Shown here: piece after piece, positions 1-52,363 of the stretch | How the letters are laid out: every line of letters starts with the position of its first letter | How positions within the stretch are numbered: position 1 is the stretch's first letter | From: a virus | IMG/VR virus record: IMGVR_UViG_3300037069_001879 | Coordinates: 1-52,363 of that record | DNA: 52,363 bases | Strand: one strand, 5' to 3' | Notes under the pieces: model-generated | The model's input: only the letters and a program-made list of their open reading frames with translations | What the model was told of the DNA's origin: nothing | Database searches by the model: none | Position numbers and translations under genes: made by a program

Positions 1-2034
1 AAAGGCTTGAGCTGGTTTATAGCCCCCGGTGGTTGCGGTAACATTCACATTATCTATCCTGACCGAAGAAATGTTTCCCTTTTTAAATGCAAGCCCACCG
101 TTGTTTATGTAGCTTGGATTTTCGGTATAGTAATCGCAAACAAGCCATTGCTGAGACACCGTTCCCATCACATTGGATATATTTATCCTACCAAGCAGGG
201 CCGCCGTCGATAAAAGTCTAATACCGCTTTTTGTATTTTGAAAATTAATCCCATCGACAAACACATCCGTTATATTACCAACGCTTGCTCCTAAATCATA
301 GGTAGAACCGTTTAGGGGGAGATTTCCTGAGGGGTTTGTGGTCTGCCAAACATCATTGGCATCCAGCGCAATCAAATCATCCTGACTGTTGCCATAAAGG
401 TTTTTAACCACAACATTGGTCATTGGGCCGATAAAATGCACACCATCATAATCGTTTGAACCTGCCAGCGTTGCCGGTAGGTTGGTGAACCAGTTTTGAA
501 AATAGATATTGGACGAATTATTTATCATAATCGCCATTGTGCGGCTGTTCAGCGTTGTAATATCTCTCATAATAAGATTATTCACCCCGCTAAACCTGAA
601 AATCGTATTCCAACCCGTTCCTGATGTGCCGCCATCGTGGGATTGATTTGCCGTTCCGGAAACCTGTCCGTTACCGTTCCAAATGCCACCATCTATCTCT
701 ATATTACTTTCAACAACACCCGTAGACCCGGTGCTTTGATGTGTGTTCTTAATAAATGGTACGTTTGAATTGGTGCGCTGAATAAACCCACAACCCGGTA
801 AAACAACAATCTTGGTATTAGATAATACTTGTAATTGCGTGGCCGAGTAGTGTCCGTCAACATAAACAGTAATAGGCGTTGTTGAACTCGCATTATTTAA
901 TATAGCCTGCATGGATGCGGTATTATCAGTCCCGAATGTGGTCGATTCCATTGCGAGGCTGGCGTCGTCGACCAACCCCATCTTTGATGTATAAAATATC
1001 TTGGTGCTGCCTAATAATGAATTAGTGTTTATCTGCGCCTGTAGTTTGTACAAACCCATATTAACACTATCCCCCGCGAGTATAGTACTTGATGGTGCTG
1101 ATGGGTTGGCTGAAATTATCTTAGCTTGCGCCCCTATCAGCGCAGGCGTTATCGTCGCCCAGCTCCTGTTCGCGCCGTCTGTTTTCAAAAACTTGCCGCC
1201 GTTCAAATTTTGCGTAGGTAGCGAAACGCCCGAGCTGCCCACGATCTGAAAGTTAGTACCGTCGTATTGCAGTACCAGCGTTTGCCCGGCAGCTATGTCG
1301 CCTATCTCTAAATCCTGCGAGCCTGCTTTTTTTACCGCCGTGGTGCCCACACTATTAATATTCAGCGTTACCGTACCCGCAATCGTGTTGGCATTGGTAA
1401 ATGTGATATAGTAAAGTTGGTTGGTAACGTAAGATGTGATTGCCGGGGTTAAGCTGGCTAAATAAGTATTGGTGCCGGTGGTCGTTGCGGCGAGTGTCGC
1501 GATTATATCGGTCGATGCCTCCTGCCATGTCCTGTATTTTATCGTAGGATCGGCGGTAAGCAAGCCGTTAACAGCTGTCGTTTCGTGCTGCAATAAGGTA
1601 AATGTTAATGTACGGTGGGTAACGTCCTGGTTGTGGCCCAGGCTCAGGTTGTTTTGCGAGCTCGTTACGCTGGCCACATCCGACAGGTTGTTTGCCTTTT
1701 GCAGGTAACCGGGCAACACCGTTCCATACAACCGGGTGCTGTCGGCCTTTTTTGGAAGCATAACGCCGTACAGCCGTGCGCTGTCGGCTTTAAGGTTTAA
1801 CTGAGTTGTTAGTCCTGTAACGTCTGATTGCGCTATGGCGCTAAATTCAACCCTCCCGCTGCCCGCGTTCTTTGCAAAGCCCGAAACCGATTTAGTGCTA
1901 TTTTCGATTATAAAAACCGCAGCCTTTGTCCTGTTAGTAACTCTGAGCGTATCGGCGCGAAGGTAGGAGGATTGCTGAGCAAACGTACAAATACTTGCAA
2001 GTGTTATAGCGATAAGTAATAGGCTTTTTTTCAT
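1..2034 (-). CDS. Tail spike/fibre with pectate-lyase-like beta-helix, N-terminal part (cut by contig end)
   Basis: This is an open frame of 678 codons from ATG at 2034 that runs off the left edge. Through the terminal repeat it continues in frame into 50789-52279, giving a joined protein of about 1173 residues. Residues 1-20 look like a Sec signal peptide ending in AQ. Residues around 250-265 have the YDGTNFQIVG pattern common in phage tail fibres. From about residue 350 the pattern GTDNTASMQAIL followed by short beta-strand repeats matches the pectate_lyase_3 fold, which in phage spikes usually cleaves or binds host surface polysaccharide. It lies directly after the tail-tip genes, as a receptor-binding protein should. 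The signal peptide is unusual for a virion protein. Tail-spike function is inferred from fold and context. Confidence 0.85.
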   Translation of the reverse strand, partial: MKKSLLLIAITLASICTFAQQSSYLRADTLRVTNRTKAAVFIIENSTKSVSGFAKNAGSGRVEFSAIAQSDVTGLTTQLNLKADSARLYGVMLPKKADSTRLYGTVLPGYLQKANNLSDVASVTSSQNNLSLGHNQDVTHRTLTFTLLQHETTAVNGLLTADPTIKYRTWQEASTDIIATLAATTTGTNTYLASLTPAITSYVTNQLYYITFTNANTIAGTVTLNINSVGTTAVKKAGSQDLEIGDIAAGQTLVLQYDGTNFQIVGSSGVSLPTQNLNGGKFLKTDGANRSWATITPALIGAQAKIISANPSAPSSTILAGDSVNMGLYKLQAQINTNSLLGSTKIFYTSKMGLVDDASLAMESTTFGTDNTASMQAILNNASSTTPITVYVDGHYSATQLQVLSNTKIVVLPGCGFIQRTNSNVPFIKNTHQSTGSTGVVESNIEIDGGIWNGNGQVSGTANQSHDGGTSGTGWNTIFRFSGVNNLIMRDITTLNSRTMAIMINNSSNIYFQNWFTNLPATLAGSNDYDGVHFIGPMTNVVVKNLYGNSQDDLIALDANDVWQTTNPSGNLPLNGSTYDLGASVGNITDVFVDGINFQNTKSGIRLLSTAALLGRINISNVMGTVSQQWLVCDYYTENPSYINNGGLAFKKGNISSVRIDNVNVTATTGGYKPAQAF
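3..84 (+). repeat. Terminal direct repeat, left copy
   Basis: These 82 bases are identical to 52279-52360. Two bases to the left and the bases to the right differ from the other copy. The spike reading frame stays in phase when the copies are merged. The simplest reading is the overlap of a circular or circularly permuted genome, with a few wrong bases at the contig tips. Confidence 0.9.
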
Positions 2035-2046
2035 TGTATTGCTAAA

Positions 2047-3087
2047 TTATATTATTATAAATTCTGATATGTCAGATTGAGGGGACAAGGTAACAGTTAG
2101 TATGTTTCCCGAACCATCTTTTGCCACAGCGGCAGCAGGAACACCGTTTGGAACCCAAACACCGTTCGTTAAATCGGACTCCGATATTTGGATTGAGTTA
2201 CCATGTTTTGCAACATACGTAATCGTTGTTCCTGATAGGTAATCAGTCTGCCAATTTATGACTTTAACCGAACCGTCGGTAATATCTATTACTGTTTTCT
2301 GTGCCATGGCTTCTGGGCTTGAGGAGTCTACAAAAACGCTCCTGGTGTTTATAGGAAACGTATATTCTTGGTCGGTATCGTCAACGTACATATTAACCGA
2401 GCCTTTGGAATAGTCGTTTAAAGGCTCAGTCGCAATGGAATAAGCGTCTTTGGTTATGTACTTTATGCCGTCGATATATATACCGTCATGCTCATACATT
2501 TCGGACGCTGCCTCGTGTGCTGGCTCGTCAAACCAATAGCTTTCGATCTTTATAAATTTATACTTAAAATCTCGAAGGTTCCTAAGGCGCTGGTCGCTTG
2601 CGTTGCGATACTGCGTTTTTTGCAGCTCGAATTGGTAATCAATTTTTATCAAGGGTAGGCGAAATACGTTAAAGTAATCCACCAGGTTCTCGTAGTTTAT
2701 TTTATTCCTGTTGCTTGCGTTCCTGTAAAGAACAGTAGGCGCGTTGGCGTATGCAAGCGGATCGTTTTCGATCCAAATATAATTAGACCTGATCTTTTCG
2801 ACATTTGCAAGCGTGTCCCATATGACAAACTGATAATAACCATTTGGAAGCTGTGGGCAATGAAAAACAGCAAATATATTGTAGGTTATTCCTGTTACCA
2901 GGTCCTTTTGAAGTGGCCCAATGTTTGTCGCCTTGCTCGTCGCGCCCTGGTAAACATCCAACTGGAAATGATCGAAATTTGAGTCCGAAACAGGCGTATC
3001 AAAATTAATATAAAAGGCATACTGCTCAGTTGGAACATAAATAGGTCCGAATACCTTATTTGGGGTTTTGGAGTATAAATTTTCCAT
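2047..3087 (-). CDS. Tail-associated structural protein, unknown family
   Basis: A 346-residue protein whose ATG overlaps the stop of the upstream gene by one base (TAATG), so the two are probably translated together. It is rich in Tyr, Asn and Asp, has beta-strand character and lacks a signal peptide or membrane segment. It sits between the large tail-tip proteins and the tail spike, the position of fibre-attachment or baseplate hub proteins in siphoviruses. No catalytic motif is visible. The role as a virion tail component is inferred from location only. Confidence 0.65.
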   Translation of the reverse strand: MENLYSKTPNKVFGPIYVPTEQYAFYINFDTPVSDSNFDHFQLDVYQGATSKATNIGPLQKDLVTGITYNIFAVFHCPQLPNGYYQFVIWDTLANVEKIRSNYIWIENDPLAYANAPTVLYRNASNRNKINYENLVDYFNVFRLPLIKIDYQFELQKTQYRNASDQRLRNLRDFKYKFIKIESYWFDEPAHEAASEMYEHDGIYIDGIKYITKDAYSIATEPLNDYSKGSVNMYVDDTDQEYTFPINTRSVFVDSSSPEAMAQKTVIDITDGSVKVINWQTDYLSGTTITYVAKHGNSIQISESDLTNGVWVPNGVPAAAVAKDGSGNILTVTLSPQSDISEFIII

Positions 3088-3878
3088 TATGGGCAGGTTG
3101 ATATGTTAATGACACGGCCCATATAGACCTGTAATAGATATGTTCCGTCTGAGTACCAGCCCGTGGCTGCTTGGGTTGTCAAACTTGTTTCATTCCATAG
3201 CAACATCCCTATACGCCAGGAGCTGTCAGCGGGCGCCACATAATAATCCGTATGGCTTGAGGAGCCGCAAGGCGCGGAGCTGTCGGTCGCGTTAAAGCTC
3301 AGCGTCCTTGTAAGGTACGTTGCGGTACTGCAATTAGTTGGATCCAACGCTTGTGGTATATAATCAGGGTCGGTATTAACGTTTGCTTTGGTTACGCCCG
3401 TTGCTGAGTTATCGTCCGTGTAATACTGCTCTAAAATGGCATATAAGCTATAACCAGTCCGGACGCCACCTGACATAACGCAAGTAGGCGTACCTTGACC
3501 TCTCCAAGCAGTCGCCCTGGCTGTTACCGTTATCCTAATGGTTGCCTCGTTTGACATATTGCCGTAAACATCTGCCCATTTATATTTAATAGTCCTAAGA
3601 CCGGAAACCGAGCCTGACGGTAAATAATATGTGAGTTTTTGAGTGGCTGGATTAAAAGTCGCAGGGCGGCTTATGTTGTCCTGAACCGTTACCAGTATGC
3701 TCGAAAGGTTTATGCCAAAGGTAGAAATGTCATTTAATAAAATGCTTATATCGACACTCGCAGCATTATTAGGCATTGAGGCAACATCGTCCACCGCGGA
3801 ATTTGAAAACACCGCAGCGTTAAAACTCCCCGTCCAGCGTAAAAAGTTATTTTTATTTAATGGATCCGGCATGTTCAA
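3087..3878 (-). CDS. Tail protein with an Ig-like beta-sandwich segment
   Basis: A 263-residue protein. Residues roughly 60-120 contain alternating hydrophobic strands with a segment reading SGLRTIKYKWADVYGN, typical of Ig-like or adhesin-type repeats. The C-terminal third is Ser/Thr/Cys-rich and could form a small disulfide-bearing or host-contact domain. It follows the 926-residue tail protein after a 9-bp gap and precedes the next gene with a one-base overlap, so it belongs to the tail-tip operon. Specific function is not recognisable. Confidence 0.65.
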   Translation of the reverse strand: MNMPDPLNKNNFLRWTGSFNAAVFSNSAVDDVASMPNNAASVDISILLNDISTFGINLSSILVTVQDNISRPATFNPATQKLTYYLPSGSVSGLRTIKYKWADVYGNMSNEATIRITVTARATAWRGQGTPTCVMSGGVRTGYSLYAILEQYYTDDNSATGVTKANVNTDPDYIPQALDPTNCSTATYLTRTLSFNATDSSAPCGSSSHTDYYVAPADSSWRIGMLLWNETSLTTQAATGWYSDGTYLLQVYMGRVINISTCP

Positions 3879-3887
3879 ATATATAAA

Positions 3888-6668
3888 TTAAAATAAACCT
3901 TTTTTAGCAACCTTAAAATTACACTCCTCAATCGTTGGATTGTATTTGATCTCATAAGGATAGCCCTTCCAAAGCACACCTTTTGCATCATTGAAAACGA
4001 TATATCCACCGTCGTCGTCCGTTTGCGCTGAGAAATTTAATTTATTAATAAGGTCAATTAACTGGTCATATTTTATTGAGGCGTCAAAGTTGCACCAAAT
4101 AGGTAAATGTATGGGTGATCTTTGCCCTTGTATGAAATCGGAAACCGATATGCTGCTACCCTCGCCCACAGGCGTCGCGGGCTCAAATCTGTTGTAAGGA
4201 TCGGTTGCGCTCAACTGGCTTTGCAGCGTGTTGTTATTTTGCGCGAATGTAAGCACGATTAATGAGCTTGCAGGCTGCTTGGCTAATCCTACGCCTAAAA
4301 ACTTGCTCCAGTTGTATAATATACGCGCAGGAGTTATGCGAAGATCGTAGGCGGTTTCAGGGCTTAATACGCCTGACACGGTTGCAAACGCTTCGTTTGC
4401 CTGCGATTGTAAAACGCCGCCTACTACCTCGGTGTTTATTATAAAAATATCGTCGTCGTTGGATAGCGACTGAGAAGGGTTAAGGGCAAACTGTTCGCGG
4501 CGCTGACTTTCGAGCGCGTAACCCGAGCCTATAAAGCTTGACAATTTATTAAACGCCGCCTTAAAGGTTCTGATTGGGAAAAGATATTTATGGTAGGTAT
4601 TGTACTCGTCCAGCGTGTTGCCCAGTCCATTCGCGGTTGCAAGCGTAGGGTATTTTTCATAACCTATCTGAGCTTCGTTAAACACAAACTGTTCGGCGTG
4701 ATCTTCGGTGTAGTTGTAAACGTTATTTATTTGCGTAATCTGCCGATCTTTAAAAAAGAAATCAAGCTCCTCGATTAATAGGTATTGAACGCCGCCGCGA
4801 ACAGGGAAGCCATAACCCAGTCCAAAGATATTGCAAATGGATGTAATTGCGGCCTTAAGGCTCGTAATCGTTGGTTTAAAATTTACGTCAAAGCCTCGAA
4901 TTTGGTAACCGTTTGTTATAAACCAATCGTAACATCTGCCGCCTGGGCTCATTACCGAGCTGATTAATCCACCTGCTTGGTTTGTGGTAGCGTTTAACAG
5001 ACCAGTAATGGCATCAAAGAGCCTGTATGCCTGCGTAAAACTGTCGGGCGCTACTGTTTTACCTGTTAATGTTAACTCGCTTGTATAGTTGGTAATGAAA
5101 TAGAAATAACTGGTTCCTGGATGACCCATTGTTCCTGTTATGTCAAGGTAAAGCAGGTCGTTTACTTGTAGGTCACGGTTAATAGCAAGGTTACAGGAAA
5201 TATTCAAATTAATGTTACCCGTGCCGTCGTTACCCGTAACCTGATACGCAGGGAAGGTGGTATATTCTGTTGTGCTTAGCGCGGATGTTCCTGAGATAAC
5301 CAACGTGGCGTGTGTATAGCCATTACCCGCGCTTACTACGTTAACGCCTGTGCCTACGCCGCTGCTACCTGTGATCTGAACCGCAGCGCCCGAGCCGTCG
5401 CCCACGATCTCAGCAGTTGCAAGAACATAGCCTGCGGCCCCGCTGTTATGCGTAGTGTTTGGCTGATAAATAACGGCACCGCTTCCGTCTACAATGGTAT
5501 AGCCGCTGCCGCCGTGTGTCAGCGTAACGCCCGTAACTGTGCCGTTGGTTATTGTTGCTGTGGCGCCTGCCCCGTCCCCTGTGATCGTAACCGTTGCGTT
5601 GGTATATCCTGCGCCTGGCCCTGTGATTGTAATACCAACGATAACGCCGCCCGCTATCGCAGCCACAGCGGTCGCGCCTGCGCCATCGCCCGTAATCGTA
5701 ACGAGAGCATACGTATAACCAGCGCCGCCCGCTGTCAGGTTTGCTCCTATGATTGCGCCGCCCGAAATTGTGCTTGGAGAGAGGTTTACGGTTCCAATTA
5801 CAATGTCCTGGCGCTGGATCATAAAACGCGGAACAATGTTGAAATTACCCACGCCGCCTGAGCCTGAAACGATTTGCAATTTAAAGTTGCAAACGTAATT
5901 AAGCTGATAATTACCCGCCTCTATTGCTTTAAAAAAGAAACGCGATTGGTCGCGAGGGTCGATACCTGAAATGGCCAAAGGTAAGCTTTGCGGCTCCTGT
6001 AGCTCAGTAATAGACGGCGACGAGGTTTCAGGCTGTATGCTCATAAAACGAGCTATACGCCCACTCTCAATACTTTCAGGCGTCGTAACGTTGCAAATAA
6101 ACTGTTTTGAAATCAGCTTAGACCTGAGCTTTAATAAGTGCGAAGTGGCGGGCGCCATTGCGTATTGGTCAAGTGTTCCTGCCGCGTTAAGATTTACGGG
6201 CGTATCGAACCTTGTCCTAAAAAGATCGTTAAAGGCAAGCTTTTCGACTGAGCATTTTATAATTTGTAACTCCTGGTCGTTTTGGTAGGTATTAAGGTTC
6301 AGTATCGCGCTATATTGTATATACTCAACGCCGGCAATCGCATAGCCAAAATCCAAAGTTATTTGAAGATCGGAGCCAAATTGGTCGTAGGCGCTTTGGA
6401 TTAACGTGTACGCTTTCCAAACAGGCGTGGTGCCAGGATCCTTCGTGTCGTTTGCAAACTCTAATTGCTGCTTGTCATCCACAAAGCTTTCGTTAAAGCC
6501 AAAAAACTCCTTATCCCTCAGGTTCTGAATTACAATTTTATCCCAGGTCGCGGGCTCGTCTATGTAAAAAGGCGTACCTTTATCAGGTACAACGCCAGGA
6601 ACCGGCAAGGTGTTAGGAATCCAAAGTTTAAAAAAAGTTACGTTATCGTATAGGTTTTTATTGCTCAT
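3888..6668 (-). CDS. Large tail-tip/baseplate protein with Gly-rich GxGYT repeats
   Basis: A 926-residue protein encoded directly after the tape measure, with a one-base stop/start overlap at 6668. This is the usual position of the distal-tail or tail-tip hub protein. Residues about 300-470 carry several imperfect repeats of the form GxGYTxAxVTITGDGAGATA, separated by GVxxGxTxT strands. Such repeats are predicted to form an elongated beta-rich module. The flanking N- and C-terminal parts are non-repetitive and end in a short basic tail. No peptidase or lytic motif was seen. It may hold the receptor-binding apparatus together, but only the structural assignment is supported. Confidence 0.75.
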   Translation of the reverse strand: MSNKNLYDNVTFFKLWIPNTLPVPGVVPDKGTPFYIDEPATWDKIVIQNLRDKEFFGFNESFVDDKQQLEFANDTKDPGTTPVWKAYTLIQSAYDQFGSDLQITLDFGYAIAGVEYIQYSAILNLNTYQNDQELQIIKCSVEKLAFNDLFRTRFDTPVNLNAAGTLDQYAMAPATSHLLKLRSKLISKQFICNVTTPESIESGRIARFMSIQPETSSPSITELQEPQSLPLAISGIDPRDQSRFFFKAIEAGNYQLNYVCNFKLQIVSGSGGVGNFNIVPRFMIQRQDIVIGTVNLSPSTISGGAIIGANLTAGGAGYTYALVTITGDGAGATAVAAIAGGVIVGITITGPGAGYTNATVTITGDGAGATATITNGTVTGVTLTHGGSGYTIVDGSGAVIYQPNTTHNSGAAGYVLATAEIVGDGSGAAVQITGSSGVGTGVNVVSAGNGYTHATLVISGTSALSTTEYTTFPAYQVTGNDGTGNINLNISCNLAINRDLQVNDLLYLDITGTMGHPGTSYFYFITNYTSELTLTGKTVAPDSFTQAYRLFDAITGLLNATTNQAGGLISSVMSPGGRCYDWFITNGYQIRGFDVNFKPTITSLKAAITSICNIFGLGYGFPVRGGVQYLLIEELDFFFKDRQITQINNVYNYTEDHAEQFVFNEAQIGYEKYPTLATANGLGNTLDEYNTYHKYLFPIRTFKAAFNKLSSFIGSGYALESQRREQFALNPSQSLSNDDDIFIINTEVVGGVLQSQANEAFATVSGVLSPETAYDLRITPARILYNWSKFLGVGLAKQPASSLIVLTFAQNNNTLQSQLSATDPYNRFEPATPVGEGSSISVSDFIQGQRSPIHLPIWCNFDASIKYDQLIDLINKLNFSAQTDDDGGYIVFNDAKGVLWKGYPYEIKYNPTIEECNFKVAKKGLF

Positions 6669-9600
6669 TATCCTCTACCGCCTCCCTTGCGTCTTTCGGC
6701 TTGTTTCTGTATGCGGCTATTTGAGGTAACCTCAAACTCTCTCCACCCGTCGGCGTCGATAACGGTTTCCCTTACAGGGCGCTGATTTATTGCACGTGTA
6801 AACGCGCGTTCCATTTGATCTGCGGACACGCTCTTGGATAAAAGCGATTTTATAAGCTTGTCGGTCTTTTGGTGCTCGTAATTACGCACAATGTCGGTAC
6901 CTCTTATCAAGCTGTCAACAAACTGGTTGGCGTCGTTGCCTCCGTCGAATTGTTGGCGCAATATCTCAGCAGACCGATCGGCTGTGTGTACTTTTTCACC
7001 TTTTTTAAGTCGTGTAACCGTTTCTTTACCACCACCCGCTATTCGGAATTTACCTTCGTGCTCCAACAGCTCAGTACCTCTATCGTTTACAACCGCAAAC
7101 TCCTCGGGTCCACCCGTTCTACCTTTATAATATTTAGGTATCGGCTTAGCTGCGGCAACCGCAAACTCAGCAGCGCCCAAAATACCAATCGCGATTGATA
7201 GAGGAACGTTTGGTGGTAACGAAGCAAGCGCGGAAGTGATACCAATAGCTGTGTTTAATGCAATCCTAAACAGCGCGTCCAGCTTTTCTGCTTTCGCTTG
7301 TTTGGTTTTTTCTGCCGCAACTTCGTCGTTGTATTTTTTCTCAATCGCCCTTTTTGCAGCAGCGTTGCCACCAGCTATTACCAGTGAGTTATCGCGCTCA
7401 ACGCCGAGCTGGGCAATACGCTGATTTGAACCGTCGATAAAGTTTTGGGTAAACCCGTCAGCTAATCCACCTGCAAGCTCAAAGGCATCGGTTAAAGATA
7501 GTTTTTGTTTAACGGCAAAATCCTCGACGCCTTTGGATAGTGTTTTAAATATTTCTGCGTAGCCATTGCCCACGCCTTTAGCGATTGCAGGTAACGACCG
7601 ATTAAACTCCTGGAAAACTTCTTTGATGCCTTTGATACGGGCAACCTCAACCTCTTCGGCATTTTTAATCTGTTCCTCGGCGTGTTTTTTATCTAAGTCA
7701 GCCACTTGTTTAAGCAGGCGCAACTGCTCTAAGGACCCTTCTTTTGAGAGTTGCAACCTGGCATTTAACGCTACCTTGGTGGCAAAATATTCCTCGTTCT
7801 GCTGGTCAATAACGCTTTTTAGCTGCAAGTGGTTGTAGTCGTCCTTGTCAATAGTGGCGGCCTTATACTGCTCTAAAATATCCTTATTGTAAATCGCGTA
7901 TTTGGTTGCGATCTCGTCCAGGCTCTTTTCGGCATCTTCGGCGTCCTTTTTGTAATCCAGCTTAACCTGCTGAGCGTTTAGGTCTTTTGCGGCGCTGTTA
8001 ATGTCGCCCGCGTCAGGTCTGCCAGGAAGCGGCTGAAAGGTACTACCTCTCATTAAGTTTTCGTAGGCTTCTTTGGCTGCATTAAGCTTGGCAACTTCTT
8101 TCCTGTAAAGCTTAACCGTAGGATCATTCTCGCCCACCTTTTCGCCTTTCAGGAAACGATCCTGTATTTTTTTACCAAGCTTGTCAATTTCGGCCTGTAA
8201 TTCGGCAAAACCGTCTTTAGTAGATTTTACGGTTCCATGAAGCTCTTTAAGGCGTTCGCGCAAGGCAATAATTCGCTCGTTTGTCACGCTGCCTTTAACC
8301 GCGCTATCGGGTTGATCTGTGAGCTCCTTAATTCTTTTTTGGATTTCTGGTATAGACCTTAAATCGCCGTCGCCCAGCTCTTTCGTACCTGACGAGCTTG
8401 CAGGTGGTTTTACTTTAACGGCATCACGGGCGCGGACATACGCCTCGCGTATTTTATTATAGGAATATTCAAGGTCTTTGGCGTTTTTAAGCGACTTGGA
8501 TAAGTTTATAGGCCCACCGTCCTCCACGTCGCCTTTCTTAACAGCGCGGGCGTATTGGTTGTAAGAGGCAAAGGCATCGTCGGCAGCGGTCTTATATTCC
8601 TTCAATAAGGCCTTTATTTTCTCAGGATCATTGCCTACGTTTTCGGGATAACCGTTTCCTGTTAAAGGGTTTTTCTTTAATAACTCGTCGTGTTTTTTCT
8701 GAGTGGCCTGCGTGTTGTCTGATACCGAGTTAAGGCTATCAAAGTTTGAAGCGTCAAAGGAAAATATCCTTGCAAATAATTCGCTTGCCGATCTGCTGTT
8801 AAACAGCTTGTTTAAAGCGTCCACCGCATTACCTGCGCCGTCCACGATCTGCTTAAAGAAATTAGATATGGCGCCGCTGGTCGTCGCGTTTGTGAATTTC
8901 TTTAAAAAGAGATCGGTGTGGGCGCTGAGCGTGTCTTGGCTTATCGCGTTTTCGCTTAACGCCTCCGAGCCTGTTTTAAAGGACTCGGTAACCAGGTTTG
9001 TAGCCGTTACGAGCTTGCCCTGGTTCTGAGCAAGCCCAATAACCGATCTCGTTACGTCGCCTGCTTTTAAGCCCAGGTCTTTTAACCTGGTTGCCATTTC
9101 GGTAGCGGTAGCGTTGCCCGATGTTAAGCCGACAAAGAATTTCTTTAACGCAGCATCGGCGTCGGTATTGATTAGATCGGTGAAATCCTTTAAGGTTAGT
9201 TTCGCGTCGCCTAATTGTGCTATTGCAAAATATTTCTCTTTTTTACCAGCAAGCAGTAGTAGTAGTTTGTTAAACGCTGTTCCTGATTTTTCAGCCTCGA
9301 CACCTGCCTCCTGGAATGCCGAGCCATAAGCCAACACCTGTGGTAATGATAGTTTAAACACCTGAGCCACACCCGCTGTCCTTGTCGCAAAGTCCTGCAG
9401 GTTCTCACTCGTGGTAATACTGAATTTACCAAGCGTTGCAAGTGCTGAGCCTGTCTTAATGATGCCTTCTTTTACACCAAACTGGTTGCTAATACCAAAT
9501 AATGAATTTATTTTGGTTAAAGCAGTCGCGACACCTTCGGCACCACCAGCGATCTGATTTCCCAGCGCCCTGCTCACTAAGTCCAACCCTTCGGCAAAAC

Positions 9601-10591
9601 CAGCAAGGTCATCTTTACCAATTCCTCGTCGTGCGCCTATCGCCGCAATCTTAGCGAGATCGTCCAACGAGGTTGATGTTTTGATACGCTTTAAACTCTC
9701 CTCCAGTTTGTCGGTCTCCTCTGCTGTTAAAGAGGCTTTTTGACGTACAAGGGCTAAGCTTTCGCCCACCGCTTCGTTACCTTTGAAGATACTACCCAGC
9801 AAGGCAAAGCCGGCCTGTATGGATAAGTAGCCAAGCGCAAACTGTGAAAACTGATTTCCTAATCCGCTCAGCGCCGACTTATAATTACCAACGTTCCTAA
9901 AGTTTTGGTTTATGCTTGCGTCAAACTCTTTTAGGCGCGCTGTATTATTGAAAATTTGCTTTTCGAGCGCGGCGGCCTCTTTGTTGCCTTTGGCCAAACC
10001 CTCGGGCATATTTTTCAGGCTCACTATTAATCTCTTATTCTCAGCGTCAAGGGCTGCGTAAGATCCTGCGGCAGCGGTAAAAACCTGCTTCGTGCTTCGC
10101 AGGGTGTTGTTCATCGTCTTAATGTCGGAATCGATTTGCCGGGCATCTTTGGCGATCTGTTGAGCTTTTTCGTGATTAGCTGAGGTAAATGCAGCCTCAT
10201 AGGCGCGCTTTAGGTCTGCATACTGTTGGGTGAGCGACTTAACGGCATCCCTCGCAACTGCATCCGTATTTTTTGCGTCTTGCCTCGACTGTTTAAGCTT
10301 GTCCAGTTGGGACTTTAATTTATCAGCAGCCTGCAGGTTATCAAGCAACGCCTTTTGGTTTTGCTTATTGGCGACCGATAATTGTAAGGTAGATTTTAAC
10401 AACTGCTCGTTAACGCTGGTGAGTTGAATTTCCTGCTCAGTCAGCCTTTGCAGTTGCCCACCTATAACCGAATTGAAAAAATCGGTGTAGGTTTTTTTAA
10501 GCAGGTTAACACCATTTATACCCTTCTCAATAGTTGACTGGTCATTGAAATTAAAGAGATCGTTAAAATCAATAGGGTTATTACCTGCCAT
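6668..10591 (-). CDS. Tape-measure protein
   Basis: This is the longest gene in the genome (1307 residues). The N-terminal 250 residues are Lys/Gln/Ala-rich coiled coil. A hydrophobic stretch near residue 250 is followed by the Ala/Gly-rich region typical of phage tail tape-measure proteins. A long second coiled-coil zone follows, then a hydrophobic segment around residue 1140. The C-terminal block reads EFAVVNDRGTELLE, a signature found near the end of many tape measures. In the family, length sets tail length: at about 0.15 nm per residue a tail near 190-200 nm would be expected. It lies downstream of the frameshifted chaperone pair, separated by the muramidase gene and a 267-bp regulatory gap. 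Confidence 0.93.
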   Translation of the reverse strand: MAGNNPIDFNDLFNFNDQSTIEKGINGVNLLKKTYTDFFNSVIGGQLQRLTEQEIQLTSVNEQLLKSTLQLSVANKQNQKALLDNLQAADKLKSQLDKLKQSRQDAKNTDAVARDAVKSLTQQYADLKRAYEAAFTSANHEKAQQIAKDARQIDSDIKTMNNTLRSTKQVFTAAAGSYAALDAENKRLIVSLKNMPEGLAKGNKEAAALEKQIFNNTARLKEFDASINQNFRNVGNYKSALSGLGNQFSQFALGYLSIQAGFALLGSIFKGNEAVGESLALVRQKASLTAEETDKLEESLKRIKTSTSLDDLAKIAAIGARRGIGKDDLAGFAEGLDLVSRALGNQIAGGAEGVATALTKINSLFGISNQFGVKEGIIKTGSALATLGKFSITTSENLQDFATRTAGVAQVFKLSLPQVLAYGSAFQEAGVEAEKSGTAFNKLLLLLAGKKEKYFAIAQLGDAKLTLKDFTDLINTDADAALKKFFVGLTSGNATATEMATRLKDLGLKAGDVTRSVIGLAQNQGKLVTATNLVTESFKTGSEALSENAISQDTLSAHTDLFLKKFTNATTSGAISNFFKQIVDGAGNAVDALNKLFNSRSASELFARIFSFDASNFDSLNSVSDNTQATQKKHDELLKKNPLTGNGYPENVGNDPEKIKALLKEYKTAADDAFASYNQYARAVKKGDVEDGGPINLSKSLKNAKDLEYSYNKIREAYVRARDAVKVKPPASSSGTKELGDGDLRSIPEIQKRIKELTDQPDSAVKGSVTNERIIALRERLKELHGTVKSTKDGFAELQAEIDKLGKKIQDRFLKGEKVGENDPTVKLYRKEVAKLNAAKEAYENLMRGSTFQPLPGRPDAGDINSAAKDLNAQQVKLDYKKDAEDAEKSLDEIATKYAIYNKDILEQYKAATIDKDDYNHLQLKSVIDQQNEEYFATKVALNARLQLSKEGSLEQLRLLKQVADLDKKHAEEQIKNAEEVEVARIKGIKEVFQEFNRSLPAIAKGVGNGYAEIFKTLSKGVEDFAVKQKLSLTDAFELAGGLADGFTQNFIDGSNQRIAQLGVERDNSLVIAGGNAAAKRAIEKKYNDEVAAEKTKQAKAEKLDALFRIALNTAIGITSALASLPPNVPLSIAIGILGAAEFAVAAAKPIPKYYKGRTGGPEEFAVVNDRGTELLEHEGKFRIAGGGKETVTRLKKGEKVHTADRSAEILRQQFDGGNDANQFVDSLIRGTDIVRNYEHQKTDKLIKSLLSKSVSADQMERAFTRAINQRPVRETVIDADGWREFEVTSNSRIQKQAERRKGGGRG

Positions 10592-10858
10592 TGCTAATTT
10601 TTTTAAAATACACCTGTGTTAAAATTTGGATTATGTGGCCCAAATCTTATAGCTTTGCAATGCCACGCAGCTACGCGCCGGCACTTGCAAAAGCAGTTAT
10701 ATAAACTTTTTCATTTATAACTGTCTGATTATCAAACAGTTACGCAGGTTTACCCTCACCCTGTAGCCTCGACGGTTCATCTTATATTCGCTTGATAATC
10801 AAACCCTTATCACATACCTGCTTTGCCCCAAACATACACTTTATTTTTTTTAAATATA
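10592..10858. promoter_or_regulatory. Intergenic region with palindromes shared with the 31.9-kb region, upstream of tape measure
   Basis: No convincing ORF lies in these 267 bp. It holds a hairpin with arms at 10693-10700 and 10715-10722, a near-perfect 23-bp dyad at 10719-10741 centred on TGATTATCA, and the palindrome TTGATAATCAA at 10792-10802. The word CTGATTATCAAAC (10725-10737) recurs at 31967-31979. The stretch from 10781 to 10801 recurs inverted at 31968-31988 with one mismatch. A leftward -7 box (TATGTTTG, 10829-10836) could drive the tape measure, but no matching -33 TTTG is visible. Shared operator sites or secondary replication elements are both possible. Confidence 0.6.
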
Positions 10859-11461
10859 CTATTTTCCGGTAGCTTCTACCGCTAAAAATTTATTTCTGTT
10901 CGCGTGTAATCGAACATTGTAAGGCAGCTCAGCATTTTTGTCAGCCAATTCCTTATATTTTGGTCCATTGTAGTAAAAAGCAATGTTGTCATAATCGCAT
11001 TTTAAAACCGCTTCGTGTAATTTTGGTTTGGATTTTATCCATTTCAGCATACAGTCAACCTGGTTTAACTCGCTTATTTGGCAGTAATCCCAAAAGTCCT
11101 GAACGTGCTTAAAACCGATCGCATAACAGTTAAAACCCATTAGCTGCCCTATACCGATAGAAGTTGATAATTGGGCTGCTGTCTTATCCTCAATGGCTGC
11201 AATATTAAAAGCTTTCCACTCAGCGGTTTGGTTTTGTGCGCCTGTGTTCATCCAGGTAGTTTGACCCGCTGCCCAATCTTTATGCTCTTTTTTAAACCAG
11301 GTCGGTTCAAAGCGTATTATCATATGGTAAGGCGAAAGACGCGAAAAACCAATCCCTGACGTTTCGACTGAAAGGATAGATCGTATCATAGGTAAATCGT
11401 ACCCGTACTGAGATACAATGGTTTTTAATTGTTGCAATGTGAGTACTGTTTGGCTTTCCAT
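10859..11461 (-). CDS. N-acetylmuramidase endolysin
   Basis: A 200-residue protein that fits the PF11860 muramidase family along its whole length. It has an early SVETSG segment with the likely catalytic Glu33, then IIRFEPTWF, SIGIGQLMGFN in the centre, and a C-terminal FYYNGPKY. The family hydrolyses the glycan backbone of peptidoglycan between MurNAc and GlcNAc. There is no signal peptide, so it would need the holin or tail delivery to reach the wall. It sits inside the tail operon, one base after the chaperone extension gene and upstream of the tape measure. It could therefore act either as the lysis enzyme or as a tail-borne lysozyme for DNA entry. Confidence 0.9.
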   Translation of the reverse strand: MESQTVLTLQQLKTIVSQYGYDLPMIRSILSVETSGIGFSRLSPYHMIIRFEPTWFKKEHKDWAAGQTTWMNTGAQNQTAEWKAFNIAAIEDKTAAQLSTSIGIGQLMGFNCYAIGFKHVQDFWDYCQISELNQVDCMLKWIKSKPKLHEAVLKCDYDNIAFYYNGPKYKELADKNAELPYNVRLHANRNKFLAVEATGK

Positions 11462-11462
11462 A

Positions 11463-11822
11463 TTATTTAGGTTTGTTTTGCGAATTAAAAAAGGTCAGCT
11501 TAGCGTAAAGCTCCATGGTCGTTATATTCTTTGTCAGGTGCCCTGCTGTTTCAAGCGCCGCACAAACATTGTTAAAATTATTCTCAAAACCAACCACAGC
11601 GTTTTTTACGCTTTCGTCCCTGAAATCATAGGTTTGAACCGAGTTAATAAAATACTGCTCAGCAACCTTTAACTCAACCTCTCCCTCACCTTGAATATCG
11701 GCATTAGGCGACATGGTTTTTAACAGGGCGATAACTTTTTTCTTAACATTGGAATAAAAATCCAACTCGTCGGTGTCAGGAAATAGCTTAGGAAAGTGCG
11801 TTTTTAATTGGGATTGGAGTTT
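11463..11822 (-). CDS. Tail assembly chaperone, -1 frameshift extension (gpT-like)
   Basis: The frame is open from the A9 run at 11820-11828 to the stop at 11463 and adds about 119 residues. Its only independent start is a TTG at 11765 (100 residues) with no visible ribosome-binding site. It lies exactly in the -1 frame relative to the preceding 140-residue gene, and there is no stop between the slippery run and this TTG. In siphoviruses the chaperone upstream of the tape measure is made as a short form and a -1-frameshifted long form (lambda gpG and gpGT). A fused product of about 254 residues is predicted. The protein itself has no recognised domain, so the assignment rests on architecture. 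Confidence 0.75.
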   Translation of the reverse strand, partial: KLQSQLKTHFPKLFPDTDELDFYSNVKKKVIALLKTMSPNADIQGEGEVELKVAEQYFINSVQTYDFRDESVKNAVVGFENNFNNVCAALETAGHLTKNITTMELYAKLTFFNSQNKPK

Positions 11823-12226
11823 TTTTTTGAATCCAATACCGCATCTTCAACCATTTTTTGAGTTAAACCCTTTTTTGAAAGGCCATCTATTAGGTCGGAA
11901 AGGTTATTTGAGGAGTGATCTGTTATGACCTGATCGTTTACGCTATGGATCAGGCAACCAAAAGAAAGGTGTTTGTAGCTCAGTTTTTCAAGGATCGCAA
12001 AACTGGTATAGTACAGGTTCTCAGCTTCGGTTTTTGCTTCGGTATATTTGTTCGCTGCAAGGTGTTTAAACATAGCATCGTACCTGGTTATAATGTCGTC
12101 CATTGTCGAACCTATGCCCGCGTCTTGTAAAAGGTATTTTTGAAACTCCTTATACAGGGCGGCAGGCATGTCCATTGCATCGTCGTAAAGCAGTATTTTA
12201 GTATCAGGTAACAGTAGTGAGATCAT
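11804..12226 (-). CDS. Tail assembly chaperone, short form (gpG-like)
   Basis: A 140-residue, mostly helical acidic protein. I chose ATG 12226 because it overlaps the stop of the upstream gene as ATGA (12226-12223). A longer reading to 12385 would overlap the membrane-protein gene almost entirely. The last codons before the stop are TCA AAA AAA AAC, a canonical slippery context, and the -1 frame is open beyond it. It precedes the muramidase and tape measure, the usual place for the tail chaperone that coats the tape measure during tube assembly. Sequence similarity to known gpG proteins is not obvious by eye. Confidence 0.75.
   Translation of the reverse strand: MISLLLPDTKILLYDDAMDMPAALYKEFQKYLLQDAGIGSTMDDIITRYDAMFKHLAANKYTEAKTEAENLYYTSFAILEKLSYKHLSFGCLIHSVNDQVITDHSSNNLSDLIDGLSKKGLTQKMVEDAVLDSKKNSNPN
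11820..11828 (-). other. Programmed -1 ribosomal frameshift site (A9 slippery run)
   Basis: The minus strand reads TCA AAA AAA AAC in the zero frame of the short chaperone gene. Both A-AAA-AAA and A-AAA-AAC heptamers are present in slip phase. Five codons remain before the zero-frame stop at 11804. A -1 slip continues into the downstream frame for about 119 codons. Confidence 0.75.
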
Positions 12227-12507
12227 AATATTTTCCGCGACAAGGTTGCAGTCGCCACGGCAAATGCGAAAATAATACAAAGATCGAATAGGTAAAAATG
12301 GCTGAGCTTTAGTACGAAATGGTAGGTCTCCTCCAGTACGGACATCCAAAAGAATAAACAAAACTCGCACCGCTCGGGCATCCACCTTTTTCTGTGATAA
12401 TCGTAAAATTCAATCAGGCCCACCTTTGTTGCAACAAGGTACAGGCCCGCATTATACAGCGCAAAGAACAGGATCCAAATAAATGAATTATAGTTTAATA
12501 AAATCAT
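12223..12507 (-). CDS. Small membrane protein with CxxC-FW motif
   Basis: A 94-residue protein starting at ATG 12507, which overlaps the 3' end of the upstream gene by 20 bp. Its stop overlaps the chaperone start as ATGA. There are likely three membrane segments (about residues 5-25, 48-60 and 70-90). A central CEFCLFFW motif resembles the paired cysteines of DUF1360-type membrane proteins. With the two upstream TM proteins it forms a cluster of inner-membrane proteins between neck and tail genes. A role in lysis, superinfection exclusion or tail-mediated entry is possible, and none is shown by the sequence. Confidence 0.7.
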   Translation of the reverse strand: MILLNYNSFIWILFFALYNAGLYLVATKVGLIEFYDYHRKRWMPERCEFCLFFWMSVLEETYHFVLKLSHFYLFDLCIIFAFAVATATLSRKIL

Positions 12508-13324
12508 AGGTTGCGGATAGGTATAAGTTTGCGCGATTTCTGTTAAACAGCGGGTTTGCAATCGTATTGTTTGGGCTCATATTGTAAAGGTAGCTTGCTC
12601 GTAATGAAGCAGGACCTCTGCTGATCTCAACGCCCGGGCCAAACTCAGGTTCTTTGGAGTACACGCTATAACGAGTCACGCCAAAAAGCTTGAAACCGTA
12701 TAAAGCTATAGGCTGTTCCACTTGATAATGCTTCACGCCCTCGACCGTCATATTGGTATCAGCAGACGAAACGTCCATAAAATAGTGTCGCGGCCCCAGG
12801 AACCAATTCCGCTTGTTATAGTTAGCTACTATCAGCCCTGTGTTATAATGATACCCAAACAACCCTGCTTTTTCAGGGTCAGCGTCAGGGGTATAGCTCA
12901 GGCGTATAAACTCCGATTGGTAGTAAAACACCTTTTTATTGGCAGCGTTAAGTTTAATATTTGCTCTCAAAAGGCTGTCTTTTAACGTTATGGTTAGCGT
13001 TGTAAGCTCAGCGACCTGATTTTTATAGTCGGCGCCAAGATCAAGGCTCCTTTCGGCGGTGTCAGCCCACCCAGGTAGAACCTCTTTTTTGCTTTCGAGA
13101 TATGATATTGGTTTGGGCGCCTCGTAGGTTCGGTGTTTTGAATGTGTCAAGGTATCGGTGAATTGTTTAACCAACTTAGTTGCGGTATTGATAACCTTAG
13201 AGTTGGATTGGGCCTTTTCGTCGGCTGCTTGGTATTTCCTTAAATAGATAAAGAAACACACCCACCCTGCAATAAATAATACTGTCAATAACAGCAGGAG
13301 GTAATTTTTAAGTGAATTGAACAT
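12488..13324 (-). CDS. Membrane-anchored coiled-coil protein with beta-rich C-terminus
   Basis: A 278-residue protein. A single N-terminal membrane segment (residues about 7-27) is followed by a charged helical or coiled-coil stretch to about residue 135. A tyrosine-rich C-terminal half ends in alternating strands (NLYLSATYDFIKL), as in outer-membrane-type beta proteins. One inner-membrane anchor plus a periplasmic coiled coil is the layout of an i-spanin. The beta-rich tail could contact the outer membrane, so a spanin-like lysis role is a reasonable guess. It is preceded 5 bp away by another TM protein. Confidence 0.65.
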   Translation of the reverse strand: MFNSLKNYLLLLLTVLFIAGWVCFFIYLRKYQAADEKAQSNSKVINTATKLVKQFTDTLTHSKHRTYEAPKPISYLESKKEVLPGWADTAERSLDLGADYKNQVAELTTLTITLKDSLLRANIKLNAANKKVFYYQSEFIRLSYTPDADPEKAGLFGYHYNTGLIVANYNKRNWFLGPRHYFMDVSSADTNMTVEGVKHYQVEQPIALYGFKLFGVTRYSVYSKEPEFGPGVEISRGPASLRASYLYNMSPNNTIANPLFNRNRANLYLSATYDFIKL

Positions 13325-13329
13325 GGTTT

Positions 13330-13698
13330 TTAATGATTAATTAGCTTTTTTGACTTGATTAATAAATGTTTTCTAACCAGGCTATCCGTCTTTTGGGTGC
13401 TGTCCTTATAGCGGGTGTAGCCTAATTTTTGGTCCAATAGTTCGTTCGTAATCTGCAAATTTATGTTTCTTTCGGTGGCAAACGAATTTTTCCAATATAT
13501 AACCTCTTGTTTGCAGTCATTGTTTTGGTCTTTTTTGGCGATTACGAATTGGTCCAGCATAAAACCGCCCGCAATGCTCAGTAAAATCATTGTCCAGGTT
13601 AGCGGATGTTTAACCACATTATTAAAAGAAATTTCAGGTACAGGTAGTGACATTAGCGACGATTTTATAAATTTCAATATTACGTTTAAGTGCTCCAT
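13330..13698 (-). CDS. Small bitopic membrane protein
   Basis: A 122-residue protein with one clear membrane span (about residues 33-52, WTMILLSIAGGFMLDQFVI) and a charged helical C-terminal region of about 65 residues with heptad character. It lies 2 bp downstream of a neck-type gene and 5 bp upstream of the next TM protein. The pair of single-pass proteins with coiled-coil domains might form a spanin or entry complex. No family recognised. Confidence 0.65.
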   Translation of the reverse strand: MEHLNVILKFIKSSLMSLPVPEISFNNVVKHPLTWTMILLSIAGGFMLDQFVIAKKDQNNDCKQEVIYWKNSFATERNINLQITNELLDQKLGYTRYKDSTQKTDSLVRKHLLIKSKKLINH

Positions 13699-13700
13699 TT

Positions 13701-14321
13701 TTAGCTTTTAAGAGGCGAATAACAAATATTTGGATCTCCTACCAGTATCCTGTACGACAAATCAAAGTCAATCCTGAACGCGGTATATGGAAACTTCATA
13801 TACTCGCGGTACTCCTCTAATATCGTATAGTTTGAAAAAACATTTTCGTAACTCTCAAAAGTTTTGGTTACATATACATTGCTAAATTTACCCAGTGTAA
13901 CCAGTACCTGTAATTTAAGTTGCTCAGTTGTCCTTGCAGTGGCTATAACATTTAATTTTTTAAGGTTTATCCAAACTACCAACGACGCAGGGGCGGTAAA
14001 TATCGAATTATGACCTGGCAGATAATCAATGGCTTTAATAGGATCGTTCACGTAAAAAAACGATTGAGCGCGTAGGTTATCATTAGGCATAACATTCAAA
14101 GGCTCGCCACCTGCTTGGTAAACCTCAGGATAATAAATAAGCTTTCGCGACGACTGCCCTGGCAATATCTTAACCAGTTCTTGTTTGAACGCGCGGCCAA
14201 AGGCGTGATTGCCTAACCAGCCAAGATCGTTTTGTAGTTGCTCTTGGATATTCTGTATCGCTTTATCTACGCCAAGAAATTCGTTAATAAGCGGGGCTGA
14301 CGGATCGAGGTAGTTTATCAT
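13701..14321 (-). CDS. Probable neck/tail-completion protein
   Basis: A 206-residue soluble protein encoded between the capsid/neck genes and the membrane-protein cluster, overlapping the upstream gene by 4 bp (ATGA at 14321-14318). It lacks TM segments or a signal. In siphoviruses this slot holds head-tail joining or tail-terminator proteins, and its size fits. No motif confirms it, so the call is positional. Confidence 0.55.
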   Translation of the reverse strand: MINYLDPSAPLINEFLGVDKAIQNIQEQLQNDLGWLGNHAFGRAFKQELVKILPGQSSRKLIYYPEVYQAGGEPLNVMPNDNLRAQSFFYVNDPIKAIDYLPGHNSIFTAPASLVVWINLKKLNVIATARTTEQLKLQVLVTLGKFSNVYVTKTFESYENVFSNYTILEEYREYMKFPYTAFRIDFDLSYRILVGDPNICYSPLKS

Positions 14322-14761
14322 AATGCACCTGTTTTAATTATGCTCCTTAGGTCTTTTATCATTAACGGTTTCATAGCTTGTCTAACCTGACCTAACGAAG
14401 GGTCGGACAAGCCCAATATTTCGTGGCCGTATTTTTCTTGCAAAGCCTCTGATTTGGCATCTAATGAAATCAGTTCATATTTGGTAGCGTACTGCTTTAC
14501 CCTGATTGCGCCCTGAAAAAAACCTTCGTCTTTTAGCGTTACACGATCATAGGGCTGCCCTTTTTTCTTTTTCTGTATAACGGTATAAGGAGCATAAGCG
14601 GGTGTTATGGGCGCGCCTGTATCCAGTAACCCTGCGTTAAGCTGCTCAATATTTAACGAGATCATTAAATCCTCTTGGCGATCTGCGGCCCTTTGAACAA
14701 GACCTTGCATCGGCAAAGTGCTTAACGTATGCTCCAACCTTTCAAAAATAGCCAAATTCAT
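14318..14761 (-). CDS. Probable head-tail connector (HK97 gp10-like position)
   Basis: A 147-residue, charged, largely helical protein with a Lys-rich loop around residue 65 and a C-terminal KYGHEILGLS...PLMIKDLRSI segment. The pattern and size resemble small neck or virion-morphogenesis proteins that follow the capsid gene in HK97-like phages. It starts 3 bp after the 440-residue structural gene and overlaps the next gene as ATGA. Assignment is by position and general resemblance. Confidence 0.6.
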   Translation of the reverse strand: MNLAIFERLEHTLSTLPMQGLVQRAADRQEDLMISLNIEQLNAGLLDTGAPITPAYAPYTVIQKKKKGQPYDRVTLKDEGFFQGAIRVKQYATKYELISLDAKSEALQEKYGHEILGLSDPSLGQVRQAMKPLMIKDLRSIIKTGAL

Positions 14762-14763
14762 TT

Positions 14764-16086
14764 CTATATACTTTCGTAGGTTAATTTACCCTTTGTGCTG
14801 CAAGGAATACAATTTATGTCAAATCCTGAAATATCCCAATCTACCGCGGCAATGGCATCGTTTAAATACGCTCGTAAACTGCCGCTGCTCGTTTTTGGAT
14901 CCAGCTCGGTTGCCGCAAGCTGTTTGGTGGTCATGGCCACGCCATTCATACGTGTGGAGTTTGCAATTTGTTCCAAGCATTTTAAACCAACCTGCTTTGC
15001 GTAGGCGTCAGCGAAAACACCAGCGTTAGCGCAAATAAATTGGCTTACATCACATTGAACAGAAAACGCAAGGTTAAAACCCCAGTTGGTATCGTAAACA
15101 AACTGTGTGCGTGTTATGTCCCACATCTTTGGCGCGCCTGATGTTAAGTCCTCGCTGTCGACCTTTATAGCGGTCGCCTTTATAAACTTGTTCCAAACCC
15201 TGTAAGCTTGCAGGTTAAATTGGTTGCAAGTCAAGCAAGGCGCAACCGAAAGGTTAAATCGCTTTTCGATTGCCTGAGCTGAACCTAAATCCTTTTGGTA
15301 GTAGCCTATGAAATAGATACCACCAAGATCGTGACCCGTGTCTACGTTGTTATCGTAATGCTTTATGGCTACGGGCTTGCTGTTGCTATCTAAAATATCA
15401 TTCCAGTTGAAATTCAACCCGCCCTTGGCGTTTATCGTTAGCCTGTAAACAGGGTCGGACAAACTGCTGTGGAAGATGTAAATGGGAAGGTTGTTTATCG
15501 CGGTATCAAGCTGGATACCGATCTGAGTAATGTAATTTATAATATTTTGGTTGGGCTTTAATTCGATTGCAAAGCCAACGAAATCGCCTGAGTTTATAAC
15601 CCTGTCAGTCAGTATGCCACCACCCTCGTACAACCTGGTATTTTCCATTAGGGTTTTGCTATAATTAGCTATTTTCCTATTTCTGAAAACGGACGTTACA
15701 ACGTCAATGGCGCACTGATACTTAATATCATAAAGCCATTGGCTAAATGGATCGCTCGCCTCCCAGTTTGCAGACGCGTGTGGCGCCACCGTATTTTGGG
15801 CGGGCGATAACGATGTTAATGCCGTATAATAAACCGTTTCGTCAACCCACATGGTTCCTTTTTTAACCGACTGAGAAGGATCCCAGGTAGGAAACGCGAA
15901 CAAAGGAAACTCCGGCGCGCTGTTAAATATGTTCTCAACCGTGCAAAGCGGATGAACGCCTGTAATGGTTCGCCCTGTGGTACTTGAGGTTAATCGGCTA
16001 TCCAGTAAAGGATACGCTGGGTCGCTTGACTGAGCAAACTGGGCCAGTGGCATTATACATTCGGATATTAAGGCTTCATTGAACAT
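14764..16086 (-). CDS. Structural protein of unknown role (440 aa)
   Basis: A 440-residue protein directly downstream of the major capsid gene and its terminator. It has a beta-rich composition, a CLTCNQF pair of cysteines near residue 290, and further cysteines in the C-terminal half (CANAGVF, CIPCSTKG). There is no signal or membrane segment. Location after the capsid and before neck genes suggests a head-tail adaptor or a tail tube or virion accessory protein. The cysteine pairs hint at a metal site or disulfides, which is unusual for neck proteins. Confidence 0.6.
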   Translation of the reverse strand: MFNEALISECIMPLAQFAQSSDPAYPLLDSRLTSSTTGRTITGVHPLCTVENIFNSAPEFPLFAFPTWDPSQSVKKGTMWVDETVYYTALTSLSPAQNTVAPHASANWEASDPFSQWLYDIKYQCAIDVVTSVFRNRKIANYSKTLMENTRLYEGGGILTDRVINSGDFVGFAIELKPNQNIINYITQIGIQLDTAINNLPIYIFHSSLSDPVYRLTINAKGGLNFNWNDILDSNSKPVAIKHYDNNVDTGHDLGGIYFIGYYQKDLGSAQAIEKRFNLSVAPCLTCNQFNLQAYRVWNKFIKATAIKVDSEDLTSGAPKMWDITRTQFVYDTNWGFNLAFSVQCDVSQFICANAGVFADAYAKQVGLKCLEQIANSTRMNGVAMTTKQLAATELDPKTSSGSLRAYLNDAIAAVDWDISGFDINCIPCSTKGKLTYESI

Positions 16087-16113
16087 GGCTATTGGTTTAA
16101 GATGTAAAAAAGA

Positions 16114-16146
16114 AAAGCCCCGTAACCAATACGGCTGCGGGGCTTT
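16114..16146 (-). terminator. Terminator after major capsid gene
   Basis: Nine-base arms AAAGCCCCG (16114-16122) and CGGGGCTTT (16138-16146) enclose a 15-nt loop. On the minus strand the stem is followed by TTTTCTTTTTT, a good U-tract. It lies just past the capsid stop at 16169 and probably lowers read-through into the neck and tail genes. Confidence 0.85.
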
Positions 16147-16168
16147 GCAGTTATTTTGCTCTGCCTAT

Positions 16169-17224
16169 TTATGCAGTAGCAGGACCGGCTAATTCAGTTT
16201 TCAAAATTGGAGAGTAACGGTTTGCAGGATCGCTGTTGTAAGCAGTCACAAAGCAAATATCGGTGCTCCACTCATAGCCCTCTTTCTTAGTACGTGTCAG
16301 GCCGGTTGTACCAGCGTTTAATGCTGAGTAGTCCGCGCAATCTTCGTAATAATAAGTACCCATGTTGAGATCAACAATAGGCATTTGAGCCTGACCCCAC
16401 ACCTTTAAGCCGTTACCAACGGTGTTACCCATGATAGCGTCCCAATCGTTACGATTGTACACACCAACGAAACCGTCAGGGACAACAAACTGAGTGGATT
16501 TAACACCAGCGCCGTTGGTTATGCGATTGGTGTATTTCCAGTTGTAACCCAACATTTGGAAGCTCTCGTTTACGCCGTTAGCGTTACCCTGGCCTTTTAA
16601 ACGATCAACCAGCGGCATACCTGAGGTAGAGCTGATAACGTTTACCGAGCCATAGTAGTCGCGGACGTTTTGGATCGCGTTTAATTGATTGTAGTAGTCG
16701 TTTTTATCCTCGTCAGTTACCTGTAAAGCGTTCCCTACCTGTGGGTAGAAGCTCAGCAAGTCCGAAGGGAAATAAATATTTTTGTCGTTTTCCATTTTTG
16801 CAACGGCAGCAAGGTCAAGCACCGAAGCGAATTTTAACAAGTAAGCATCCAGTTTGCGGGTAAAGTCAGATTGGTATTTTACATCGTTATTTTTGTACTG
16901 AGCAGGCACCATTGTGAAACCAAACGAATAGGTTGCAAAGGTCAAGGCGATAATCCTTGAAGTGTTTTCCTGGTCGGCAATGGTACACGACCTCACGTTT
17001 GAAATGGTAACATTTGGCGCATCCAAAACAGGAACCTGAACTGTATTACCAAAACTTTCTTTTATGAATTTTTCGGTTTCAGGATCCAAAATGCTATTTG
17101 GTAGCGCGGATTGCTTTTGAAAGAAATCCCAGGCGCCGTACTGAGAGGCGCGCAATTCGTTTTTGTCCAAACGTGCTGCGTACTGAGCGCGTAGTGGTTG
17201 CATCAAGGTATTAACTAATGACAT
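16169..17224 (-). CDS. Major capsid protein
   Basis: A 351-residue protein with the mixed alpha/beta composition of HK97-fold capsid proteins. It has an N-terminal helical arm, a long spine-like helix around residues 125-150, and a C-terminal beta-rich A-domain. It follows a coiled-coil scaffold gene and the portal, in the canonical order. The gene has its own strong promoter, a 5' hairpin leader and a terminator, which fits the need for many copies. I did not see a protease gene or obvious cleavage site. Assignment is from order, size and regulatory isolation. Confidence 0.85.
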   Translation of the reverse strand: MSLVNTLMQPLRAQYAARLDKNELRASQYGAWDFFQKQSALPNSILDPETEKFIKESFGNTVQVPVLDAPNVTISNVRSCTIADQENTSRIIALTFATYSFGFTMVPAQYKNNDVKYQSDFTRKLDAYLLKFASVLDLAAVAKMENDKNIYFPSDLLSFYPQVGNALQVTDEDKNDYYNQLNAIQNVRDYYGSVNVISSTSGMPLVDRLKGQGNANGVNESFQMLGYNWKYTNRITNGAGVKSTQFVVPDGFVGVYNRNDWDAIMGNTVGNGLKVWGQAQMPIVDLNMGTYYYEDCADYSALNAGTTGLTRTKKEGYEWSTDICFVTAYNSDPANRYSPILKTELAGPATA

Positions 17225-17252
17225 ACGGAATAGAGTTTAAAGAAGTTTAAAA

Positions 17253-17277
17253 AAATGGTTTTTTGCGCCTCTATCCC
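17253..17277 (-). promoter_or_regulatory. Leader element shared with the 21.6-kb structural gene
   Basis: On the mRNA strand this 25-nt stretch begins GGGATAG and ends AAACCATTT. A stretch of the same length with the same ends lies at 21667-21691. The two sit 28 and 26 nt upstream of their start codons. A shared translational enhancer or protein-binding site is likely. Confidence 0.5.
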
Positions 17278-17298
17278 ATGAAGTGCGGGTATAAAAAT

Positions 17299-17342
17299 GG
17301 TATAACTAATTTCGGTTTATCTCTTAACCGGTTAGTTATACC
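17299..17342 (-). promoter_or_regulatory. 5'-leader hairpin of the major capsid transcript
   Basis: Eleven-base perfect arms GGTATAACTAA (17299-17309) and TTAGTTATACC (17332-17342) enclose an inner CGGTT/AACCG stem. The hairpin begins just after a -7 box, so it would form the extreme 5' end of the capsid mRNA and may protect it from decay. A short ATTTTTAT follows it, so partial termination of the upstream transcript is an alternative. Confidence 0.6.
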
Positions 17343-17343
17343 A

Positions 17344-17372
17344 CAAACATAATTTATTTTTTAATAACCAAA
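17344..17372 (-). promoter_or_regulatory. Promoter for major capsid gene (Bacteroidota type)
   Basis: The minus strand has TTTG (17372-17369), a 17-bp spacer and TATGTTTG (17351-17344), a perfect match to the TAnnTTTG -7 box. Transcription would start near 17337-17341, giving a leader of about 115 nt. Confidence 0.7.
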
Positions 17373-17380
17373 GAATTTTT

Positions 17381-18331
17381 TTACCTCAAAGGTAATTTTT
17401 CTCCAAGCTTGGTATAAATCTTATTAAATTCCTCGCTGTCTGCTAACAAACCAAGCTTGGACAAGTATTCGTGTAGCTGCGTTTTGGTTTTAACTTCGGC
17501 AGGTACACTGGTCACGTCTGTGATCTTTCCTGTGGCGTCTTTCACTACACCTTCGGATGCCTGCTGCTGTTGCTGTTGCTCCTGCTTGGTGCCTGTGCCT
17601 GTTAACACACGCGCTTTATCAATAAGATCGGCTAAACGCTCTTTCAGCTCAGCCTCAATAGTTACGGGTTGGTAGGTTGCAGGGTCAAGTTTTGGCGCGC
17701 CTTGCGCGTCGAGGATAACAAGTTCGGTTTTGCCGCCTATCTCAACCTCTTTCATTGACTTTTTAATGTCAGCGATAACCTTAGCCTCAGCGGCTTGTAT
17801 GGCAAATTCCGGCACACCGGGAATGTACGCGCCACGAATTTTGGCCATTCCTTTTTCGATCTCAAAGCCAAATTTAAGGTCGGTTATAATCGCGTCTTTC
17901 TGTTTAAGCTTGTCGCCCGCCGTTGTTTTTTCCGTGGTAAGCAGTCCCTCAAGTTGGGCGATACGCTGACGGTCGGCGGTATTTTTGTTTGGGTCAGCCT
18001 TGAGCTGCTCCAGCTCGGTTTTCATTTGGGTTAACGTTTGCTTGGTTGTACCAAACACGCGCTTTAAATACTCATGGTATTTTTCGTTTTCCAGTTTCGG
18101 CTCGCCTGAGGCTTCCAAAACATCCTTTTCGATACCGGTTGCAAACTCGAAAGTCTTGGCATCCACTTTTTGTTTTTCAAATCCCGATAAAAAGGTTGCC
18201 TCTTCGTCGGCTGTCCTAATTCTGTAATTGGCTTTTTCGCCGAAGGATTTGAGTTGTGCCGCAAGGGCAGGGTTGGCAGTTAAGGCTGCCTGGAGCTCGT
18301 CCGCTGTGAAGTTGTTTTCTGTAATTGGCAT
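17381..18331 (-). CDS. Capsid scaffold protein
   Basis: A 316-residue, highly charged, helix-rich protein (Lys, Glu, Ala, Gln), with a coiled coil at about residues 95-150 and a polyglutamine tract near residue 250. It lies immediately upstream of the major capsid gene, where scaffolds are encoded, and its composition is typical. The C-terminal 50 residues, which usually bind the coat protein, are predicted helical and basic. No protease motif is present. Confidence 0.75.
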   Translation of the reverse strand: MPITENNFTADELQAALTANPALAAQLKSFGEKANYRIRTADEEATFLSGFEKQKVDAKTFEFATGIEKDVLEASGEPKLENEKYHEYLKRVFGTTKQTLTQMKTELEQLKADPNKNTADRQRIAQLEGLLTTEKTTAGDKLKQKDAIITDLKFGFEIEKGMAKIRGAYIPGVPEFAIQAAEAKVIADIKKSMKEVEIGGKTELVILDAQGAPKLDPATYQPVTIEAELKERLADLIDKARVLTGTGTKQEQQQQQQASEGVVKDATGKITDVTSVPAEVKTKTQLHEYLSKLGLLADSEEFNKIYTKLGEKLPLR

Positions 18332-18358
18332 AATCTGTTTACTATCTCTTTTAAACTA

Positions 18359-18388
18359 AAATAGGACCGCAATTTACGGCCCTATTTC
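18359..18388 (-). terminator. Terminator between virion protein and scaffold genes
   Basis: Arms AATAGG-a-CCG and CGG-c-CCTATT pair with a single mismatch around a 7-nt loop. On the minus strand the stem is followed by TTTTAGTTTAAA. It lies between genes 18412-19122 and 17381-18331. Confidence 0.65.
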
Positions 18389-18411
18389 CATATTGTCAAT
18401 ACCAGCGGATT

Positions 18412-19122
18412 TTACTGCTGCTGACCTGCTGCTTTGTCTGCTTCCAATTTCTCAGCAGCCAGGAACGCGATCTTTTCCTCGGACATTTCGATAAGGTCAG
18501 CCTTTGTCCATTCAGGCTTTGGTGCCTCGCCGTAAAGCTCAGTATATTTTGCAGTCAGTTGATCCTTGTTCGCTTTTTTAAAGTCGAAAGGTACAACGGT
18601 TTCGCCGCCTGTGCCCTGAGTGCCTGCGCTCTGGGTGCTGGATGTGCTGTTGCCAGCTACGCCGGTTTTTTCCAACTGCTCGTCGCCAGGTTTACCTGCT
18701 GTGTTTTGCCCGTTTTCAAAGCCACCAGCTAATTTAGACTTATTGTCCTCGCTGTGGCGATCACCAAGCGACTGACCGCCCTGAGTTTGCGGGTTAAGGT
18801 TTGTATTGATACCGCTATCCTTGGGATCGTGCAAAACGGTAACCTTATAGCCTGCGAAGCCATTGGTTTCTTTCATCTGCTTAAACACCTTTGGTGAATA
18901 CTTTTGAATTTTGGGAACACCAAGCGGCTGCCCTGTGTGCGGGTCAAACTGAGGTATCTCTATTTTTGCATGGACCAGGTGTTTTTCGTGGCCGGGAAAT
19001 TCATAATCCGGATCCTCGGAACCTTTGGTATCGTTTTCAACATTACCATTATGCTGGTCGTGTTGGAGCTGGCGCATCTGCCCGTGGGTCAGGTTGTGAG
19101 CTTGAAATGGTTGCTTTTGCAT
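18412..19122 (-). CDS. Low-complexity virion-associated protein with C-terminal HeH/LEM-like motif
   Basis: A 236-residue hydrophilic protein. Residues 1-60 are His/Gln-rich. Residues 110-180 are Gly/Ser/Thr/Gln-rich and probably disordered. The C-terminal segment KKANKDQLTAKYTELYGEAPKPEWTKADLIEM resembles the short helix-extended-helix (HeH/LEM) folds found in phage head proteins. The annotated start gives a 74-bp overlap with the portal gene, and Met16 (19077) would reduce this to 29 bp. It sits between portal and scaffold and may be a head decoration or minor capsid protein. Confidence 0.6.
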   Translation of the reverse strand: MQKQPFQAHNLTHGQMRQLQHDQHNGNVENDTKGSEDPDYEFPGHEKHLVHAKIEIPQFDPHTGQPLGVPKIQKYSPKVFKQMKETNGFAGYKVTVLHDPKDSGINTNLNPQTQGGQSLGDRHSEDNKSKLAGGFENGQNTAGKPGDEQLEKTGVAGNSTSSTQSAGTQGTGGETVVPFDFKKANKDQLTAKYTELYGEAPKPEWTKADLIEMSEEKIAFLAAEKLEADKAAGQQQ

Positions 19123-20848
19123 ACTGTTGGAGTTTTAAATTTATGGCATTAATTTTACTTGCTTGATCTGTTTTCGAGCCAAATTCCACAATATTTATAT
19201 TTTCCCTCTCGAAACGGTCGATAAAACTATTAAAATTAATCTTAATAGCAAAATTAACCGCATCTATATTGTGGAGCCCTAATGTTGTTATTTGCGCAAT
19301 ACTGAGATCGGGCCAAGGTTCAAGTTGGTTTAAGACCTCGTTACGCTGTAGCGCCTCAGGATTGTTTCTGTTTTCGATCTTATTTGCAAGGTCGCGTATT
19401 TCTGCCAATTCGTACATCGGCTTGCCCGCGTTCTTTGCGTCAGCATAGCGTCCATTAAGGTCCTCTGCCCCGTGAAGGTAAAACTCGTCGCCTGAGCTAA
19501 TAGTGGAACCAAGATAATTACGGCGACCGTAACGCAGATAATTACAGGTGTCGTATATAAACTTGTCTGTAAGGTCTATGTTGGTTGCTATGCGTTGCAG
19601 GACATTCTGCTTGCTTTCGACGCTCTTTTGGACTTGCTTTTCATTCTGAGCCATGGCAGTTGGCTCAAGGTCTTGACCTACGCAAGTCAGGAAGGTGTCG
19701 TCCTCGAGATCGTCCAAATATGTCTTGCCATATTCCAGCTTGTCGTTGGATATTTCAGCAATATAAATTGGGTTTTTCATTAGGTCAACATCTTCGCCGT
19801 CCTTAGGAGCGTCAATGGTAACGCGGCTGCCTGGGCCTATTCCTTTACGCGCTGAGCAAGCTGGGCAGTCCTCCCAAACGCTCGTCGCTGCGTCCACGCC
19901 TGTCTGCATAATGCGTTCTACCTTACCACCTTCGCACATAGCGCCCTGATCGTTTTTGTAGTCGCAAACCTGTTTATAGGTAAAAATTATCGGGTAGTCA
20001 CCGTAAAGGCCGAGGTATTTAAAGCTGATATCCTTAAATAGGTACCAGTCAAGGTCGCCAAGCACGTTGGTAACAGGGCCGATCTTATCAATGAAGTTGC
20101 TGGACTTGCTTGCTGTTTTCCAAACGCCATTTGCAGGAACATAGCCTGGGCCGTCAACAACCACGCCCTGAGCGTCAAAGATTGAGTGTTGGCTTTCCAA
20201 TACCTTTTCCCACGTTGCGCCTTGTTCGGGCATTTTATATATCCTATAAAACTCGTCGTCCATTACGCACATTTGTGGCTTACCCTCGGTGTCTGTGATC
20301 TTATAAAACAGATATTCCAACTCCTCGTCCTCGTCAAAGGCGCAGTCGAAAACGCTGGATATTGAGATCAAAACAGGATAGGGCTCGGGGCGTGGCGTGA
20401 TCTGCTTTTGGGGCAGGTCGATAACCACAAAGGAGTTGAGTTGAGTTTTAACAGCCTCCCAACCTTTGGTCTGCATGTAGCTGCTAATTTTAACCTTTTG
20501 GTCGTACTCCTGAAAGTCGTTTAAAAGGGCAGGATCAATAAATTGCAGCTTTTTAATGCTGTTCATTGATTGAAACACCTTTTTAAGCTCAGTAAAGATA
20601 GATTGTGCCTGGCGGTTTGTGGGCAGTGGAACAGTTATCAGGCTGTTAAAGCGGTTCCATTTGTCTTGAGGGAGAATAGCCTGAACCCAAGCAATCCAGC
20701 GCCAAAACGCCTGGTTTAACTTGGTCTTATCCTGAACAGGCTCCGAGTGCATTACCAAACGCTGTTCTTGTCGAACGGCAAAAGAAATTTTATCCGAGTT
20801 TTTCGGGGCTGTTAATATCGCTTGTATTTGCTCCTCCGATAATCTCAT
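19049..20848 (-). CDS. Portal protein with inserted zinc ribbon
   Basis: A 599-residue protein between terminase and scaffold, the size and position of the portal, through which DNA enters and leaves the head. Residues 291-336 hold four cysteines (C295, C305, C328, C331) in a CxnC...CPAC arrangement typical of a zinc ribbon, which is not part of the standard portal core. The region after about residue 420 (KSVESKQNVLQRIATNIDLTDKFIYD) reads like the long stem and crown helices. The very C-terminus is Pro/Ala-rich. Both ends overlap neighbouring genes. I see no better candidate for portal in the genome. Confidence 0.8.
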   Translation of the reverse strand: MRLSEEQIQAILTAPKNSDKISFAVRQEQRLVMHSEPVQDKTKLNQAFWRWIAWVQAILPQDKWNRFNSLITVPLPTNRQAQSIFTELKKVFQSMNSIKKLQFIDPALLNDFQEYDQKVKISSYMQTKGWEAVKTQLNSFVVIDLPQKQITPRPEPYPVLISISSVFDCAFDEDEELEYLFYKITDTEGKPQMCVMDDEFYRIYKMPEQGATWEKVLESQHSIFDAQGVVVDGPGYVPANGVWKTASKSSNFIDKIGPVTNVLGDLDWYLFKDISFKYLGLYGDYPIIFTYKQVCDYKNDQGAMCEGGKVERIMQTGVDAATSVWEDCPACSARKGIGPGSRVTIDAPKDGEDVDLMKNPIYIAEISNDKLEYGKTYLDDLEDDTFLTCVGQDLEPTAMAQNEKQVQKSVESKQNVLQRIATNIDLTDKFIYDTCNYLRYGRRNYLGSTISSGDEFYLHGAEDLNGRYADAKNAGKPMYELAEIRDLANKIENRNNPEALQRNEVLNQLEPWPDLSIAQITTLGLHNIDAVNFAIKINFNSFIDRFERENINIVEFGSKTDQASKINAINLKLQQYAKATISSSQPDPRADAPAPTRPA

Positions 20849-21002
20849 GGTTTTTCTTTGACTTGGTTTGGCTTGCGTCTGTTTTCTGTTCCCAATGCGA
20901 AACGCCTAAACGTTTTTCCAAAGCAAGCAACCGTTCCGCGTGTTCAGGATGAAACTCCCGAGGTCCCAGTTGCTTGCTGTGTAGTGTGACTGTCTTTGCC
21001 AT
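20790..21002 (-). CDS. Small hypothetical protein before portal
   Basis: A 70-residue, very basic protein whose 3' end overlaps the portal start by 59 bp, suggesting coupled translation. It begins MAKTVTLHSKQLG, followed by a helix with HPEHAERLLALEKRLG and a hydrophilic tail. No family recognised. A small portal-assembly or head accessory protein is possible. Confidence 0.55.
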   Translation of the reverse strand: MAKTVTLHSKQLGPREFHPEHAERLLALEKRLGVSHWEQKTDASQTKSKKNHEIIGGANTSDINSPEKLG

Positions 21003-21004
21003 TA

Positions 21005-21640
21005 TTATTGGTGAATATCTACCAGTGGATCAAATGCGGTTGGAGTGTATACCTGTGCGTAGTCGTCCCAGTCAGGCAGCAGATCAAAACCAATTTGGGT
21101 CTTGTTACGAGCGTTAAAACCCTGTGACCCAACAGACGAAACGCGGAAGTTATTAACCGGGAAACCATATATATGGGTTGCGTCTTTACCCATTGCAATG
21201 ATTTGGCTAAAGCGATTAACCATGTACACCGATAACCCTGACTGTCCAAGCGCGTTGGGTATGCTCTCAGGTGTCAGGTTCTTTAAAGCGCGTTTAGTTA
21301 ATGAGTCCAAACCAGGTATCTCAGCAGTTACAGGCACAAAGCCTTCGCCGTTGTACTGAGGAATACCGTTAATGGTTGTGTTATCGTTACCACCTACCTG
21401 TATTGCAGTAGATTGAGGGATAACAAGCTCAGCGAATTTTGGAGTGGCTACTACTTTAGTGCTGTCGGCAGCGGTAAGCAGTGGAGTCCATGTGGCTAAA
21501 AGCAGGATGCTTGTTGCCGTGAACGGTGCGGCAGATTGCACACGCTGGAAGATTAGCATTATGATTTGGTCGAAATCAATTTGGCAACCCTCAGGTACAA
21601 TGTCTGCAATGGCAGCGGGAGCGGGGCAGGTTCTTAACAT
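21005..21640 (-). CDS. Abundant virion structural protein candidate (major tail or decoration protein)
   Basis: A 211-residue soluble, beta-rich protein with no signal peptide (the hydrophobic stretch at residues 42-55 is short). It is preceded by a strong-looking promoter and the same leader element as the major capsid gene, which implies high expression. Together with its place between lytic hydrolase and portal genes, this suggests an abundant virion protein such as the tail tube or a head decoration protein. Sequence alone does not tell which. Confidence 0.6.
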   Translation of the reverse strand: MLRTCPAPAAIADIVPEGCQIDFDQIIMLIFQRVQSAAPFTATSILLLATWTPLLTAADSTKVVATPKFAELVIPQSTAIQVGGNDNTTINGIPQYNGEGFVPVTAEIPGLDSLTKRALKNLTPESIPNALGQSGLSVYMVNRFSQIIAMGKDATHIYGFPVNNFRVSSVGSQGFNARNKTQIGFDLLPDWDDYAQVYTPTAFDPLVDIHQ

Positions 21641-21666
21641 TTTCTTAAATGATTAAATTAATTAAT

Positions 21667-21691
21667 AAATGGTTTTGGTTGTGCCTATCCC
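21667..21691 (-). promoter_or_regulatory. Leader element shared with the capsid gene
   Basis: This is the counterpart of 17253-17277: the same 25-nt length, GGGATAG at the 5' end and AAACCATTT at the 3' end on the mRNA, and a similar distance to the start codon. Confidence 0.5.
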
Positions 21692-21709
21692 GTTGCACCG
21701 ACTATGCTA

Positions 21710-21738
21710 CAAATATATAAAAATATTTAACAAACAAA
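21710..21738 (-). promoter_or_regulatory. Promoter for 21.6-kb structural gene
   Basis: Minus strand TTTG (21738-21735), a 17-bp AT-rich spacer, then TATATTTG (21717-21710), a perfect TAnnTTTG. The spacing is the same as in the major capsid promoter. The predicted leader is about 65 nt. Confidence 0.7.
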
Positions 21739-21753
21739 TTTTTTGGTTAAATT

Positions 21754-22290
21754 TTATTCGGGCATATAAACGCAGCCCAAATAGTTCAATCCGTTGACGG
21801 AGTGAGGCTTGTTGGTTGTGTGGTGGTTCTCAGCTACCTCGTCGCCGTTTCTCGAACCGTCAGTATTGGAGTTGCCCTCCGAGCTTGTAAACGAGGACGT
21901 ACCGTCGCAAGTAAGGCAGATACCCACATGGCCGTTTGTACCGTTACCTTCTACCCAAAACACCAGCGCGCCTGGGCGTGGTATTAAACCGGTTTTAAAT
22001 TCCTTCGACGCCTTAAAGTTCGTCCACATTTCGTGGGTTGACGCTGAGCAATATTTTTTAAGCAGCGCAAGGACGGTTGGGTTGTCAGCGTATGCATCAA
22101 ACAGCACACACATAACATAAAAACCACACCAGCTCGCCGTACGATAAAAGCCAACAGCTACCATCTTTTTAGCGAAGTCAATAACGCGACCTAAGGAGTC
22201 TTTCAGGTTGTTTTGAAATCCCAGGTTGGGAGATATTTCTTTTTCGCCCTTGTAAACTGAGCATAAGGCGAGGATTTTTGATACGTACAT
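21754..22290 (-). CDS. CHAP/NlpC-type cysteine peptidoglycan hydrolase
   Basis: A 178-residue protein with the core of a papain-like cell-wall amidase or peptidase: ASWCGFYVMCVL (catalytic Cys55), then PRPGALVFW and NGHVGICL with His121. This matches the CHAP/TIGR02594-like arrangement of Cys, a buried GDLVFW-type turn, and His. The family cleaves peptidoglycan peptide or amide bonds. There is no signal peptide. It is encoded between TerL and a structural gene, away from the holin-like gene, and is the second wall hydrolase in this phage. It could be the lysis enzyme or a virion-associated hydrolase. Confidence 0.8.
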   Translation of the reverse strand: MYVSKILALCSVYKGEKEISPNLGFQNNLKDSLGRVIDFAKKMVAVGFYRTASWCGFYVMCVLFDAYADNPTVLALLKKYCSASTHEMWTNFKASKEFKTGLIPRPGALVFWVEGNGTNGHVGICLTCDGTSSFTSSEGNSNTDGSRNGDEVAENHHTTNKPHSVNGLNYLGCVYMPE

Positions 22291-22328
22291 GGCTGATCTG
22301 TTTGGTTAAGTTAGAACAAATATGGAAA

Positions 22329-23861
22329 TTAATTTTCTACGGTCATACCTTTTCTTTCCGCGGTCAGCTCAAAAGCGTAACGCATCATTATGGTGTCTGC
22401 AAAGTCAGGCGACATGCCACCAAGTATATTTTTCTGTTCCTCTTTGTCGTTAATCTGCTTTTTGCCCTCTTTGTCGATCTCAGCGCGTTTAATCGCGAGG
22501 AGCTGCTTTTTAATCAGATCGCGAATTTCCCAAAGTTTGCCTCCGACCTTTACCTGTGTGCCAAGATAACCCGTAGTCGCTGAGTTGTCATATATCATAC
22601 AGGTTTCCCTGTTAAGGTTTATCCTGATCTGCCCTTTATTGATAATCTCCTCACAAACGCGGTAGTAACATTGCGTTTTAAAGTTCTTATAATTTTCCTT
22701 GATGCGGCTATCGGGATCCTTAACAGCAGGGTTACCGCCTTTGAAACCTTTATAGCCTCCAAGCGCAACGGCTCCACCACCAACGCCGTCCTGATCCACG
22801 ATAACGTCCGATTTCATAACGTTAAACTTGCGCCTCAGTCCCTCAATGCAAGTAACTATGTCGTTAACATCTGATTTGACGTACACGACAATATAAACCA
22901 CCTCCCAGCCTTTCCACACGAATATTACGCAAAGGTCGCGGCCAAAACGGGCAGCATCACACGTTATAAAGCGCCTTGGACGGTCATTCTGTTCAGGATA
23001 GTTGCTGTAAATGTCCTGCAAGCGCGGATAGTCAACCAACCCTAAGCCGTCCAGCCTGATCTTCCAGTTACCGTCAAGCAAGCGCGTTTTAATATCCTCA
23101 TCCTGTGATAAGAGGTTACCCAGGTAGCCAGGGTCAATGTCAAGCAGGATATTGTTTTCATAGATCGAACCAGGGATAAAGGATACTGACTTTATAAGGT
23201 CGCTCATATTCCTATCCCTCAGTTTTTCGTTATTGAAAATGTGCGGACATTTCTCTATGACCTCGCGAGGTGTATCGCCCCATACGTATCTGCCATTGTC
23301 CTGTATCATATAGCGTAACACGCCAGCGCGTTCAGGGATAGGAAATCCTGTTTCTTGGTTGATCCACCATTCGAGAAGCTCCGCCACCCAACTATCGGGG
23401 TCAGGGTTGCAACCAGCACGAATGTAAGGGCGGATGCCGCACTCAGACCTGTTCCTGCTGAGCATATAAAAAAACTGTTCCTTGGTGAAGTGGGTAAGCT
23501 CGTCAAAGCCAATAAGGCAGATTTGCGACCCTTGCCAGTCCAAAACGTTCTTGTCATACTCTAAGTGCGAAAACTTTAATTTGCAGCCAGCGGGGAAACG
23601 CCAGGTTAGTCTGCTTTCGATCGGCGTGGCTCCTACAAGTGGAAAGAGCTTCATGGACGTGTCCCAAAGGCCGCCTTCGCTCGTTATTTGCGGCGAGGTT
23701 CGACGAAAGTAAACCGCACCAAACTTTGGATTGTCTGCGTGTCGCAAGTACTCCATGAGCATCACGAATGTTTTACCGCAACCCGCTGAACCTCCCATTA
23801 TTAAAATGTCCGCTGGACTCGCAAGGGCAGCCTCCTGGAAACCGGGTTGGGGTTTAATCAT
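22329..23861 (-). CDS. terL: Terminase large subunit
   Basis: A 510-residue packaging motor. The N-terminal ATPase has Walker A GGSAGCGKT (residues 23-31) and Walker B ICLIGFDE (114-121). The C-terminal RNase-H-like nuclease has acidic residues at D302 (ITCDAARFGRD), D356 (VIVDQDGVGGG) and D489 (SPDFADT). All expected catalytic positions are present, so it should both translocate DNA and cut concatemers. The gene is preceded by a 250-bp regulatory stretch, while the small subunit lies about 6 kb away at 29643-30206. Confidence 0.96.
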   Translation of the reverse strand: MIKPQPGFQEAALASPADILIMGGSAGCGKTFVMLMEYLRHADNPKFGAVYFRRTSPQITSEGGLWDTSMKLFPLVGATPIESRLTWRFPAGCKLKFSHLEYDKNVLDWQGSQICLIGFDELTHFTKEQFFYMLSRNRSECGIRPYIRAGCNPDPDSWVAELLEWWINQETGFPIPERAGVLRYMIQDNGRYVWGDTPREVIEKCPHIFNNEKLRDRNMSDLIKSVSFIPGSIYENNILLDIDPGYLGNLLSQDEDIKTRLLDGNWKIRLDGLGLVDYPRLQDIYSNYPEQNDRPRRFITCDAARFGRDLCVIFVWKGWEVVYIVVYVKSDVNDIVTCIEGLRRKFNVMKSDVIVDQDGVGGGAVALGGYKGFKGGNPAVKDPDSRIKENYKNFKTQCYYRVCEEIINKGQIRINLNRETCMIYDNSATTGYLGTQVKVGGKLWEIRDLIKKQLLAIKRAEIDKEGKKQINDKEEQKNILGGMSPDFADTIMMRYAFELTAERKGMTVEN

Positions 23862-23878
23862 AGTTTACAAACATAATT

Positions 23879-23912
23879 AAAAAAGGCCTGCACGTGGGTA
23901 CAAACCTTTTTT
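23879..23912 (-). terminator. Hairpin with A/T flanks upstream of terL (possible bidirectional terminator)
   Basis: Eight-base arms AAAAAAGG (23879-23886) and CCTTTTTT (23905-23912) surround an 18-nt loop. U-runs would exist on both strands. It is only 18 bp from the terL start, so it may instead act in the leader of the terL mRNA. Confidence 0.5.
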
Positions 23913-23989
23913 ACTATCTCCCCATTTGTCGGAATCCTAAACAACATTGCTATGGATGATGCATATAACATTGCGGGTTGTCCGTAAAG

Positions 23990-24021
23990 CAAATGTAAAC
24001 AAAAAAGGGAGCGTTGGCAAA
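23990..24021 (-). promoter_or_regulatory. Candidate terL promoter
   Basis: Minus strand TTTG (24021-24018), a 20-bp spacer and TACATTTG (23997-23990) fit the TTTG/TAnnTTTG consensus. The element overlaps the terminator hairpin at 24004-24043, so upstream transcription would end where the new transcript begins. Confidence 0.5.
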
Positions 24022-24043
24022 TCTGCTACCTACGCATCCCTTT
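24004..24043 (-). terminator. Terminator after the small accessory operon
   Basis: AAAGGGA-GCG pairs with CGC-a-TCCCTTT with one bulged base. On the minus strand the stem runs into TTTTTTG. It closes the leftward gene cluster that ends at 24113. Confidence 0.65.
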
Positions 24044-24112
24044 CGGTCATTTACGCTAAAAATGAGTTCCTTCAAATATACTGCATTGCAAATGTATATT
24101 CCTAATAATTTA

Positions 24113-24319
24113 TTAGACCGCCGTGGCTGAATACGCCATTGCCGAGTACGCGGACTTGTCTTTGTAAACATAGCCGTAAATACTAAACGCCTGGTCTATG
24201 GCGTCCTGCTCGTTTTCTGCTTTAAACGTGGCGGGCCTAATCTGCGGTTCCTCCATGGCGGTCAAACAAGGAGCTTTTTGACCTTTGATTTCGATAAAAA
24301 CATTCCAATTAATTGTCAT
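24113..24319 (-). CDS. Small hypothetical protein
   Basis: A 68-residue protein and the last gene of a leftward cluster of overlapping small genes, with its start 11 bp inside the upstream gene. It contains a hydrophilic segment, ATFKAENEQDAIDQAF, and a short Tyr/Ala-rich tail. A terminator follows. No family recognised. Confidence 0.55.
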   Translation of the reverse strand: MTINWNVFIEIKGQKAPCLTAMEEPQIRPATFKAENEQDAIDQAFSIYGYVYKDKSAYSAMAYSATAV

Positions 24320-24707
24320 GGTGCTTATATTTTGGTTTATGTGTGTGCAGGTTAAACTGCTTATTTACCTTGTCGATCATTTCGGACAAGGTTTCAGTGG
24401 ACATACCAAGTATGCCCGGTCCATTCAGGGCTCTCATTAAAACGGCGCGTAACAATAACAACTCGTCAGCGTCGAACAGCGCGCCGCTCAGCTCGTCAAA
24501 GGCAAACGCTTTAAGCTCGCCCAGGAAGATAACCTTATCTGAGTGCGCCTTTATCCACTCAATGTCCTCGAGGTGTTTTTCCATTCCAGGCTCGTTTACT
24601 ATGGCAATCGTAAAATCATTACCGATCTCCTCATGGGGAAACAGTTTGGTAACGGTTCTGTAAAGTTGGTTCCAGGACGCGAAGCCCTCAGGTAGTTTTC
24701 TGTCCAT
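24309..24707 (-). CDS. Hypothetical protein (132 aa)
   Basis: An acidic, Leu-rich helical protein. The C-terminus is His/Lys-rich (THKPKYKHHDN). It overlaps the genes on both sides (11 and 20 bp), so translation is probably coupled through this small operon. There is no TM segment, signal or catalytic motif. Confidence 0.6.
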   Translation of the reverse strand: MDRKLPEGFASWNQLYRTVTKLFPHEEIGNDFTIAIVNEPGMEKHLEDIEWIKAHSDKVIFLGELKAFAFDELSGALFDADELLLLRAVLMRALNGPGILGMSTETLSEMIDKVNKQFNLHTHKPKYKHHDN

Positions 24708-25056
24708 TTATTTTGTTTTTGCTGGTTAATATCTCTTGAAAGTTTAAATATTTCTTGCAGGTGTAAACGCTGAAATACAGCGTCCAAAAGCCTGGTTTCT
24801 CGCCCTTTGTCAGAACGTCCTTAAGTTTCTTGCCTTCCCAACGCTGAGTTAAAAAGGTTATGTTAAAAAAGCCCGACACCTGTAATTTGCTTGGATCCTC
24901 CGTCTGCTCAACCATATAGGTCTTATCCTTTATGAAGTTGCCGCGTATTTCTACAATCTCGCAGGCTTGCTCAGGGTGTGCTGCCCAGCTCCAGGTGTCT
25001 TTACCGCTGGTCGTCGCGTTCGACTTGTAAATAAAAGTTCGCTTAGATTTTTCCAC
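24688..25056 (-). CDS. Hypothetical protein (122 aa)
   Basis: A basic protein with a Trp/Phe-rich middle (SWAAHPEQA, FFNITFLTQRWEG, FWTLYFSVYTCKKYL) and a Lys-rich C-terminus. It overlaps the upstream gene by 14 bp and the downstream gene by 20 bp. It looks like a small globular protein. No family recognised. Confidence 0.6.
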   Translation of the reverse strand: MEKSKRTFIYKSNATTSGKDTWSWAAHPEQACEIVEIRGNFIKDKTYMVEQTEDPSKLQVSGFFNITFLTQRWEGKKLKDVLTKGEKPGFWTLYFSVYTCKKYLNFQEILTSKNKINGQKTT

Positions 25057-25267
25057 CTTTAAGTGCTGCCTTTAAATTTTGGTCGTACACGCTGAGCACC
25101 TCGCTTGCAAGCTTTAGGATTTCATGGGCGCGGCTTTGATCGCGGCCATTGTTTGGTATCCTATATTGTGTTATGCACTGTTTTAAAGCAGCGACATAGT
25201 TAGCCAACAGCCCTGTGGGCATCAGGCGCAATGCCTTGTACAGGATTTGTTTTTCGATCTCTTCCAT
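25043..25267 (-). CDS. Hypothetical helical protein (74 aa)
   Basis: A helix-rich small protein (EEIEKQILYKALRLM, then SRAHEILKLASEVLSVYDQNLKAAL). It starts at ATG 25267, overlapping the upstream stop by one base (TAATG). It could be a small DNA-binding or regulatory protein, but no motif supports this. Confidence 0.6.
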   Translation of the reverse strand: MEEIEKQILYKALRLMPTGLLANYVAALKQCITQYRIPNNGRDQSRAHEILKLASEVLSVYDQNLKAALKGGKI

Positions 25268-25464
25268 TATACTGTGTAATTAATTTGCTTTTTGTCAAGG
25301 ATCCAGGTTTCGATCTCAATCCGCTGAGTATTAGGATCCCACGATCTCACGCAGGCGTCCGGTATCCAATGAATTTGTGTATTCTTTAGCTGCAAACGCC
25401 AGGCTTTGTCGCTTCGCTGTAACAGGGCTTTAATCGTAAGGTTTGCGGTTTGGTTGCTGCTCAT
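25267..25464 (-). CDS. Hypothetical protein (65 aa)
   Basis: A small protein with a Trp-rich, beta-like centre (AWRLQLKNTQIHWIPDACVRSW). Its ATG overlaps the stop of the hexapeptide-repeat gene as ATGA and its stop overlaps the next start, so it is part of a tightly coupled cassette. No recognised family. Confidence 0.6.
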   Translation of the reverse strand: MSSNQTANLTIKALLQRSDKAWRLQLKNTQIHWIPDACVRSWDPNTQRIEIETWILDKKQINYTV

Positions 25465-26129
25465 ATACCAAATTTTATTTTAACCACCTCGACAATGGTT
25501 AAGTATGCCTTAGCAAAAACATTATCGGCATGCGTTCTTATAACCTGAGCTATAAATTCCTCAAGCGTACCAAAGAAGCAACCGCAAACGACCTTTATTA
25601 ACTTGTCTTTACACTTAAAAAAGGTGGTTGATCTGTTTTCGGATCCAAAGTTTTGAAATACGCAGTAATCATTGTTGGATTTAATTTCTGCATTACCGCA
25701 AACCCATGCATTACCGCAAACCCGTGCATTACCGTAAACCTCTGCATCACCGGAAACCCATGCATTACCGTAAACCCGTGCATTACCGCAAACCTCTGCA
25801 TTACCGCAAACCCATGCATTACCGCAAACCCGTGCATTACCGTAAACCTCTGCATCACCGGAAACCCATGCATCACCGGAAACCCATGCATTACCGTAAA
25901 CCCGTGCATTACCGCAAACCTCTGCATTACCGTAAACCTCTGCATCACCGGAAACCCATGCATTACCGTAAACCCGTGCATTACCGTTCGGCGTGTTTTC
26001 CGCGTCCACCCAGCCACCTAAGTCGCCAGGGTTGGCATACTTGGTTTTTTTGGTACATTTAATTCTGAATAGCTTAATACCAAAAACGTTTACTTTGGTT
26101 TCGCTGGTTAGTTCATAATATTTTTCCAT
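25461..26129 (-). CDS. Hexapeptide-repeat (left-handed beta-helix) protein
   Basis: A 222-residue protein. Residues about 35-150 consist of tandem six-residue repeats of the form A-(W/R/E)-V-(C/Y/S)-G-(N/D). This period is typical of left-handed beta-helices such as the LbetaH transferases and related phage proteins that begin with DLGGWV. The N-terminal 35 residues (TKVNVFGIKLFRIKCTKK...GDLGGWVDAE) fit that family. The C-terminal 75 residues form a separate capping domain. No acetyl-CoA-binding or catalytic residues can be picked out, so structural or binding roles are as likely as enzymatic. The DNA repeats are nearly identical, which suggests frequent copy-number change. Confidence 0.8.
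   Translation of the reverse strand: MEKYYELTSETKVNVFGIKLFRIKCTKKTKYANPGDLGGWVDAENTPNGNARVYGNAWVSGDAEVYGNAEVCGNARVYGNAWVSGDAWVSGDAEVYGNARVCGNAWVCGNAEVCGNARVYGNAWVSGDAEVYGNARVCGNAWVCGNAEIKSNNDYCVFQNFGSENRSTTFFKCKDKLIKVVCGCFFGTLEEFIAQVIRTHADNVFAKAYLTIVEVVKIKFGI
25690..25977. repeat. Tandem 18-bp repeat array (16 units) inside the beta-helix gene
   Basis: Sixteen consecutive 18-bp units such as GCATTACCGCAAACCCAT occur, with a partial seventeenth. Units fall into six types in the order a b c d e f a b c d d e f c d e, so a 108-bp higher-order block is partly duplicated with exact identity. The array is open in several frames on both strands, which creates spurious ORFs. Confidence 0.9.
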
Positions 26130-26135
26130 TGCCTT

Positions 26136-26279
26136 TTACTTATTGGTGATTTGGTTAATTAATGAGTTACCGCGTTTTAACGAAGCCGCCAACGCTGCTA
26201 TACTTGCAGGTGTTACACCTTGTATTTTGTTGCGGATTTCTATGCGTTTAGCTTCGGCCTGTGGGTTGGTGGTTTTCAT
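26136..26279 (-). CDS. Small basic hypothetical protein (47 aa)
   Basis: ATG at 26279 overlaps the stop of the upstream gene as ATGA (26279-26276), and the stop at 26136 lies 6 bp before the next start. The product begins MKTTNPQAEAKRIEIRNKI, then has an Ala-rich helix (TPASIAALAASLKRGNS). The compact spacing and start overlap argue that it is real despite its size. The helix-turn-helix-like pattern could suggest DNA binding, but this is weak. Confidence 0.65.
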   Translation of the reverse strand: MKTTNPQAEAKRIEIRNKIQGVTPASIAALAASLKRGNSLINQITNK

Positions 26280-26446
26280 AATGCTGGGTAAAGTTTGTTA
26301 CCGTTTTCTAAATAAACATTTGATTTGTGAATTGAACGCAGACGGTTACCGTTAGGTGAGTGGTAATAATAGGTTTCGTTTTTACCCTTACCTTTTATCA
26401 CTTCGATTTTTTCTCCTGTTAGTTGATTGATTGCGTACATTTTCAT
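26276..26446 (-). CDS. Small hypothetical protein, first gene of leftward cluster (56 aa)
   Basis: I take ATG 26446 as the start because it lies just after a predicted promoter. The product reads MKMYAINQLTGEKIEVIKG and is Lys/Tyr/Asn-rich and beta-like. It is translationally coupled to the next small gene. No family recognised. Confidence 0.6.
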   Translation of the reverse strand: MKMYAINQLTGEKIEVIKGKGKNETYYYHSPNGNRLRSIHKSNVYLENGNKLYPAL

Positions 26447-26464
26447 TATCATTAATTCGATGTA

Positions 26465-26496
26465 CAATAATAGGCACAATTATTTAATCTACCAAA
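26465..26496 (-). promoter_or_regulatory. Leftward promoter of the 26.4-24.1 kb cluster
   Basis: Minus strand TTTG (26496-26493), a 20-bp spacer, then TATTATTG (26472-26465), one mismatch from TAnnTTTG. It starts 18 bp upstream of ATG 26446. An AT-rich core repeat lies directly upstream of the -33 box. Confidence 0.6.
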
Positions 26497-26500
26497 TTTA

Positions 26501-26520
26501 TTTTAAAATATTTTTTAAAA
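26501..26520. repeat. AT-rich core repeat, copy 1
   Basis: TTTTAAAATATTTTTTAAAA in a divergent promoter region. Near-identical copies occur at 32077-32095, 40998-41017, 45193-45212 and 47910-47926, all in the same orientation and all intergenic. It could act as an UP-element or a binding site for a phage or host regulator. Confidence 0.75.
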
Positions 26521-26589
26521 TTTATTTTGTTTTTTATTTGGTGGTATGGAACCATATACCGACATTTGATTAAACAAAACAAAAAAACC

Positions 26590-26736
26590 ATGATAATCAC
26601 AGCATTAAAACAGACATTCAAAGGAAAAGCAACCAACAGCGAATTGCTGATTGCTTTTGTCGTATTTGCAACCATAGCAGGCACAGCGTTTGCTATCTAT
26701 GCTTATAAGCACCCAATTAATTTTCCTACTTATTAA
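26590..26736 (+). CDS. Small membrane protein (48 aa), first gene of rightward operon
   Basis: ATG 26590 is chosen because upstream codons lie in the AT-rich promoter region. The protein has one membrane span (about residues 18-38, LLIAFVVFATIAGTAFAIYAY) and a short basic N-terminus. A plus-strand promoter candidate (TTTG, 20 bp, GACATTTG) lies just before it. Function unknown. Confidence 0.65.
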   Translation: MIITALKQTFKGKATNSELLIAFVVFATIAGTAFAIYAYKHPINFPTY

Positions 26737-26757
26737 TCACTTATTCATTACGCTAAA

Positions 26758-27195
26758 ATGAAAACAGTATTTTTCACAATCGCAACCAACAACATCCTCA
26801 GGATAGCCAGCTCAAAAGACTATCCTATAGGTAAAGAGGTTGCAGAAGGTCTAAACCATTTAATTGATATGACCCGCGACGCCAATGGTAAAAGGCCTGA
26901 GCTTAGCCTCGAGGACTTTGAATTTATCCACCAACATTTAAGGGTTAGCTTATTTTTTGAAAACGATCAATCCGAAGGTGTAAATAATTTGGTGCTACCG
27001 CTTCGCGACTTTCGCAAATGGATCGTTTGGAATGGTAAAGCTATTTGGCATAACCAACAGCAAGGTGTTTTGGCCTGGGCTGAGACCTTTGCCGAAGAGG
27101 TAAACACCTCCTGCGTTCGCGAATACCTTAACGATATTTGCATGGGTCGTGTGTGCTATAAACAAGCTGAGTTTACTATCCACAGCGAGGAATAA
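26758..27195 (+). CDS. Hypothetical protein (145 aa)
   Basis: A soluble, acidic protein in the short rightward operon, sharing one base with the next start (TAATG at 27193-27197). It contains FEFIHQHLRVSLFF and an Trp-containing stretch, LRDFRKWIVWNGKAIW. There is no signal or TM segment and no recognised family. Confidence 0.65.
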   Translation: MKTVFFTIATNNILRIASSKDYPIGKEVAEGLNHLIDMTRDANGKRPELSLEDFEFIHQHLRVSLFFENDQSEGVNNLVLPLRDFRKWIVWNGKAIWHNQQQGVLAWAETFAEEVNTSCVREYLNDICMGRVCYKQAEFTIHSEE

Positions 27196-27428
27196 TGGAA
27201 GGCTTCGTTTCGGTTGCTGAGTTTTTAGAAAACGGCGGCAAGTTGGATTTAGGTAGAGAAATCTACCAGGCTAAGGTATATATCAAACCATTACGCCAGT
27301 ATCACACACCTATTGGTAAATGCTTATATGAGAGCGGTGGCAAGGTTTATTTATATAACTGCGTCCAGAAAGGGCACGGCAACGCTCAGGTTTATGTTAA
27401 AATAGAATACAAGCCTTTATACGTATGA
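27195..27428 (+). CDS. Hypothetical protein (77 aa)
   Basis: A small beta-rich protein with Tyr/Gly-rich strands and two cysteines (KCLYESG, YNCVQKG). The stop overlaps the next gene's ATG by 4 bp, so it is coupled to the SprT-like protease gene. Unknown function. Confidence 0.6.
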   Translation: MEGFVSVAEFLENGGKLDLGREIYQAKVYIKPLRQYHTPIGKCLYESGGKVYLYNCVQKGHGNAQVYVKIEYKPLYV

Positions 27429-27895
27429 CACTACACGAAACCGAGGCGCTCGCCTGGAGCCACATGCTTGCTCACGGGTTGCCACAGAAAGGTTGGAAGT
27501 TTGATTTTCAGTATCGCCTTAATCACCTGGGCACCTGCTTCTATTTCAACAAAACAATAAAGCTATCCGTTTCGTATGTGCTGTTAAACGACGAACCTGA
27601 GATATTGGACACGATCCTGCACGAAATAGCCCACGCCCTGCTGCCGCCCAAAGAAGGGCACGGGAAACGCTGGAAGGCCATGTGTGTTAAACTGGGCTGC
27701 AATCCTGAAAGGTGCGTTGGCTATGGTAAGATCAAGCGCCCTGAGCTTGCTTATAAGGCAGTCTGCGTAAATGGGCATACGCACTATCGCACACGCAAAA
27801 CAAAGGTGGAAATAACCTGCGGTCAATGTGATAGGCGTTTTAATATGGATTATCTGCTCGAATTTGAACCCAACCCTAACCATAAAAAGAAATGA
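27425..27895 (+). CDS. SprT-like zinc metalloprotease
   Basis: A 156-residue protein with the gluzincin motif HEIAH (66-70) and the third ligand candidate His79 in PKEGHGKRWK, matching the SprT/Spartan peptidase pattern DTILHEIAHALL...GHGKRWK. A C-terminal zinc-ribbon-like segment has C114, H118, C132 and C135 (CGQCDRRF). Spartan-type proteases remove DNA-protein crosslinks or act in DNA-bound protein turnover. Phage versions are common but uncharacterised. It is in an operon with small unknown and membrane proteins. Confidence 0.88.
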   Translation: MTLHETEALAWSHMLAHGLPQKGWKFDFQYRLNHLGTCFYFNKTIKLSVSYVLLNDEPEILDTILHEIAHALLPPKEGHGKRWKAMCVKLGCNPERCVGYGKIKRPELAYKAVCVNGHTHYRTRKTKVEITCGQCDRRFNMDYLLEFEPNPNHKKK

Positions 27896-28116
27896 AAAAG
27901 AACCAAGAAACATGGGAGATCGTTATAACCTACGCGATTATTGCCCTGATCGTTTGGGCCTGCATTAACTTTATTAACTATAAGCAGCAGCAAACTAAGC
28001 GCCTTTATAAAGCCAAACACGGTTACGAGCTAACCCGTGACAGTTTAAAGGAAATAAAAAAGCGGGACACGATTAATACCGCATCCCGCCGATATGACCT
28101 GAGGTCAATAGATTAA
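27892..28116 (+). CDS. Small membrane protein (74 aa)
   Basis: A single-pass protein (TM about residues 10-26, WEIVITYAIIALIVWACI) with a long basic C-terminal tail. The ATG overlaps the protease stop as ATGA. The 3' end of this gene contains the terminator for the convergent leftward nuclease gene and overlaps that gene by 4 bp. Unknown function. Confidence 0.65.
   Translation: MKKNQETWEIVITYAIIALIVWACINFINYKQQQTKRLYKAKHGYELTRDSLKEIKKRDTINTASRRYDLRSID
28056..28089 (-). terminator. Terminator for leftward nuclease gene, inside the opposing CDS
   Basis: GCGGGA (28062-28067) pairs with TCCCGC (28084-28089), and six T follow on the minus strand. The hairpin lies in the coding end of the rightward gene 27892-28116. 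Confidence 0.75.
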
Positions 28117-28835
28117 ATACTCAGATGTGCCTTGGTGTTCAGGTCTGCCATTGTGTAGGGCTTAACTATGTCCACCTTACTGCCTGGCTTATGTGAGTGT
28201 ATTCCTGAGTAATACGCGAAATCGTGTTTCTTAACGCTGTCCTGGTTGGGCATTATGTATGCAGTCCATTTGTGGTTCTCATAAATGGCCTTGTAACAAA
28301 ACTCAGGGATATTGACAGGCGACACCAGTTTGGTTTTAACCTGATTAGGTTTCTTGCCTGTTGTCTTTATGTAGGTCATTTTACCAAGCGTCCCGATCAC
28401 GCCGCAAACGATATGCAGGTTACTCTTAGCAGCTTCTTTGCGACACCAGGTTTCAAGTGCAAGCCAAACAATGCGATTAAGGGAAGGGCATTGAGGAACC
28501 ATATTTGACATATACCAACATTCCTTCTCGCCCTGTGCTGAGCAGCTATTATCCTGCGCCGACATTTGGTGGCCTTGATCGTATCCGCTGCCCACATAGT
28601 AGTCCATTACGTTGGAACCAGGTATCCGAGGGTCACCGATAAAATCATTCGTGCGGGGCAGGTGTGTTAAGCAGTTGACCGATGCCGCGTTAAGGTTCCA
28701 GGACACGCTATCAGGCTCGTCTGTTGAAGGGTTCCAATGCGTGACATACAGCGTATGTTTTACCGTGATCTCTTTACCGGCCTGCATGCTGAGCGACATA
28801 AACGCCGCGATCAAAATAAGGATAATGGGTTTCAT
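28113..28835 (-). CDS. Secreted DNA/RNA non-specific endonuclease (NUC family)
   Basis: A 240-residue protein with a Sec signal peptide (about residues 1-19, ending MQAGK) and a PF01223-type nuclease core. The catalytic DRGH motif is present as DQGH (86-89), with general-base His89. The metal-binding segment NMVPQCPSLNRIVWLALE (111-128) gives the expected Asn120 and Glu128. The family degrades DNA and RNA without sequence specificity in the presence of Mg2+. Export suggests action in the periplasm or outside, for example on host or competitor DNA or extracellular DNA. The Arg-to-Gln change in DRGH is a variation to test. It is flanked by terminators on both sides. Confidence 0.85.
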   Translation of the reverse strand: MKPIILILIAAFMSLSMQAGKEITVKHTLYVTHWNPSTDEPDSVSWNLNAASVNCLTHLPRTNDFIGDPRIPGSNVMDYYVGSGYDQGHQMSAQDNSCSAQGEKECWYMSNMVPQCPSLNRIVWLALETWCRKEAAKSNLHIVCGVIGTLGKMTYIKTTGKKPNQVKTKLVSPVNIPEFCYKAIYENHKWTAYIMPNQDSVKKHDFAYYSGIHSHKPGSKVDIVKPYTMADLNTKAHLSI

Positions 28836-28856
28836 AATGATTTGGTTTTAAAGTTT

Positions 28857-28883
28857 AAAAGCCCAGCGATTAACTGAGCTTTT
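28857..28883 (-). terminator. Terminator after the secreted protein gene
   Basis: AAAAGC-c-CAG pairs with CTG-a-GCTTTT around a short loop. On the minus strand it runs into CTTTTAAAC. It lies about 80 bp past the 28965 stop. Confidence 0.65.
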
Positions 28884-29004
28884 TATTATTGGTTTCGTGC
28901 AGGTCTATGTTAGTCATTCCTGCTCTTGTAAATAGTCGTTTCAACTTCCAAAGCCTGAGGCTAATTAATTTGGAAAGTTTTTTAGGAGTTGCTGTTTTCG
29001 CCAC
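28870..29004 (-). CDS. Possible small basic protein with GTG start (44 aa)
   Basis: An uninterrupted frame begins with GTG at 29004, overlaps the end of gene 28965-29453 by 40 bp and ends within the terminator stem. The product starts MAKTATPKKLSKLI and is very basic. No RBS or homology evidence is visible. It may be spurious. Confidence 0.25.
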   Translation of the reverse strand: MAKTATPKKLSKLISLRLWKLKRLFTRAGMTNIDLHETNNKKLS

Positions 29005-29453
29005 ATTGCTGTTGTGTTGACCGTACTGGTTTGCGTCGATCCATTACCGCCGTGATAGGTCGCCCTGTAATATTGATATTTCGACGGGATAATGGTCCAG
29101 GTATAGATTTGCGGTGTGGATACGTTTGTGACCGCTAAACTATCAACCGCAGGCGCTACTGGTACAGGTTTCGCTGCTGCCACGAAATCATACTTAACAC
29201 CGTCAACGGAACCATACAGTTTAACGCCGCCCAGGGTAGGATTGCCTGTTAGCTTTACCACGCTCGTTTGAATTGTTACCACATCCTGCCAGCCTGCGAT
29301 CTGCAAGGTCTGCGAGATTGTGCCCGAATTAGTTACGGTGTCCAAGCCCGCCTTGTGGATCGTGAGATCGGATTGGAGCGGCTTGAGGTTAGTTTGCGCC
29401 TTGACTGCAATGAATGACAGCAGCGCAACGGAAAGGATTAATAGTTTTTTCAT
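28965..29453 (-). CDS. Secreted beta-rich protein of unknown function
   Basis: ATG 29453 is preferred because it begins a clean Sec signal peptide (MKKLLILSVALLSFIAVKAQ). The mature part of about 142 residues is Thr/Ser/Val-rich and beta-like with no cysteine and no catalytic motif. It lies between the small terminase and the secreted nuclease. Periplasmic or surface function during infection is implied by the signal peptide. Confidence 0.7.
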   Translation of the reverse strand: MKKLLILSVALLSFIAVKAQTNLKPLQSDLTIHKAGLDTVTNSGTISQTLQIAGWQDVVTIQTSVVKLTGNPTLGGVKLYGSVDGVKYDFVAAAKPVPVAPAVDSLAVTNVSTPQIYTWTIIPSKYQYYRATYHGGNGSTQTSTVNTTAMWRKQQLLKNFPN

Positions 29454-29642
29454 TGCTGAATAGTTTTGGGTTAATGTTTTTTTGGTCAAAGTAATATTAA
29501 TTTTGTGACAAATCAAAATAAATTAATCAAATGTATGGCGTGGACTTCTTTCTTATACCTGAATGGTTGATTAAGGATCCTTTACGCTGCCCAGCATTTG
29601 GCTTTTTGCCTGGGCGTCATGGTGCGCCACAGCTCAGAAATG

Positions 29643-30206
29643 TTATAGGTTCTGCTCAACATCGGGAGTAAGGTTACGGTTATTCTCAGGTAAATAGATT
29701 TGGACAGCCGTTTCGGTTTTCTTTTGTTTATTGTCCTCAAGGTAACCACCTGTATGCTTCATAAGCTTTTCAATCGCGTCCATTTTGTCGTAAAACTCCA
29801 CTTCGATCTCGCCCGTCTTACGGTGGATTTTATATTTTTTGATGTACTTACCCACCTTTTGCAGGTCTTTCAGGTCTTTGGTGTAGAATTTACCAGCGTC
29901 TTTACCTGTACCCTCTCTCAGCGTGTCAAAAGGATTGATCGTTAAAACAGCTTTAAGCTCCTCCACCAGCATTTGCACACTCACAAAGTTTTCGTCCTTA
30001 ACGCGCTCTTGGATTGCAGCAATGTACGCCTTAACATTTTCGTTATGCAGCAGCTTCCAGCCCATACGCGAAGGAATAGGTGTAATGTAGCCCGCATCCA
30101 ATATGCTCTGGTTAAGGTTTCCCGTTTTCACATACTGGTAAACGAAATCCTTAATCTTTTGGCTTTTTATTTTGCGCTCAATGGCGGTAAAGTCGCTGAG
30201 TGTCAT
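29643..30206 (-). CDS. terS: Terminase small subunit
   Basis: A 187-residue protein fitting the Terminase_2 (PF03592) pattern: KIKDFVYQYVKTGNLNQSILDAGY, then GWKLLHNENVKAYI and a coiled C-terminal region. It recognises viral DNA and loads TerL. Its N-terminal helix-turn-helix is clear, and the C-terminal 60 residues are charged and probably oligomerise. It is separated from terL by about 6 kb of accessory genes, an unusual arrangement. Confidence 0.85.
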   Translation of the reverse strand: MTLSDFTAIERKIKSQKIKDFVYQYVKTGNLNQSILDAGYITPIPSRMGWKLLHNENVKAYIAAIQERVKDENFVSVQMLVEELKAVLTINPFDTLREGTGKDAGKFYTKDLKDLQKVGKYIKKYKIHRKTGEIEVEFYDKMDAIEKLMKHTGGYLEDNKQKKTETAVQIYLPENNRNLTPDVEQNL

Positions 30207-30224
30207 AGCTGCAAATATAATTTA

Positions 30225-30512
30225 TTAAACCACATCTTTGCCAAAACTTTTTAAAAACGGTGAGCCAGGGCGCAGATTGAGTTTAATAGCCAGTTGCTTC
30301 ATGGTAATTTGTTCGGCACCATAAGCGATTGCCAATTTCTTTTTGCCCAGGCAAATATCAAAATGCTCTGAGTAGGTACCTTCGTCTTGGATCCATTTTC
30401 GAGCTACGCCGATCTTATCCACCATTTGCAATAACTCTTCCTTTGTGTCTGCGATCATATGGCACATTTTTAACCTGCCATATCGCGCTTCCATGTTGTC
30501 AACGTAAACCAT
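30225..30512 (-). CDS. DUF4031 protein
   Basis: A 95-residue protein matching the DUF4031 (PF13223) pattern from end to end: it begins MVYVDNMEARYGRLKMCHMIADTK-like, has HFDI and ends with a GAEQITMKQLA segment. The family is widespread in phages and bacteria and uncharacterised. It lies between primase and small terminase, so it probably belongs to the early/middle operon. Confidence 0.8.
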   Translation of the reverse strand: MVYVDNMEARYGRLKMCHMIADTKEELLQMVDKIGVARKWIQDEGTYSEHFDICLGKKKLAIAYGAEQITMKQLAIKLNLRPGSPFLKSFGKDVV

Positions 30513-30515
30513 ATT

Positions 30516-31838
30516 TTAAAACTTTAATGAGGTATCTAAATCAAACATCGTAACCAGTTTTTTAACCATTGGGTGTTCCAGTGTTGTCAGGTGTTTTTCA
30601 ACCAACGGCATTAATTCGTCGTACACTCGCGAGCTTACCCCATACCCATAACGCTCATGGATAAACTTTTCCGCCTTTTGCCTTACAGAAATTACAGGCT
30701 TTTCTTTATTTTCCTCTCGGTTTTGTATTTCTTGACCGATTTTCAAGAAATCAAGAGTTTTGACCATATTTTTGTCACCCGCCCCTGTTTCAACCCTTGA
30801 AGGGAGGGTTAGGTTGGCTAAGTCGGGCATTAACACTAATTCGGGCGGTGGCTCATTCACCACATAATCTGCAAGGTCTGACCCATCGTTAATATCGGGA
30901 TACCGATCGAAAAAATGAACCCTGCATCCGCGCTCAACCAAACGATCTTTAACACTCACATAATCAGGCTCCAGCTCACCGTCCTCGCTAATCTCTTTCC
31001 TACCCGTCTGTTCATTTAACTTCTTTCGCATAGGCAGCAGTCCCCACGTTGCACGGGCTGAGTATGCAAAATCGGGACACAATAAAACGTCCTGACCTGC
31101 TAACGCCGAAAGCTTTTCATCAGTAAATCCGTGCATGCCACAGCAAGCAAGCCAAACCAACGGCCTATTGTTCCAAGTGGGAAAGTAGACCGAACAAATG
31201 ATTGCCGTCTTTTCAGCCTCGACCACGGCAAAGGTCGCCGTCTTTGGAGCATCATAAATGAGGTGTTCACCAAATAGACATGGTACATATCCTTTGTCGA
31301 TTGTAAATAAACGCTGTGAGGGTGGGTTAAAAGTCTTATCCCTATGCCCATCGGGCTTGTAATGAATTTTTTGCGCTGTTCGGATACGATAGAGGTTATC
31401 CAGTTGCCAAAAGATCGTGCCGTTTTGTTTCGCGGTTCCAATGAAGTATAATCCCTTGAGCGTTTCCACAGTCTCGGGGGAAAAAATAGTAAGTAGGTAA
31501 GTAATAAAATTGTTATGCTCATAGTGCTGTAATGTTTGGTTAAGGATCGCTTTGTCAACCGTAATAATCCTCGCTTTTACAGGTTCGTCGTAGGTTACTT
31601 TGATGCGGTAGTTTTCCGCGTCGCCTTGCCCGTTCGCTTTAAGCCACTCCCAGGGGGTTGATACATAACCACAATTATCCTCGCGGTCGCACTTTCCAAA
31701 ATGCTCAGGTAGATACTGATTGGTTTGAAAGTCGTAAAACTGGACATAACGCTTGTGGCCACATTGGGGGCATTTGAATTTTTTGGCGGCGTGTCCTGGA
31801 ACGCTTTTGTCGTACTGGTAACGGTGCTGCTCAGCCAC
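30516..31838 (-). CDS. Zinc-ribbon/TOPRIM-like DNA primase
   Basis: A 440-residue protein. An N-terminal zinc ribbon (C23, C26, C50, C56) is followed by a TOPRIM-like core with FAVVEAEKTAIIC (Glu207/Glu209) and DVLLCPD (Asp256), the acidic pattern of primase/toposiomerase domains. It resembles Bacteroidota proteins annotated as DUF6371 primase-like. The C-terminal third is charged and probably interacts with the helicase. It is adjacent to a RepA-like ATPase across a repeat-rich gap, so this is likely the replication start region. RNA primer synthesis is inferred. Confidence 0.8.
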   Translation of the reverse strand: MAEQHRYQYDKSVPGHAAKKFKCPQCGHKRYVQFYDFQTNQYLPEHFGKCDREDNCGYVSTPWEWLKANGQGDAENYRIKVTYDEPVKARIITVDKAILNQTLQHYEHNNFITYLLTIFSPETVETLKGLYFIGTAKQNGTIFWQLDNLYRIRTAQKIHYKPDGHRDKTFNPPSQRLFTIDKGYVPCLFGEHLIYDAPKTATFAVVEAEKTAIICSVYFPTWNNRPLVWLACCGMHGFTDEKLSALAGQDVLLCPDFAYSARATWGLLPMRKKLNEQTGRKEISEDGELEPDYVSVKDRLVERGCRVHFFDRYPDINDGSDLADYVVNEPPPELVLMPDLANLTLPSRVETGAGDKNMVKTLDFLKIGQEIQNREENKEKPVISVRQKAEKFIHERYGYGVSSRVYDELMPLVEKHLTTLEHPMVKKLVTMFDLDTSLKF

Positions 31839-32210
31839 AGAAAACCCTCCTTTCTAAAAAACACCCACAGCGCAAACCTGGCTTATGGTATATATATATA
31901 TACTCCGTATATATATTATAATTCACCATAGCCTGGCAGATAGGTAATAAAATATACCATAACCTGCTGATTATCAAACGAATATAAGCTGGCATAATGT
32001 GGGTAAATTTGAGTTAAACCTTAGGTTAACAGGTATGGGTATATTCGCTTGATTTACAGCGAGATATAATACCTGGTTTAAAATATTTTTTAAAATATAT
32101 TTTAAGTATAGGATAAAACGCTTATTATCAGCGCCTTGCGTGTTAAACCTCTGCTCAATAGTTTGTTTATGTGAATTTACGTAATACATTGAATTATTGC
32201 AAGTTAAATG
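31839..32210. other. Candidate replication origin (repeat-rich AT-rich intergenic region)
   Basis: These 372 bp lie between the primase and ATPase genes. They hold alternating TA tracts forming a potential hairpin (31888-31919), the word CTGATTATCAAAC at 31967-31979, an inverted pair of the TATATTCGYTTGAT element (31968-31988 minus, 32040-32053 plus), and one AT-rich core repeat (32077-32095). Several ATAACCTG/ATACCTGG-type words are also present, related to copies near 10.8 kb. A 71-residue minus-strand frame (31974-32189) runs through these repeats and is probably not a gene. Origin function is inferred from repeats, composition and neighbours. Confidence 0.55.
32077..32095. repeat. AT-rich core repeat, copy 2
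   Basis: TTTAAAATATTTTTTAAAA in the candidate origin region, without a matching TTTG -33 box beside it. This is the only copy not tied to an obvious leftward promoter. Confidence 0.7.
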
Positions 32211-33413
32211 TTAAAACGGTACTGTGCCGGCTTTGAAGTATGTGCCCCCCACGTTTTCCAAATATTTGTTGTCAACCAAGAAGTTTAGGAACCCGTCTTT
32301 GCCCGATATTTTAGTCTCACCGATGTTATAGAATTTTACCATTTCGTAAACAATCCCTTTGCGGTCAAAGGTCAGCGTGTCGCTCGTAAACACGGCATCC
32401 ATGAAATCCTGGTGTATATCGGCGGGCAGCTCAGCGGGTTTTGCCTTGCGTTTTCGACCGTTATCCATCGTTACTTCTTTCGTTTCCTGGTTCAAGTTTT
32501 GACGGTTCCAGTCCTCAATTTTAATCAAATCTTCGTACCTGTGGAGCAGCGTTTCACCGTCAAATTGCATCTTAATGGCTGAGCTTACAAAGTGCTTGGA
32601 CATAAGGTTGGCTTTGACACAATGCAGATAATTGGTGTATGATTTACCGTCGGCTGATACGGATTGAGGGTCATTGCTGAGGGATAATATGGTACGTGGT
32701 TTCTGCGTGATCGCACCCGCGCCCTGGCTGTCAAACTTATCCAAGAAGATTTTACCCTCAGCCTGTTTTGGTGCCACTTTGCTTTTAGCAGCGTGGTGGA
32801 TTAAGATAATCGTTACTTGGTAAGTGTTGCAAATAGCTTGCAGCTTACTGAGTATTTTACGCGCGTGGCTGTTGCTGTTTATTTCGCCGTCAATCATTGT
32901 AAACAAGTCGCTGAGCGCGTCCATTATAATCACCTCGTACTTTTCGAGCTTTAAAAGGCTTACGATCTCAACTAACAGCGCGTCGAACGTGTCAAAATTA
33001 CTACCCTCGGTAAAGCTTATTTTAACATTGGTTGGGTCAAAATTGGCGTCCACCTTCGCAAGCGCGTAGGTTTGTTTTACTATGGCTTTGGTAAATTTCT
33101 GCCTACTGTCCTCTGTTGCGACGATCAGGCACCGCTTATGTTCGACGTTTAAGGGCAAGTCCATGAATGATGCAAAGCCAAGCGAAATGGAAAGACAAAG
33201 CTGGGTTGTGACCTGCGTTTTACCAATACCGTCCTCTCCTATCAGTACGCATAATGTGGACTTTGGTATCAGCTCAGGGATAAGAAATTTCTGCTCAAAA
33301 TCCTTTTCTTTCCATAGCTCAGCGAAGGTATATGTATTTTTCTCAACCGGTACAGGGATCGCGTTTACCTTATCAAGCTGGGTGGTAAGAAAATCCTTTT
33401 GAGCGTTGGGCAT
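32211..33413 (-). CDS. RepA-like RecA-fold ATPase (replicative helicase candidate)
   Basis: A 400-residue protein with a single RecA-type ATPase: Walker A GEDGIGKT (59-66), a catalytic Glu near 101 (VATEDS), Walker B VIIMDALSDL (161-170), and a sensor-like IILIHHAAK. This is the AAA_25/RepA layout, as in plasmid RepA and phage helicases. The last 70 residues look like a small winged helix. It lies next to the primase and the probable origin, so it likely loads or unwinds DNA for replication. The phage shows no other DnaB-like protein. Confidence 0.82.
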   Translation of the reverse strand: MPNAQKDFLTTQLDKVNAIPVPVEKNTYTFAELWKEKDFEQKFLIPELIPKSTLCVLIGEDGIGKTQVTTQLCLSISLGFASFMDLPLNVEHKRCLIVATEDSRQKFTKAIVKQTYALAKVDANFDPTNVKISFTEGSNFDTFDALLVEIVSLLKLEKYEVIIMDALSDLFTMIDGEINSNSHARKILSKLQAICNTYQVTIILIHHAAKSKVAPKQAEGKIFLDKFDSQGAGAITQKPRTILSLSNDPQSVSADGKSYTNYLHCVKANLMSKHFVSSAIKMQFDGETLLHRYEDLIKIEDWNRQNLNQETKEVTMDNGRKRKAKPAELPADIHQDFMDAVFTSDTLTFDRKGIVYEMVKFYNIGETKISGKDGFLNFLVDNKYLENVGGTYFKAGTVPF

Positions 33414-33499
33414 TTGTGTTGGTGTATCAGATCGTTTAAATAATATTTTTGGGGTCGGGGCTTGAATTTACAGCAAAAATTAGTGGCTGCAAAATAAAT

Positions 33500-33721
33500 C
33501 TACAGGTGTTGTCTTTCTTTTCGTGTCCTTCGCATAACATCATTTTTATAGTTGTTTAAACTTATCCTCGCTAACCGTCTTTCCTCGAGGTTAAACAGGT
33601 TAACGTTTTCTAAAATTATCTCCCTGTAGTCGAAATCCGATAGTATTTTTTTAAGTTTCCAAACCGCATCACGTTCATCCTTAGTCTGCCTGTCAATCAA
33701 AATTCCTTCCTCCTTTGTCAT
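33500..33721 (-). CDS. Small charged hypothetical protein (73 aa)
   Basis: A Glu/Lys/Arg-rich helical protein overlapping the helicase 3' end by 29 bp. It begins MTKEEGILIDRQTKDERD. Unknown function, possibly a helicase partner or regulator judging from the overlap. Confidence 0.6.
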   Translation of the reverse strand: MTKEEGILIDRQTKDERDAVWKLKKILSDFDYREIILENVNLFNLEERRLARISLNNYKNDVMRRTRKERQHL

Positions 33722-35342
33722 ATTGTAGTTTAAAATAATCGAATTGGTTTTTGGACATACCTTTTTTCTTTATCTGCTTTATGGCACGGTCGTAAGCGTC
33801 GGACGCTAAGAAACCAACGCCCGCAATCGAAATACAATTTGCCTCATAACGCGACGCCTCGTCCTCGGTCCTTTTTACGAGCGCGTCCTCAATATAGTTC
33901 CAACACGTTTCATTTATAAAGTAACCATTTTTAATGCAATATTTTACATATTCCTTAAAAGCGAACAGTCCTGGTTTTTGGATACCTTTAATATGCTTAC
34001 CCATTACATACAGCTTGTCAAAGTGCTTTAAGGATTTGATGTTTATTATTTTGTGCTGGTTTTCGGTCGTGATCTCAACAAGCTCCAACCCTATGATCTC
34101 CTTCGCGTTGTTTGTGCGAATTTGGTTACCGTCTTTATCCTCAGCTACAAAAACCGTGATCTCAATATCTTCAAATAATTCCCTGGTTTGCTTCGTGCCC
34201 ATGAAGTGGCGCGGCCAATCTATTTTACCTGTAATAACGCCCGAATGTTCGATAAGGCAACCCGCGTTATCAAGTATAATGCAATAAGGTTTGGCGCTTG
34301 CTGCTATGCGTTGTTTACGCTGTTCAATCGTTTGCGCGTCAGGGCCGTCCACCACGCCCGCAAGGGCCCGCGACCCTCGTCCAAGCATTTGTTCCACTAA
34401 GCTCAGCGACATGGTAGGACGGGCAAGCTGTATAAACTCAACGCCAGGAATGTCCACGCCCTCGGTCGCTATACCAACATTACACAGGATCAATATTTCC
34501 TTTCGCTTAAACGCTGCAAATATTTCTTTCCTGATCTCTTTGGGCGTTTCGGCGTCAATGTGGGCAGCAGTTATGCCACGCTCCTTGTACTGCTTAACGA
34601 TCTGCATGGAGTGGTGGACGTTAACGGCAAAGACTATACCCTGCTTGCCTGGGCAGTATTTTACCCAGCTGTCAACCAAGGGCGCAAGCTTTAACATGGC
34701 TTTTTCGGACTCCTCTTCGTCGTACTCACGCCCGCGCTTGCTGACTTTCGACATATCGGGAACGTCCACTATAAAGAAACGATATGGAACCAGGTAAGCC
34801 TCCTGCTGGAGCTCGAAACGTGTTTTATTTATAATGAGCTTGGTTTCCTTTGTACTGTCAGGCACCAGGTACCTAAAGCCTTTTCCGCTCAGCCTGTAAG
34901 GCGTAGCGGTTACGAGCAGCACCTTAGCGTTGGGATATTTGGCGAACAGGTTACCGTAGGAATTATCGTCCTGCGCGTGGTGCCCTTCATCAATTACAAT
35001 GAGATCAGCCGCAGGCAACTGCTGCCTGCGGGCAAGCGTCTGTATGCTCGCCACCTGGCATCTGAGATCAGGATTTGGCTTGCACTTCGCTTTTACGATA
35101 CCTGCAAAAATGCGGTTATCATATAGCGTCTGCCAGGTGTTCATTATCAACTCCTCCCTGTGAGCTACCACCATTACGTTTTTGTTTTGATACAAAAATT
35201 GTCTTACAACTTCCATAAAGGTTACGGTTTTTCCGCCGCCTGTGGCAAGTATAAACATAAGTATATCGTGGCTCGTCCAGCCCGCGAAAATGTCCCGCAA
35301 GCCTTCAGATTGATAAGGTCTAAATAGTAGTTTTTGACCCAT
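33693..35342 (-). CDS. Superfamily 2 DEAD/DEAH-type helicase
   Basis: A 549-residue protein with motif I ATGGGKT (33-39), motif Ia VVAHREELI, motif II DEGH (118-121), motif III TATPYRLSG and motif VI QMLGRGSR near residue 320. This is the set expected for SSL2/UvsW-type helicases used in recombination, fork restart or transcription-coupled processes. The C-terminal 170 residues are unrelated to the core and could bind DNA. It overlaps its upstream neighbour by one base. Confidence 0.9.
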   Translation of the reverse strand: MGQKLLFRPYQSEGLRDIFAGWTSHDILMFILATGGGKTVTFMEVVRQFLYQNKNVMVVAHREELIMNTWQTLYDNRIFAGIVKAKCKPNPDLRCQVASIQTLARRQQLPAADLIVIDEGHHAQDDNSYGNLFAKYPNAKVLLVTATPYRLSGKGFRYLVPDSTKETKLIINKTRFELQQEAYLVPYRFFIVDVPDMSKVSKRGREYDEEESEKAMLKLAPLVDSWVKYCPGKQGIVFAVNVHHSMQIVKQYKERGITAAHIDAETPKEIRKEIFAAFKRKEILILCNVGIATEGVDIPGVEFIQLARPTMSLSLVEQMLGRGSRALAGVVDGPDAQTIEQRKQRIAASAKPYCIILDNAGCLIEHSGVITGKIDWPRHFMGTKQTRELFEDIEITVFVAEDKDGNQIRTNNAKEIIGLELVEITTENQHKIINIKSLKHFDKLYVMGKHIKGIQKPGLFAFKEYVKYCIKNGYFINETCWNYIEDALVKRTEDEASRYEANCISIAGVGFLASDAYDRAIKQIKKKGMSKNQFDYFKLQYDKGGRNFD

Positions 35343-35797
35343 TACAAATCTATTAAACCGTTTGCGCTTATTGCCATTTTTGGACGCTCAACAAAAAATA
35401 GGTTTTCAGCTTCCAGGTTAGGAAACGCTTCCAGTATTCGGTCGATCAACTGCCGCGCCGAGATCGCTTCCACTAAGTGTTCGCCGCCTTGATCTAAAGG
35501 CACCCAGGCTTTAAACTCATAGTTTTTGATCTTATCATATTTGATAACCACGACGCCAAAAGGCGACTCCACCTGAGGTAATATGGGCTGGAATCCGTGC
35601 CCAAATTGGCTGAAATAAAAACACTTGGTTAGCGAAAACTGGGCAAATTCGATTTCGGATAGCTGGTATTTTACTGTAAACTGGGCGCCGTCTTTTGGAT
35701 CCTCGGTCATGGGGCGTATGCAAACAGGTAAGGGCCTAAACTGTGGCTGACTTTTCGCAAGCTTGCCATTTTGTTGTGGAAATTCTATTGGTTCCAT
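35342..35797 (-). CDS. Hypothetical protein (151 aa)
   Basis: A soluble protein between VRR-NUC nuclease and helicase, overlapping the helicase start by 1 bp. The N-terminus is Pro/Gln-rich, and the middle carries strands with FGVVVIKYDKIKNYEFKAWVP. No motif recognised. A cofactor of the replication or recombination enzymes is possible from position. Confidence 0.55.
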   Translation of the reverse strand: MEPIEFPQQNGKLAKSQPQFRPLPVCIRPMTEDPKDGAQFTVKYQLSEIEFAQFSLTKCFYFSQFGHGFQPILPQVESPFGVVVIKYDKIKNYEFKAWVPLDQGGEHLVEAISARQLIDRILEAFPNLEAENLFFVERPKMAISANGLIDL

Positions 35798-35801
35798 AAT
35801 G

Positions 35802-36188
35802 TTAAATGTATTGAGATAAATAGGAATTATACCATTTTACAAAGTCGTTATAATCCTTGCTTTCAAAACAGCAGCCGCCCGCCTCTAAAATCTCAGTCCT
35901 AAACTTTATTTGGTCTTTACTGAGCTTGTCGCGTCCGCGCTTCGTGTCCACCATTAAGGTCATTCCTATTGGTTTTAAGTGAGCGCCCACAAATCGCGTC
36001 TTTATTGTGGCTGCAATGTCATAAAAGCCCGTACGCGCCCCTGTTTTTCTAAAGAGCTGTAAACGCTCGTCCCAAACCCCTGTCGTGTTAACGCGGCTTG
36101 CTGAGTGCCCTCGCTCCAATAAAAAATTGATTATTCCTTTAGTGATATTATTGGTAGTCGCTTTAACCTTAATAGTTTTCGTCCGCAT
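35802..36188 (-). CDS. VRR-NUC-family nuclease
   Basis: A 128-residue protein with the PD-(D/E)XK core of VRR-NUC: GARTGFYDI (Asp57), LMVDTKRGRDKLSKDQ (Asp81, Lys83, Gln93) and GGCCFESKDYNDF. Stand-alone VRR-NUC proteins cut branched DNA and act in phage recombination and packaging preparation. It overlaps the ASCH-type gene by 20 bp, in the cluster of the DpdA and ParB-like genes. Confidence 0.82.
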   Translation of the reverse strand: MRTKTIKVKATTNNITKGIINFLLERGHSASRVNTTGVWDERLQLFRKTGARTGFYDIAATIKTRFVGAHLKPIGMTLMVDTKRGRDKLSKDQIKFRTEILEAGGCCFESKDYNDFVKWYNSYLSQYI

Positions 36189-36468
36189 CTTCGCCGCCCT
36201 CCTTTATTATATCGCGCTCAGCAAGCGACATACAGGCGTAACCTTTTGGCAGGCCAAAACCACCTGTACCTATCATTACGTAATCAACGTAACAGGTGAG
36301 CTGTCGCCCCGTGTAGTGCTTAGCCTTATTTGCAGGGTCGTACTCTTTTAATACGAGCATATCACCTTCCTTAAAAGGGCGGTCGTTTTTACGGATTTCA
36401 AATCGCTTTTTGCCTTCCCAAATTTTCTGAAAGAAGTGGGGCCAGGTCTTTAATTCGTGTACGTTCAT
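36169..36468 (-). CDS. DUF3850 (ASCH/PUA-like) protein
   Basis: I use ATG 36468 (MNVHELKTWPHFFQ), which starts 1 bp after the ParB-like stop. The 99-residue protein matches DUF3850 (PF12961): KTWPHFFQKIWEGKKRFEIRKNDRPFKEGDMLVL...YVMIG...PKGYACMSL. The fold is related to ASCH/PUA domains that bind RNA or modified nucleotides. Next to DpdA this raises the idea of recognition of the modified base, which is inference only. Confidence 0.82.
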   Translation of the reverse strand: MNVHELKTWPHFFQKIWEGKKRFEIRKNDRPFKEGDMLVLKEYDPANKAKHYTGRQLTCYVDYVMIGTGGFGLPKGYACMSLAERDIIKEGGEDADENY

Positions 36469-36469
36469 A

Positions 36470-36946
36470 TTAAAATAATGAGGTTTGATAATGTGCAGGA
36501 TTGTTGTCAAAATCCTCCCAGTTAAATTCTTTGAGCTGTTTGAAATTGTGTATCTCGTCGCGTGTATGATGCAATACATTGGCAAGACCTTTATAATTTA
36601 CCTCACCGTGTTTTAGCATCTCCTCGAGCATTTTAGCCATTCGTAAAACGTCAACGTTGCGGGATTGGTTTTCTATCATATTAATGGTTATACTATCAGC
36701 AGCGGTAAGGTTTTCAAAAACAAAGCATATCGCGTGTGTTATGCCCAAATCTTTAAGCGCCCTTAAAATGTCATTGCCGGCAACCAAAAAATATTCATTA
36801 AGTATATACTCAACCAATATGGGTTTAAATTGTCCATAACGCTTAACAATACAGTTGGTTACATGCTGCTCGTGTTTGGTTCGCTTGCTATGTTTAATAA
36901 GGTCGGTATTATATCCCAGGTCCTCAACGGGTATTATTTTAATCAT
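36470..36946 (-). CDS. ParB-like nuclease-domain protein adjacent to DpdA
   Basis: ATG 36946 overlaps the DpdA stop as ATGA, so translation is coupled to it. The 158-residue protein has a ParB N-terminal-like core: KIIPVEDLGYN, then QFKPILVEYILNEYFLVAGNDILRALKDLGI, matching the fold that binds CTP and, in related proteins, cuts or reads DNA. The Gly-x-x-Arg element appears as GNDILRA. Bacterial dpd modification clusters include DpdB, a ParB/DndB-like partner needed with DpdA for base insertion. The small size and adjacency here suggest an analogous helper, but this is an inference. Confidence 0.75.
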   Translation of the reverse strand: MIKIIPVEDLGYNTDLIKHSKRTKHEQHVTNCIVKRYGQFKPILVEYILNEYFLVAGNDILRALKDLGITHAICFVFENLTAADSITINMIENQSRNVDVLRMAKMLEEMLKHGEVNYKGLANVLHHTRDEIHNFKQLKEFNWEDFDNNPAHYQTSLF

Positions 36947-37821
36947 AATGCTAAGTTTCCTTCCCAATCTATACCCCTGTACATCCAGAGGTCGGTAAAA
37001 AAATATTCAAGCTGTTTATAGTGAGTGCAGGCCCATTCCTCTTTTACCTTGATCTCCTCGGGTTTGCGGAATGAATTGTGCATAAATATAGGAATGTTGC
37101 TCCTGATAAAGTGATCCTTTACAGGCGCGCAGGATAGCATCCTACCATTATTAAAAATCTGAAAAACGCCATACCTGACAACGGTACACCAACTGGAGCT
37201 ATCTACTGAGTAAAAAGGAAAGTCATACAGCAGATCGGCGCGCGTGAACGCGAAACCATGAACCTTTACCTTGGCATCATACGCTTTTTTCAAATAGCGA
37301 TTGTAGGGCAACATTGGTTGGCTTGGCCGGATGCCCTCTAACCCTATATATCCACTATGCGAAGTATCCAGCAGCTCGTCAAATTCGCGCTCGGTATTTG
37401 AGCTGTGAAAAACAGTTATGCACTTGTCGTAAACGCCCTCCGCTGCCATGATCTCGCGCCACTCGGTTACGCGCTTTTGACCCACAACCTCCTGCAAGTC
37501 AAGCTCCACGAAGTAGTCAAAATAGTTATACCATTCTTTTACCCATTCAAGGTATTTGGCAAAATACACCTCAGGATCCTGCTGAGCTTTTTTACCTTTT
37601 TTCTCTTTCTTGCCCGTAACCGACACGCCCATTTGTTCAAAAAAACTATGGGCGCCACTATCAATGGTTATAATACCCGTGTGGCCTTTTGGTTTTAAGT
37701 TTGGCAGCTCAGCGTTTACCTTTTTGTGGTAGAAGTAAGTAAGGAACAAGTTGCTATCCAAAGGCAGCTCAATTTTATAACTGGACTTTTGCGTTTCATA
37801 CGCTGCAAAGTAAATCCTCAT
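36943..37821 (-). CDS. dpdA: DpdA-like DNA guanine transglycosylase
   Basis: A 292-residue protein with TGT/DpdA features: IDSGAHSF (53-60), VELDLQE (105-111), HGFAFTRADLL (188-198) and the signature YSVDSSSW (204-211). DpdA enzymes swap guanine in DNA for a 7-deazaguanine base made by the FolE-QueD-QueE route, which this phage also encodes at 41.0-43.8 kb. It is shorter than queuosine TGTs and lacks their zinc-site CxCxxC. Start and stop overlap the glycosyltransferase and ParB-like genes by 4 bp each. Assignment is by motif pattern, and subfamily (DpdA1, 2, 3) cannot be decided by eye. Confidence 0.85.
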   Translation of the reverse strand: MRIYFAAYETQKSSYKIELPLDSNLFLTYFYHKKVNAELPNLKPKGHTGIITIDSGAHSFFEQMGVSVTGKKEKKGKKAQQDPEVYFAKYLEWVKEWYNYFDYFVELDLQEVVGQKRVTEWREIMAAEGVYDKCITVFHSSNTEREFDELLDTSHSGYIGLEGIRPSQPMLPYNRYLKKAYDAKVKVHGFAFTRADLLYDFPFYSVDSSSWCTVVRYGVFQIFNNGRMLSCAPVKDHFIRSNIPIFMHNSFRKPEEIKVKEEWACTHYKQLEYFFTDLWMYRGIDWEGNLAL

Positions 37822-38828
37822 ATAAGCGATTTAACAGCGTCCATAATTACGTCCACATTATTCAGCACACCCGCAGGCTGCGGAGCCGCGCAATCGACAA
37901 GCTCCAGCGTGTCGTCGATCTCGGCCTCATTATCGTACAGGTTCATAATTGGAACAAACTCATTATAGCAGGCGCGATTGGGCGCCACGATCATACAGTC
38001 ATAGTACAAAGCTTCCTGCAGGGTGTAACCAAACGTCTCCTGGCGCGCTGTTGATAGATACCATTTTGCCTGATCGAGGATTTTATAATACTGCTGTTTT
38101 GAGAGATCGAAATAATAATCCACATTTTCCATGCCCGCAAACTGTTCGCATAGCTTGTCTTTTTTGCCGCAGGATGTAATTACTATTTGGTGTGCTGTTT
38201 CCATGGCGAAGCGATAAAGCACGTCCATGCCTTTTTCGTGACAAAGACGGTGTGGCCAAATAATATAAGGCGCTTTAGGTAACGAGCCTTTTTTATGGAC
38301 GCTTTCGCACCACTCAGGGCTCCAGGGCTGACCTGTGTTTTTTACTTTATGAAGCGGTTGGCGAAAATAAGAAATAACCCGCTGTCTGTGAAACTCGCTA
38401 CCTACCAATATAAGGTCGCAAGCATCGTGCCACCCTTGCTCTGAGCTGTCGGCCCATTTATCAAGGTTACGCACAAAGTCCATGTTATCAGCGCGACCTG
38501 CATGGTTAAATGCAGCGATTGACACGCGAATACCAAGCAGCTCAGCCATATATTTAACAGACTCCAGGCCAGGAAAAAATATGTCACCAAATAGGAATAT
38601 GTCGCCCGTTTCTATTTGGCCCTCCTTGAACATATAGGCTATAATACCCAGTTGCTCAGTTTTATAACGTATGGTACCTGCAATGTCTAAAAACTGCCCA
38701 TTGGTTATTTTACTGTATCCGCTGCCTGGGTTGATCGTCAAATTACAGCGAGGAGATAGAACGTCAAAAACCATTCCCGAATACCGTTCTTCCAGCGGCT
38801 CAACCGGGACAAAAATTATTTTGCTCAT
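37818..38828 (-). CDS. GT4-type glycosyltransferase
   Basis: A 336-residue protein with a GT-B fold signature: a donor-side EX7E element (E264-TFGYTLQ-E272), followed by YYDCMIVAPN, and a C-terminal Rossmann half with ITSCGKKDKLC. The N-terminal acceptor half is less conserved, as usual. The stop overlaps the DpdA start by 4 bp (ATGA), tying its expression to DNA modification. Targets could be a modified base in phage DNA or a host surface glycan, and neither is shown by sequence. Confidence 0.82.
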   Translation of the reverse strand: MSKIIFVPVEPLEERYSGMVFDVLSPRCNLTINPGSGYSKITNGQFLDIAGTIRYKTEQLGIIAYMFKEGQIETGDIFLFGDIFFPGLESVKYMAELLGIRVSIAAFNHAGRADNMDFVRNLDKWADSSEQGWHDACDLILVGSEFHRQRVISYFRQPLHKVKNTGQPWSPEWCESVHKKGSLPKAPYIIWPHRLCHEKGMDVLYRFAMETAHQIVITSCGKKDKLCEQFAGMENVDYYFDLSKQQYYKILDQAKWYLSTARQETFGYTLQEALYYDCMIVAPNRACYNEFVPIMNLYDNEAEIDDTLELVDCAAPQPAGVLNNVDVIMDAVKSLI

Positions 38829-38844
38829 TTGTTTTGTTGTTAGC

Positions 38845-39282
38845 TTATTCGCATCGGTCGCCTGTTTGTTTGTAACGAAACCAAGGGATGAATCCTTTCG
38901 GTGTCCAAAAACCCCATTGCCTAACTTTTTTAAGTGTCAGTACAAGAGTCCAAACGGGCTTTTCAATTTCTAATTTATGTTTAAACTCTGCAGGTCTGTA
39001 AAGCAATGAACCTGCTTTAAAATACTTGGCAACCTTGCGCTTTTTGCTGCCCCAAGGCTGTGGCGTGTGATCTTTGTATATATCCTCCTCTGAGTGCTCC
39101 AGGTAGCCGCCTTTTAATATGAAGCTATAAAACGCCCAAGGGTGATCGTGTAAACAATCGTCGTCGGAAAGTATTATTTTATGAATTTTAATGGAAAACC
39201 ACTTGCATTGAAAAATGTTCCACCTGATAAGATATTCCTCGTTATCGTTTCGCGTAATAATACGCTTGCTCAAAAACTTCAT
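38845..39282 (-). CDS. Cupin-fold protein
   Basis: ATG 39282 is used (145 residues). It lies 5 bp after the upstream stop, and an in-frame ATG at 39309 is the alternative. The core reads CLHDHPWAFYSFILKGGYLEH (His45, His47, Glu62 candidates), with RPAEFKHKLE (His102) as the fourth ligand, the two cupin motifs. Such proteins bind a metal ion and may act as dioxygenase, decarboxylase, isomerase or simple binding protein. Adjacent to glycosyltransferase and DpdA, a role in finishing the modified base (for example acting on its 7-carboxyl) is possible but untested. Confidence 0.7.
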   Translation of the reverse strand: MKFLSKRIITRNDNEEYLIRWNIFQCKWFSIKIHKIILSDDDCLHDHPWAFYSFILKGGYLEHSEEDIYKDHTPQPWGSKKRKVAKYFKAGSLLYRPAEFKHKLEIEKPVWTLVLTLKKVRQWGFWTPKGFIPWFRYKQTGDRCE

Positions 39283-39287
39283 TAGGG

Positions 39288-39791
39288 CTATGCTTTTAAT
39301 TTTATCCAACCATAAGAAATTAGATCGTCAATGGATAAGTCCAGGTAATCAAGGGCTACACCTTTAGATTCCAGGTATTGGTACTGCTTGACTGAAACCT
39401 TACTAAAGTCTTTTGAGCCGTCCAAAAAGGCAACCTCACATTTTACATACTTACCATTGGTTTGTAACCACTGAAATAATACAGTTGGAATATCTTTATA
39501 TTTTTTGTCGAAAGACACGACCGATAATCCTTCCCTGTAATTTAACTGCATGGTTATAAGCTCAGTATATTCCTCGTCGGTTATACTGGACGCGGAGCGC
39601 AGATTTAACCAAACCTTGCTTAATGGTACGCCGCTAAAGCCGCTTTCCCCGACTTTATATAACGCGCTGTTTTCGTACACGCCAAGCATTATTTGTTTCT
39701 TGGTTTTAGCATTGAAATTATATTCCATTTCCTGACCTATGTGGTGGCCAAAAAATTTAACCTTGTTTTCAATCGTGTTTGCGGTTTTCAT
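39288..39791 (-). CDS. Hypothetical protein (167 aa)
   Basis: A charged soluble protein with mixed composition. The C-terminal SIDDLISYGWIKLKA is helix-like. It lies between the cupin gene and the HRH-motif protein in the operon that contains the modification genes. No signal, TM segment or known family was recognised. Confidence 0.55.
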   Translation of the reverse strand: MKTANTIENKVKFFGHHIGQEMEYNFNAKTKKQIMLGVYENSALYKVGESGFSGVPLSKVWLNLRSASSITDEEYTELITMQLNYREGLSVVSFDKKYKDIPTVLFQWLQTNGKYVKCEVAFLDGSKDFSKVSVKQYQYLESKGVALDYLDLSIDDLISYGWIKLKA

Positions 39792-39794
39792 GGC

Positions 39795-40172
39795 TTATAT
39801 GGGTAGGTGGTTGAACATTTGTACTTCGGCGCCGTTTTCGCCGTCCTCTAATACTGAGCAACTTTCCAACTCAAAGTTTTTAGCGACAAGCAGCGCAATA
39901 GTTTCGCAGCTCATGGAGCCAAAATTAAGCTCGTCGGAGCTCTCTTTAAAGATTGGCAAACTGTCCTTAAGGAACTTGGTAATGTCACGCTTTAAGGTAA
40001 TAATCTCCACATCCCTATCCTCGTGTGTTACCACTTTTTTGGCCCGTATATGGAAAACGTGTCGGTGAAGCAAGCGCAGGTAACTAACTTCGGGAAACGG
40101 ACACTGGGGCCAACAATGCACCCCCGCAATTTGCAGGGATGCCATTACTACTGTTTGGTGATCTCTTGCCAT
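39795..40172 (-). CDS. HRH-motif protein, possible T-fold relative
   Basis: A 125-residue protein. The segment YLRLLHRHVFHIRAKKVV followed by EDRDVEIITLKRDITKFL recalls the strand-helix order of T-fold enzymes such as QueD (His-x-His-x-x-x-Ile then an acidic DF-like helix). The usual cysteine and histidine zinc ligands are not all present. It starts on the last base of the upstream stop (40172). A pterin- or metal-binding role is possible but unproven. Confidence 0.5.
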   Translation of the reverse strand: MARDHQTVVMASLQIAGVHCWPQCPFPEVSYLRLLHRHVFHIRAKKVVTHEDRDVEIITLKRDITKFLKDSLPIFKESSDELNFGSMSCETIALLVAKNFELESCSVLEDGENGAEVQMFNHLPI

Positions 40173-40915
40173 TACTTAGCTATTTCCTGGGCTTTAACAA
40201 TGTCCCGCACTCTCTCGGCTTTTGCAGCCTTGTCAGGGTTTTTGGTGTAATCCTTAATCACGTTACGGATGTGACTTTCAACGCTGCACTCGATTATTTC
40301 CATAATCTCTTTAATGGTTTTCTTGTTGTCGCTATGCTCTAACCATATTTTTTGGCTTTTGCTCAGCTCTGTTGGTGTTGCAGGTTTAGCAGCTTCTTTT
40401 TTAGGCTTACCTGTGATCGCCTCGGGCTGGTATAACTCGTTAAAAATCTGCTCAGTATCCACCCAATCACGGCTACCAGTATCGCTGGTTAAACGAACCT
40501 TTATTTTATCGCCCTTTGCTTCTTTAGCACACACGGCGCCGGTGGTAGCGTTGCGAAACTGACCGTCCGAAGTAACCTCATAACGAGAGTATTTTGGGAT
40601 CCTTTTCGCTTTGCTTGGCTCAGGCATTGGCGGCGTGGCCGGAACGGTTGGCGTGGTGGGCGCGGCTGCTGGTGTTCCACCGATTGCATCCTCAAACGAG
40701 GTGGATGTGTCGGTGTCGGTTTTTGGAGCCTTCGGCGCTTTCGGTGTTTTGGGCTCTTTTTTCTCCCATGTTGCAAGCGTTTCGATTTTCAGATACCTTT
40801 TACCGGCAACCTCAATTTCTGAGTTGATTGGCTCGATGCCTGGTTTAAGGGTAAATTCTTTAACCTCTGATTTTAATAACAAGCCTTCGGCGGCTGTTGG
40901 TTTTGCTGTTTTCAT
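40172..40915 (-). CDS. NUMOD4-like domain protein with Pro-rich linker
   Basis: A 247-residue protein. A small N-terminal beta domain of about 50 residues is followed by a Pro/Thr/Ala-rich linker (about 55-100). A NUMOD4-like segment follows, YSRYEVTSDGQFRNATTG, with conserved pattern S-D-G-x-F-R-N. The C-terminal 70 residues are charged helices. NUMOD domains occur in homing endonucleases and other DNA-binding proteins. No GIY-YIG or HNH catalytic motif is visible here, so DNA binding is more likely than cutting. First gene after a regulatory region at 40.96-41.02 kb. Confidence 0.65.
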   Translation of the reverse strand: MKTAKPTAAEGLLLKSEVKEFTLKPGIEPINSEIEVAGKRYLKIETLATWEKKEPKTPKAPKAPKTDTDTSTSFEDAIGGTPAAAPTTPTVPATPPMPEPSKAKRIPKYSRYEVTSDGQFRNATTGAVCAKEAKGDKIKVRLTSDTGSRDWVDTEQIFNELYQPEAITGKPKKEAAKPATPTELSKSQKIWLEHSDNKKTIKEIMEIIECSVESHIRNVIKDYTKNPDKAAKAERVRDIVKAQEIAK

Positions 40916-40963
40916 TTTTTAAATTTTTAGCGTTTAAATTGTTGCTGTTACTTAGTGAGTGTA

Positions 40964-41017
40964 AATAACGGTACAATAAACCACTTAACCAAATTTATTT
41001 TAAAATATTTTTTAAAA
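40964..41017 (-). promoter_or_regulatory. AT-rich core repeat, copy 3, with weak leftward promoter
   Basis: A core repeat at 40998-41017 precedes a perfect -33 TTTG (40993-40990 on the minus strand), exactly as in copies 1 and 4. The expected -7 box near 40964-40971 is degenerate. It would drive genes 40172-40915 and downstream, including the DpdA cluster. Confidence 0.5.
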
Positions 41018-41018
41018 T

Positions 41019-41564
41019 TTATTTTAAATGACTAAAAAACTCCTGCTTAACCGCCGGGTTATCTTTAAAGTTACCCAACAGGGCGCAGGTAACGGTTTCG
41101 CAGTTATGTTTTTTGACACCACGCATTTCCACGCAAAGGTGCCTTGCTGTGATCTGAACCGCTACGCCCTTAGGGTCAAGCTTGTCAAATAAGAAATCGG
41201 CAACCTGCGTGGTTATGCGTTCCTGGTTCTGCAATCTACGCGCGAAGTGATCTAACACCCTGGGCAGCTTGCTCAGCCCTACAATAAACTCGCCAGGGAT
41301 ATAAGCAATAGAGGCGGTTCCAAAAAAGGGCGCCATGTGGTGTTCGCATAAACTGAAAAAAGGAATATTCTTAACCACCACCATTTCGTCGTAATTCTCA
41401 CCTTCAAATACCGTCATTTCAAATTTATCAACGGTAAGAAACTCAGTAAGGAATTTTACATAACGTCTTGGTGTGTCACGCAAGCCCTCGCGTGTGCTAT
41501 CGTCGAAACAGTCAATTAGTTGTTTAACCGCCCTTTCGGCGTTCGTTTTAGTTTGCTCGGTCAT
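41019..41564 (-). CDS. folE: GTP cyclohydrolase I
   Basis: A 181-residue type I GTP cyclohydrolase. The zinc-binding residues are Cys73, His75/His76 (SLCEHH) and Cys144 (RHLCVEM), with the GTP-binding KLPRVLDHFARRLQNQER segment. It converts GTP to dihydroneopterin triphosphate, the first step of the 7-deazaguanine pathway. It ends the 45.1-41.0-kb leftward operon and overlaps the short gene upstream by one base. Confidence 0.95.
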   Translation of the reverse strand: MTEQTKTNAERAVKQLIDCFDDSTREGLRDTPRRYVKFLTEFLTVDKFEMTVFEGENYDEMVVVKNIPFFSLCEHHMAPFFGTASIAYIPGEFIVGLSKLPRVLDHFARRLQNQERITTQVADFLFDKLDPKGVAVQITARHLCVEMRGVKKHNCETVTCALLGNFKDNPAVKQEFFSHLK

Positions 41565-41761
41565 TAGTCCTTGATCGTATAGTTTTCGTTAACAAATTCA
41601 GTTACTTTTTCAAGGATTGCCTCGATTGCAGCATCATACCTATTAATAGTCAGGCATTTAGTTTCGTCGCCGCCCTTAGTAAAAAGAGCTGTGGAATTTT
41701 CGTGAACGATCTCCATTATATCCTGTCTTAGGAATGGATCGATCTCAATTTTCTGTCCCAT
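41564..41761 (-). CDS. Small hypothetical protein between queE and folE (65 aa)
   Basis: ATG 41761 is preferred (5 bp after the QueE stop); an upstream start would overlap queE. The protein is acidic and helical (DPFLRQDIMEIVHENSTALF, DAAIEAILEKVTEFVNE). It shares a base with the folE start. Function unknown. Confidence 0.65.
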   Translation of the reverse strand: MGQKIEIDPFLRQDIMEIVHENSTALFTKGGDETKCLTINRYDAAIEAILEKVTEFVNENYTIKD

Positions 41762-41765
41762 GGTG

Positions 41766-42524
41766 TTATACTCCTGTTTTTTGATTCCATACTGAGATAT
41801 GGATCCTGTGTGAATAATTATAACCAAATTCAAGGGCCAGTCCTACAATGCTCTCAGCCATTGCGTCCAGCTCGTTTCTATTGTCAGCGGCAGCCATAAG
41901 GTACACCTGTGATTGGTACATTATATCCTGTATGTAGGTTTTTTCGATCTCTAAAAGATCGGCGCGATCTTTAACCACGAATTTAAAGCAGGTTTTTGGG
42001 CCACGAAAAGAAAGAGCCTCAATTACCTCGCGTTTAACCCTTTTAAAGTAAGGCTCACCACTGTTTTGCAGCTTAGGGCTGACATTCCAAAACTTAACCA
42101 GCGAAAACAGTTTATCACTGGGCATTATAGTACCGTTTGTTTCGATCTCAACCGTTAAGCCAGGTATACCAATATCCAAGGACAAGTACTTTATAAAATC
42201 ATAAATACTATCCTGCTGCAAAAGTGGTTCACCACCCGTTATTATAAGGTGGGCGCCTTGTTGTAGGTTAGATATAAACGCCCTGCCCCCCATGTCATCC
42301 ACGAGCTGATTAAAGGTTACCGACTTACCTTTTAACCAAACCTCGATGCTGTCACAACGCCAGGTGGCGCCATTGTGTAACTGTCCATCGCGCTCAGTAC
42401 CTTTGCCGCCACACATAAGGTTACAGCCTGCAAGACGTAAAAAATAAGCTCGTTTTCCGGCTGTCTGCCCTTCGCCCTGAACGGATAAAAAATGCTCAGC
42501 GACGGCAATGGTTTCTTTGTTCAT
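41766..42524 (-). CDS. queE: 7-carboxy-7-deazaguanine synthase (radical SAM)
   Basis: A 252-residue radical SAM enzyme converting 6-carboxy-tetrahydropterin to 7-carboxy-7-deazaguanine (CDG). The FLSVQGEGQTAGKRAYFLRL opening and LIITGGEPLLQQ and ETNGT motifs are typical of QueE. The iron-sulfur ligands are C34, C38 and C57, a CX3CX18C arrangement instead of the usual CX3CX2C, with an 18-residue insertion between the second and third cysteine. The order queE-folE with queD nearby shows a clustered pathway. No queC was found in the genome, so the pathway may end at CDG. Confidence 0.93.
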   Translation of the reverse strand: MNKETIAVAEHFLSVQGEGQTAGKRAYFLRLAGCNLMCGGKGTERDGQLHNGATWRCDSIEVWLKGKSVTFNQLVDDMGGRAFISNLQQGAHLIITGGEPLLQQDSIYDFIKYLSLDIGIPGLTVEIETNGTIMPSDKLFSLVKFWNVSPKLQNSGEPYFKRVKREVIEALSFRGPKTCFKFVVKDRADLLEIEKTYIQDIMYQSQVYLMAAADNRNELDAMAESIVGLALEFGYNYSHRIHISVWNQKTGV

Positions 42525-42751
42525 TATTTGGATGTTTTTTCAAGGTTGCTAATTTCACGCGCAAGGTACCATTGAGCTTTTTTTAAATCTTCAATGGTTT
42601 TAGAGGTATCTTTTTTACCGGCACGTGATATATATTTTACAGTGTTACCCAAGTTAAAACCTAAGTTTTGATCCTCAATATAATCTATAACCTCTATCTT
42701 GCCAGAATTATAATGAGAAGGGTGGTTTACATTATTATTGTCCATATCCAC
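42524..42751 (-). CDS. DUF3310 protein
   Basis: A 75-residue protein with the family pattern NNVNHPSHYNSGKIEVIDYIEDQNL, then GNTVKYISRAGKKD and KTIEDLKKAQWYL (PF11753). The family is frequent in phages near nucleotide-metabolism genes and has been discussed as a nucleotide kinase or regulatory protein, with no firm function. It overlaps thyX by 17 bp and queE by 1 bp. An in-frame ATG at 42745 is an equally good start. Confidence 0.85.
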   Translation of the reverse strand: MDMDNNNVNHPSHYNSGKIEVIDYIEDQNLGFNLGNTVKYISRAGKKDTSKTIEDLKKAQWYLAREISNLEKTSK

Positions 42752-43382
42752 GTGCTTTTGCTATAATGGGTAAATTTTCTGTGAATATATCGCGAATAGC
42801 CTGCGCGATTAAACGCGCTTCTTTTTGCGCGTGTTCATCAAGGCGGATATCCAAAAAGTGTATCCAGCTACGTATTGAACCAGTCATAAAAATGGTAGTA
42901 CTGGAGCACATAGGTAATATCATACGGGCGCACTCTTTGGCAACACCCAAATCCAAAAGTATGTTATAAAGCTCCCGGCCTTTTTTAATGTAATCCGCTA
43001 TTTCAGCCGAAGCAGTTGCAGGTTTCAGGTCGCGGTCGCGGTAAATAAGTGGGTCAATCAAATCCGTACTGGATTGACGATTTATAACCGCTTGCTGCCT
43101 AAGCTCTATGGGCTCCATTTTTTCTACCTTGGAATAACGCTGAGAAAACTCCTGGAATGTAAAGCTACGGTGGCGCAAAAGCTGTATGCCTATCGCTTTG
43201 GAGGTTTCTATTTCGACGGTCATATAACTATGCTCGAAAGGGCTCCAATGTTTGTTTTTGATAAGGTAGTTTATCAAGTTTTCAAGGTGTTCGGTTTTGT
43301 CGCTTCGTGAGCTACTAACACGGGCGATCTCAACAATATTAACCTCTGCATCAGGGGTTAATGATTTAAGTTTTACATTCAT
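42735..43382 (-). CDS. thyX: FAD-dependent thymidylate synthase
   Basis: A 215-residue ThyX with the signature RHRSFTFQEFSQRY (70-83), close to the classical RHRxxSxNxxSxRY. It methylates dUMP to dTMP using methylene-tetrahydrofolate and FAD. Its presence beside folE and queDE shows a local nucleotide and base-synthesis cassette that would boost DNA precursor supply and modified bases. Confidence 0.95.
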   Translation of the reverse strand: MNVKLKSLTPDAEVNIVEIARVSSSRSDKTEHLENLINYLIKNKHWSPFEHSYMTVEIETSKAIGIQLLRHRSFTFQEFSQRYSKVEKMEPIELRQQAVINRQSSTDLIDPLIYRDRDLKPATASAEIADYIKKGRELYNILLDLGVAKECARMILPMCSSTTIFMTGSIRSWIHFLDIRLDEHAQKEARLIAQAIRDIFTENLPIIAKARGYGQ

Positions 43383-43384
43383 AA

Positions 43385-43810
43385 TTATTTAAAGCTTAAT
43401 ATAGTTACGGTGCTGGAAACGGTTTCTTTCAATTTGATTTGCACGACATTAAGGCCCGCTGAGCGAAGCGCGTTTAATAAGTTTTGCGCTATATTCTCGC
43501 AGCTTGTCGGGTAAGGATATACAACCATTTTTAAATCGTCGTTACATTCCTTGATGTAAGCGCGTAAGTAGTCCAGCAGCGGGTCGGTTTCGTGTATTAA
43601 CATAGCGTGATCCAACTGCTTAAATATCGGCTCAGCGATACTATCAATGTCAGAAAACAGCATGGTAATACCGCCCTGTTGGAATGCTTTTTCAAATTGA
43701 ACGGTTATGGTGGCATAGTATGTATGCCCATGCAAGTTTTTACACTTGTCGTTAATCAGCTCATTCCTGTGAGCCGCATAAAAATGGTACTTTTTTTCAA
43801 TGTTTATCAT
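43385..43810 (-). CDS. queD: 6-carboxytetrahydropterin synthase
   Basis: A 141-residue T-fold enzyme with zinc ligands His14, His27 and His29 (HFYAAH...CKNLHGHTY), nucleophile Cys23 and the DHAMLI segment, all typical of QueD. It turns dihydroneopterin triphosphate into 6-carboxy-tetrahydropterin for QueE. It lies 2 bp upstream of thyX and overlaps the PD-(D/E)XK gene by one base, within the leftward early operon. Confidence 0.92.
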   Translation of the reverse strand: MINIEKKYHFYAAHRNELINDKCKNLHGHTYYATITVQFEKAFQQGGITMLFSDIDSIAEPIFKQLDHAMLIHETDPLLDYLRAYIKECNDDLKMVVYPYPTSCENIAQNLLNALRSAGLNVVQIKLKETVSSTVTILSFK

Positions 43811-44520
43811 TAGGCGGCAATCATTAAGTTATCAATATTTAGGTCGTACACTATATGTTTGTAAAGATAACCAAGTTTTCCATATTGGAACCTACCTTGA
43901 TTATATGTCGCGTCGCCGCGCTCAATCGCAAATTTAAAAATAGGGTATTTGCCATTTTTAGCTCGTTTCTTACCTATGCCAAAATACCACATGCGGTCGA
44001 TCTCAGCAAGGTCCATATATATGGCGCCCTGGCGAAAATATTTAAAATGTTGTATGCTCTCAGTAAACGCCCGCTGAGTTTCGCAGGCGGTAGTCTTTAT
44101 GTCTGCGGCTTGCTTAACGTGTTTGTTTAAAATATCAAACTTACACCGCGTAGGCATTTGAATGACATTACCTGCAAACTCGTATTTGAACGCTTGCCTT
44201 AAAACCACGTGCTGAAACGTTGCGCCGTTTAATATGAGCTTAAGGACAGGGTCGTTTACCGCGCTCTCTGCCATTGCTTCGGCGCGTCGCCAATCAAAAG
44301 CGTGAAAGGGTATTATCTCGCCTGAGCTTTCCTCTATTAAAGAGTTGGTTTTAAAATCCAGCTTATTGCGTTCTGTTACCATTGCGTCCACCAGGTTACC
44401 AAAATTATAAATATTTTGCAGGTTTTCACAATTATTCTCAATCGCGTGGTAGGCATTGAAAAAGTCGCCCAGGGTTGAATTGGAAACAAAGCGCGGAAAG
44501 TCTTTATAGTAGTTAAGCAT
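43810..44520 (-). CDS. PD-(D/E)XK nuclease, RecE/DUF3799-like exonuclease
   Basis: A 236-residue protein with Asp129 (TRCKFDIL) and D140-I-K142-TT as core residues, preceded by a Glu/Asp-containing helix. The arrangement matches phage RecB/DUF3799-type exonucleases that make 3' overhangs for recombination. The RecT-like annealing protein is encoded 2 kb away in the adjacent transcription unit. It overlaps the next upstream gene by 8 bp and queD by 1 bp. Confidence 0.82.
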   Translation of the reverse strand: MLNYYKDFPRFVSNSTLGDFFNAYHAIENNCENLQNIYNFGNLVDAMVTERNKLDFKTNSLIEESSGEIIPFHAFDWRRAEAMAESAVNDPVLKLILNGATFQHVVLRQAFKYEFAGNVIQMPTRCKFDILNKHVKQAADIKTTACETQRAFTESIQHFKYFRQGAIYMDLAEIDRMWYFGIGKKRAKNGKYPIFKFAIERGDATYNQGRFQYGKLGYLYKHIVYDLNIDNLMIAA

Positions 44521-44854
44521 TGGTTTTAACGTATATCATTGTTAATGGCCACTGCTCCTCTTTCCCGTTTACCTCGACCGTTGCCCAGGATTGACTGCTC
44601 ATATATTTACCCAGCCCTGTAAAATCAGGTTTGAGATCGAATATAACAAGCTCTTTAAGTTTTGCAGGAATTAAGGGTGTGCGGACACTTCGCTCCAACA
44701 TTAGATCAAGGTCAAACTCGCAGCTTCCAACCTTTCTGTGGTAGTCTGCAATCGAGGTTAAGCCCTCGTATGTGTTAAATCTTATTGGGTGATCTTCCAT
44801 TTTCTTAGCGTTTTTTCTACTGGCAATGGCCACCTCTATGGGTGACCTTTGCAC
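44513..44854 (-). CDS. Hypothetical protein (113 aa)
   Basis: A basic protein. The N-terminal 25 residues are Lys/Arg-rich, followed by strands (LVIFDLKPDF, WATVEVNGKEEQWPLTMIYV). The 8-bp overlap with the nuclease gene suggests coupling, possibly to a recombination function. No family recognised. Confidence 0.6.
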   Translation of the reverse strand: MQRSPIEVAIASRKNAKKMEDHPIRFNTYEGLTSIADYHRKVGSCEFDLDLMLERSVRTPLIPAKLKELVIFDLKPDFTGLGKYMSSQSWATVEVNGKEEQWPLTMIYVKTNA

Positions 44855-44905
44855 GGTGCTGTTCGCAGCTTCCTGTATTCAGGGATGCCCTACTGAGCAA
44901 GCTCT

Positions 44906-45121
44906 TTAATTTACTATCGTACAATCCTCGAAGTGGATTATACCTGTAAGGTATCTGTGTGATACAGATTTAAGATTTTCGTTATTTTCAAATACAACTT
45001 TGTAACCACCTTCAAAGCTTAATCCGGCGTTGCTTTCAACTACTATGGTTTCACCTATGAATTGATTTGACCAAGCAGCGTGATTTTTTGATTTTTTGAT
45101 TGTTACTTTTAAAGTTTCCAT
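44906..45121 (-). CDS. Small hypothetical protein, first gene after promoter (71 aa)
   Basis: A beta-rich small protein (METLKVTIKKSKNHAAW, then GLSFEGGYKVVFE). A well-formed promoter lies 37 bp upstream, with an AT-rich core repeat beside it. No family recognised. It heads the operon that runs through queD, thyX, queE and folE. Confidence 0.65.
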   Translation of the reverse strand: METLKVTIKKSKNHAAWSNQFIGETIVVESNAGLSFEGGYKVVFENNENLKSVSHRYLTGIIHFEDCTIVN

Positions 45122-45157
45122 TTTGTTATGTTTTTAGCGTGTTTGTTAATGACATAA

Positions 45158-45188
45158 CAAAGATAGGAATAAAATGGTGTAATCCAAA
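45158..45188 (-). promoter_or_regulatory. Leftward promoter of the queDE-folE operon
   Basis: Minus strand TTTG (45188-45185), a 19-bp spacer and TATCTTTG (45165-45158) make a perfect Bacteroidota promoter. The first ATG is at 45121. Confidence 0.85.
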
Positions 45189-45192
45189 TTTA

Positions 45193-45212
45193 TTTTAAAA
45201 TATTTTTTAAAA
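45193..45212. repeat. AT-rich core repeat, copy 4
   Basis: TTTTAAAATATTTTTTAAAA lies 4 bp upstream of the -33 box of the promoter at 45158-45188, at the same spacing as copies 1 and 3. Confidence 0.8.
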
Positions 45213-45237
45213 AATTTTCTGGACTACACCAATTACA

Positions 45238-46506
45238 CTATTTCTTAATAATGGTTCCTATTTTTTCGTGTATTTCCAAGCCGTCCACTTTGGCGTCGCA
45301 ATTATTGGCAAAGAAGGTTAAAATCTTATCTGCCCAGTCTTGCAGGATAGGTTCTCCTTTGTCGTCCACGCTAACCGCTTTAGTGGTTTTGTCACGCTTG
45401 TAATGGCCCTCGAAAGATGGGTTGGAATAACAAGCGAACAGTACCGCGCTAAAGATTTTAACAATATCAGCGGGCGGGCCTGTGATCTTCGCATATTTGG
45501 TTTTGCGTACACCAGTAAGCTCGCCATTTTGCTGAGCCGCTACCTGTGCGTTAAACTCGGCGTCCAACGTTTCTTTTTGCAGTTGCGTAGCTGCTTCCTG
45601 TTTGTTGGTTTCGATCTGCTGGTTAAACAAGTCGGTAGCTTTCTTGGTTTCGGCCTCAGCCTGTTTTGCCATGTCTGCTTTCTTAGCTTCGGCAGCAGCA
45701 GCGTTGGTTTTTTCCAAGTCGCGTATTTCTGTCAGCTTAACCTTGAGATCAGGCAGCTTGTTTTTAAACTCCAGGACGATTGGCTCAGCCTGAGCGATAT
45801 AAATTTTATTCACCTCGTCGTAGGTGAGCTGCTGTTTTTGCTCAGCTAAAAACTGACTGAAATCCTCGGTCGTGATCTTTGATTTATCGTAAGGGATAAT
45901 AAACCAATCCTCAAAGTCGGCCTGTTTCAATGAGGGTTTAAGTGAAAACCGCTTGGCTTTTTCGTCGAAGTTTTCCAGCGTAAACGTTGCAAGGTATTCT
46001 GAAATGCCCTCACGCAAGGCAGACGCGCGTTTTAAGATATTGGCGTGGAACGTTGTGGTAAACTCTGACCTTAACCTTGCAAGCTCGGTTTCTTTATTGC
46101 GCTGCGCCTCGATTTTTTTATTGTTCTCCTCGATCTGAGCGGCTTTTTTAACTGCGTAGTTATCACGCAATAGCTTAACGCGCAAGGCTTCGGAGCCTGT
46201 ATGCGATTTTTCAAGGGAAACCGTTTTTTCAGGTTTCATTAGCTCCTCTTTAATGAGATCGGTATTTTTGGTAATACGCTCCCTCATTTCCTTGATCTTA
46301 TCGTAGGTCAGTTTCGACTTAACCAGGTAGGCGTTCGCTTTCTCGTCCTCTTCGTCGTTTTCGACCTGTTTAATAGTACTGAGCGCGGCAGCGGCGCGCT
46401 GGGCGCTCGCTACCATTTCGGGATATAAGGTCTTGGCGTTTTCCAGCGCGCCTGTTAGTACCAATTCTAAATCGGTACCTTGATTTGTTGCAGGTGATGT
46501 TTCCAT
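45238..46506 (-). CDS. Coiled-coil protein downstream of RecT (422 aa)
   Basis: ATG 46506 is chosen because the RecT stop is at 46508, and longer frames would overlap recT heavily. The N-terminal 90 residues carry an acidic helix. The centre is a long Lys/Glu/Ala-rich coiled coil (about 90-170 and 240-330). The C-terminal 90 residues (ITGPPADIVKIFSAVLFACY) form a separate domain. Phage genomes often pair such a DUF1351-like protein with RecT. A role as recombination mediator or nuclease partner is possible. Confidence 0.65.
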   Translation of the reverse strand: METSPATNQGTDLELVLTGALENAKTLYPEMVASAQRAAAALSTIKQVENDEEDEKANAYLVKSKLTYDKIKEMRERITKNTDLIKEELMKPEKTVSLEKSHTGSEALRVKLLRDNYAVKKAAQIEENNKKIEAQRNKETELARLRSEFTTTFHANILKRASALREGISEYLATFTLENFDEKAKRFSLKPSLKQADFEDWFIIPYDKSKITTEDFSQFLAEQKQQLTYDEVNKIYIAQAEPIVLEFKNKLPDLKVKLTEIRDLEKTNAAAAEAKKADMAKQAEAETKKATDLFNQQIETNKQEAATQLQKETLDAEFNAQVAAQQNGELTGVRKTKYAKITGPPADIVKIFSAVLFACYSNPSFEGHYKRDKTTKAVSVDDKGEPILQDWADKILTFFANNCDAKVDGLEIHEKIGTIIKK

Positions 46507-46507
46507 T

Positions 46508-47659
46508 TTACCAGGCCTCCTCTGTGTTAATGTCGTTAGCGGCTTTGGTTTCGGGCTGCTCCACTTGCTGTTCCTGTGCGGCAGCAGCTGGCTCCGACGC
46601 AGGTTCGGCAGTTGTTTTTTTACCACGCGGCTTTTTACCAGCTTCGGGCGCTGCGTTGGTAACATCTTCGCTCGGCGTGATAATCTCACCAGAGTCCGTA
46701 TTAACAAGGTCGCCATTAACTTTCTCAATCTCGCTAAGCGCGGCAATAGCTGCCCTCGACTGCTCAGCAATGCGTTTGGATTGATCGTCAGGATCTACAA
46801 AAGCAGCCTCAGGGTTTGCAGCGATAAACTCGGCATATTTGTTGTCCAACAGCGCGTGTTTTGGTAACTTCTCCTGCATATTCCAGGTGCGCTTTACGAG
46901 CGTCTTTTTAAACGCCTGCGCTTCGCTCGAAATCCACATAGGTGGTTCCAGGTCGTACTCAAACCAGCCGTTTGCGCCTTTGGCTTTGCCTTTAAGTATG
47001 TCGCCCGCTTTCTTACCCTTGTTCTCCTCGCTGCTGAGGGCTTTCATATAGGATTTATACGACTTGCTGTAATTGTCGCGAATGTTTAAAACATCTTCGC
47101 GGTCCATCATATAGATTTCCTTGCCGTGTGTGAAGTGTACTACCATATACACATGCTCAATCCTTGCATTTTCAGGACGAGGTGACTTAGGGCGGTGGCT
47201 GTGTATTTTGACCTCCAACCCTTTTTCATAATCGAAAATGTCACAATCGTAAACGATCTGAGGCTCCGATACGTGAACCACTTTTGGTATTTCGAGCATT
47301 TGCTCCAGGCGACCTTTCCAGCCTACCATAAATTGGGCTTTCTTACCGAAGCCTACTATATAGGTAAGTCCGTCGCGTAGTGTAAGCCCTGAGATTGCAA
47401 GCTCTATGAACGCGCTATAAATGGTAAAGCGGTCGCAGTCTTTCAGTTTTTCAGTCGCTTGCGTAAATAAAATCATTTCAGCAGCAAAACGGTTTTCGCC
47501 GTCGTTTCTGCCCGAAACGCTTTCATAAGTTTTAATCCACCTTTGTTGCACCGCAGGGATTTGGATCATTTCCGAGAGTGAGGCTGGCGCTGCCAGCATT
47601 TGTTGGGTTAGCGCAACGGTTGCCACTTTGGCAGGTGCGTTGCTGGTTGTGTTTTCCAT
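46508..47659 (-). CDS. RecT-family ssDNA annealing protein
   Basis: A 383-residue protein. The first 270 residues have the RecT pattern: RFAAEMILFTQATEKLKDCD, then YSAFIELAISGLTLRDGLTYIVGFGKKAQFMVGWKGRLEQM and MDREDVLNIRDNYSKSYKSY. The C-terminal 110 residues are Ala/Glu/Pro-rich and disordered. It anneals complementary strands during phage recombination and works with a 5'-3' exonuclease, here probably 43810-44520. Second gene after the 47.9-kb promoter, overlapping the preceding stop by one base. Confidence 0.87.
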   Translation of the reverse strand: MENTTSNAPAKVATVALTQQMLAAPASLSEMIQIPAVQQRWIKTYESVSGRNDGENRFAAEMILFTQATEKLKDCDRFTIYSAFIELAISGLTLRDGLTYIVGFGKKAQFMVGWKGRLEQMLEIPKVVHVSEPQIVYDCDIFDYEKGLEVKIHSHRPKSPRPENARIEHVYMVVHFTHGKEIYMMDREDVLNIRDNYSKSYKSYMKALSSEENKGKKAGDILKGKAKGANGWFEYDLEPPMWISSEAQAFKKTLVKRTWNMQEKLPKHALLDNKYAEFIAANPEAAFVDPDDQSKRIAEQSRAAIAALSEIEKVNGDLVNTDSGEIITPSEDVTNAAPEAGKKPRGKKTTAEPASEPAAAAQEQQVEQPETKAANDINTEEAW

Positions 47660-47850
47660 TAATTCATAAAGATTGGTGAGGAATATTGAAACTCAGGCAG
47701 GTCGATAAAGAATAATTTAACCTGGGCGCTATGTTGAGCGCGTGGCGCCATTAGTCGGGCGACTGCTGTGGCTTCAAAGCTTGAACCGTCGGAGCCTACT
47801 GTTATGGAAGTAAGTTTTTTGCAACGGTATAGGTTTGTGAACTTTAACAT
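47659..47850 (-). CDS. Small hypothetical protein, first gene of leftward operon (63 aa)
   Basis: A short protein reading MLKFTNLYRCKKLTSITVGSD, with strands and no known motif. It starts about 25 bp after the leftward promoter and its stop overlaps the RecT start by one base. Small first genes of early operons often encode host-takeover proteins, but function here is unknown. Confidence 0.6.
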   Translation of the reverse strand: MLKFTNLYRCKKLTSITVGSDGSSFEATAVARLMAPRAQHSAQVKLFFIDLPEFQYSSPIFMN

Positions 47851-47874
47851 AAATTTAGCGTTTTAAATGTTCTA

Positions 47875-47904
47875 CAAATCTATTGGAAAAATGTTACATT
47901 CAAA
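47875..47904 (-). promoter_or_regulatory. Leftward promoter of the RecT operon
   Basis: Minus strand TTTG (47904-47901), an 18-bp spacer and TAGATTTG (47882-47875), a perfect TAnnTTTG. Core repeat copy 5 lies just upstream. Confidence 0.8.
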
Positions 47905-47909
47905 ATATA

Positions 47910-47926
47910 TTTTAAAATATTTTTTA
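47910..47926. repeat. AT-rich core repeat, copy 5
   Basis: A truncated but clear copy of the core repeat (TTTTAAAATATTTTTTA) between two divergent promoters. It may serve both directions. Confidence 0.7.
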
Positions 47927-47949
47927 TTTTTTTTTCTAAAATTTATTTT

Positions 47950-47957
47950 TATCTTTG
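47950..47957 (+). promoter_or_regulatory. -7 box of rightward operon
   Basis: TATCTTTG on the plus strand, 26 bp upstream of ATG 47984. The -33 TTTG is not preserved at the expected place, so the AT-rich repeat may substitute. Confidence 0.55.
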
Positions 47958-47983
47958 CTGTTGACTAATAACACACATATATT

Positions 47984-48220
47984 ATGGCTAAACATATTTT
48001 AAACCTACACATGCTGTCCAAGCTCGTGGACATGCAGGATCCTAAGTTGTATTACCATTTAAACCTTGCCATGAAAGGTGTGGTTGGCCAACTTGACAAA
48101 GCGGCATTGCAAAAAATTAAAAAGGTTCTTTCTGCTGAGCATCAAAAAAACCTTAAGTTTATCGACGACCTTATAAAGAAAGGCGAAGTTCAGCAGTCCG
48201 ATCTTAAAAAAGCATCTTAA
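47984..48220 (+). CDS. Small Lys-rich helical protein (78 aa)
   Basis: A very basic helical protein (MAKHILNLHMLSKLVDMQD, KAALQKIKKVLSAEHQKN, DDLIKKGEVQQSD). It is the first gene of the rightward early operon, positioned next to divergent promoters. Possible DNA- or RNA-binding or host-interaction role. No family recognised. Confidence 0.65.
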   Translation: MAKHILNLHMLSKLVDMQDPKLYYHLNLAMKGVVGQLDKAALQKIKKVLSAEHQKNLKFIDDLIKKGEVQQSDLKKAS

Positions 48221-48251
48221 CAAAAATAATTCACATAATTTTTAACCAAAA

Positions 48252-48758
48252 ATGAAAGTTGTACACTTTACATTACCACAAGACTACTCGGGCAGCGAAT
48301 TAGCAGCCTGGTTAAAGTCGAACGCTGTGGAGAGCTTTACCGACGAGATCAAGCGGTATTTCACTTCCGAGCAAATCGCGGACTTTGAACATGAGTCCTC
48401 AACCCATGGCCGCGAAAAAAACAAGCTGGACGATCTGTTAAAAGAGATCACCGCAGCAATCAAAAAAGGCCTCGAGGGCGAGGAGCCTTTAATTATCGAA
48501 ATTGCTCCAACCATTGGTACCGTTATGCTTGATAAGCAGCGCCGCCAAAACGACAACTTTATTGACCGTGGTTATGAGGTTGAAGAGTGCGAGGTGTTTG
48601 GCATCGTTAACGAAACCGAGGAAACCATGGAATACGTTACGATTGAGGGTGAGCTTGTTAAGGAGCGTACCCGCGGGCTGTCGCCTAAGGAGAAAATGAA
48701 ATATTTGCACGTTAAGCAAATATCCATGGTTCCGGGCCAGTTAGCTGCAAATGGCTAA
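48252..48758 (+). CDS. Hypothetical protein (168 aa)
   Basis: An acidic protein with helical N-terminal half (SFTDEIKRYFTSEQIADFEHE) and beta-rich C-terminal half (YEVEECEVFGIVNETEETMEYVTIEGELV). The stop overlaps the next small gene by 8 bp (ATGGCTAA). No family recognised. Confidence 0.65.
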   Translation: MKVVHFTLPQDYSGSELAAWLKSNAVESFTDEIKRYFTSEQIADFEHESSTHGREKNKLDDLLKEITAAIKKGLEGEEPLIIEIAPTIGTVMLDKQRRQNDNFIDRGYEVEECEVFGIVNETEETMEYVTIEGELVKERTRGLSPKEKMKYLHVKQISMVPGQLAANG

Positions 48759-48906
48759 GCAAACTAACGACCGGGATTTGCCTGAGGTGGATCCCGGTTT
48801 AAAAAAGACAATTTTTGAATTGGCGGCCAACCTCAAGTCGAAAGGTTGGACAGACCGTCGTATTAATCGACACATCGAAAAAAAGTTTAATATTAAAATC
48901 AATTAA
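48751..48906 (+). CDS. Small basic protein (51 aa)
   Basis: ATG at 48751 overlaps the previous stop by 8 bp, and the TAA at 48904-48906 lies just before the next ATG at 48908. The product begins MAKQTNDRDLPEVD and ends with a basic helix (LKSKGWTDRRINRHIEKKF). The tight operon fit supports it. The helix with RRINRHIEKKF could bind nucleic acid. Confidence 0.7.
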   Translation: MAKQTNDRDLPEVDPGLKKTIFELAANLKSKGWTDRRINRHIEKKFNIKIN

Positions 48907-48907
48907 A

Positions 48908-49651
48908 ATGGATATTGATAAAATGAACGTAAACGTTCCTACTGATTATAACGGATCGCCTATCCACGTAGTGATAAGCGAAGGCAAGACGCCCGCACTC
49001 AATGAGCCGCGACAACTTAATAAGATCGTAACGCTGGGCTCCATAGCGGCCCTTATTTTAGCTGGTAAGTTTGACAAAAACCCAAAAGACAACAAAGCAA
49101 TGTTGTTTTACAACTTACAGCCCGAAAAATTGGGTATGGACTTTTACGGTGACCCTACGGACGCCCTGGCTGTTGAGCTGCATGCCAAGCTGGAAATCAA
49201 TCCCGACTTTTTGGCCTGGGGCATTAACAAGGATCATTATTTTTCAGGCAAGGACCTGCAACTGTTTTGCCGTCGGTATGCTCATTGCTTCGCTGACCCA
49301 AAACAGGCAATGGTGCTGGTAAACGCGCTGCGTAACTTCGAGGTTAAGTTTGAGCAGGTACACAAAGAAGAGGACGACCGCAAGGGTAATACTGATAAAC
49401 AGTTAAAAACCAGCCTCAACTTTGCAAAAGGCGAAGTGCCAACCGAATGGTTGCTTACCATGCCGCTCTTTAAAGCCACCGAGCCTGTGACTTTTAAGGT
49501 TGAAATTGAGATCGAGGCGCGTAACGGTTACCCGACCTTTGGTTTTTACAGTCTTGAAAGTGACCTCCTTTTAAAGACTACGGGCGAAACCATAGTAATG
49601 AATGAGGTTAATAAATTTTCGGACTACGTTGTTTCAATGGAACAACAATAA
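48908..49651 (+). CDS. Hypothetical protein (247 aa)
   Basis: ATG 48908 follows directly on the stop of the 51-aa gene. The protein has an N-terminal beta segment (PIHVVISEGKTPALNEPRQL), a helical middle and C-terminal strands ending in a hydrophilic tail. It carries no signal or TM segment. The composition resembles phage ssDNA-binding or RNA-processing proteins only in a general way. Unknown. Confidence 0.6.
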   Translation: MDIDKMNVNVPTDYNGSPIHVVISEGKTPALNEPRQLNKIVTLGSIAALILAGKFDKNPKDNKAMLFYNLQPEKLGMDFYGDPTDALAVELHAKLEINPDFLAWGINKDHYFSGKDLQLFCRRYAHCFADPKQAMVLVNALRNFEVKFEQVHKEEDDRKGNTDKQLKTSLNFAKGEVPTEWLLTMPLFKATEPVTFKVEIEIEARNGYPTFGFYSLESDLLLKTTGETIVMNEVNKFSDYVVSMEQQ

Positions 49652-49663
49652 CCAAAACCCACA

Positions 49664-49999
49664 ATGAAAAAATTATTAACCATGTCGTGTTGTATACTTA
49701 TAGCGGTTTGCTCTTTTGCCCAGGGTACACACGAAAAAACGAAACCAAAAAAAGAAACCATTGGCGTAGCGCCTACGCCTGGACCTGAAAAGATATACCA
49801 TTTCAGTTTTGATATGCCTGCAAGTGAAGTGAACAGGCTGGGCTTTGCGCTCAACCTGACGCTGGACCGATTAGACGAAACGTCCGCGCCTGCTAACCAG
49901 GTTAAGGATAGCAAAACCACTATTAAAAACTGGGGCCTCGTGCTGCAAAGGCAAGTTGAGGCGCAGAATGATACAACCAAAAAGCCTCCTGCGAAGTAG
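49664..49999 (+). CDS. Secreted small protein with Sec signal (111 aa)
   Basis: The N-terminus MKKLLTMSCCILIAVCSFAQ is a signal peptide ending in AQ. The mature 90 residues are Lys/Pro-rich near the start, then helical. Cysteines in the signal core do not form a lipobox followed by a good +2 context, so type I cleavage is more likely. Last gene of the rightward operon before a terminator. A periplasmic role during infection is implied. Confidence 0.7.
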   Translation: MKKLLTMSCCILIAVCSFAQGTHEKTKPKKETIGVAPTPGPEKIYHFSFDMPASEVNRLGFALNLTLDRLDETSAPANQVKDSKTTIKNWGLVLQRQVEAQNDTTKKPPAK

Positions 50000-50018
50000 G
50001 CTAAATTACTGACAAATG

Positions 50019-50051
50019 AAAAAGCCCTGCGTTAATAGCAAGGCTTTTTTT
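50019..50051. terminator. Convergent, probably bidirectional terminator
   Basis: AAAAAGCC (50019-50026) pairs with GGCTTTTT (50042-50049), and an inner TGC/GCA pair adds length. T-runs of seven (plus) and five (minus) follow. It ends the rightward operon and the leftward late operon. Confidence 0.9.
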
Positions 50052-50072
50052 GTGGGCAGCAAGCAGGTAGCT

Positions 50073-50309
50073 TTATACCTTGTTTGTCTTGGCTGCTGAG
50101 CTAACAGCGGCCGCGCTGTTAGGGTCGTTAACGACTGTTCCGCCCGTTACATTGCTGTCTTTAGCATTGATTAAGCCTACGGCAACGGCAAGGGCTGTTA
50201 ATGCGTTGGCCACATCGTGCGTAACAACGGTAGGGAACAAAAGCGGAAGCAGTTGCAGTATAACAACCACCACGCCGCTTGCTGAGGTTTTCCAGGATTT
50301 GAAATTCAT
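50073..50309 (-). CDS. Holin-like membrane protein
   Basis: A 78-residue protein with two membrane spans (about residues 10-30 and 33-50, separated by a short turn), a short cytoplasmic N-terminus and a hydrophilic C-terminal tail. The layout is that of small two-TM phage holins. It is the last gene of the late operon before the terminator. The muramidase (10.9 kb) and CHAP hydrolase (21.8 kb) lie far away in the same operon, so the lysis genes are not clustered. Family not identified. Confidence 0.65.
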   Translation of the reverse strand: MNFKSWKTSASGVVVVILQLLPLLFPTVVTHDVANALTALAVAVGLINAKDSNVTGGTVVNDPNSAAAVSSAAKTNKV

Positions 50310-50422
50310 AACGCTTTGGGTTTGATTAATAAAAAAAACAATGATACGGTTTTTATGGATACACCTGATAATTAATTACGCTGAGCGCGAGGCTGAGGAT
50401 TAAAATTGTTTTTTTTCATTTG

Positions 50423-50782
50423 CTATTGTTTATGTATCCTGGGGTTAAAAATTGAAATTCGACTATCGAGAAACTCCATGTACGCCGCTGTTCCAGGCAG
50501 CGGTTGCAGCAACTGCAAATAGCCAGCGTTTGAAATCTCTGCCCCTTGCTTGTTGTAAAACACAACCCGGATAAAAAAACCGACTGTCGTATCCCGCTGC
50601 ATTTGGGTAATGGAGTAGGTAACCGAACGCGCGGTGTCGGTTAGCGACGTGGCCACCATCTTATCGATCACGTAAGCGCCTTTTGGCACCAGTACCGTAT
50701 CGCCCTCGTTGCTTCTGATTTTTGTTTGTGCGTTTACCCCAATAGCTGCTATCATGAGTAAAAATGTGATGATTGTTTTCAT
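50423..50782 (-). CDS. Secreted protein downstream of the tail spike (119 aa)
   Basis: It has a signal peptide MKTIITFLLMIAAIGVNAQ and about 100 residues of mature beta-rich sequence without cysteines. It begins 6 bp after the spike stop, so both are co-expressed. It could be a spike chaperone, a periplasmic inhibitor or a surface protein. No motif decides. Confidence 0.65.
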   Translation of the reverse strand: MKTIITFLLMIAAIGVNAQTKIRSNEGDTVLVPKGAYVIDKMVATSLTDTARSVTYSITQMQRDTTVGFFIRVVFYNKQGAEISNAGYLQLLQPLPGTAAYMEFLDSRISIFNPRIHKQ

Positions 50783-50788
50783 AATGCT

Positions 50789-52363
50789 TTAAAATGAACC
50801 GATTACCAGCCATGCGTTTCCGCTTGCCTGAATTGTATAGCCTTTGTATTGAACGCTTACCGTTAAAGAAGCCGCACCGTCTACTGTATCAGCGCCGTTC
50901 GGAGTTATCACAACCGTATTGGCTGAACCGTCTATTTTTTTAATGATGTAGGTTTGGCCGGGAACGGTATTTGCGGCGGGTAGATTGACCGTTACAGTCC
51001 CGCTGGTGGCGTTACCCTGAATTATATAATTACTTGTTGTTGCTGTTGTGGCACCCGCGCTAAATGTATTCGAGGTTGTCTGTATGCCGGTAAAGTGTGC
51101 CGCTCCCGTGAATTGAGGGCTTGCTAAAGGGGAATAATAAGTATTCACCCATGCTGTCGTTGGTATCTGCGTAGTGTTAATGTTTGAGCCGGGTGTTGGC
51201 GCTGTTGGTGTGCCGGTTAATGCGGGGCTTGCCGATGTTGCGTAATAATTAGCCGCTATAACATTCAATTTACCGTTCGTACCGCTCGTAACTAAACTAT
51301 CTGTGCCTGCCGTACCAACGCCTTTTTGTTTGATTGTGGCAAGCCCGTTAACCTGTAATTTTGCGCCGCTGCCATTATCCGTGTTGTTATTAATTAAGAC
51401 ATTTCCCGTACTTCCCTTAATCACCATTTGGTAGGTAGAATTTGTACCGAGTGTGGAAAGATCAATATCCTGGGCCGTCCCTGTTGAGTTAGCATCGGCA
51501 ACCAGTAAAAGCCTGTTATTTCCAAGAGACGTGTATTCAGTAGAGGAGGCCAATGAGGCATTCGTAAAGTTAGATGGTAGCGAAAATATGCCGCCGATTG
51601 TAATTCCGTTGACCGTTAAATTAACGCCGGAAAATGCGTTTGTTCCCGTGTTTGTATTGGATAAGTTTATTTGAGTGTTAAAGGCATTATCGTTGTTGAT
51701 AAAGTTTTGAATGCCCGAAAAGTTCATTCCGGTTGCGAAACTGGTCAAAAGCCCATAGCCATCGTTATATGTCTTGGTAATTGATGAGCTGCCGAAAAAC
51801 GCAATCTGGGATGGCGCCGAAATGTTGTTAGGATAATAAGATGAAATAACACTTGTTGCCTTTAACTGCAATGCCCATCCTACCGAAGACAATAACCTTA
51901 TATTATTCATTAAAAGAACGGGTATAGTTGCGCCCTCGTCTACTGCTATTGCAGACGTATTTGAGGCGGTTACATTGTTTAAGCTAACGTCGTTTGTTAC
52001 CAAAGATGCCCCAAGATCAACCGGGAACATATTGACTACCGAGGTTGCTGAATCCCTCAAAATGGCGCTGTCAAAAATGTTTATATGGTTTATATTGCCG
52101 TTAAGCTGGATTATATTAAAGGCACTTGTGTTTGTGTTGGAAGTCATAGAGAAATTATGACTAATATTTAACCGGTTAATTGTCGATCCTGTATCTACCA
52201 TTAAAGACGGGTATCCGTTACCTATGGATGGCCTTTTGTAGTTCGTAATGGATATTTCATTTGCGATTGTATGAATGTAGGCTTGAGCTGGTTTATAGCC
52301 CCCGGTGGTTGCGGTAACATTCACATTATCTATCCTGACCGAAGAAATGTTTCCCTTTTTCTT
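50789..52363 (-). CDS. Tail spike/fibre, C-terminal part (continues from 1-2034)
   Basis: The open frame enters from the right edge (about 524 codons, first ATG at 52324) and, through the terminal repeat, is the continuation of the spike whose start is at 2034. The first 250 residues are a beta-helix. The later region has SPALTGTPTAPTPGSNINTTQIPTTAW-type repeats, a standard phage tail-fibre collar module, and a C-terminal domain with AANTVPGQTYIIKKIDGS and VSVQYKGYTIQASGNAW (trimerisation/receptor end). The joined protein is a polysaccharide-directed spike candidate. The product is split here only by the linear representation. Confidence 0.88.
   Translation of the reverse strand, partial: KKKGNISSVRIDNVNVTATTGGYKPAQAYIHTIANEISITNYKRPSIGNGYPSLMVDTGSTINRLNISHNFSMTSNTNTSAFNIIQLNGNINHINIFDSAILRDSATSVVNMFPVDLGASLVTNDVSLNNVTASNTSAIAVDEGATIPVLLMNNIRLLSSVGWALQLKATSVISSYYPNNISAPSQIAFFGSSSITKTYNDGYGLLTSFATGMNFSGIQNFINNDNAFNTQINLSNTNTGTNAFSGVNLTVNGITIGGIFSLPSNFTNASLASSTEYTSLGNNRLLLVADANSTGTAQDIDLSTLGTNSTYQMVIKGSTGNVLINNNTDNGSGAKLQVNGLATIKQKGVGTAGTDSLVTSGTNGKLNVIAANYYATSASPALTGTPTAPTPGSNINTTQIPTTAWVNTYYSPLASPQFTGAAHFTGIQTTSNTFSAGATTATTSNYIIQGNATSGTVTVNLPAANTVPGQTYIIKKIDGSANTVVITPNGADTVDGAASLTVSVQYKGYTIQASGNAWLVIGSF
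52279..52360 (+). repeat. Terminal direct repeat, right copy
   Basis: Identical to 3-84 with an offset of 52,276 bp, which therefore estimates genome length. Confidence 0.9.

Follow-up and report, generated by a model that had tools for sequence, protein, structure and literature searches.

The virus record analyzed here would appear to encode a QueC-less, post-replicative DNA hypermodification operon, a reading that we favor with modest rather than strong confidence. That is, a QueD-fold protein (f2) would be used in place of QueC, the DNA guanine transglycosylase DpdA along with a ParB-fold partner would insert the resulting base, and a glycosyltransferase (GT) would then add a sugar. Its furthest-reaching component, i.e., that the DNA carries a glycosylated 7-deazaguanine, formed by a dedicated GT acting on a DpdA-inserted, f2-shaped base and representing an undescribed class of base, is one for which belief and doubt are in our judgment evenly balanced. 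Carrying the argument, via sequence and statistics, are the gene identities, the pairing of DpdA with ParB, the mutual exclusion of f2 and QueC, and the linkage of the GT to f2 and to FolE/QueD/QueE, with the folds of f2 and of the ParB-like protein as predicted.

The locus and its genes

The window, that is, the whole of the stretch of DNA analyzed, is a 52,363-nt virus record (IMG/VR IMGVR_UViG_3300037069_001879). The genes of interest, including those for FolE, QueE, and QueD, lie in the same minus-strand run as GT-DpdA-ParB:

43385-43810, minus strand: QueD (6-carboxytetrahydropterin synthase, the CPH4 step); PF01242, E=1.2e-20; TIGR03367, E=6.2e-18
41766-42524, minus strand: QueE; TIGR03963 and TIGR04508, E about 1e-17
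41019-41564, minus strand: FolE (GTP cyclohydrolase I); PF01227, E=2.9e-61
39795-40172, minus strand: f2, predicted QueD/PTPS-fold (T-fold) paralogue without the QueD catalytic residues; predicted structure and profile comparison
37818-38828, minus strand: glycosyltransferase of GT-B group-1 type; PF00534, E=5.5e-8
36943-37821, minus strand: DpdA, phage DNA guanine transglycosylase; phrog_887, E=6.8e-29
36470-36946, minus strand: ParB-fold partner of DpdA, 158 aa; ParB_N, E=2.9e-4 (under the Pfam cut-off); phrog_620, E=2.7e-7
36169-36468, minus strand: DUF3850 (ASCH/PUA-like) protein; PF12961, E=3.8e-25; ASCH, E=4.6e-6
35802-36188, minus strand: possible small nuclease (VRR-like); weak matches only: phrog_93, E=8e-4; phrog_5702, E=4e-3

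QueD is complete, with the catalytic C23, D67-H68, and E129 all present in alignment, and QueE shares 41.5% identity with its counterparts in Cellulophaga phages phiSM and phi38:2. At 37818-37821 an ATGA serves both as GT stop and DpdA start, and at 36943-36946 another serves as DpdA stop and ParB-like start. DUF3850 then starts 1 bp past the ParB-like stop, and is itself overlapped for 20 bp by the VRR-like gene. A sequence-only reading had given these same coordinates, strands, overlaps, and 1-bp gap, and they were correct upon rechecking. The idea that the ATGA overlaps mark a special four-gene unit was dropped, as such overlaps are found everywhere within the early region (32211-47850), a single minus-strand run in which overlaps of -1, -4, -20, etc. 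are frequent; coupling alone thus is weak evidence. What goes beyond chance instead is that the GT, DpdA, and ParB neighborhood is conserved in other phages.

f2 and the absence of QueC

Clustering of neighboring genes revealed that loci with GT, DpdA, and ParB share a further family, f2, of about 115 aa. Its AlphaFold (AF2) model has a pLDDT of 93, and the top Foldseek match to that model is E. coli QueD (4ntk, E=5.3e-5, TM about 0.67), with hhalign against phage QueD giving E=1.8e-5 at a probability of 78%. All 118 members keep the zinc-type H19, H36, and H38 and also L32, which aligns with the position of the QueD catalytic Cys, and the catalytic Asp-His (LDH motif) is absent from f2. As f2 thereby lacks both catalytic elements while the window separately encodes a complete QueD, f2 is, going by sequence and predicted structure, a QueD-fold protein with a task other than that of QueD. 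In phage isolates it is annotated as hypothetical, and the genome contigs searched using the window f2 yielded no relatives.

Bearing on that task is the distribution of QueC. None of 78 f2-first loci possess QueC. Among DpdA-first loci QueC is found in none of 23 with both GT and f2 versus 23 of 29 with neither, and the sole two GT-first loci with QueC (L239 and L240) lack f2. Consistent with this exclusion, locus L025 possesses GT and QueC while lacking f2. Searches of whole records, which found QueC in 12-14 of 14 control genomes, gave no QueC above threshold for the window, for the contigs with GT/f2, or for the records of isolates BUCT-ZZ01, X1, Phosso, ACP17, PA5oct, and MA9V-3. A possible exception is Vibrio D479, in which f2 is accompanied, far from f2, by a QueC-like match that is partial, covering profile positions 133-201 at 32.8 bits. 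In the surveyed loci f2 and QueC thus are mutually exclusive, with f2 apparently replacing QueC.

The phage bases dCDG and dDG are known, and QueC-less systems giving rise to them, along with a decarboxylase, DpdL, of 7-carboxy-7-deazaguanine (CDG), are said to have been described by Cui and colleagues in 2023. It may be that f2 is this DpdL.

The glycosyltransferase

Relatives of the window GT retain donor-site residues nearly without exception, i.e., R194 in 94 of 95, K199 in 92 of 95, and E272 in 91 of 95. (An IMG/VR scan using the window GT alone returned no relatives.) The company that this family keeps is similarly consistent. Nearby f2 is found in 35 of 38 GT-first loci flanked on each side by 3 kb or more; FolE, QueD, or QueE is present in 43 of 49 GT-first clusters, a figure that rises to 48 of the 49 when f2 is counted as well. 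In the DpdA-first set a GT is found in all 27 loci with f2, and in three of the four f2-less loci with GT that GT is at a contig edge. Every phage isolate record with this GT (16 of 16) also has f2, these f2-plus-GT isolates including Acidovorax ACP17, Pseudomonas PA5oct relatives, Xanthomonas X1, Synechococcus BUCT-ZZ01, and Sinorhizobium Phosso. The GT, furthermore, usually abuts dpdA or f2. On the basis of these associations the family would seem to be specific to 7-deazaguanine loci and to be part of the pathway.

The alternative that best survives is that only a known QueC-less modification is being made, with f2 as DpdL, DNA containing dCDG or dDG, and the GT in a side role, off of the base. 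In its favor, the bases are known already, QueC is lacking as described above, and f2 does occur without the GT: in Cellulophaga phiST (QueD-QueE-FolE-MazG-f2, with no GT match genome-wide), in Faecalibacterium phage Roos, and, as f2-DpdA-ParB, in IMG/VR loci L116, L120, L123, and L126. Against it, a side role explains neither why the GT family is almost never found outside of such loci nor why it usually is adjacent to dpdA or f2, and we view this alternative as unlikely. Since the GT is optional in some f2 loci, and is found as well with QueC in L025, L239, and L240, its substrate is not fixed to the f2 product. As to the sugar, a hint of N-acetyl-hexosamine, from a PIG-L deacetylase by or fused to f2/GT (L025, L028, L089), was set aside as rare and as a weak Pfam match (E=0.0045).

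DpdA and its ParB-fold partner

That DpdA inserts 7-deazaguanines into DNA has been established for relatives (PMC6884629). Candidate catalytic residues Asp54 (DSGA) and Asp207 (VDSSSW), so called by analogy with TGT, are kept in 130 of 131 relatives of the window DpdA. A profile scan of IMG/VR provided 80 loci with such relatives, and neighboring genes were classed using HMMs built for this analysis. With loci clustered at 80% identity, a ParB-fold gene directly adjoins dpdA in 57 of 78 non-redundant ones versus 11 of 1117 other genes, though for these as for other locus counts some contigs may not be complete and, the clustering notwithstanding, relatedness among sequences inflates the figures. 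Overlap between the two genes often is 4 or 34 bp, and both orders occur, i.e., 54 ParB-then-DpdA and 49 DpdA-then-ParB within a larger set of DpdA-adjacent ParBs. The pairing is found as well in isolates Arthrobacter Mufasa8, Fusobacterium phiFN37, and Cellulophaga phi38:2. In eight loci a Cys-rich module, either fused to the DpdA C-terminus or encoded beside DpdA, is present instead of ParB, with the two never found together in one of the 78 loci. A suspected fusion of ParB to long DpdAs was discarded, as these have no ParB signal and their C-terminus is this distinct Cys-rich module.

For the window ParB-like protein, the AF2 model (pLDDT 86) matches Noc/ParB in Foldseek (E=3.3e-9, TM 0.69 over 154 columns) across both N-domain and HTH, thereby confirming, at the level of predicted structure, a ParB/Noc fold consisting of a ParB N-domain and central HTH. 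The sequence-only reading had envisioned this protein as an analogue of DpdB, and of that suggestion the fold is what stands. No DpdB or DndB match was found in PADLOC or NCBIfam models, nor any match to phages by tblastn. Within the nucleotide-site G-x-x-R, for which the Arg is kept in 90 of 103 DpdA-adjacent ParBs, the window protein has GNDI (Ile60). Lacking both that Arg and any such match, it is, by sequence, unlikely to serve as a DpdB-type ATPase.

What the protein does possess is a clamp-binding-like C-terminus, QTSLF. Of the 3407 genes in the surveyed loci, just 8 encode a protein with a strict C-terminal Q-x-D/S/N-L/M-F, with five of the eight being Arg-less ParBs beside DpdA, i.e., those of the window, of L108 (QMDMF), of L125 and L132 (identical, QQDLF), and of L154 (QINLF), and none being among the 90 Arg-bearing ParBs. 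That it is Arg-less ParBs which so end suggests, from sequence, an adaptor-like protein in the window lineage, possibly an adaptor to the sliding clamp. In 9g and CAjan, there is no ParB next to dpdA, and a DNA polymerase clamp gene adjoins, either directly or one small gene off.

These results bear on a second alternative, namely that the window encodes a minimal analogue of the bacterial dpd system, with the ParB-like protein as a DpdB-type ATPase powering DpdA and with DUF3850 reading the modified base. The conserved pairing and the ParB fold are in keeping with this, and for mycobacteriophage CRB2 the authors had proposed a dpdB homologue, its ParB-DpdA pair being suggested as DpdA/DpdB (PMC6392294). 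Standing in opposition, besides the missing Arg and missing DpdB or DndB match, is that 9g DpdA inserts basally in E. coli without ParB, giving some dPreQ0 though at the low level of 0.3% of G (PMC6884629); ParB thus is not universally required. Nor is DUF3850 conserved, recurring in just one other locus of about 175 related loci. We consider this alternative to be quite improbable.

A base-reading role for DUF3850 consequently goes unsupported and was dropped, along with that of the VRR-like gene as a partner, as neither is conserved across related loci: Homologues of the latter were found in none of those about 175. The overlap with DUF3850 that had been claimed for a VRR-NUC gene is real. 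The VRR-NUC label itself finds weak support, in the PHROG nuclease matches listed above, with no Pfam match at E<=0.01. Both genes are neighbors, that is, rather than members of the conserved cassette. As a proposed modification set, GT-DpdA-ParB-ASCH therefore retains its first three members, including the short ParB-like partner of DpdA, as a conserved cassette, loses the ASCH protein, and gains further core members, FolE, QueE, QueD, and foremost f2, from outside of 36169-38828.

A proposed pathway

The pathway as favored here begins with established chemistry, that is, with FolE, QueD, and QueE making CDG. On that CDG f2 would act in place of QueC, possibly by decarboxylation, T-fold enzymes presumably binding such bases. 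DpdA would then swap guanine in DNA for the base supplied by the f2 step, with the ParB-fold protein binding DpdA and/or DNA and, in the window lineage, probably holding DpdA on the sliding clamp via its C-terminal QTSLF. To the inserted 7-deazaguanine the GT would add a sugar, with the sugar, its position, and the exact base all being surmised; we propose this step because the GT is found almost exclusively with such loci, lies next to dpdA or f2, and has an active site that is conserved. DNA so modified would presumably resist host nucleases.

A weak point of this pathway is that 7-deazaguanine, the product if f2 is a decarboxylase, has no obvious site at which a sugar could be O- or N-linked. 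Either, then, f2 does something else, or the CDG carboxylate is what the GT acts upon, or the linkage is an unusual one. That a host QueC instead turns a phage-made precursor into preQ0, resulting in DNA with dPreQ0 as in CAjan and with GT and f2 incidental, is very improbable, for although QueC is found in many bacteria, as the control genomes illustrate, the lack of it goes hand in hand with f2 in phages unrelated to one another, unlike what is expected of incidental loss.

Relation to known systems

The system encoded in the window belongs with those of phage DpdA rather than with the bacterial dpd islands. With the pathway of phages 9g, CAjan, and Rosebush (PMC6884629) it shares DpdA in combination with phage FolE, QueD, and QueE, and replacement of DNA guanine, but it lacks QueC or Gat-QueC, possesses f2 and GT in addition, and, unlike 9g and CAjan, has a ParB-fold partner. 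Bacterial dpd islands (DpdA plus DpdB) similarly place DpdA beside a ParB-superfamily neighbor; the window ParB, in contrast, is short, of ParB/Noc type, and without the nucleotide-site Arg, with no DpdC or restriction genes beside it among the neighboring window genes scanned. As for the QueC-less dCDG/dDG systems, these too reportedly have a CDG-level pathway, with f2 potentially their DpdL, so the window system could be an extension of them, differing in its dedicated GT and ParB partner. If our reading is true then there is a likeness as well to the T-even DNA glucosyltransferases (hydroxymethyl-dC), i.e., a sugar placed on a modified base after replication, though here the base differs, the enzyme comes from another family (GT group 1), and DpdA performs a base exchange.

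No description of a glycosylated 7-deazaguanine in DNA was found in the papers searched, and to our knowledge no such base is known. Were the proposed pathway to be correct, sugar-bearing deazaguanines would join the known phage DNA bases, with a range consisting of this phage along with phages of Pseudomonas, Xanthomonas, Acidovorax, Sinorhizobium, and Synechococcus, and f2 would gain a testable role. The chemistry should be readable directly from the DNA of the f2-GT isolates already named (ACP17, the PA5oct relatives, X1, BUCT-ZZ01, and Phosso). A glycosylated nucleoside would escape mass spectrometry targeted to a fixed list of nucleosides. The pathway would bear also on why ParB-like genes adjoin phage base-modifying enzymes: ParBc proteins beside other phage base modifiers (CmoX, PMC12783734), and the N-terminal ParB of PADLOC MTase_II models, likewise place this small DNA-binding module with DNA-modifying enzymes, differing from the window ParB in that the latter is paired with a base-exchange enzyme.

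Possible sugar type and accessory genes

A PIG-L-like deacetylase domain (PHxDDE), weakly supported by Pfam, adjoins the glycosyltransferase (GT) gene or is fused to f2, the QueD-fold protein, in three surveyed phage loci:

L025, 4873-5379
L028, 3586-4326
L089, 6738-7520

This association with GT or f2 suggests that the sugar may be N-acetylated in some phages. Directly upstream of GT in the window, the product of 38845-39309 matches phrog_4786, annotated as cysteine dioxygenase (E=5.7e-38), with no counterpart found in related loci. Two f2-GT loci (L022, L026) each possess two QueE-like radical SAM genes. Vibrio phage D479 (L098), an f2 phage, is a possible exception to the mutual exclusion of f2 and QueC: it has a partial, above-cut-off QueC-like match (record position 153872-154066), which is distant from f2.

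DpdA neighbors

A DpdA-linked Cys-rich module is found in loci without ParB, either fused to DpdA (L023, L024, L025, L030, L035, L042) or instead as a separate gene nearby (L005, L047); no locus has both module and ParB. Phages 9g and CAjan (L179 and L177) have no ParB neighbor of dpdA, and there the gene encoding the processivity factor (clamp) of the DNA polymerase adjoins dpdA or is one small gene away. Clamp-binding-like C-terminal motifs are seen on ParB-like proteins without the nucleotide-site Arg:

window 36470-36946, minus strand, QTSLF
L108, QMDMF
L125, QQDLF
L154, QINLF

The phi38:2 ParB ends in SVNLF, and the product encoded immediately upstream of phi38:2 dpdA ends in QVNLF.

What the first reader, a model, noticed from the sequence alone, without database searches (positions are those of the whole stretch)
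36943..43810. 7-deazaguanine DNA-modification pathway that stops at QueE (no QueC)
FolE (41019-41564), QueD (43385-43810) and QueE (41766-42524) form CDG, and a DpdA-like transglycosylase is present (36943-37821). No QueC-type PP-loop protein (SGGxDS) was found, so preQ0 should not be made by the phage. The genome may carry CDG itself or a derivative in place of some guanines. dCDG and dDG have been reported in phage DNA, but the route here is open: host QueC, a decarboxylase or direct use of CDG.
Basis: partly seen in the sequence, partly recalled or inferred. Interest (0 to 1): 0.85.

Follow-up and report, generated by a model that had tools for sequence, protein, structure and literature searches.

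The report
Phage DNA-base pathway with QueC replaced
This phage makes a guanine look-alike for its DNA and, where relatives use the enzyme QueC for the last step, carries instead an unstudied QueD-like enzyme plus a sugar-transferring enzyme; the same swap recurs in many phages, which points to an undescribed, probably sugar-bearing DNA base.

Summary
But the pathway does not simply stop at QueE. Among 80 viral loci chosen only by QueE, 38 have P, 32 have QueC, none has both; the 10 with neither are cut off near the operon start. GT occurs in 21, never with QueC. On the QueE tree the P/QueC state changes at least 22 times (shuffled mean 25); on the DpdA tree only 3 (shuffled mean 23). DNA of close pairs shows [DpdA+QueC] exchanged for [P+DpdA] or [DpdA+P+GT] between similar flanks. 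P has the QueD fold and zinc histidines but lacks QueD's catalytic cysteine. Best reading: P replaces QueC at the 7-carboxy-7-deazaguanine branch point, a matched DpdA inserts its product, and GT adds a sugar. The chemistry is inferred. dCDG and dDG in phage DNA are already published (from memory), so the P-only branch may be known as DpdL; I found nothing on the P+GT branch.

The parts
43385..43810 (-). QueD (6-carboxytetrahydropterin synthase)
   Evidence: PF01242 74 bits, phrog_2389 E 2e-19; C23, H27, D67/H68, E129 kept
41766..42524 (-). QueE (CDG synthase, radical SAM); nearest named relative Cellulophaga phage phiSM/phi38:2 (41.5%)
   Evidence: phrog_2076 170 bits; C34, C38, C57 invariant
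41019..41564 (-). FolE (GTP cyclohydrolase I)
   Evidence: PF01227 206 bits
39795..40172 (-). P: QueD-fold protein that replaces QueC in these operons (phrog_17812, unknown function)
   Evidence: homologues near GT and QueE in all GT loci of named phages; AlphaFold pLDDT 94, top PDB match QueD 4ntk E 2e-5; never with QueC
37818..38828 (-). GT: GT4-type glycosyltransferase, stop overlaps dpdA start (ATGA); ETFGYTLQE (E264-E272) = EX7E motif
   Evidence: PF00534 33 bits; PDB profile hit 4pqg E 6e-7; junction and motif; never with QueC
36943..37821 (-). DpdA-like DNA transglycosylase
   Evidence: phrog_887 E 7e-29; BFVD matches to phage TGT-like proteins; D54, D108, H188, D207 invariant
36470..36967 (-). 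ParB-like partner of DpdA, overlaps the 3' end of dpdA; true start may be inside the listed ORF
   Evidence: phrog_620 E 3e-7; same dpdA-parB pair in phi38:2, Mufasa8, phiFN37 and in most QueE-selected loci

Best explanation
The locus is a QueC-replaced branch of the phage 7-deazaguanine DNA-modification pathway. FolE, QueD and QueE make 7-carboxy-7-deazaguanine (CDG) (family knowledge). Instead of QueC, the QueD-fold protein P acts on CDG and makes a different base (inferred, about 0.8; by removing the carboxyl to give 7-deazaguanine, about 0.45; other uses of the carboxyl remain open). A DpdA lineage matched to that base, with its ParB-like partner, exchanges it for guanine in phage DNA (inferred). 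In this phage and the other P+GT loci, the glycosyltransferase adds a sugar to the base, before or after insertion (inferred, about 0.6); the attachment point is unknown (C7, the carboxyl, or the 2-amino group). The result would be a glycosylated 7-deazaguanine that hides DNA from restriction. Phages exchange [DpdA+QueC], [P+DpdA] and [DpdA+P+GT] as cassettes inside an otherwise conserved operon (shown by sequence comparison).
For: P and QueC are mutually exclusive in 80 QueE-selected loci (38 vs 32, both 0; Fisher p 9e-14, rows not independent); all 10 with neither begin under 1.9 kb before QueE. No full-length QueC in 50 whole P/GT records by PF06508. P/QueC needs at least 22 changes on the QueE tree but 3 on the DpdA tree. 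L239 (QueC) and L243 (P) have flanks 93% identical with only the DpdA/QueC vs P/DpdA block replaced; L190, L187, L188 are three alleles: QueC, P, P+GT. All ten named P-bearing phages tested have QueE. P has the QueD fold, a zinc-type His triad H19/H36/H38 and invariant R37, R53 that could hold a carboxylate. GT homologues in 50,697 phage records occur in only 5 lineages, all near QueE and P, though QueE is in just 264 records. In viral contigs 70 of 80 GT loci have P, 67 DpdA, 0 QueC. GT and dpdA overlap by ATGA. Some P+GT loci add sugar-nucleotide epimerases.
Against: No biochemistry or DNA mass spectrometry. P lacks QueD's catalytic Cys and no relative has a known reaction, so decarboxylation is a guess. 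The decarboxylation in tubercidin synthesis is assigned to a UbiD-type enzyme, not a T-fold one (PMC6112128). 7-Deazaguanine has no hydroxyl, so the sugar site is unclear. DpdA may travel with P or QueC only because it is adjacent. The QueE-selected loci are the 80 best matches of one QueE clade, with near copies. One P-bearing phage (D479) has a 278-aa QueC-like protein (MSGIDS, CxxCxxC) elsewhere. The window's DpdA joins the tree on a long branch.
Confidence: 0.65

Rival explanations
1. P is the already predicted CDG decarboxylase DpdL (Cui et al. 2023, from memory), the phage DNA carries plain 7-deazaguanine (dDG), and GT modifies something else (another base, or the host surface).
For: dDG, dCDG and a predicted decarboxylase DpdL are in that paper's abstract as I recall it; its title is confirmed in reference lists. 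P-only operons are common (19 of 72 complete operons).
Against: GT overlaps dpdA and occurs in no QueC operon; in 50,697 phage records its homologues are only near QueE and P. The paper is not held, so P = DpdL is untested.
Confidence: 0.25
2. P does not remove the carboxyl but activates, binds or transfers CDG; the DNA base is dCDG or a sugar ester of it.
For: CDG is the last base with assigned enzymes; P keeps zinc-type histidines and invariant arginines near them; Hutinet 2019 already proposed CDG for QueC-less Mycobacterium phage Bipper.
Against: If DpdA simply used CDG, P would not be needed, yet P is present in all but 5 truncated ones of the 41 QueC-less complete operons.
Confidence: 0.25
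3. The host supplies QueC, so preQ0 is inserted as in CAjan.
For: Many bacteria have QueC; Hutinet 2019 discusses host participation.
Against: It does not explain strict P/QueC replacement in one operon or the matching DpdA lineages.
Confidence: 0.05
4. QueC lies in a missing part of the genome (the record is linear).
For: No terminal repeats; classed linear.
Against: No relative has P and a full-length QueC; the right end of the record falls in a tail-gene region.
Confidence: 0.02

Closest known systems
Phage preQ0 / archaeosine DNA modification (CAjan, 9g, Rosebush; Hutinet et al. 2019, PMC6884629)
   Same: FolE, QueD, QueE and a DpdA in one gene cluster; base made first, then exchanged into DNA
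   Different: No QueC or Gat-QueC; P and GT instead
Cellulophaga phage phi38:2 / phiSM operon
   Same: Closest named QueE (41.5%), same dpdA-parB pair, same operon type, Bacteroidota phage
   Different: Has QueC and QueF, no P, no GT
dCDG / dDG phages and the predicted decarboxylase DpdL (Cui et al. 2023, NAR 51:9214; paper not held, content from memory)
   Same: 7-deazaguanine bases that do not pass through preQ0
   Different: Identity of DpdL with P untested; I recall no glycosylated base there
QueD / 6-pyruvoyl-tetrahydropterin synthase family
   Same: P has this fold and the zinc-type His triad
   Different: QueD's catalytic Cys position is an invariant Leu (L32), His-Gly-His is His-Arg-His
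Tubercidin and huimycin pathways (PMC6112128, PMC7439116)
   Same: CDG used without passing through preQ0 (tubercidin); a glycosyltransferase proposed to put GlcNAc on a 7-deazapurine 2-amino group (huimycin)
   Different: Free nucleosides, UbiD decarboxylase, no DpdA

Membership tests
Phage 7-deazaguanine DNA modification systems (DpdA type) | CDG synthesis genes FolE, QueD, QueE with conserved active-site residues | tested here: met
Phage 7-deazaguanine DNA modification systems (DpdA type) | DpdA transglycosylase related to TGT | tested here: met
   phrog_887 E 7e-29, BFVD structural matches to annotated phage TGT-like proteins, invariant Asp54/108/207 and His188; but no PDB TGT hit by sequence or fold, HHalign to E. 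coli Tgt not significant
Phage 7-deazaguanine DNA modification systems (DpdA type) | 7-deazaguanine nucleoside present in virion DNA | not testable with these tools
   needs LC-MS
preQ0 branch (dPreQ0, dADG, dG+) | QueC or Gat-QueC encoded | tested here: not met
   PF06508 none in window; none full-length in 50 P/GT records
QueD (CPH4 synthase) for protein P | T-fold of the PTPS/QueD type | tested here: met
   model pLDDT 94; 4ntk E 2e-5, probability 1.0; HHalign to QueD 84%, E 7e-6
QueD (CPH4 synthase) for protein P | Catalytic Cys before the HxH zinc motif | tested here: not met
   position is Leu32 in all 78 sequences
DpdL, predicted CDG decarboxylase (Cui 2023) | Same protein family as the published DpdL | not testable with these tools
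   paper not held; no relevant mention found in the library
GT4 retaining glycosyltransferases | Glycos_transf_1 domain with EX7E motif | tested here: met
   PF00534 33 bits over cut-off 26.4; E264-E272 in the window; E272 in 115 of 116 relatives, E264 less conserved

The most novel reading that the evidence does not exclude
Phages switch between at least three alleles of a DNA-base cassette (DpdA+QueC, P+DpdA, DpdA+P+GT) in a fixed operon, and the third makes a glycosylated 7-deazaguanine: P removes the carboxyl of CDG, exposing a reactive C7 to which GT joins a sugar by a carbon-carbon bond, so that phage guanines carry C-linked sugars.
Probability: 0.15. Interest if true: 0.95.

Novelty: new variant of a known kind. 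Interest (0 to 1): 0.78.

Why it matters
Sugar-bearing phage bases are known on pyrimidines (5-hydroxymethylcytosine, 5-hydroxymethyluracil; general knowledge); a sugar on a guanine analogue would be a new class of hypermodified DNA. The repeated QueC/P swap gives a natural experiment on how DpdA chooses its base, and names two untested enzymes in sequenced named phages (Acidovorax ACP17, Pseudomonas PA5oct group, Xanthomonas X1, Chryseobacterium MA9V-3) whose DNA can be analysed directly.

Tried and rejected
Cupin 38845-39309 ('cysteine dioxygenase', phrog_4786) as the missing enzyme: common in unrelated phages and found in only three other module loci. Host QueC: does not explain the P/QueC replacement. 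Weak PF06508 hits in P records: partial and low; L181 looks like NAD synthetase by sequence. TGT in the PDB as proof for DpdA: the fold search gave only generic TIM barrels and HHalign to E. coli Tgt was not significant; the PHROG and BFVD matches carry the claim. Single-protein viral scans with the window's QueE and GT found nothing, and alignments A3 and A8 were too diverse to scan. My first reference set for P, from an HMM of stop-to-stop ORFs, was badly bounded; redone with clean seeds.

Full report
OBSERVATION. The window is one complete IMG/VR virus record of 52,363 bases with linear ends, a tailed phage (tape measure protein present) whose portal is 31-35% identical to those of Bacteroidota phages such as Croceibacter P2559Y. 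FolE, QueE, QueD and a DpdA-like protein are at the stated places on the minus strand. No QueC is found with PF06508 or by the PP-loop motif. The DpdA candidate has no Pfam hit but matches phrog_887 (queuine tRNA-ribosyltransferase, E 7e-29). It forms the dpdA-parB pair seen in phi38:2, Mufasa8 and phiFN37, and its model matches phage TGT-like proteins.

Directly upstream of dpdA, overlapping its start by ATGA, lies a GT4-type glycosyltransferase (GT). In 50,697 phage records its homologues occur in 16 records of five lineages: Synechococcus BUCT-ZZ01, Acidovorax ACP17, Xanthomonas X1, Sinorhizobium Phosso and the Pseudomonas PA5oct group. In all five GT lies within about 7 kb of QueE, although QueE occurs in only 264 records. 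An all-against-all comparison showed a second shared gene: the 125-aa protein at 39795-40172 (P) has a homologue near GT in all five. None of the five has a full-length QueC; X1 has one weak partial match.

HOW GENERAL. Scans of viral contigs with P and GT alignments gave at least 588 and 391 loci, 80 kept of each. P loci: QueE 54, FolE 54, QueD 50, DpdA 40, GT 36, QueC 0. GT loci: P 70, DpdA 67, FolE 62, QueE 56, QueC 0. A common gene order, QueD-QueE-FolE-P-GT-DpdA(-ParB), is the order of the window. Fifty whole records checked with PF06508 gave only partial hits. All ten named P-bearing phages tested have QueE.

AN UNBIASED TEST. To avoid choosing loci by P or GT, 80 loci were collected by QueE alone. 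P without QueC: 38. QueC without P: 32. Both: 0. Neither: 10, all on contigs that begin less than 1.9 kb before QueE. GT is in 21, never with QueC. In complete operons QueC lies between DpdA and QueD in 31 of 31 and GT in 17 of 17; P lies there or on the other side of DpdA.

CASSETTE EXCHANGE. On a QueE tree of 75 loci the P/QueC state needs at least 22 changes, about what shuffling gives (25). On a DpdA tree of 70 loci it needs 3 (shuffled 23). Paired loci show why: L239 (QueC) and L243 (P) share flanks at 93% DNA identity up to ParB and again from QueD onward, while the block between is [DpdA-QueC] in one and [P-DpdA] in the other. L190, L187 and L188 are three alleles, QueC, P and P+GT, with flanks 77-82% identical. 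So DpdA changes together with the last base-making enzyme. The simplest reason is that DpdA must accept that enzyme's product; physical adjacency is an alternative. Trees were built with the quick method and contain near copies and long branches, the window among them.

WHAT P IS. P is predicted with high confidence (pLDDT 94) to have the QueD/PTPS T-fold, supported by profile comparison. All 78 sequences keep H19, H36, H38 (zinc-type positions), R37, R53, E56, S88-C89-E90, E109-D110 and E112; the position of QueD's catalytic Cys is always Leu. QueD itself is usually present too, so P is not a spare QueD. Exclusivity is with QueC, which places P at CDG. T-fold enzymes have been recruited to 7-substituted 7-deazaguanines before (QueF, QueF-like; general knowledge). 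That P removes the carboxyl is inference; in tubercidin synthesis a UbiD-type enzyme is proposed for a similar step (PMC6112128).

WHAT GT DOES. GT keeps the EX7E motif of retaining GT4 enzymes in the window. Its association with P and DpdA points to a sugar on the 7-deazaguanine. Possible sites are C7 after decarboxylation, the carboxyl of CDG, or the 2-amino group, the last with a proposed precedent in huimycin (PMC7439116). Epimerase and radical SAM genes in other P+GT loci suggest further variety there, not in the window.

KNOWN AND NEW. Hutinet 2019 noted a QueC-less phage (Bipper) and suggested CDG. Cui 2023 reported dCDG and dDG and predicted a decarboxylase DpdL (from memory; paper not held; title confirmed). 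If DpdL is P, the P-only branch is known in outline. I found no report in the held library of a glycosylated 7-deazaguanine in DNA or of QueC/P cassette exchange; the library is incomplete.

VERDICT. Observation confirmed; 'stops at QueE' is not the right picture. This is a new variant of a known kind of system, with a directly testable prediction in named phages.

Noticed in passing
L066:7688-8191 and 23 further loci: A purine-type phosphoribosyltransferase lies near P or GT in 24 loci and in no QueC locus (also L007:10093-10554, L011:14333-14767); it recalls TubE of tubercidin synthesis, which joins CDG to PRPP, and may mark a nucleotide-level branch.
   Followed up: partly
L073:3828-4658, L049:5117-5980 and 31 further P-only loci: A 280-290 aa protein with a DNSAF stretch lies near P in 33 P-only loci; it may be a further, very divergent DpdA family (phrog_20335 weak, no Pfam).
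   Followed up: partly
L101:7779-9131, L040:11520-12452, L082:16506-17489: Radical SAM proteins (30 and 18 loci) and an NAD-dependent epimerase (10 loci) occur only in P+GT loci; possible further tailoring or sugar supply.
   Followed up: partly
L279 (Magnetospirillum aberrantis SpK), also L280, L281: GT, P, DpdA-like and QueD in bacterial genome contigs, near an integrase in L279: the module may also sit on integrated elements or islands.
   Followed up: partly
L277:7503-8456 (Streptomyces specialis): A P-like stretch (EGLHRWPEA...PHRHLF...VFHDDREIE) in an actinomycete genome, next to a Nudix-like ORF.
   Followed up: no
L180:1339-2172 (Vibrio phage D479): A 278-aa QueC-like protein with MSGIDS and CxxCxxC in a phage that also has P: the one possible exception to exclusivity.
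   Followed up: partly
L006:12875-13477 (Fusobacterium phage phiFN37): DpdA and ParB near an annotated queuosine precursor transporter: possible salvage route to a modified DNA base.
   Followed up: no
window 38845-39309: Cupin-like 'cysteine dioxygenase' (phrog_4786) between P and GT; similar proteins in L081, L082, L094 but common in unrelated phages.
   Followed up: partly
window 42524-43382: ThyX and a small protein of the phrog_236 'nucleotide kinase' group sit between QueD and QueE in the same operon.
   Followed up: no
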